DNA of 22,595 nt from a virus (IMGVR_UViG_3300025889_001034:1-22595); one strand, 5' to 3'. Positions 1-22,595 are shown, counted from the stretch's first letter. Made by a program: numbers and translations. The notes: generated by a model not told the origin, from the sequence alone.

Positions 1-22
1 CGTTGTACAACGGTGGTATTAT
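1..22 (+). promoter_or_regulatory. Possible promoter and palindromic operator at the window edge
   Basis: A perfect 12-bp palindrome, CGTTGTACAACG, occupies positions 1-12. It is followed by TATTAT at 17-22 preceded by TG at 14-15, an extended -10-like arrangement. The first plus-strand gene starts at 67 with a good ribosome binding site, so a promoter here would fit, and the palindrome would lie where a repressor could block it. The -35 position is mostly outside the window, so this is a weak call. Confidence 0.25.
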
Positions 23-66
23 TCAACCATTGAACAGCAGTACACACCAAAAACAGGAGAAATCAA

Positions 67-285
67 ATGATCAAATTCGATAGCCTCACTACTCTGATCT
101 CAGCCTACATGAAGAAAATCAATACGGGCGATGTGCAAAAAGACTTCTCGTTTGAAGATGTCCGCACAGTAGTTTGCGAAACAATTCCTTCGGTCTCTTT
201 CGGGCATCTTTACGGAATTTTGACCACTACCCCGAACTGCAAAACAGTCACTATGGTAAGGGATTTTGGCTATGTCGAAAACTAA
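67..285 (+). CDS. Small protein of unknown function, first gene of the accessory operon
   Basis: This encodes 72 residues with no recognised domain. The ATG at 67 has a strong ribosome binding site, AGGAGA at 55-60, six bases upstream, which supports the start. The gene overlaps the next by 14 bp and is the first of three tightly packed genes that end just before the first attC site, so they may share one cassette whose left end lies outside the window. The protein is mixed alpha/beta in character with two cysteines and no signal peptide or membrane segment. Function is unknown. Confidence 0.6.
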   Translation: MIKFDSLTTLISAYMKKINTGDVQKDFSFEDVRTVVCETIPSVSFGHLYGILTTTPNCKTVTMVRDFGYVEN

Positions 286-466
286 GGAAATCAAAAAAAA
301 ATATGATTACACAAGCACCCAGCGCGGAAAGAGGCGCACTACTCAAGATAATTTATGGGCTTATGTAGTCAGTAAAGGCAAGTACGATACACTCCGAAAA
401 CTTATGACAGCCATCAATAAAGGTGAAATAGTGTTGGTGGCTGTTGAAAGGAAAAATAATGAGTAA
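272..466 (+). CDS. Small basic protein of unknown function
   Basis: This encodes 64 residues from ATG 272, chosen because AAGGGA at 258-263 lies eight bases upstream; the upstream in-frame TTG at 266 has no such spacing. The N-terminal half is very basic (KTKEIKKKYDY, then QRGKRRT), which suggests nucleic-acid contact, and the C-terminal half is predicted helix followed by a short strand. It overlaps the next gene by 8 bp and is probably translationally coupled to it. No family is recognised. Confidence 0.55.
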   Translation: MSKTKEIKKKYDYTSTQRGKRRTTQDNLWAYVVSKGKYDTLRKLMTAINKGEIVLVAVERKNNE

Positions 467-806
467 AAAAGTTGAAATAGAAGAAAACATTGATCTTGTC
501 AAAATTGAAATGCCAAGCGGTAACACTATGCTGATAAGTACAAAAGCACTTGGCGGAAAGCTAGAATTTCTGCAAGACTTTTATAACGAAGTTCTTGGTG
601 TAGTGGGGTGGTCTGACGATCTCGAAGAAACTGGAGTTTTACCTGTAACGCATTGTAAGGACACAATAAAGAATTTGCGCAAGGAAAATGAACGCTTCCG
701 AAAATCTCTTGAGTTGCAAAATGCCGCAAACGGAAAGTGTAAGAATTGCGGAACACTTCACGGAGAACCAATTATTCATTGTGATGTTTGTGGCGCGTTT
801 CAATAA
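459..806 (+). CDS. Small protein with C-terminal zinc ribbon
   Basis: This encodes 115 residues. ATG 459 is preceded by AAAGGA at 447-452. The N-terminal part is mixed strand and helix. Residues of roughly 70-90 form a charged helix rich in Lys, Glu and Arg that could be a coiled coil. The C-terminus carries CKNCG and CDVCG about 10 residues apart, a four-cysteine zinc ribbon. The stop codon lies seven bases before the R'' box of attC1, so this is the last gene of the first, left-truncated cassette. A regulatory or nucleic-acid-binding role is plausible from the zinc ribbon but not shown. Confidence 0.6.
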   Translation: MSKKVEIEENIDLVKIEMPSGNTMLISTKALGGKLEFLQDFYNEVLGVVGWSDDLEETGVLPVTHCKDTIKNLRKENERFRKSLELQNAANGKCKNCGTLHGEPIIHCDVCGAFQ

Positions 807-812
807 AACGCC

Positions 813-942
813 CGCTAACACAGCGCGCACCTGACAAGTGGGATGCGCCGCCATTTACAAGCATTATCTAATCTTTGAGTTTGTTCTGCCTTCGGGCTTT
901 TTCCTACGCCCGCCCACTTGCAGGTAGCGCAAACCGTTAGCC
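813..942 (+). repeat. attC recombination site 1 (putative)
   Basis: R'' is CGCTAAC at 813-819 and R' is GTTAGCC at 936-942. The inner arms GCGCGCACCTGACAAGTGGG and CCCACTTGCAGGTAGCGC pair with an unpaired A, as expected of an attC folded as single-stranded DNA. The central loop is noncoding here. The R' box is the start of cassette 2 and is complementary to the R'' box of attC2. Confidence 0.75.
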
Positions 943-968
943 CGCCCCGCGCATTTGAAAGGTGTTTT

Positions 969-1139
969 ATGGTTGAGTATCTCGCCCCCAAGAAAGTATG
1001 TCCTACATGGTATTACATCCTGTCTCACTTGGCTTTCGAGTGGAAGAATGGCAATGAAACAGGCTTGCATTCAGATAGGCAATCAAATCCCTGGGCTGTT
1101 TGGGTTGAGAGGAGCATTGATGAAAACTACGGAAAATAA
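969..1139 (+). CDS. Small aromatic-rich protein, first gene of cassette 2
   Basis: This encodes 56 residues, starting VEYLAPKKVCPTWYYIL after Met. ATG 969 is preceded by AAAGG at 958-962 and lies about 30 bases inside cassette 2, a usual distance for cassette genes. It is rich in Trp and Tyr, and no domain is recognised. It overlaps the next gene by 20 bp. Its start near the cassette boundary and its proper ribosome binding site are the main evidence that it is real. Confidence 0.5.
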   Translation: MVEYLAPKKVCPTWYYILSHLAFEWKNGNETGLHSDRQSNPWAVWVERSIDENYGK

Positions 1140-1299
1140 AGCACAAAAGAAACTCATTGAGATTGTTTTGTATATGGCTGGAATACTTATGTATCACGTC
1201 AATATCTTTGGTATTAATAACCTCAATGATCTCAATAAAAAAATTGGCGAACTTCTAGTTATCATGCAAGATGAAGAAAGGATTGAGAATGAAAATTAA
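1120..1299 (+). CDS. Small protein with one hydrophobic helix, second gene of cassette 2
   Basis: This encodes 59 residues. ATG 1120 has a strong ribosome binding site, AGAGGAG at 1108-1114, five bases upstream, embedded in the end of the previous gene. Residues from about 11 to 30 (LIEIVLYMAGILMYHVNIF) are hydrophobic and could be a membrane segment or a buried amphipathic helix. The rest is charged helix. It overlaps the next gene by 11 bp, giving a three-gene coupled unit inside one cassette. Function is unknown. Confidence 0.55.
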   Translation: MKTTENKAQKKLIEIVLYMAGILMYHVNIFGINNLNDLNKKIGELLVIMQDEERIENEN

Positions 1300-1705
1300 T
1301 TGTACATGCACTCACAGCGTTTACGACCATTCGGATGATTCTGGATGCGACGCAAAAGGATGTACTTGCAGTCTTGGTTTTAAGGAAGTTACAGAAGTAG
1401 TATTTAATGCTTTAGAAAAAGAAATTGACGAATTGAGAGATAAAAATCACGCTTTGCGAGTTAGAAACGATAATGAATATGATACTGCGCTTGAATGGGC
1501 GGCAAGCTGGATAATTGGAGCGCAACTGTCTGGTCATGGTGTAGAGGTTCAAAGATACGCCAATACTATGGCGATGTCAATTCGTGCAGCAAAGCGCGGG
1601 CTAACACAGCGTGCAGCGGACGGCTTGGAGTCGGAGCCAAAATGCTACTGCCATTCCGAAGGCGTCTCGCCTAGTTGTCCCGTTCACGGCAATCGCCGCC
1701 GCTAA
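1289..1705 (+). CDS. Cys/His-rich protein whose C-terminus is encoded by attC2
   Basis: This encodes 138 residues. ATG 1289 has AAAGGA at 1277-1282; an in-frame ATG at 1271 lacks a site. The first 25 residues form a cysteine/histidine cluster (CTCTHS, then GCDAKGCTC), probably zinc-binding. A charged helix (EKEIDELRDKNHALRVRN) follows, possibly a coiled coil. Residues after about 105 are encoded by attC2 itself, starting TQRAADG and containing another Cys/His cluster (CYCHSEGVSPSCPVHG), and the stop TAA lies in the attC L' box. The attC-derived tail is probably accidental but would be translated. Function is unknown. Confidence 0.6.
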   Translation: MKINCTCTHSVYDHSDDSGCDAKGCTCSLGFKEVTEVVFNALEKEIDELRDKNHALRVRNDNEYDTALEWAASWIIGAQLSGHGVEVQRYANTMAMSIRAAKRGLTQRAADGLESEPKCYCHSEGVSPSCPVHGNRRR

Positions 1706-1720
1706 CGCCAACCGTTCGGC
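1599..1720 (+). repeat. attC recombination site 2 (putative)
   Basis: R'' is GGCTAAC at 1599-1605 and R' is GTTCGGC at 1714-1720. The inner arms GCGTGCAGCGGACGG and CCGCCGCTAACGC pair with an unpaired A and a small unpaired spacer. The site is read through by the upstream gene, whose TAA stop lies eight bases before the R' box. Confidence 0.8.
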
Positions 1721-1753
1721 GGCTTCGTGGCTGTCCGAAGAAAGGTGAAAATT

Positions 1754-2083
1754 ATGTCACTCGAAGAATGGGCTGATCTGCATGGCGAAGATTACCCGAA
1801 GCGTAAGTTTTTCAGCGCGTTAGATTATGGGCGTGGTGATAGAACTTGCATGACAATATATTGTGATTACTGCGAACAGCCTTTTGAAATCAAGGAAGAT
1901 GAATTAGACGACTGGATGGTTATTGATCCAGTAAGTGGTGATAAGGCTGTGATGTGTGGCGAATGTGAAAGCCGCCGAACACAGCGTGCAGCGGACGGGG
2001 CTACATGCCCCCGCTGTCAAGGTATTTTGAATAGCGATGGTTATTGCTTAGCGTGTGGGTATCCATTCCCGCCCCGCCGCTAA
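1754..2083 (+). CDS. Double zinc-ribbon protein, cassette 3
   Basis: This encodes 109 residues and is the only gene of cassette 3. ATG 1754 has AAAGGTG at 1741-1747. The first zinc site is formed by CDYC and CGEC, about 30 residues apart in the middle of the protein. The second, CPRCQGILNSDGYCLACG, is entirely encoded by attC3 DNA after the shared peptide TQRAADG. The stop TAA is in the attC L' box. The acidic region between the first pair (EIKEDELDDW) resembles no family I can name. A DNA- or protein-binding accessory role is plausible but not shown. Confidence 0.62.
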   Translation: MSLEEWADLHGEDYPKRKFFSALDYGRGDRTCMTIYCDYCEQPFEIKEDELDDWMVIDPVSGDKAVMCGECESRRTQRAADGATCPRCQGILNSDGYCLACGYPFPPRR

Positions 2084-2098
2084 CGCAAACCGTTGGGC
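1974..2098 (+). repeat. attC recombination site 3 (putative)
   Basis: R'' is GCCGAAC at 1974-1980 and R' is GTTGGGC at 2092-2098. The arms GCGTGCAGCGGACGGGGC and GCCCCGCCGCTAACGC pair with one unpaired A. The R'' box, extended to 11 nt, is a perfect complement of the cassette's own start at 1714. This is the strongest pair in the array. Confidence 0.85.
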
Positions 2099-2208
2099 GT
2101 CCCCGTGCAAAATCGGGGTGTGTGCGACACGAAAGACACAGGTGTACAAGGTAGGCGTGAAAGTTATCGTCAGAGAATCGCGCTTCGTGCAAAGTCCCGC
2201 GACCCTGC

Positions 2209-2215
2209 GCCCAAC
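2209..2215 (+). repeat. Isolated R''-like box in the cassette 4 leader
   Basis: GCCCAAC at 2209-2215 lies between the cassette 4 start and its gene. With the preceding C, CGCCCAAC complements the first eight bases of the cassette (GTTGGGCG at 2092). No L''/L' stem follows it. It could be the remnant of an attC whose right part was deleted, or a chance match. The rest of the leader, 2099-2229, holds a small CCCCG/CGGGG hairpin and no convincing gene. Confidence 0.3.
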
Positions 2216-2229
2216 AATTTGGAGAAACC

Positions 2230-2595
2230 ATGAAAGATAAAAGGCTCGATGTTCAATGTGCTGGCTTCTTGCTTTTGGATGATAGCGATTTTTCATCCCT
2301 GCCACTTTTGCGGTATGGTTGCGAGAAGTGCAAAACACATGATGAGTACTGCGTTGATTGCACACTGAAACTTTACGAAGTTTTGAACTCTGAAAAATAT
2401 GCAGAGTTTTACGCAAAGCCTGAGCGAGAGCGGCATGATATTTTTGTCACGCTTGAAAATGAGTGGGTGGCACAACATCAAAACGCCCAACAAAGCGTGC
2501 ACCCGACCGCCTTCGGCGAAGAATCGCCCGCATCAAATTCCCTGCAAATGTCATTGTTTGCAGAAGTACCTTCCGCTACATACGGCGGCGGGTAA
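2230..2595 (+). CDS. Small protein with CxxC pair, cassette 4
   Basis: This encodes 121 residues. ATG 2230 has GGAG at 2221-2224 five bases upstream. CEKCKTHDEYCVDC at about residues 31-44 is a compact four-cysteine site likely to bind zinc. The following segment to about residue 85 is charged helix. The last 35 or so residues, beginning QQSVHPTAFG, come from attC4 and end at the TAA in its L' box. A very similar peptide ends the last gene of cassette 7, because both are translated attC rather than because the proteins are related. Function is unknown. Confidence 0.62.
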   Translation: MKDKRLDVQCAGFLLLDDSDFSSLPLLRYGCEKCKTHDEYCVDCTLKLYEVLNSEKYAEFYAKPERERHDIFVTLENEWVAQHQNAQQSVHPTAFGEESPASNSLQMSLFAEVPSATYGGG

Positions 2596-2610
2596 CGCAA
2601 GCCGTTGGAA
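2485..2610 (+). repeat. attC recombination site 4 (putative)
   Basis: R'' is GCCCAAC at 2485-2491 and R' is GTTGGAA at 2604-2610. The arms GCGTGCACCCGACCGCC and GGCGGCGGGTAACGC pair with one unpaired A. The R' box departs from GTTRRRY at its last base, but it is where the next cassette begins, and it doubles as part of that gene's ribosome binding site. Confidence 0.78.
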
Positions 2611-2620
2611 GGCTAAAACG

Positions 2621-3370
2621 ATGTGGACTTATTACGGCAGTAAAACAAACGTGGTCAATTTCTATCCATCACCGAAGCATGGCAAGATTATCGAGCCGTT
2701 TGCTGGCACTGCGCGGTATAGCCTGAAATACTTTGATCGTGATATTTTGCTTGTGGACAAATACGAAGTTGTTGTGAAAATCTGGCAATGGCTTCAAAAG
2801 TGTTCAGAAGGCGATATCCAAAAGTTACCGCATAAGGTTGAGCCTGGTCAGTCTCTTGATGATTTCATTTTCGATTGCGATGAAGCGAAATGGTTACTTG
2901 GTTTCCTTGTCGGTTTTGGAATGGAGCGACCCCGCAAAACAGCAAGCGTAAAAAGAATGACGGTCCGCCCCAACCATGTGAATTATTCCTTGAACAGAAT
3001 TGCTAAAAACCTTTTCAAAATTCGTCACTGGAAAATCATACATGGTAGTTATTCTGATATCGAAAATCAAGAAGCCACATGGTTCATAGATCCGCCCTAT
3101 CAGTTCGGTGGTCACGCTTATATCGAAAGCAATAAAAACATAGATTTTCCCGCTCTTGGTAAATGGTGCGCGGAAAGGAAAGGTCAGGTCATTGTCTGCG
3201 AAAATACACAAGCCGACTGGATGAATTTCTTACCTATCACAACTCATAAAGGCGTGCGCGGTATGCAAAAAGAAGCGGTGTGGTGTAACAGTCCGATATC
3301 TTATCAATTAGAACTGCTACGCCTGCCAACACCGCATGCACTGGACGGCGCAACTCGCGCCGAAAATTAG
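2621..3370 (+). CDS. DNA adenine methyltransferase, D12 class (Dam-like), cassette 5
   Basis: This encodes 249 residues. It matches N6-adenine methyltransferases of the D12 class: YYGSK at residues 4-8 corresponds to the N-terminal motif usually written YxGGK, IEPFAGTARYSL near 24-35 is the AdoMet-binding motif (usual FxGxG variant), and WFIDPPY at 154-160 is the catalytic DPPY. The length is near normal for the class. ATG 2621 uses GGAAGG at 2607-2612, which spans the attC4 R' box. The final residues (from about HALDGATRAEN) come from attC5. In phages such enzymes commonly protect DNA from restriction or alter gene regulation; no partner endonuclease is present, so it is an orphan here. Target sequence is not predictable by eye. 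Confidence 0.85.
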   Translation: MWTYYGSKTNVVNFYPSPKHGKIIEPFAGTARYSLKYFDRDILLVDKYEVVVKIWQWLQKCSEGDIQKLPHKVEPGQSLDDFIFDCDEAKWLLGFLVGFGMERPRKTASVKRMTVRPNHVNYSLNRIAKNLFKIRHWKIIHGSYSDIENQEATWFIDPPYQFGGHAYIESNKNIDFPALGKWCAERKGQVIVCENTQADWMNFLPITTHKGVRGMQKEAVWCNSPISYQLELLRLPTPHALDGATRAEN

Positions 3371-3430
3371 TAGGTTGCGCGTTCTTGGTTGCGTGTTCAA
3401 TCGCGCCGCCAGTAACGCAAACCGTTAGGC
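3324..3430 (+). repeat. attC recombination site 5 (putative)
   Basis: R'' is TGCCAAC at 3324-3330 and R' is GTTAGGC at 3424-3430. The arms GCATGCACTGGACGGCGC and GCGCCGCCAGTAACGC pair with one unpaired A. The R'' box complements its cassette start (GTTGGAA) only over the central bases, so this is the weakest of the seven, but the stem is good. Confidence 0.7.
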
Positions 3431-3460
3431 GTTTCCTTGCAAGCATGGAGGCTTGTAAAA

Positions 3461-3640
3461 ATGGAATATTTACAAACATGGTTACATAATTTTTCTGGTA
3501 TCCCTGCCAGATGGATGGCGCGTTATCTTGAAAAACGCGGATGGGTTGTGTTCTATCTTGACGAACACGCCCGCAGTTGTGGTAATAATGGCGATGGGTG
3601 TTGGTTGGCGTTGTATCAGTCAATCAAGCACAACGCCTAA
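3461..3640 (+). CDS. Small Trp/Tyr-rich protein, cassette 6
   Basis: This encodes 59 residues from ATG 3461 with GGAGG at 3447-3451, nine bases upstream. It is the only gene of the shortest cassette (294 bp) and its TAA stop is formed by the R'' box of attC6. The sequence contains PARWMARYLEKRGWVVFYLDE, split by a conserved-looking Gly, followed by an Asn/Gly turn region with two cysteines. No family is recognised. The fit between gene and cassette borders supports it being real. Confidence 0.55.
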   Translation: MEYLQTWLHNFSGIPARWMARYLEKRGWVVFYLDEHARSCGNNGDGCWLALYQSIKHNA

Positions 3641-3724
3641 CAAAGCGTGCACCCGACGCCGCGCAACGTCCGCCATTTTTGGACAGGTTACAAGGCGCGG
3701 CGCGGGTAACGCAAACCGTTGGGC
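3635..3724 (+). repeat. attC recombination site 6 (putative)
   Basis: R'' is GCCTAAC at 3635-3641 and R' is GTTGGGC at 3718-3724. The arms GCGTGCACCCGACGCCGCGC and GCGCGGCGCGGGTAACGC pair almost perfectly with one unpaired A. The loop is short, making this the most compact site (90 bp). The 10-nt complement to its cassette start at 3424 is perfect. Confidence 0.85.
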
Positions 3725-3748
3725 AGACTCGCCAATGGAAGAGGTAAT

Positions 3749-3919
3749 ATGAGCGTAGAAGAAGCAAGATACGAAGAATCTAAAAAAGAACTTGCGCGAA
3801 TATTAGATATATTATTTAGTGAATGGCGCGAAGGTGTTGATTACGAAGCGTTAAAAGCGGCGGCGGATTGGCACAAATTGAAAATCAAAGAATACGAATC
3901 TGCTAAAGAAAGTAGGTAA
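3749..3919 (+). CDS. Small charged helical protein, first gene of cassette 7
   Basis: This encodes 56 residues, nearly all predicted helix and rich in Glu and Lys. ATG 3749 follows GGAAGAGG at 3737-3744 closely. The gene starts about 30 bases inside the cassette and is separated by one base from the next gene, so the two form a pair. Given the possible ribbon-helix-helix partner, a small regulator or toxin-antitoxin-like pair is conceivable, but nothing in the sequence identifies a toxin. Confidence 0.55.
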   Translation: MSVEEARYEESKKELARILDILFSEWREGVDYEALKAAADWHKLKIKEYESAKESR

Positions 3920-3920
3920 T

Positions 3921-4145
3921 ATGGAACTAAAAGTTAATTTACCCCGCGAAGATTTGATGTCATTGGCTCGCCTTGCTACATCTCGCAACGAAGCCATGAG
4001 AGACACCGCATCTAAAATCATCCGCGAATATGTATCTGCCCAACAAAGCGTGCACCTGACCGCCTTTGGCGCAAGTATGCGGCGCGGTTTTGCTAAGTTT
4101 CTAATTAAATTAGCTTGGTTGATTGACCCAATCGGCGGCGGGTAA
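3921..4145 (+). CDS. Possible ribbon-helix-helix protein, second gene of cassette 7
   Basis: This encodes 74 residues. The first 40 have the pattern of a ribbon-helix-helix DNA-binding fold: a short strand MELKVNLP, a helix REDLMSLARLA, a turn, and a second helix ending KIIREYV. Arc/CopG-type proteins have this size and layout and act as dimeric repressors or antitoxins. The remaining residues, from QQSVHLTAFG onward, are encoded by attC7 and end at the TAA in its L' box. The ATG at 3921 has only a modest ribosome binding site (AGTAGGT), so coupling to the upstream gene is likely. Confidence 0.5.
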   Translation: MELKVNLPREDLMSLARLATSRNEAMRDTASKIIREYVSAQQSVHLTAFGASMRRGFAKFLIKLAWLIDPIGGG

Positions 4146-4161
4146 AGCATAACCGTTGGGC
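4038..4161 (+). repeat. attC recombination site 7 (putative), array end
   Basis: R'' is GCCCAAC at 4038-4044 and R' is GTTGGGC at 4155-4161. The arms GCGTGCACCTGACCGCC and GGCGGGTAAAGC pair with one unpaired A and some wobble. The bases after the R' box, GTTGGGCAGA, are identical to the first ten bases of cassette 7 itself. No further attC follows before the terminator. Confidence 0.78.
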
Positions 4162-4168
4162 AGAATTT

Positions 4169-4212
4169 ACATAAAAAAACAGTTCGGATATATCCGAACT
4201 GTTTTTTTATGT
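4169..4212. terminator. Bidirectional intrinsic terminator between convergent gene blocks
   Basis: This is a 44-nt perfect palindrome centred on GGATATATCC. The GC-containing core CAGTTCGGATA is flanked on one side by seven A and on the other by seven T, so RNA made in either direction ends in a stem followed by a U tract. It lies eight bases after the last attC R' box and four bases before the stop of the tail fibre gene, exactly where the two convergent blocks meet. Confidence 0.9.
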
Positions 4213-4216
4213 TTTT

Positions 4217-5230
4217 TTACGGTACAACTAAGTTATATTCATTGTTCGCCGTTATCGCGTCTGAATTTGCCAGTGTGATTGGATTCGTTGCCGTCATACC
4301 AGTTGCGTTATGTGTAAACAAAGAGCCTGACGTTGCGCCATTGGATAGGTTAAATGACCCCACGTATAATGTTCCAGCCGAGTTGTCAAAAAGCGAAATA
4401 AAACCTGGATTGTTATTACTGGTCGCTGCTGCTGCCGTGAATGGAATAGAAACAGTATACGTCCCCGTTCCAAATGTCGTTGTAGTTCCTGCTTGGATTC
4501 TTAGCTTTACAGAGCAGTTTCTACCGCGTATCATGTACGAACCTACAGACGTACCGTTACCAATGGCGGGCTGAGTACCAGACGATGCCCACGTAGGGGT
4601 GTATGTCATCCAATCCGTTTCATACACTGGATTATTTATTACATCGCCTGTTCCTGAAATTGACCATGTATAAGCAGCCGACCCCGACAAGGTAGCCGTA
4701 AATCTTCCAACATTCACGCAAACGTCAGAACTGGCGGGCGTTGTGGAATTGGGGAAATACTTTTCAGCCGTAGTGGTAGAAGACCCGTCTGCATACGTTC
4801 TAAAATACGGGTATGCCGCAATGCCTAAACTAACTGTGGACGAACCGGAAACCCAAGTTAGATAAACAAAATATTGCCTCGCTAACGTGGAGGTGATGCC
4901 ATTGCCGCCGAAATAGTTTGTCCCTGCATTTAGCGTAACAGACAGCGACGACGTAATGCGCCGAATTGATGTGCCAATCTTTATACAGACCGGATTGCTA
5001 GAACTAGCATTGGTCCCACCTGCCGCCTTTAACGCCACAGTCAAATTACTGGAAGACACAGACGCGGTGATATACCCATTTACAATCACGCCCTGCTCGC
5101 TACCAATAGCCGCGGCGTCTGTTATGTACGAAGCACCAGACGCTGGGGTTCCCGTTGAGTTATCAGCGCGATAAATAGCATCCTTTCCAATAGGGACACC
5201 TGGTGTAATAGCTGAAAGTTTTGAAGACAT
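4217..5230 (-). CDS. Tail fibre / receptor-binding-like protein
   Basis: This encodes 337 residues, the last gene of the late operon. It is rich in Ser, Thr, Ala and Gly with many short predicted strands. The C-terminal third contains TYTPTWASSGTQPAIGNGT and TTFGTGTYTVSIPF, a module I associate with phage tail fibre and baseplate proteins that fold as beta-rich trimers. Position after the tail hub gene and before the terminator fits a fibre. ATG 5230 has AAAGGAGC upstream. A receptor-binding role is inferred; no enzymatic motif is seen. Confidence 0.7.
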   Translation of the reverse strand: MSSKLSAITPGVPIGKDAIYRADNSTGTPASGASYITDAAAIGSEQGVIVNGYITASVSSSNLTVALKAAGGTNASSSNPVCIKIGTSIRRITSSLSVTLNAGTNYFGGNGITSTLARQYFVYLTWVSGSSTVSLGIAAYPYFRTYADGSSTTTAEKYFPNSTTPASSDVCVNVGRFTATLSGSAAYTWSISGTGDVINNPVYETDWMTYTPTWASSGTQPAIGNGTSVGSYMIRGRNCSVKLRIQAGTTTTFGTGTYTVSIPFTAAAATSNNNPGFISLFDNSAGTLYVGSFNLSNGATSGSLFTHNATGMTATNPITLANSDAITANNEYNLVVP

Positions 5231-7387
5231 TTATTGCTCCTTTAATATCCAATCAAACGACACAATCACCCCACCATTCCCCGGACTTGCTCGCCATGAA
5301 ATCGCTTGAATGTGGTTTAGCGCGTCGTACCCTGATAGAGAATCGTTTACCCGTACCAAGTCGCCTATATCGCAATACAGAAATAGGGCTTCGTTTGTGT
5401 TGTCTCTAGTAATCATTGAAACTTTGTTCAAAAATACACGTGGGTCTTTTTCATCTGACACAACCGCATCCGCAACGGTTTTTGCAAAATTGATGTCGTC
5501 TTGATATCTCATTTCAATATTCTGGTTGTAATATCCATAATCATTGATTGAGGTTGTGTCCTCTGCAACGTGCGTAATAGGCGAGAGTGATTGCAGTGGT
5601 TGCGCCCAAATATCCAATACCAAATACCCATCTGTGCCACTGGAAGATGTGACTGAAAAATCTATGCCTGTTCCGCCGATCCCAGCAGTAGCCGTCATGG
5701 ATGACGTTAATTCATTCCCGTCTCTTTCTGGCGCATCATACACGCGCCAGTTAATGCCGCTCATTACGTACTGTTTTGCGTTTGGTGTGAAACTTGTCGT
5801 CCAAGCGGCGTAGCCTTTTATCATTCTAAATTCGTCAATGTATCCGTTGTAATATGCGCCGTTATAGAGACCAATTGAGAAGTCGTCAGTTGTTGCCCTA
5901 ATAGTTGCCGAGGATGTCCAAGTGTCTTGAATGGCTCCATTTTGGAAGGTTACAAATGTATTACCGCTTCTGATAATGGCGTAGTGTGTCCATGTGTAAA
6001 GAGGGATTGTTCCTAGGCTTTTACCATTCGCAATATCCCAAGACACGCCGTTTGAGGTGATGTACACCCGCGAAACCGAACCATCGGAAACACCCAAAGC
6101 ATAGGGAGGAAATGCCCCAGTTGTAGAGCGTGATATGGCTGTCGTGTTAGCGGTAGTGGTTAATCTATATTCCCACCAGTCCACAGTCCAATTCTCGGCG
6201 CGGGGATTGAATTTCTCTTGTGACGGACTATAAATGTAATCAGACGAACCATTGAAACCTAAGCTAGCTGTTCCAAATACTTTGATAGACGTATAAAATC
6301 CAGCTCCTACTGGTGTAAATGATGTTGGGTATCCTGGTATGGTCTGGTCGGCTTCGTCCTGTATGTCTGTCACACCATCTGGCGGTGTATCAAAGTGCAA
6401 GAGGGTATATTGTTTTATTGACGGCGATATGGCTGCAATGGGTTGCTTAGATGATTGGTCTGTAAATGGGATACGAAAAGAAACCGTTTGACCGGCTGGA
6501 ATAAGTTGGTTTATTTCGTTGGTATACACCAGTACATCATTTTCCCCGACTTTATACGGGAAGATTTGAGCCGACACGCGATTAGCGATCCTTTCGCCGT
6601 ATTCAATATCTACTCCCGTAATTGTGCTGGCTTCTGCATTTACTTGTCCTAATGATACAAAATCTTCTAAAAGTAAATTTGTCCCATCTTCGAGAAGCAA
6701 ATCAGAACCATCTTCCAATAATAAATTTCCGCTGACGTTATCATAAACACCAACGGTCTTTTGTGTTGCGCTTCGTCCTCCGTATGGTTCAAATTTTAGT
6801 GTCCCGTCCTGCTTTACATAGGAGTATCCATACTCAGACATTGTTGATTTAGTTATTTCCGAATACGCCGTAGTTTTTACGGTGTTATCGTGGAAAGCGT
6901 ATGGGAATGTCTGAGTACCCGTTCCTAAACTTGTGCTTTCCGGCTGAATTGGGGAAAACCCTAAAATTGTTGTGATGATTTGGTCTGCTCTTTTATTCTG
7001 CTGTAGAGCTGGAATATCCAACGGCAGTTGTGATGCGTAGTGCATCCAATCCAAAGCGGTAACGGATGCCGTAGAATCAGAGACCCTATATCCTGGCTTA
7101 ATGCTTGTGACGCGACCAATAAATTTTGTTTTGCTTTCGTATTTTGTAAAAACCGCCTTGACTTTGACACCCTTGACCCAATCCGCATGAGCTGTACCAC
7201 TGCCAGGTGTGTATTTTCCGTCGTTATTATTTAGCACAAAAGACAACGACCCGTCGCGGGCGATTCTGTCTGTTGGCTTATTTCCGGTTATTCCAACGCT
7301 TCCGCTAACACCGGATGACGTTCTTACGTCTGAGGTAATGTCTACCCACGCCCCGCCGAGGTATGCGTAAATCTTCATGCTTATCAT
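5231..7387 (-). CDS. Tail hub / minor tail protein with inserted LamG-like domain
   Basis: This encodes 718 residues. The N-terminal 200 (WVDITSDVRTSSGVSGSVGI, then FIGRVTSIKPGY and VTALDWMHYAS) look like a phage tail hub or distal-tail-type beta domain. Residues 221-243 hold three LLLEDG-type repeats. Residues from about 328 to 540, starting TLLHFD and ending YIDEFRMIKGYAAWTTSFTP, form a concanavalin/LamG-like domain likely to bind carbohydrate. The C-terminal region resembles the N-terminal hub segment in style. ATG 7387 overlaps the tape measure stop by 4 bp and follows AGGTGA. The protein probably sits at the tail tip. Confidence 0.72.
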   Translation of the reverse strand: MISMKIYAYLGGAWVDITSDVRTSSGVSGSVGITGNKPTDRIARDGSLSFVLNNNDGKYTPGSGTAHADWVKGVKVKAVFTKYESKTKFIGRVTSIKPGYRVSDSTASVTALDWMHYASQLPLDIPALQQNKRADQIITTILGFSPIQPESTSLGTGTQTFPYAFHDNTVKTTAYSEITKSTMSEYGYSYVKQDGTLKFEPYGGRSATQKTVGVYDNVSGNLLLEDGSDLLLEDGTNLLLEDFVSLGQVNAEASTITGVDIEYGERIANRVSAQIFPYKVGENDVLVYTNEINQLIPAGQTVSFRIPFTDQSSKQPIAAISPSIKQYTLLHFDTPPDGVTDIQDEADQTIPGYPTSFTPVGAGFYTSIKVFGTASLGFNGSSDYIYSPSQEKFNPRAENWTVDWWEYRLTTTANTTAISRSTTGAFPPYALGVSDGSVSRVYITSNGVSWDIANGKSLGTIPLYTWTHYAIIRSGNTFVTFQNGAIQDTWTSSATIRATTDDFSIGLYNGAYYNGYIDEFRMIKGYAAWTTSFTPNAKQYVMSGINWRVYDAPERDGNELTSSMTATAGIGGTGIDFSVTSSSGTDGYLVLDIWAQPLQSLSPITHVAEDTTSINDYGYYNQNIEMRYQDDINFAKTVADAVVSDEKDPRVFLNKVSMITRDNTNEALFLYCDIGDLVRVNDSLSGYDALNHIQAISWRASPGNGGVIVSFDWILKEQ
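6659..6727 (-). repeat. Threefold LLLEDG coding repeat
   Basis: Three tandem copies of the peptide NLLLEDG / DLLLEDG / NLLLEDF are encoded within the tail hub gene. Such short Leu-Glu-Asp repeats are common linker-like units in phage tail-tip proteins. The copy number could vary by slippage. Confidence 0.7.
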
Positions 7388-9006
7388 TTTGTCACCTGCT
7401 GAGATGCCAAAACAAAGGCGCGGGTTAAGTCGTCGATATTAATTCGAGTGGCGTAAATCGCATCCACAATATCCTTGTTTTGATTTTGCCCCTTTGGAGT
7501 AATTGAGATTAATTCGCCACCCGACGCGGTATCGCTGTTGCCAATCGGGAAATTTTCATTACCCCACGACATCGGAATCATGTATGTGCCGCCTTTGGCA
7601 TTTTGTCTTTTTGGCGGGACGTACCCCTTTTCTCCAGCTAACTGAGTAGTTAATGCAGCCTGCCCCGCTTCGCTGTAGTTTGTGTGGACATTGATATTGA
7701 TGTCAATGTTTCTTTCCATTGCGTCTACTTGTCGCTGAACGGCAGCCATCGCGTCAACGGCTTCCTGTGAGTAGATGCCCCACTTAACGCCCTGCTTTAA
7801 CAGGAAGTCAGACTCTTTTTGGTCAAGACCATCCACCGCTAATTGCTCTTGGAGCATGGATAACATGCGGGTTTTTGTAGCCAAGTCAAACGCTTCGGCA
7901 TTAGCAGCCTGAGCGTCTTCATTTTCTTTTAGTTTGTCATTGACCGCCTGTACCGCGTCACTTTCAGCCCACCAACCCTGGTCTAAAAGTTTCTGTTTTT
8001 CGTCTAATAATTCTGAGTGTTGCGATTGCAAATCCGATTCTTTTTCTTTGTAAGAATCGATTTCTTTTGTGACTTGTCCAATGGTTGACAGGTAATCTTT
8101 ATTTGCTTTGGTTATTTCCTCAGCGGACAACGCCAAATCACTATTAGCGTCTGATAAATCTTCTACGGTGGTTATATTGTCGCGCTCGCCCTTATCAACT
8201 CGCTCGACTGATAATTCCATGTCTTTATTCGTATCAATGAAAATTTTTGCTATATCATCGAATCCGAAAGAAAAAGCCGCCCACGCTAAAGAGGTATCTT
8301 CAACTTTCTTATTAAAGCTATCAAGGGCGTTTGTTACATACGGAAGGGCTTCATTACCAGCGGCAACCTTGAACCCCAGCCAAGCATCAGATAGGTTATC
8401 AACCTGCTTTTCGTATTCACGCGCTTTCTGTAATTGCTGGTCGGTCAGAACTAGGTTTTTAGAAATCGCGTCGTTGGCTTTTAGAATCGCGTCGCCGCCC
8501 TGTTTCATGATTTCTGCAAAGTTACTACCCGATTTTCCAAAATTGTCATACAGAAATTTCGTTCGCTCTACATCAGAGCCAAGCGCAATATATTGGTCAG
8601 ACAGTCTAGCCAATGTCTGAATATTCAATTCCATATCTTTAGAGGCTAGTTTTTTCGTAGCTTGTCCGGCTTGGTCAGCGGATACTTTGTAATCGTCTAA
8701 TACCTGTAACAAGCGGCTAGATTCTTCTGCTGTCTGTCCGGTAACATCACGCATTTGGCGTACTTCATTTGCGTAATTTACCGTTACACCTACGGTTTCG
8801 TTGAAAACGTCGCGTAAAACTGATAGCCCTCTTTCGGCAAGTTGAGTTGCAGAATACAAATCGGTAAGCGAAAGAGACGCTTTCTGTGTCCCACTAGAAG
8901 CGTTTTCGGCTGCCTGTTTTGTGTCGCCTAGTTCGTCGTTGAATTTTGCGACTTTGGGAGTGCCATTGTCTTCAACATCAAACTCTACAATTATTTTTTC
9001 AGTCAT
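7384..9006 (-). CDS. Tail tape measure protein
   Basis: This encodes 540 residues, dominated by helix and coiled coil with Gln, Lys, Asp and Glu throughout. The N-terminal region contains DVTGQTAEESSRLLQVLDDY and a following helical segment typical of phage tape measure proteins. No peptidase or lytic domain is obvious. It is short for the family, suggesting a short tail. It directly follows the tail chaperone G-T genes with an 8-bp overlap, the conserved gene order in long-tailed phages. Tape measure proteins fill the tail tube and set its length. Confidence 0.85.
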   Translation of the reverse strand: MTEKIIVEFDVEDNGTPKVAKFNDELGDTKQAAENASSGTQKASLSLTDLYSATQLAERGLSVLRDVFNETVGVTVNYANEVRQMRDVTGQTAEESSRLLQVLDDYKVSADQAGQATKKLASKDMELNIQTLARLSDQYIALGSDVERTKFLYDNFGKSGSNFAEIMKQGGDAILKANDAISKNLVLTDQQLQKAREYEKQVDNLSDAWLGFKVAAGNEALPYVTNALDSFNKKVEDTSLAWAAFSFGFDDIAKIFIDTNKDMELSVERVDKGERDNITTVEDLSDANSDLALSAEEITKANKDYLSTIGQVTKEIDSYKEKESDLQSQHSELLDEKQKLLDQGWWAESDAVQAVNDKLKENEDAQAANAEAFDLATKTRMLSMLQEQLAVDGLDQKESDFLLKQGVKWGIYSQEAVDAMAAVQRQVDAMERNIDININVHTNYSEAGQAALTTQLAGEKGYVPPKRQNAKGGTYMIPMSWGNENFPIGNSDTASGGELISITPKGQNQNKDIVDAIYATRINIDDLTRAFVLASQQVTK

Positions 9007-9627
9007 CTATTAAGTCTCTGACTTTACGTAAAACTTCTGCAAGTGCTGGATTTTCTTTCGCCCATGTAGCCCAGTTCAAGGCTTTCTGTTCAGACCTGTA
9101 GGCGTGGATAATGTTTTCGATTGTCGCTACTGTAAGAATCTCTTTTGCATACAATACCCGCCCTACTACCGATTGCGCCCCGTATCGTTCCACATACTGC
9201 GAGAATATCAATTCGCGTGGCGGGTCGCCGCCTCTTTCCGCGTATTTATAGGCGGCGACCTTTAGTCGTTTGGGACTTCAACCGTCCCTCGATAAATGTC
9301 CAGTAACTTCCCCCATAAGACTGTTACCAGTAGGTGACTATCTTTGCGAGGCGAAGCAGGAAACTTATCAAACTGAAATGGCAGAGTATGACTTTCGGTA
9401 CACTTTGCAATCACAGGAATGTAAAACGCATCAAGGCGGGATGACCATTTCAGAGATGCAACCCCGTCAGTGCTTTTAGCGAGCGACTTTATAAAATCAC
9501 TGTCTCCCACTTCAACGCCAGCGTCTAACGCGTCCTCGATGGCTATGACTTGCTCAATGGTGAGGGGGTCGCATAACACGACCTCCCCCGCCCATTTTTC
9601 AACGGGTGATGTAACTATTACGCCCAT
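8999..9627 (-). CDS. Tail assembly chaperone GT, made by -1 frameshift
   Basis: The upstream frame (9627 to 9268) encodes 120 residues of protein G. At the heptamer C CCA AAC (9274-9268) a -1 shift opens a frame that runs without stop through 19 codons (beginning RLKVAAYKYAERGGD) and then the T region (FSQYVERYGAQSVVGRVLYA onward) to 8999, giving a 209-residue fusion. The T region has no convincing start of its own: only a TTG at 9211 with no clear ribosome binding site. In lambda and most siphoviruses G and GT bind the tape measure protein and tail tube subunits during assembly. Confidence 0.8.
9223..9274 (-). promoter_or_regulatory. -1 programmed ribosomal frameshift signal
   Basis: The signal has a slippery heptamer C CCA AAC at 9274-9268 in the zero frame of G, a 7-nt spacer that includes the G stop, then a perfect 11-bp stem (GGTCGCCGCCT at 9260-9250 pairing with AGGCGGCGACC at 9233-9223) closing a 16-nt loop. 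Sequence, frame and spacing all fit the known X XXY YYZ plus stem-loop rule. Confidence 0.9.
9262..9627 (-). CDS. Tail assembly chaperone G
   Basis: This encodes 121 residues, ending two codons after the slippery heptamer. It is a mixed alpha/beta protein; by position (between tail tube and tape measure) and by the frameshift signal at its end it corresponds to lambda gpG. Sequence alone is not recognisable, as is usual for this family. ATG 9627 follows AAAGGA seven bases upstream. It was probably adjacent to the tail tube gene before the endonuclease gene was inserted. Confidence 0.75.
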   Translation of the reverse strand: MGVIVTSPVEKWAGEVVLCDPLTIEQVIAIEDALDAGVEVGDSDFIKSLAKSTDGVASLKWSSRLDAFYIPVIAKCTESHTLPFQFDKFPASPRKDSHLLVTVLWGKLLDIYRGTVEVPND

Positions 9628-9656
9628 TGACTAATCCTTTCTGCCCGTTGGCATTT

Positions 9657-9791
9657 CATGGTAAAATCACATTGTTCAGGTAAATACAGTACGTCAGATT
9701 TTTTTGTTTCACACGCATCCCGTTTTGCCTGTATTGCCTGAACACAATACTGACTTGCAAAGCGGGATGCACCTTTAATGGAGTTACCATG
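9657..9791 (+). promoter_or_regulatory. Predicted pseudoknot leader of the HNH gene
   Basis: Three interlocking inverted repeats are seen. A (9671-9689) pairs with A' (9729-9748) as 7, 6 and 4 bp segments with small bulges. B (9715-9727, GCATCCCGTTTTG) pairs with B' (9758-9770, CAAAGCGGGATGC), 13 bp with one G-U pair on the plus-strand RNA. Because the order is A, B, A', B', both together form an H-type pseudoknot. An outer pair, CATGGTAA (9657-9664) with TTACCATG (9784-9791), covers the start codon of the endonuclease. The ribosome binding site GGAG (9780-9783) is next to it, so the structure may restrain translation. Confidence 0.55.
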
Positions 9792-10178
9792 AAAAACATA
9801 CCTGATAGTCAAATGAAAGCCAGATACAGAAAAGTTAGAGTAAATGGCATTCAAATATCACTTCATCGTCACGTTATGGAAGTGAAACTTGGTAGAAAAC
9901 TTCTTCCAAATGAAGCTGTCCACCACATCAACGGAAACAAATTAGATAACCGTCCTGAAAACTTAATGGTCATGGATATATCTGAGCATTCCAGAATGGA
10001 AAATCTCGGAAAAAAGTTATCCAAAGAACACAGGATGAAAGTTAGTATGTCTCTCATTGGCAATAAGTACCGTAAAGGAAAACCACATACTCAGGAAATG
10101 AAGGATTACTTGCGTCTGAAATCTACTGAAGCCAGAAAGAAAAAGTTCTGGTCAACTCGTAAAAAATCAGACGAGTAA
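9789..10178 (+). CDS. HNH homing endonuclease with NUMOD3 motif
   Basis: This encodes 129 residues. The HNH region is clear: LHRHVMEVKLGRKL, then NEAVHHINGNKLDNRPENL at 41-59, with His45-His46, Asn54 and Asn58 and a later His67. NUMOD3-type DNA-binding repeats follow at about 91-105 (GNKYRKGKPHTQEM). The rest is basic. This is the usual layout of free-standing phage homing endonucleases, which cut unoccupied alleles and spread by repair. It lies opposite to its neighbours, exactly between the tail tube and chaperone genes without disrupting either, and its stop is one base from the tail gene's stop. ATG 9789 has GGAG upstream. Confidence 0.88.
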   Translation: MKNIPDSQMKARYRKVRVNGIQISLHRHVMEVKLGRKLLPNEAVHHINGNKLDNRPENLMVMDISEHSRMENLGKKLSKEHRMKVSMSLIGNKYRKGKPHTQEMKDYLRLKSTEARKKKFWSTRKKSDE

Positions 10179-10179
10179 A

Positions 10180-10662
10180 TCAACTTTCCGCTGCTGTACC
10201 CCAGGCTGGGGCAGTTCCACCCATCACGCTAAACGTCGCGGAATATTTCATCGAAGACAAATCGACGGTATAGGATGTGCAAAGAAATCCAACGGTAGAA
10301 GTTGAAGTGATACCGAATTGCGGTTCTCCTGCTTCCCACGCGTGACGCATACCGATTTGAATATCCAACGAGAGCGGGGTGTTCCCGCCGGCAATACCGT
10401 TTAAAATCGTGTGGGAGCCTGACAAGGTTCCTGCTGTCTGCGCGGCGGTGTTGTCAAATGGTCCCGTGATGGTGATTTGACAAGATGGGTGCGCGGGTAA
10501 TACGTTCTTAATCGCGTCCTGAAACGCGGTGACTTCGCTTTCGTCGTAAGTCAAGCCCACGCCATTAATAGAATCAACGGGGATGCTTCGCAGAGTTCCC
10601 GCGCTGTCATCCACGCGGAAATCTGTCCATTTAGAAACTGTTCGTCCGGTTTGAGCTGTCAT
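10180..10662 (-). CDS. Tail tube-like protein, second copy
   Basis: This encodes 160 residues, the size of a basic tail tube subunit. It shares with the preceding gene an N-terminal RTVSKWTDFRVDD and a later AFQDAIKNVLPAHPSCQITITG followed by PFDNTA. Such segments are typical of tail tube proteins that form the hollow tail shaft. ATG 10662 follows AGGAGAG. Because the frameshifting chaperone gene follows it in transcription order, this copy sits in the classical position of the major tail protein. Which copy is the main subunit cannot be told from sequence. Confidence 0.68.
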   Translation of the reverse strand: MTAQTGRTVSKWTDFRVDDSAGTLRSIPVDSINGVGLTYDESEVTAFQDAIKNVLPAHPSCQITITGPFDNTAAQTAGTLSGSHTILNGIAGGNTPLSLDIQIGMRHAWEAGEPQFGITSTSTVGFLCTSYTVDLSSMKYSATFSVMGGTAPAWGTAAES

Positions 10663-10672
10663 TATTACTCTC

Positions 10673-11434
10673 CTATATTCTGACTAATGCCGCCGCAAAT
10701 GTGACGGTGGTTGCCGTGCCAAATACAATCTGCCAGCGGGTATATCTTCGGATTGTTGCGGTAGTGCTAAGAGCGACGATTCCGTGTTTTGGTGCGCTGG
10801 TAGCGTCTACGCTTCCAGACGTTGCGCCGCTGATGTCGCTAAAAGATGGGTTGGTGTTCGTAGATGCGTCCTGAGCTTTGACGGTGACAGTGCCATTACT
10901 CGAAAAGATTTGGTATGCAAAGAATCCACCCAACGAGGTAGACGCGCCTCTATCATCCAAGCCAGTAGACGAATTAACCGCCGTTTCCGCGCCTTTTGCG
11001 TGAAGTAAGAAACCCCACGGTTTGTTGTATAAAAGCGTAGTAGCTGAGTTTGACCAACCGCCGAAACCGATGGTGACATACGAATTAAGGTCGCCCTCTT
11101 GCATGTAGGATTGTTGTTCGTACTGCCCCAAGAAAACAGGGTCGCCCGCTGCTGGGGCTGTAAGAAATCCAATCGGAACCATGACATTACGAACCACGCC
11201 CGCGCCATTTGCGACAACATGTAACCCGCTTGAAGCGGTGTTGTCAAAGTATCCGTTCAGTGTCCCGATATTGATATTGGCTTGACCTTGGATTACATTT
11301 TTCACTTCATCGGTGAAACTGGCATCTTCCGCGGTATCAAACGAAACCTCTAGCGGTCCAACGGTACGCGAATAGCCCGATAGGTCGTATCCGTCCATAT
11401 AAAAGCGCGTGTGCTTTGTTACTGTTCTTGTCAT
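10673..11434 (-). CDS. Tail tube-like protein, first copy with C-terminal extension
   Basis: This encodes 253 residues. The first 75 match the neighbouring tail gene: RTVTKHTRFYMDGY, then ASFTDEVKNVIQGQANINIGTLNGYFDNTA (given here in two parts: up to KNV, and FDNTA). The remaining part is beta-rich with Ser, Thr, Gly and Asn and could be an extra surface domain, as seen in several phage tail tube proteins. ATG 11434 overlaps the upstream stop by 4 bp; the ribosome binding site AAGGA is a little far. It may be the main tail tube protein or a distinct structural subunit. Confidence 0.62.
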   Translation of the reverse strand: MTRTVTKHTRFYMDGYDLSGYSRTVGPLEVSFDTAEDASFTDEVKNVIQGQANINIGTLNGYFDNTASSGLHVVANGAGVVRNVMVPIGFLTAPAAGDPVFLGQYEQQSYMQEGDLNSYVTIGFGGWSNSATTLLYNKPWGFLLHAKGAETAVNSSTGLDDRGASTSLGGFFAYQIFSSNGTVTVKAQDASTNTNPSFSDISGATSGSVDATSAPKHGIVALSTTATIRRYTRWQIVFGTATTVTFAAALVRI

Positions 11435-11886
11435 TGTGCATGTTCCTTGACCCTGAAACTAAACTGAACGCCCCAATACTGCGTGTCTGTTGGGTCTGTG
11501 ACGGTACCCACGTTTGAGATACTGCCTAACTCCATATCCACCGCGCCTGTGATATTGTCGCTGGTCATTATCTTTTCAATAATGGCTTTTAGATTTGTCA
11601 TCAATCCAGCGTAGGGTGCATACGCATTAATGCCGCTTCCTACTTCGCAATGGAGGTACACATAATTCAGCACATATGAGAAATTCATTAATGCTGTACC
11701 ACCACCCCCAAAGGATTCGCGGGTCGACGCAATTTCTGAAATGAAATTATTAGGCGACGGCATCAAGAGCGGGCATAGCCCGTTTGCGCTGTCAGGGATT
11801 TCGTCAATGTCTTTGATAGTCACCCCTGAGATACTTAATCCAGCAATACTACTTGCAACAGTTGGAAAACTCACAGTCACGGTCAT
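11431..11886 (-). CDS. Probable tail terminator / tail completion protein
   Basis: This encodes 151 residues. By order, between the head-tail connector and the tail tube genes, it corresponds to the tail terminator or tail completion slot of siphoviruses. The sequence has an N-terminal hydrophobic strand region, a helix (MTNLKAIIEKIMTSD) and C-terminal strands ending WGVQFSFRVKEHAQ, compatible with that fold but not diagnostic. It overlaps both neighbours by 4 bp (ATGA), showing tight coupling. Assignment rests mainly on position. Confidence 0.5.
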   Translation of the reverse strand: MTVTVSFPTVASSIAGLSISGVTIKDIDEIPDSANGLCPLLMPSPNNFISEIASTRESFGGGGTALMNFSYVLNYVYLHCEVGSGINAYAPYAGLMTNLKAIIEKIMTSDNITGAVDMELGSISNVGTVTDPTDTQYWGVQFSFRVKEHAQ

Positions 11887-12728
11887 GAGTACCGCCGATA
11901 CGTTTTGATAAAATCAGCCATTACAGTGGGGATGTCCTTTGGAGAAAGAACAACCCCCGCGCCTGTAACTGTGGCTGTGTTTGTGCCTGACGTTCCGTAC
12001 CTCCGCTTATAAGCCTGCAATGCAGTTTCCAGTATGGCTGTTTTTAGGTCTTGCATAAACTGCCATATAGTAACGCCCGTCCCATTTGTATGGGTCGCAG
12101 CGGTAGAGCCATTAATTTCCCTTGTTGTCGTCAAGGTATTCGAGTTCTTTGCCGATACATACGCGAGTTCGTCATCGAATCGGATAATGTTTCCAACGGT
12201 GTAATCCTGCCCGTCTACCACATCGACGGCTGTCTCTGATACGTCAACATCTTCGTTTAGTCCGGAATCATCTACCCAAGCATCAGAATACTTATTGTGA
12301 AATCCCCATATTCCAGTGATGGCAATCACATCGTGAAAGTCACTGGCGGTATTAGAAGCCCAGTAATAAGTAGAGCTATCTTTTAACCTGATATACAAAT
12401 AAGGTGTAACGTTTCGCGGGCGTAGTGAATATTCTGTAGATGGGATAGTTACGCCGTCGCCGTTGACAACGCTAATGACTTCGAGTAAATCCGCATCCAA
12501 TACTAGCGAGCGCACATCAAGACTAGAACCGTCCGGTACATCGTAATAACGTGTTTCTACGCGAGGGTAGAACCATCTGCCAGTTTGTGTGTCAACATAA
12601 CGACTAACTGATTTAAGAATGGATTCAATTACCGCGTCATCTGTGGTGTCAGTCGTCGAAGTTTGACCGCGGGCGGTAACGAAATCCTTATACTCTGCTA
12701 GAGTGGCATAACTGTTAATCGTTGTCAT
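11883..12728 (-). CDS. Head-tail connector (gp6-like adaptor) protein, extended
   Basis: This encodes 281 residues. The N-terminal portion (YATLAEYKDFVTARG, then DDAVIESILKSVSRYVDTQTGRWF split by Ser) resembles the helical start of head-tail adaptor proteins of the HK97 gp6 / SPP1 gp15 type, which sit below the portal and often have the same SRYVDTxTGRxF pattern. It is much longer than the usual 100-120 residues, with an inserted beta-rich middle, and ends in a helix (LKTAILETALQAYKRRYG). It overlaps both neighbours by 4 bp. Confidence 0.7.
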   Translation of the reverse strand: MTTINSYATLAEYKDFVTARGQTSTTDTTDDAVIESILKSVSRYVDTQTGRWFYPRVETRYYDVPDGSSLDVRSLVLDADLLEVISVVNGDGVTIPSTEYSLRPRNVTPYLYIRLKDSSTYYWASNTASDFHDVIAITGIWGFHNKYSDAWVDDSGLNEDVDVSETAVDVVDGQDYTVGNIIRFDDELAYVSAKNSNTLTTTREINGSTAATHTNGTGVTIWQFMQDLKTAILETALQAYKRRYGTSGTNTATVTGAGVVLSPKDIPTVMADFIKTYRRYS

Positions 12729-13411
12729 TTAATCCACTTTTGATAATCATCTCTCGGCAAAATGTTTTCTGGAACGTAGGTATCTGCCGATATATTGAGG
12801 ATTCGAGCGGGTAAAGCATCCTTGAAAAACTTATAGCCCTCTTCCTCCCATGCGAAATCCTTTTCAGGTTCGCCGTGGTCAGTTCCCCAAAAAAGCTGAT
12901 TTCTGGTTTCGGGCTTATGCTGGACACCTATCATTAGCATGGTTTCAAATCCCATGTGCCACGCGATCTGGAAAACAGCTTCCATAATTCTGCGATACGT
13001 GATTCCGTCTTTTGTAAGGGCTGTTGAGTCTTTCGGTGTATGCCCGCCTACGAAAAAGTTATAGCCTGTGCGGTGTTGAAAGCGGTAAAAGTTCTCGCCG
13101 TCCAAATCATCCCAATCGGGTGTGGGGATGAACTTTGGGACATCGCTATAAACCTTTGCTAACGCCGCGCCATCTTCTAGCTTTAGTCTTTCGTCTACGC
13201 CGACGTAGTATGTCGGCTTCCAGTCCCATTCGGTTTGTTTATAAATCGTGTTTACTCCGAAGGTTGGATAATTAAACAAAGTGGGCGGCGTTAACTTTAG
13301 GTTTGGTCCTAACCCCACAATCACGCAGGTTTTCCCTTTGTGTAAATTGTAGAAGTCGGCTAGTCCAAATTTTGAAATAGTGGGCGACTGATACGGAGCC
13401 GCGTTACTCAT
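12725..13411 (-). CDS. DUF115/Maf-like Rossmann-type protein of unknown role
   Basis: This encodes 228 residues from ATG 13411, chosen over the upstream ATG because it begins at the end of the previous gene (8-bp overlap); no strong ribosome binding site is seen. GKTCVIVGLGPNLKL near 26-40 looks like a Rossmann-type nucleotide loop, followed by FGVNTIYK, YYVGVDE and MGFETMLMIGV. This order resembles DUF115/Maf and related sialyltransferase-like proteins, which handle nucleotide sugars. A glycan-related role, for example modifying virion proteins, is an inference. It is oddly placed between capsid-associated genes and the connector gene. Confidence 0.55.
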   Translation of the reverse strand: MSNAAPYQSPTISKFGLADFYNLHKGKTCVIVGLGPNLKLTPPTLFNYPTFGVNTIYKQTEWDWKPTYYVGVDERLKLEDGAALAKVYSDVPKFIPTPDWDDLDGENFYRFQHRTGYNFFVGGHTPKDSTALTKDGITYRRIMEAVFQIAWHMGFETMLMIGVQHKPETRNQLFWGTDHGEPEKDFAWEEEGYKFFKDALPARILNISADTYVPENILPRDDYQKWIK

Positions 13412-13772
13412 AGTAAACAATGACGCTTCCTGACTTGGTATTACCACCGGATGCAATAGTCACTTTGATACGCCCGTTTGCAATAGGTTCAGTTCTATCG
13501 CCGCCTGCTGTACCCGTAAGAGCCGCACCATCTTCTGCTTTATGGACTAACTCACGCGGATAAAAGCGAAGGTTTGACGTTCCGGCTGTAGCCTTTACTA
13601 AAAGCGTGTGCGTAAAACCGCCGCTAGGCTCATCGTATACAGAGACAGTCGCGCCCGTATCCGTATCGCCAGGAATGTAATCAATCGCGCAAACTTCACC
13701 GATTACAGTTTCGCCGTAGGCTGTCGCGTTACCGCTTCCGTCGGTTGTCCAGCTCACTTTTCTTGTCTTCAT
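13404..13772 (-). CDS. Small beta-rich phage structural protein (unknown)
   Basis: This encodes 122 residues of mostly strand-forming sequence (SVYDEPSGGFTHTLLV, ATAGTSNLRFYPR, GRIKVTIASGG). It is a typical composition for a capsid- or tail-associated beta-barrel protein. ATG 13772 lies within the end of the upstream gene (44-bp overlap). It sits between the capsid gene and head-tail joining genes, so a minor head or decoration role is plausible. No family is recognised with confidence. Confidence 0.55.
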   Translation of the reverse strand: MKTRKVSWTTDGSGNATAYGETVIGEVCAIDYIPGDTDTGATVSVYDEPSGGFTHTLLVKATAGTSNLRFYPRELVHKAEDGAALTGTAGGDRTEPIANGRIKVTIASGGNTKSGSVIVYYE

Positions 13773-13929
13773 CTTTTACCTCTACGGGTTTCTCTTCCGG
13801 CTGTTCAACCTTGACAGCTTTTCCGTTTTCGAGAAGCCATTGGGCGAGTTGCCCACTCGCTTCTACTTCGTCGCCTTGTGCAAAATAAACCTGTGCATCG
13901 CGGTAGTGTTCAAGCATTTTCAATTTCAT
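13729..13929 (-). CDS. Small charged protein near the capsid gene
   Basis: This encodes 66 residues from ATG 13929. The N-terminal half (KLKMLEHYRDAQVYFAQGD, then EVEASGQLAQWLLENGKA) has the look of short phage proteins with a small beta-domain ending in a helix, followed by a very charged tail (EEKPVEVKDEDKKSE). Such proteins often follow the major capsid gene. The ribosome binding site is weak; translation may be coupled to the upstream gene whose stop is four bases away. Function is unknown. Confidence 0.55.
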   Translation of the reverse strand: MKLKMLEHYRDAQVYFAQGDEVEASGQLAQWLLENGKAVKVEQPEEKPVEVKDEDKKSELDNRRKR

Positions 13930-13933
13930 GGCT

Positions 13934-14317
13934 TTACTCGTTCTTGACCCATTCCACAACGATGGATGCTGTGCCTGTTTGGGTAGAGGCTACGCCAGTA
14001 TGACGAACAAAAACAGTCGTATTGGCAGGGATGCGGTCTGAAACGATGGTCGCAACAGTGGCATCGCCAACAGATTTGGAATCTTCGTAAGCAGTAGCAG
14101 CAACAAGAGTTGCGCCGCCAGCCGCTACGCCAAGTTTGAAATTTCCAGCGGCTACGGTTTGGGTGGCTTCGCCGTATACAGCGTACACACGAACCAAACG
14201 CCCGCCACGGGCATCGGTACGAAAAAGCGGTTCGTCTACAGTAGTACCGGAGCCGTTATCAAGATTGAAAAACTGACTGCGGACTGTATCTTTTGATTGT
14301 CGGACTAAACCTTTCAT
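13934..14317 (-). CDS. Possible capsid decoration protein
   Basis: This encodes 127 residues from ATG 14317, chosen because GGAG lies nine bases upstream; the longer ORF start at 14380 would be inside the capsid gene. It is rich in Ala, Val, Thr and Gly with alternating strands (RLVRVYAVYGEATQTVAAGN, TIVSDRIPANTTVFVRHTGV) and ends in ASIVVEWVKNE. Location directly after the major capsid gene, and this composition, fit a decoration or head-fibre protein, but there is no diagnostic motif. Confidence 0.5.
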   Translation of the reverse strand: MKGLVRQSKDTVRSQFFNLDNGSGTTVDEPLFRTDARGGRLVRVYAVYGEATQTVAAGNFKLGVAAGGATLVAATAYEDSKSVGDATVATIVSDRIPANTTVFVRHTGVASTQTGTASIVVEWVKNE

Positions 14318-14329
14318 GTCATTTCTCCA

Positions 14330-14357
14330 ATGGAGGGTGAGTTTCCCCACCCTCCAT
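14330..14357 (-). other. Strong hairpin between capsid gene and the next gene
   Basis: A perfect 10-bp inverted repeat (ATGGAGGGTG with CACCCTCCAT) closes an 8-nt loop. It starts nine bases after the capsid stop. There is no U tract after it, so it is more likely an mRNA-stabilising or processing element, or a weak attenuator, than an intrinsic terminator. It could lower expression of downstream genes relative to capsid. Confidence 0.55.
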
Positions 14358-14366
14358 ATTATTGAT

Positions 14367-15938
14367 TTACACGCCGACATTGTAGGAAATGGCGGAGGCT
14401 TCGGTGTCGCGGTAGGTCATACCCCAACGAGCGAGAGCGACAATTTCCCAAGAATCCGCGTTTGCAATGCGGGTGGTTTCGATAGTCATGCGGCGTTTGA
14501 AAGCTTGTTTCCACTGGTCAAAGCGGACGGCGAGAATCGCGCCGGTGGTGTTATTGGCTACGGTTCCAGTAGCAACCTTGCCAGCGGTGTTCGCAAGGCG
14601 GACAGAGCTGTTGCGGTGCATCTGGTACGCGGGCAGGATGGAGTATCCATAAGCGCGGGTCAAGAAGCCATTTTCAACAGTGGCGGCAGAGTTCACGTCA
14701 CGAGTCTTTACTTCGGGCAACTTCATGTTTGCCCAGTAGGTTGGCATATCCACAAGGAACGACACATTGCGAGGATCGGCACCATTCAAGCCAGCAGTAC
14801 CCATCAACTTCAAGGTTTCGATATAGTCTTCAATAACAAACGAACCAGAAGCCGAGCGGCTATTGGCGGTGTTGGTTACGAGAGCCAACTTACGGAAGCC
14901 GTCTTGCAGAAGGTACACAGTACCAGCGGCGGGAGTGCCGTCAATGCTGTTGATGTTCTTATTGGCGGAGGTTTCGACATCGCCGTCAATCATGAGGTGT
15001 TCGAGGATTTCAGCACCGGAAGTCGTCAACTGTTGGCGAAGCTGTGACACAAACGGGATGAGGGAATCTTCGGTCATTTCGTTTGTGTACAAAACACGCG
15101 CACCCAACTTGGAAAGGGTCAACTGCTTATTGCTAGTTGCCATCTGTGAGGCGGTCACAGTCGCAGCAGGAACTTTCAAAGTGCTATCACTAGCGGTAGC
15201 TTCGCTCACACCGTACCAAGTTGGGTCGGTGGATTCAAGGGGAACGTAAACGCTGGAATACCCATCAGGCACAACCTGCGAAGGAATTTTGTCAAACACA
15301 ACATTAGCGGCGCGGATGGCAGCCCAAATCTGGTTTGAGTACGCAGTACCAACCCAGTCAGAGCCGATACCAGAACCACCGGAGTACATCGGGTCAGTGG
15401 CAGCCTTGACAGCAGCACTAACAGCGTCGGGAGTGGGGTCAATGCGAGTGGCAGCCTTGAAAGCGTTCTTGACGTAGGAAATGCCCTTACGTCCCTCTTC
15501 GGTGTTATCGTCTTTGAGTTCTGCGATTTTCAGGGACAACGCCTTTACAGCACCACCAGAAACATTCTTACCGGCGGATTGCAGGGTTTCAATCAACAGC
15601 GAGGTTTCGCCAGCGTCTAGCCCATCGTATTTCCAAGTATCAGAATATTGGGACTGATACGGGGCGGAGCCTTCAAACGGGAGGCGGTTGTTCTTGGCGC
15701 GTTCTGCCTTGACAGCGGCTTCAACAGCTTCTTTCTTCTCGCGTTCAAAGCGTTCCTTTTCGTCGGCTTCGGCTTTCTCTGCCTGAGAGATAGCATCAAT
15801 ACGAGCCTGCAACTTCACAGCCTGTTTGTTGTAGCTGTCGAGCTTCTCAGCTTGTTCGTCGCTGATGTCATTACCCAAAGCCAAAAGGCTCTTGATAGAA
15901 GCGCGTACTTTTTCGAGTTCTTTCTTGATTTCGTCCAT
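14367..15938 (-). CDS. Major capsid protein, HK97 fold, with N-terminal scaffold-like domain
   Basis: This encodes 523 residues. Residues 1-85 are an extended charged coiled coil (EIKKELEKVRASIKSLLA, EKAEADEKERFEREKKEA), the delta or scaffold domain normally removed by the prohead protease. The remainder contains typical capsid regions: SQVVPDGYSSVYVPLE, TLSKLGARVLYTNEMTED, then EILEHLMIDGD, SFLVDMPTYWANMK and a C-terminal RRMTIETTRIANADSWEIV. The length fits a fused delta domain plus mature capsid. It follows the protease gene with 3 bases between; ATG 15938 has AAAGGAA. It forms the icosahedral shell. Confidence 0.9.
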   Translation of the reverse strand: MDEIKKELEKVRASIKSLLALGNDISDEQAEKLDSYNKQAVKLQARIDAISQAEKAEADEKERFEREKKEAVEAAVKAERAKNNRLPFEGSAPYQSQYSDTWKYDGLDAGETSLLIETLQSAGKNVSGGAVKALSLKIAELKDDNTEEGRKGISYVKNAFKAATRIDPTPDAVSAAVKAATDPMYSGGSGIGSDWVGTAYSNQIWAAIRAANVVFDKIPSQVVPDGYSSVYVPLESTDPTWYGVSEATASDSTLKVPAATVTASQMATSNKQLTLSKLGARVLYTNEMTEDSLIPFVSQLRQQLTTSGAEILEHLMIDGDVETSANKNINSIDGTPAAGTVYLLQDGFRKLALVTNTANSRSASGSFVIEDYIETLKLMGTAGLNGADPRNVSFLVDMPTYWANMKLPEVKTRDVNSAATVENGFLTRAYGYSILPAYQMHRNSSVRLANTAGKVATGTVANNTTGAILAVRFDQWKQAFKRRMTIETTRIANADSWEIVALARWGMTYRDTEASAISYNVGV

Positions 15939-15941
15939 TGT

Positions 15942-16787
15942 TTAGTTTCCTTTGTCCATCTTGGACAGTAATTTTTTAGATTTTTCAATAATCTCTAAAT
16001 TCCGCGCACGTTTCGCCGCACTTTGTGCCTCTGGTAAAACGCCGTCGGTAATCTTTGAGACCTCAGGGAACGGGATTCCCGCATCCCTGTAAATAGCTTT
16101 CATAGCCCCTAACGGTAGAGCGTATGCCATAGAATTAGCAGGCTTTACATTTCCGTTGCCTAACTCCCACAATGACACTTCAGCCAACGCCCAAACGCTA
16201 ATACGTCCGGGTCGATTCTTTTCGTACATGATGTTTTTCCCGCCGACGTTCAATCGGGCGAGATGCGAGATAGAACCGCTAGACACTGCAACCGCGCCAC
16301 GTTTAGCAGCTTCCCAGATGTCTTGCGCCTGTTTAATTGCTTTATCCAATACAACGCGGATATGCCAGCCGTCCGCCATTTTCTTTAGGGAGCCCGCGAT
16401 TACATTCCCTAGCTTGATGGGCTTATCCTGAAAACCTTCCGCGCCCTGCTTGATTCCGTGCTGGTACACGACTAGGGGAGTTTGAAACGTGTCCGGCATC
16501 ACGTCTGTAGACTCGTCGAACCATTGTTGGTCAGCATCTTTTGTGTGGAATGGAACTGCTAATACGTCCAGTTCCCAATCGCCGACGGCTTTTACTGCGA
16601 ATAACTGGGGATTGAGAATAAAGCCAGCTTTTCCCGCTATATTTGCCGCGTCCGCTTTTCCCTCTACCACCGAAGCGTAACAAATGGCGATTGCCGCCTG
16701 TTCGTCGTATTCTCCGCTGTCTTGTACCTGCATAACGCAGCGGTGCATTTTGTCTTGTAAGTTATCTGGTACGTTCTGGTATGGCAT
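15942..16787 (-). CDS. Prohead maturation protease, HK97 family
   Basis: This encodes 281 residues. The expected catalytic pattern is visible: His110 in VVYQHG, Ser169/170 in AVAVSSGSISH, and Glu203 in LAEVSL, matching a His-Ser-Glu type phage prohead protease. The first 45 residues (LQDKMHRCVMQVQDSGEYD, then EQAAIAICYASVVEGK) form an extra small helical domain. The C-terminus is a charged helix that may be self-cleaved. ATG 16787 is chosen because AGGGAA lies just upstream and because a longer start would lie inside the terminator hairpin. It cleaves the capsid delta domain during head maturation. Confidence 0.82.
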   Translation of the reverse strand: MPYQNVPDNLQDKMHRCVMQVQDSGEYDEQAAIAICYASVVEGKADAANIAGKAGFILNPQLFAVKAVGDWELDVLAVPFHTKDADQQWFDESTDVMPDTFQTPLVVYQHGIKQGAEGFQDKPIKLGNVIAGSLKKMADGWHIRVVLDKAIKQAQDIWEAAKRGAVAVSSGSISHLARLNVGGKNIMYEKNRPGRISVWALAEVSLWELGNGNVKPANSMAYALPLGAMKAIYRDAGIPFPEVSKITDGVLPEAQSAAKRARNLEIIEKSKKLLSKMDKGN

Positions 16788-16809
16788 AAAATTCCCTATT
16801 AACGCAAAA

Positions 16810-16862
16810 AAGCAGGCGACGAAAAAACAATACATTACGTATTGCTTTCACGTCGCCTGCTT
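16810..16862 (-). terminator. Intrinsic terminator / attenuator before the protease gene
   Basis: A 12-bp perfect stem (AAGCAGGCGACG with CGTCGCCTGCTT) encloses an inner CAATAC/GTATTG stem, and on the minus strand is followed by a run of six T. This meets the description of an intrinsic terminator. It lies 23 bases before the protease start, so it either ends transcripts from the upstream genes or acts as an attenuator in the leader. Confidence 0.78.
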
Positions 16863-16981
16863 TGCCAGCAAGCCCCTCAGTGAATACCGCGCTAGGCGGT
16901 GGACTTATTTAGTTTTATGCAGACGTTATCCGTCTGACGGTCGAAATACTACCACGCTTTTATTTTTAGCGCAAGTGTCAA
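16863..16981 (-). promoter_or_regulatory. Promoter-like sequence and structured leader
   Basis: On the minus strand, TAGTAT at 16951-16946 preceded by TGG is an extended -10 sequence; TTGCGC at 16974-16969 is 17 bases upstream as a weak -35. A better TTGACA at 16981-16976 is 24 bases away, too far to count. Downstream the RNA could form hairpins CAGACG/CGTCTG and ACCGC/GCGGT before the terminator hairpin. Together these resemble either a short RNA gene or a regulated leader for the capsid genes. Confidence 0.45.
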
Positions 16982-17181
16982 TTATTAGACTTAACTATCC
17001 ATTTCAGTTTGATAATATTTAGCTTCCATGCGAGCCAGCCTATAAAACCTTTTCTTTGTTCCCGTCGCTCATTATACGTACCACCATAATTGACGACGAC
17101 AACCTTATCGCTTATATCATGGATGCTACCGTCTGATGTTTCTATTTTTACAACTATTTTACCCGTTGAAGCATTAGCCAT
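16978..17181 (-). CDS. Small protein of unknown function
   Basis: This encodes 67 residues. The first half is strand-rich (KIVVKIETSDGSIHDI, KVVVVNYGG) and the second half is basic with a hydrophobic helix (GFIGWLAWKLNIIKLKWIV) that might contact a membrane or pack in a complex. ATG 17181 has AAAGGG eight bases upstream. It is the last gene before the leader region. No family is recognised. Confidence 0.55.
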   Translation of the reverse strand: MANASTGKIVVKIETSDGSIHDISDKVVVVNYGGTYNERREQRKGFIGWLAWKLNIIKLKWIVKSNN

Positions 17182-17184
17182 GAT

Positions 17185-17415
17185 TTACCCTTTCGATTTC
17201 TTTTCGTCGTTTACCATCTTCACAACGCCTTTTAGGTCTATCGGGTTTCCAATTCTCTGCAACTCCATAAAAAGCACAAACGAGATAATATCCTCTTTTA
17301 TCCCAGCGTCCAATGCGTCGGAAATAATATCGCTTGACGTTTTATACTTTTTTTCGGATGTAGGGTCAATAAAAACAGGAATGTTTTTATCTGCCTGATT
17401 CTTTTTCTTTGTCAT
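17185..17415 (-). CDS. Small helical protein of unknown function
   Basis: This encodes 76 residues, mostly predicted helix (TSSDIISDALDAGIKEDII, then SFVLFMELQRIG), with charged ends. The start overlaps the previous stop as ATGA, which implies translational coupling, and the next gene begins three bases after its stop. A structural or regulatory role in head assembly is possible from location only. Confidence 0.55.
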   Translation of the reverse strand: MTKKKNQADKNIPVFIDPTSEKKYKTSSDIISDALDAGIKEDIISFVLFMELQRIGNPIDLKGVVKMVNDEKKSKG

Positions 17416-17897
17416 GATTTACCCTTTCCGGCAATCCACTTTTTCAATTCAGCATAAGCGTGACGTATCGCGCCCGCTGTGTTTGATGCGATTTTACTCG
17501 ACACTGTTCTGTGCCCAACGGCTTTTTGGTGACGGGTCTGTGTTTCATCACCCCATAGCCATTTAGCACCCTTGGAATTATTCTCGAATGTGTACCCGTA
17601 GCCGTTGTTTGTCGGCTTCATTCTCCATGCGTTAGACGTTGCGCCGGTGCGGTTGTTCTGCCCAATCTGGTCTAGGTGCGCAAATATCCAAGCGCGTTGA
17701 CGGGCGGCTTTTTCAGGGTCTAGCGAGTAGGAGCGAAACGGCTTGACGTATTTATACGGCTCGTAGTGCTTTAGCCCGTGCGATTCGTCGCCTAAAATAT
17801 ATTCGGCAAACGCTTTCAGCGCGGTCTTTAGCCCGCCGCGTGGAACTTCACGCAGAAAGGCTTGTACATCTTCAAGGTTACGGATTACGATTTTCAT
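17412..17897 (-). CDS. Phage morphogenesis-type protein of unknown role
   Basis: This encodes 161 residues. The start (MKIVIRNLEDVQAFLREV, then PRGGLKTALKAFAEYILG) and the central YEPYKYVKPF are of a kind I have seen in phage head-tail clusters, but I cannot name the family with certainty. The C-terminus is basic (VGHRTVSSKIASNTAGAIRH). It overlaps the next upstream gene by 20 bp and the downstream gene by 4 bp. It lies between the MuF-like protein and the protease, so a head-completion role is a reasonable guess. Confidence 0.6.
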   Translation of the reverse strand: MKIVIRNLEDVQAFLREVPRGGLKTALKAFAEYILGDESHGLKHYEPYKYVKPFRSYSLDPEKAARQRAWIFAHLDQIGQNNRTGATSNAWRMKPTNNGYGYTFENNSKGAKWLWGDETQTRHQKAVGHRTVSSKIASNTAGAIRHAYAELKKWIAGKGKS

Positions 17898-18087
17898 AAG
17901 TTTTATTGTTCTGGTAGTAAAAATATGCTGCTACCAGCAGCATATCAGCGTCACCCATATCAACTGGGATACCGTATAAACTTGCGCCTTTTATGATTTC
18001 CTTTATTTCGTCTGCTTGCTTCTTGATAAGTTCTTTTGTCTTCTCTTTTTGTAATTCAATAAGTAGCATTTCTCTTTCTGGTTCCAT
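17878..18087 (-). CDS. Small helical protein of unknown function
   Basis: This encodes 69 residues. The first 35 are a charged helix (EREMLLIELQKEKTKELIKK) likely to form a coiled coil, and the second half contains DMLLVAAYFYYQNN. ATG 18087 has AAAGGA six bases upstream. Its stop is inside the next gene. No domain is recognised. Confidence 0.55.
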   Translation of the reverse strand: MEPEREMLLIELQKEKTKELIKKQADEIKEIIKGASLYGIPVDMGDADMLLVAAYFYYQNNKTYENRNP

Positions 18088-18099
18088 ATCACATCCTTT

Positions 18100-18717
18100 C
18101 TATAACGACCAGACGGCTCCGCTATCATCAACCAACGTATGCTGACATCGCCAACCACCACAGGAATACGCCGAACCGATGCCAGGCACAAGGTTGTTCT
18201 TTACCCACCATGAGGCGCGGTGACGTTTGCCTTTGTACCGCTTGCACTCGTCGCAGGAATCTGTGCCATCTTCACCGACCAGCGTTAGCATGATGTTTTT
18301 TCCTGAGGCTATTTTAACATAGCTGTAGATTCTGTCCAACGTCGAGGCGTAGCCTTCGGCGCGTTGGCTGGCGTAATCGAACAGTTTGAAATCCTCACCT
18401 TTCTCCTGCCGTAGATTCTTTAGGTTCTGGAATAGCATATTGATATTTGCTATTTCTGCCTCTTGTGCCGCGGCTATCCATTCGGATACGTCGGCATCAA
18501 TGGGTAAGGCTTGCCCGCCGTCTTCCCATCCAGCATCACCCGCAGATGGAAATGCTGTGCCGACGGCGCGTATCATGGCGTTTTTATAGGATGTCATCGC
18601 GCTTGTGCCGTCTAGGTAATCATAGACGGCAGAGAATACTTCCTCGTAATACGCCTTGCGGATTTTAGGATATACCCCTAGCGTGGCTTTGATGGCTTCG
18701 GCTAATACTTCGTCCAT
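18100..18717 (-). CDS. MuF-like minor head protein with zinc-binding C-terminus
   Basis: This encodes 205 residues. The C-terminal part has SCDECKRYKGKRHRASWWV and SCGGWRCQHTL, with Cys155, Cys158, Cys186, Cys191 and His193. This layout (CxxC near a basic segment, then GxRCxCxH-like end) is typical of MuF-type minor head proteins such as Mu gpF and SPP1 gp7. They sit inside the capsid near the portal and help DNA entry or ejection. The N-terminal half is helical. The start overlaps the preceding stop by one base (TAATG). Confidence 0.78.
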   Translation of the reverse strand: MDEVLAEAIKATLGVYPKIRKAYYEEVFSAVYDYLDGTSAMTSYKNAMIRAVGTAFPSAGDAGWEDGGQALPIDADVSEWIAAAQEAEIANINMLFQNLKNLRQEKGEDFKLFDYASQRAEGYASTLDRIYSYVKIASGKNIMLTLVGEDGTDSCDECKRYKGKRHRASWWVKNNLVPGIGSAYSCGGWRCQHTLVDDSGAVWSL

Positions 18718-19136
18718 TATGCCTCAATCAATTTATCGCCGACTTTGATGTAACTTAATCGCTCATCAATACAGCGAACTTCATACATAACATAAGGCTT
18801 ATTGTTTTTATCTTTCCAGTAAAGTACTTCTTTTTCACCTTTTGCTAAAAGAAATAAATCCCAAAACATCTGAATTGGGTCGTAACCTTCTGGTACATGC
18901 TGTTCATACCATAAGCCAGATACATTTATTCTCTCTTGTAATTCTTTTCCAAGCCAGAACTGCACTTCAAAGTTATCGCGCATAAAATCGCGAATATACA
19001 CAACAAGATAGCCATTATAAAAAAATGGCTCTGATTTCATAAAGTCTGTTTTAGGCGCATATTTTGATAAACTTGCGCCGCAGTTAGTGCAGTTAGTACC
19101 GTCTTGGTTTGACGTTCCACAATAATCACACTTCAT
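18717..19136 (-). CDS. Zinc-ribbon protein inserted between portal and MuF genes
   Basis: This encodes 139 residues. The N-terminus CDYCGTSNQDGTNCTNCG is a clear four-cysteine zinc ribbon. The rest is an alpha/beta domain rich in aromatic and charged residues (NGYLVVYIRDFMRDNF, EVLYWKDKNNKPYVMYEV) without a recognised family. Portal and MuF genes are usually adjacent, so this is an accessory insertion, and its DNA is visibly more A/T-rich than its neighbours. ATG 19136 follows AAAGGA. A host-directed role is conceivable but not shown. Confidence 0.65.
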   Translation of the reverse strand: MKCDYCGTSNQDGTNCTNCGASLSKYAPKTDFMKSEPFFYNGYLVVYIRDFMRDNFEVQFWLGKELQERINVSGLWYEQHVPEGYDPIQMFWDLFLLAKGEKEVLYWKDKNNKPYVMYEVRCIDERLSYIKVGDKLIEA

Positions 19137-19140
19137 TTCT

Positions 19141-20718
19141 TTATCCTTTCACCTTGAATCGCAATGCCTGCCGTATGGCTTCCACGGTCAACGCAACACG
19201 GCTTTCGTCAATTACACGGACACTACTAAAGACATTCTTTACATCGTCTTCATTCTTACAGGCAGGAAGCGCGGACTCGATTTGTTCCCGCACGTATTCG
19301 GGGATAAAGTCGCTGTCAAACTTTACGGCTTTGCCGACGGCTTTTAGTGCCTTGCGTCTGTAACGGTCTAAATCCTCGTTCATCTTTTGCGCGTTGGTAT
19401 CGGGCTGTGTGGCAGGCTGTTCCGGCATGACCCGATTCGGCTGCGTGTTATTTACTGGCGGCACGGGTTGGTCTTTCGGTGCGGAGGCTTTTCCCATTTC
19501 GGAAAGCAGGAGATTGTCACGCTCATCGCCTAACAGGTCGTCGCCGTATATTTCCTCTCGTACCTCTCCGAGTGTGTGGGTGCGCTCAAAGGCTTCTTGT
19601 TCTTTGAGTTTCAGTTCCTTATCAGTAACGCGCACATCTTCAAAGCGTCCGATAATCTTGCGCCCATCGTAGCGGGATAGTATGGACGCGGTAATCTTCT
19701 CGGACATCATGACCTGCATCCCGTAGATGTGGTCAAAGAATGTCGCACGACCTACGACACTATTTGCCTGCGTAGCGTTTTCAGACAGCATCGTATAAGA
19801 CCCAGGCGCAACCGTGGTCATGATTTCCTCTTTATTTGCCTTGCGTCCTTCTAGGAACTCCATCTCGCGCTGAGATACTGAATTTTGTAGCCACTGTACC
19901 CCGCCTTGACCTACACCACGAAGCATGAGCATTTCGCGATTTTTGGAAGCCTCGCGGGTATCGTGCTTGATTTTCTCCCAAGTGGGGTCAGCTACCATCT
20001 GTTCAAACGTCATAACGGACGGGAGCCGTCCGTTATTATTGGCAAATAAAGTAGTGTTGTATTTCTGCATCCCCAAATCGCCAGCGGCAACCATGGCAAT
20101 GGCTTCAATTGCAGATAAGCCGACAAAGCGCGAGAACGGATTGAACCTCTTGAAATGGACAATCTCATTAGGTTGCAAGAATATCTCCATGCCGTTTCCA
20201 GGGTAGTACATATACCCGCGTAGAAACATCTGCTTATCGGGAATAGGGATAATCATGCTAGGCGGAATGACCCACATTTCAGACGGAGGCTTATCTTCGC
20301 CATCTGAATTATTGAGCCACCAATATGAATTTCCGTTTAATTTCCAATATGCAATCGTTGCGTAAAGGAACTCATACCGGCTGTCTAATTCGTTGGGACG
20401 TTGCAGCAGTACCTCGAAGTCATGATTCGGGATGTCTTTCGGTTCTTTCCCCGTAATCAATCTCGCCACGCTGAACGGGGTCAGGGCAGAGGCGGACGCT
20501 GTAATATCTACCGCAAGCAATACCCATGACAGTTTCCGGTACAGTTCGGCTTGATGGTCATATATCGACGGGTCTGGCATGGTCAGGCTTTCCGCCTCTG
20601 CGGTTGCGAGCTGCCATTGTTCCCATTCCTTACGCGATGATTTCAGGGCGTTTAGCTCTTTTATGATATTGGTGTATTCCTTGCGTGATACTGGTAGTAA
20701 GTTGTCAAATAATCCCAT
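19141..20718 (-). CDS. Portal protein
   Basis: This encodes 525 residues from ATG 20718, chosen because AGGAGA lies six bases upstream. It matches HK97-type portal proteins: EWEQWQLATAEAESL near the start, WKLNGNSYWWL, PNEIVHFKRFNPFSRFVGLS, SAIEAIAMVAAG and LLYKV-type helical regions, then QREMEFLEGRKANKEEI. The C-terminus is a helical, charged tail with a Pro-rich linker (PKDQPVPPVNNTQPNRVMP). Portals form the dodecameric DNA gate at one capsid vertex. It follows the terminase gene with 8 bases between. Confidence 0.9.
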   Translation of the reverse strand: MGLFDNLLPVSRKEYTNIIKELNALKSSRKEWEQWQLATAEAESLTMPDPSIYDHQAELYRKLSWVLLAVDITASASALTPFSVARLITGKEPKDIPNHDFEVLLQRPNELDSRYEFLYATIAYWKLNGNSYWWLNNSDGEDKPPSEMWVIPPSMIIPIPDKQMFLRGYMYYPGNGMEIFLQPNEIVHFKRFNPFSRFVGLSAIEAIAMVAAGDLGMQKYNTTLFANNNGRLPSVMTFEQMVADPTWEKIKHDTREASKNREMLMLRGVGQGGVQWLQNSVSQREMEFLEGRKANKEEIMTTVAPGSYTMLSENATQANSVVGRATFFDHIYGMQVMMSEKITASILSRYDGRKIIGRFEDVRVTDKELKLKEQEAFERTHTLGEVREEIYGDDLLGDERDNLLLSEMGKASAPKDQPVPPVNNTQPNRVMPEQPATQPDTNAQKMNEDLDRYRRKALKAVGKAVKFDSDFIPEYVREQIESALPACKNEDDVKNVFSSVRVIDESRVALTVEAIRQALRFKVKG

Positions 20719-20726
20719 TGTGTCTC

Positions 20727-22097
20727 CTAAATCCAATCTACTATCTTGGATGCGTCAATTGTTTTTGTCCACCATCCCAATGCCATCCCCATTACGGTAT
20801 CGTCATGCCCGTCGCCCTCTGCGGCTAAACGCCAAATCCCTGTAGAGGTTTGAGACGAAACGAACGTGTTGAACTCATGCCGCTGTACTGGGTAATCTTG
20901 CATCTTGAATCCGTCTGTGTGAATCCCCTCGTATAAGTCCGCCATAATTTCAGCCTTGCTAACATTGGTTGTCTGAAATGGGACAACGTTCATGCCGTCG
21001 GCTCTGAGTGCTTCGATATTCACTGACCCGATACTGTTAGACTCCGCCCCGATTCTGGTACAGTTCCATTTCTGGTACATCTGTTTGATGCGCCTACGCT
21101 GCTCTGACCATTCCAGTTTTCGGATGTGAAGCAGGTCTACCTGTCGCTTCGTAGTTACGTCTATCACAGGCATGGCGGTAAAGTCGTTGGTCTGCCCAAA
21201 GTCCAGACCCGCCACGTATTCATGAGACGGGTCATAGGTCGCATCCATTGGGGCAGTAAAGGCGTTGGATAGATTGCCGAAATAGCTATTCCCCGATGTC
21301 AGAAAGCACGATACCGCATCCTCTGGATATTCCTGTAGAAACAGGCTTCGCAGTTCTTTCTGTTTGAGCCGACGCCAGCGAATTTGCGCTTGGTCCAAAC
21401 CGTGAAGCCGTGACAGTTCTGCTTCCTCATCTGTTAGGGTGATGGGGTCGCCGTCTATTCTGTATTCAGTGTCCCACCACCACGGGTAGAAATGCAGCTT
21501 CCAAATCCCGTCGCCGCGTAGGGCTTCCATGCAAAGCTCGTAAAAGTATCCCTGCGCTCCGTTGGGCGTACTCTCTAGCACTACATCAGGATTACCACCT
21601 TGCATTGCGCCGGCTACGATGCGTTCCGCGTCTTTCCAGAACGCTACCTCAGACCCGTGAAAGTCGCTGTATGTGCCACCGCGCCCCGTCTCTACGTTGC
21701 CAGCCGTCGCAATGGAGGCAGATGAGTCAAACTCTGGATATGTGGTAAGGCTGGCGTTAGCGTATTTCCTCATAGGCTGAATGTCGCCAAACTTGCAATG
21801 CTCATAAAAGCGGTCTGCCATCATTCTGAGTTTGGCGGTAGTGTCGGCGTCGTGCGATAGCGTCATGGTGGTACGGGTGCTGGTCACAGTTCGGCGAAAC
21901 ATTTCGCCTTGCATGTACGTGGAAAATCCCAATTGCCGCGCTTTGAGTATCAGATCTCGCCCTGTGCGGTTGGCGTGGAAATGCGCCTGTGCGGGGTTCC
22001 AGATAAACGGTTTTAACTGCTTTTGCTTGTCCTGTATTTTTAGGAACAGAGAAGCAAAGCGGGTCGGGTTATTTACTATCTGAGTTGGTGTTTCCAT
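20727..22097 (-). CDS. Terminase large subunit
   Basis: This encodes 456 residues. The ATPase part has a Walker A-like LKARQLGFST at 51-60, a Walker B-type HGSEVAFW at 147-154 and a coupling motif LESTPNG at 174-180. The nuclease part has GLDFGQTNDFTA at 297-308, IGAESNSIG and a late EGDGHDDTVMG, which supply the acidic metal ligands of the RNaseH-like fold. It packages phage DNA into proheads through the portal. Its start overlaps the small subunit by 29 bp. The full set of motifs indicates a functional protein. Confidence 0.93.
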   Translation of the reverse strand: METPTQIVNNPTRFASLFLKIQDKQKQLKPFIWNPAQAHFHANRTGRDLILKARQLGFSTYMQGEMFRRTVTSTRTTMTLSHDADTTAKLRMMADRFYEHCKFGDIQPMRKYANASLTTYPEFDSSASIATAGNVETGRGGTYSDFHGSEVAFWKDAERIVAGAMQGGNPDVVLESTPNGAQGYFYELCMEALRGDGIWKLHFYPWWWDTEYRIDGDPITLTDEEAELSRLHGLDQAQIRWRRLKQKELRSLFLQEYPEDAVSCFLTSGNSYFGNLSNAFTAPMDATYDPSHEYVAGLDFGQTNDFTAMPVIDVTTKRQVDLLHIRKLEWSEQRRRIKQMYQKWNCTRIGAESNSIGSVNIEALRADGMNVVPFQTTNVSKAEIMADLYEGIHTDGFKMQDYPVQRHEFNTFVSSQTSTGIWRLAAEGDGHDDTVMGMALGWWTKTIDASKIVDWI

Positions 22098-22467
22098 TGA
22101 TAAACTCTACCCACGTAATAGGCTTGCCGCCGCTGGTCACGTCTGCTTTTACTGGCGCGTCCAGCCCTAGCAGCTTCGCCCGCCGCTCCATTATCTTCAA
22201 CGCCCTATCCTGCGCCCCGTACTGCCCCTGCTTTACACTGCCCCATATCGCGGCAAGCATCGCGTCAAGGCGTTCGATTTCAAGCATACGAAGCTCATCC
22301 GAAGGCTCTTGCAAGGTCTTTTTGAGCGCGGCTCTAACTGCCCGCCATGCGCCCGACCCGTCTTTATACCCCAACGTCTCCGCTATGCGGGCGTAGGATA
22401 TACCAGCCTTGCGAAGCTCTAGGGCTTTGAGTTGGTTGTCTAGTGCGTTTACTGCGTCTTGTTGCAT
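22069..22467 (-). CDS. Terminase small subunit
   Basis: This encodes 132 residues. The N-terminal half has a helix-turn-helix (ALELRKAGISYARIAETLGY), as expected for a DNA-recognising small terminase, followed by a charged helix (LEIERLDAMLAAIWGSV) likely to form the oligomer core. It directly precedes and overlaps the large subunit. The start codon lacks a strong ribosome binding site; translation may depend on the upstream gene whose stop is 11 bases away. Confidence 0.82.
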   Translation of the reverse strand: MQQDAVNALDNQLKALELRKAGISYARIAETLGYKDGSGAWRAVRAALKKTLQEPSDELRMLEIERLDAMLAAIWGSVKQGQYGAQDRALKIMERRAKLLGLDAPVKADVTSGGKPITWVEFINGNTNSDSK

Positions 22468-22478
22468 TATTGACTCGC

Positions 22479-22595
22479 TTAATTGCTTAAAATCTTCGTA
22501 ATGTCATTATCGTCATCAGCTTTTACCTCAACAACAAGGGGAATACATTGCCTCTTACACTCCATTAGCATCGCCGCTTTACTTATTTCATTGTC
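22479..22595 (-). CDS. C-terminal end of an upstream gene, cut by the window
   Basis: An uninterrupted frame from the window edge gives 38 residues ending KADDDNDITKILSN and a TAA at 22481-22479. It contains CKRQCIPLVVEVKAD. The frame is open to the edge, it points in the same direction as the terminase genes, and its stop is 11 bases before the terminase start, so it is probably a real gene's tail. The family cannot be told from so little. Confidence 0.55.
   Translation of the reverse strand, partial: DNEISKAAMLMECKRQCIPLVVEVKADDDNDITKILSN

Follow-up and report, generated by a model that had tools for sequence, protein, structure and literature searches.

The IMG/VR virus record IMGVR_UViG_3300025889_001034, a linear fragment of 22,595 bases whose ends are not closed and which was analysed over its whole length (hereafter the window), very probably derives from a tailed phage, likely infecting Anaerolineae, that carries an integrase-less integron cassette array on which the integron integrase (IntI) of the host would act in trans. 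The repeat elements are genuine attC-class sites with cassette boundaries at G|TT, they lie in a phage context, and the same attC class occurs beside IntI in Anaerolineae. Cassettes are common to unrelated phages, in both cases with the cut site as the edge, since close relatives have had whole arrays replaced there, and attI-like sites head the arrays of related phages without IntI. Because the breakpoints are exact, attI-like sites are present and an integrase is missing, we infer that the phage sites are recombined in trans by host IntI. The features of the window are the following.

1-936, + strand: cassette 1, partial or of unclear extent; ORFs 67-285, 272-466 and 459-806, then attC1
809-943, + strand: attC1 (R'' AAC 817, R' G|TT 936); 84.5 bits with covariance model R1, of which it is a member
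937-1714, + strand: cassette 2; ORFs 969-1139 and 1289-1705; with attC2
1595-1721, + strand: attC2 (R'' AAC 1603, R' G|TT 1714)
1715-2092, + strand: cassette 3; ORF 1754-2083 with weak zinc-ribbon similarity; with attC3
1970-2099, + strand: attC3 (R'' AAC 1978, R' G|TT 2092)
2093-2604, + strand: cassette 4; conserved leader and ORF 2230-2595; with attC4
2481-2611, + strand: attC4 (R'' AAC 2489, R' G|TT 2604)
2605-3424, + strand: cassette 5; D12-class N6-adenine DNA methyltransferase at 2621-3370, DPPY motif; with attC5
3320-3431, + strand: attC5 (R'' AAC 3328, R' G|TT 3424)
3425-3718, + strand: cassette 6; ORF 3461-3640; with attC6
3631-3725, + strand: attC6 (R'' AAC 3639, R' G|TT 3718)
3719-4155, + strand: cassette 7; ORFs 3749-3919 and 3921-4145; with attC7
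4034-4162, + strand: attC7 (R'' AAC 4042, R' G|TT 4155)
4169-4212: bidirectional terminator separating array and tail gene, formed by a perfect 22-bp inverted repeat that has runs of T on either strand
4217-7387, - strand: tail genes of 337 aa and 718 aa (PHROG phrog_13144 and phrog_1887), convergent to the array
7384-22467, - strand: phage late operon (tail, head-tail adaptor, major head protein, portal, large terminase)
19141-20724, - strand: portal, within the late operon
20727-22097, - strand: large terminase, within the late operon
within 7384-22467, - strand: ORF of 132 aa in the small-terminase position of the late operon

The sequence-only reading had described seven R''/R' elements in one orientation with genes between them, and the alignment, the covariation and the covariance model R1, which was built from these seven sites only and used for all attC scans, bear this out: window 809-4162 holds seven attC sites in a single orientation (+) and six complete cassettes. 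Across the seven-site alignment, 91.8% of named pair cells are formed and two-sided changes occur at 10 of the 21 pairs, and the covariation score is 0.408; shuffling gives 0.135 (0/500), and sliding the register gives no more than 0.156. The R'' and R' boxes (AAC...G|TT) bracket an inverted repeat that is imperfect and leaves a base unpaired, the hallmark of attC sites. The single conserved unpaired A of the first reading proved invariant; it follows the inner L'' arm and is A26 in the first element. Bottom-strand folding gives a clear closing stem for elements 1, 4, 6 and 7, and the top strand folds about equally well; for single-strand folding, the R' of elements 2, 3 and 5 derives beyond the GTT from the next cassette. 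Complementarity between cassette starts and their own far-end R'' had been claimed for five of six cassettes; the relation holds and the count was slightly conservative, since 6-7 of 7 nt beyond the GTT match in all six (cassette 5 with one mismatch; 40/42 in total), and among 720 permutations the true start/end pairing alone reaches 40/42. The same relation extends to 100 cassettes in 21 viral records, where starts agree with their own ends at 6.07 of 7 positions against 3.64 when shuffled (maximum 4.11 in 2000 shuffles). To the right of the last attC, the flank at 4155-4164 (GTTGGGCAGA) has the same 10 nt as the start of cassette 7; it may be what is left of one more, truncated cassette, or the right-hand half of the site of the original insertion.

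From 22,467 down to 4,217, the minus strand encodes tailed-phage late proteins according to PHROG matches, and the presence of terminase, portal, major head protein and tail genes on one contig identifies a Caudoviricetes genome. The stop of the tail gene lies at 4217 and the last R' ends at about 4161, leaving 7-8 bp between the array and the inverted repeat, in agreement with the eight bases originally read from the sequence; this repeat appears able to terminate the array and the tail operon alike. A similar juxtaposition would arise if a host integron or the boundary of a prophage had been classed as viral by mistake, or if the contig were chimeric. IMG/VR does hold candidates for such mis-sorting: three records (G046, G059 and G077) encode a complete IntI, give no phrog_2 match to a terminase and could come from a host or a prophage. 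The window is moreover a linear fragment, and the 4.16 kb junction of this exact phage is covered by no second assembly, since IMGVR_UViG_3300006802_001269 (G001), 99.6% identical to the window over 15.5 kb, ends at window 6,941. We nevertheless consider such an artefact highly improbable, as the array abuts a terminator common with the tail gene, an independently assembled relative, G008, is arranged likewise, and seven other array-bearing records are closed circles with a large terminase (TerL). G008 is a near-complete genome of 42.9 kb with two arrays, its TerL being 74% and its tail protein 37% identical to those of the window, and one of its arrays begins about 17 bp past the stop of the last tail gene, convergent to it as in the window. 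ORF maps place the arrays of G052, G065 and G047 convergent with, and adjoining, the end of the late operon; other phages have arrays elsewhere, one of them lying between the portal and later genes in G071. Elsewhere in the window, an ORF antisense within the late operon (9789-10178, + strand) resembles by eye a free-standing HNH homing endonuclease. A tRNA search of the window found none, and Rfam returned nothing at gathering thresholds over the whole window; two weak sub-threshold matches within 780-4250 were judged to be chance.

The attC class of the window is widespread in viral contigs and in one bacterial group. R1 finds about 150 further sites in about 40 IMG/VR contigs, and the covariation score on 121 viral sites, in an alignment fitted to the model, is 0.458 compared with 0.133. 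An exact attC half-site pattern occurs in 38 IMG/VR stretches, and all 37 records behind them contain R1 sites, up to 13 each; a large terminase is present in 15 of the 37. Seven of these terminase-bearing array records (G044, G048, G060, G062, G065, G071 and G072) are closed by end overlaps of 99-127 bp. Among 43 records selected as relatives of the TerL, tail or methyltransferase genes, many of them short fragments, only two have an R1 site, so the trait is patchy. In bacteria, the exact half-site pattern retrieved 21 genomes, mostly Anaerolineae, in 12 of which an integron integrase scores above the curated cut-off; R1 sites directly adjoin bona fide integron integrases in Anaerolineae genomes and occur in 61 of 150 genomes drawn from this class. 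Given this association, and given that R1 finds no site in 41 of the 43 relative records or in Tetrasphaera phage TJE1, we assign the window sites to an Anaerolineae integron class. The same half-site also appears in genomes labelled Chlorobiaceae, Paraburkholderia, Pelotomaculum, Chlorobaculum and Nitrosomonas (L152, L162, L177, L181 and L182), through either contamination or wider spread. The best cellular match of the terminase, at about 50%, is in Anaerolinea thermolimosa; the attC class and this one match make Anaerolineae (Chloroflexota) the most likely hosts. Phage genes, an Anaerolineae attC class, closed phage genomes without IntI and breakpoints at G|TT together uphold the initial proposal that a phage carries cassettes captured by integron recombination.

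The array has seven attC sites and the record, itself a fragment, gives no TIGR02249 match to an intI gene; it is therefore a CALIN, defined by two or more attC sites with no intI close by, and not a complete integron. The search for an integrase and an attI in the rest of the contig, suggested at the outset, was thus negative for the former; for the latter, the expected start of cassette 1 (GTTAGCGGGCG) is absent from window 1-812, and the left end of the array lies off the contig. As the window covers only part of a genome, the phage clade could have its own divergent integron integrase beyond this half-length contig. In G067 (IMGVR_UViG_3300048592_000613), which carries portal, head and tape-measure genes, a 457-aa integron-integrase-like recombinase (L339 12897-14270) adjoins an attC array; it scores 203 bits, below the cut-off of 265, and is possibly a phage-encoded integron integrase. 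The gene of cassette 3 is found in G067 at 86% DNA identity, beside this IntI-like gene, so more than one strategy may exist. An integrase of its own is nonetheless quite unlikely for the window phage, since neither G008, its closest near-complete relative, nor any of the seven closed phage genomes gives an integron integrase match even at E 0.001.

A stronger result than the window array itself comes from outside the window: most other phage arrays open with an attI-like docking site that matches host attI. We located array left ends by picking the first cassette start solely by its complementarity to its own R'', and the sequences immediately before it resemble one another from phage to phage (...AAACATA|GTT, ...AAATCATA|GTT, ...ACACTA|GTT), an ending shared with Anaerolineae attI sites beside IntI (AANCATA|GTT). 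With a matrix from 11 attI sites, ten beside IntI in Anaerolineae genomes and one in an IntI-bearing IMG/VR record, 20 of 22 phage array left ends fall in the top 0.5% of 26,078 GTT sites; the other two are without the attI motif and resemble undetected attC ends. A reciprocal scan of IMG/VR with an attI-type pattern that holds no attC information returned ten sites, nine of which are followed by attC in the same orientation. One match to the attI-type pattern (G491 11884, + strand) lies in a 44-kb viral contig that has a terminase and no attC, and is either a chance match or an empty docking site. The two arrays of G008 open with nearly identical 45-nt attI-like sequences (273, - strand, and 14297, + strand), and an exact search of IMG/VR with this attI found only these two. 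We do not claim a general Pc promoter before the phage attI-like sites, because the average excess over random is small (mean 8.35 vs 7.44), with a good consensus only in G052 and G044. The attI of the window itself is not seen because the contig probably begins inside cassette 1; since its left end is off the contig and attI-like heads are present in most related phage arrays, an attI is predicted for this phage.

Comparison of phages gives evidence for recombination, with breakpoints at the cut sites. Cassette 4 recurs at 88% DNA identity in G057 and at 89% in G044; the homology begins exactly at the R' cut site in both and ends at the next cut site in G057 and inside the attC in G044, and the three phages have nothing else in common over 150 bp at the DNA level. 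Single cassettes are also common to G062 and G065, and to G071 and G049. The search for the cassettes in other phages, proposed from the sequence, thus succeeded; that in hosts did not, as the cassette 4 and methyltransferase proteins have no match in 396 Anaerolineae genomes, an empty answer that counts as a weak negative. G071 and G078 are 88-96% identical in the phage genes around the array and have different arrays: they agree up to ...CCGTATAAAACATAGTT, diverge from the next base, exactly at G|TT, and agree again just after the last attC. A search with the G071 portal found only G071 and G078, and the last tail gene of the window has no relative in IMG/VR, so that further allele pairs are lacking. 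These observations bear on the view favoured for phage CALINs in PMC9892861, in which the array is a passive CALIN: a single event of homologous or illegitimate recombination would have brought it in from a host chromosome, and it would no longer recombine. The absence of IntI from the window and the closed relatives is consistent with such a one-time event, as is the repeated cassette 7 start after attC7, as if part of a further cassette had come along. A passive origin, however, accounts poorly for arrays replaced at G|TT between phages otherwise 88-96% identical, for the presence of one cassette, bounded by the cut site, in three phages of unrelated background, and for attI-like heads conserved in many phages, and we regard it as unlikely.

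The gene content of the arrays points to a possible benefit. Cassette 5 encodes a methyltransferase matching Pfam PF02086 (5.3e-06, above the cut-off), whose nearest relatives, at 52-66%, are in other viral contigs (L121-L126); an R1 scan of three of these records (L121-L123) found no attC. Given the viral relatives and the three records without an R1 site, it looks like a phage gene turned cassette, and an ordinary phage gene may have taken this route. The 61 cassette proteins of array-bearing phages include at least seven DNA methyltransferases, one Mom-like protein and one resembling PAPS reductases, so counter-restriction is the likeliest selected benefit, though function is unassigned for most. 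Cassette 4 has a leader (window 2093-2229) of which about 110 nt look nearly identical in three phages, its ORF being about 85-90% identical; the leader is possibly a regulatory RNA or a promoter, and its folding is not significant (z -1.54).

We favour loading of the phage arrays by host IntI and propose that, during infection, this enzyme would use in trans both the attI of the phage and attC bottom strands in folded form; cassettes would in this way be gained, lost and exchanged at the head of the array. The array would occupy a dispensable gap downstream of a convergent late operon, its main benefit would be rapidly exchangeable DNA-modification (anti-restriction) genes, and cassettes would move mainly between phages co-infecting the same hosts. 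More generally, and with only moderate confidence, we suggest that a broad set of Anaerolineae tailed phages keep integrase-less integrons, each with its own attI-like site and arrays loaded and reshuffled by host IntI, drawing on a partly phage-specific pool, with anti-restriction genes among others, that circulates between unrelated phages. If so, phages would be regular users of the integron system and not occasional passengers: the virus would keep a landing site and borrow a bacterial recombinase to swap counter-defence genes, and cassettes would gain a simple route from cell to cell. Combining a host IntI with attI and attC sites from the phages would then allow a direct test of what loads the cassettes.

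The remark that integrons in phage genomes are little described needs correcting, because phage integrons and CALINs have been on record since 2023: Qi et al. 2023 (PMC9892861) report CALINs in 21 phages, for example Tetrasphaera phage TJE1, show for other phages that phage attC sites are usable by IntI1, and attribute capture to off-target homologous or illegitimate recombination. As far as our searches of the open-access literature show, new here are the attI-like sites in integrase-less phages, close relatives whose arrays have been replaced at the exact cut site, a cassette common to unrelated phages, the recurrent place after the late operon and the Anaerolineae association. The window array resembles the phage CALINs of that report in having attC-flanked cassettes without IntI, in one orientation and with DNA methyltransferase cassettes; it differs from them in attC class, R1 finding none in TJE1, and the available text mentions neither an attI in phages without an integrase nor arrays that change among close relatives nor cassettes common to several phages. 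With the sedentary chromosomal integrons of Anaerolineae, the phage arrays share the attC class, the G|TT boundaries and an attI ending in AANCATA|GTT; unlike these, they are without IntI, are embedded in phage genes, in many cases behind the late operon, and include cassette 4 and a methyltransferase not found in the 396 Anaerolineae genomes. Like mobile class 1 integrons, they place a cassette array behind an attI on a mobile element, the attI being seen in related phages, but they have no IntI of their own and no recognised resistance genes, and their carrier is a phage instead of a plasmid or transposon.
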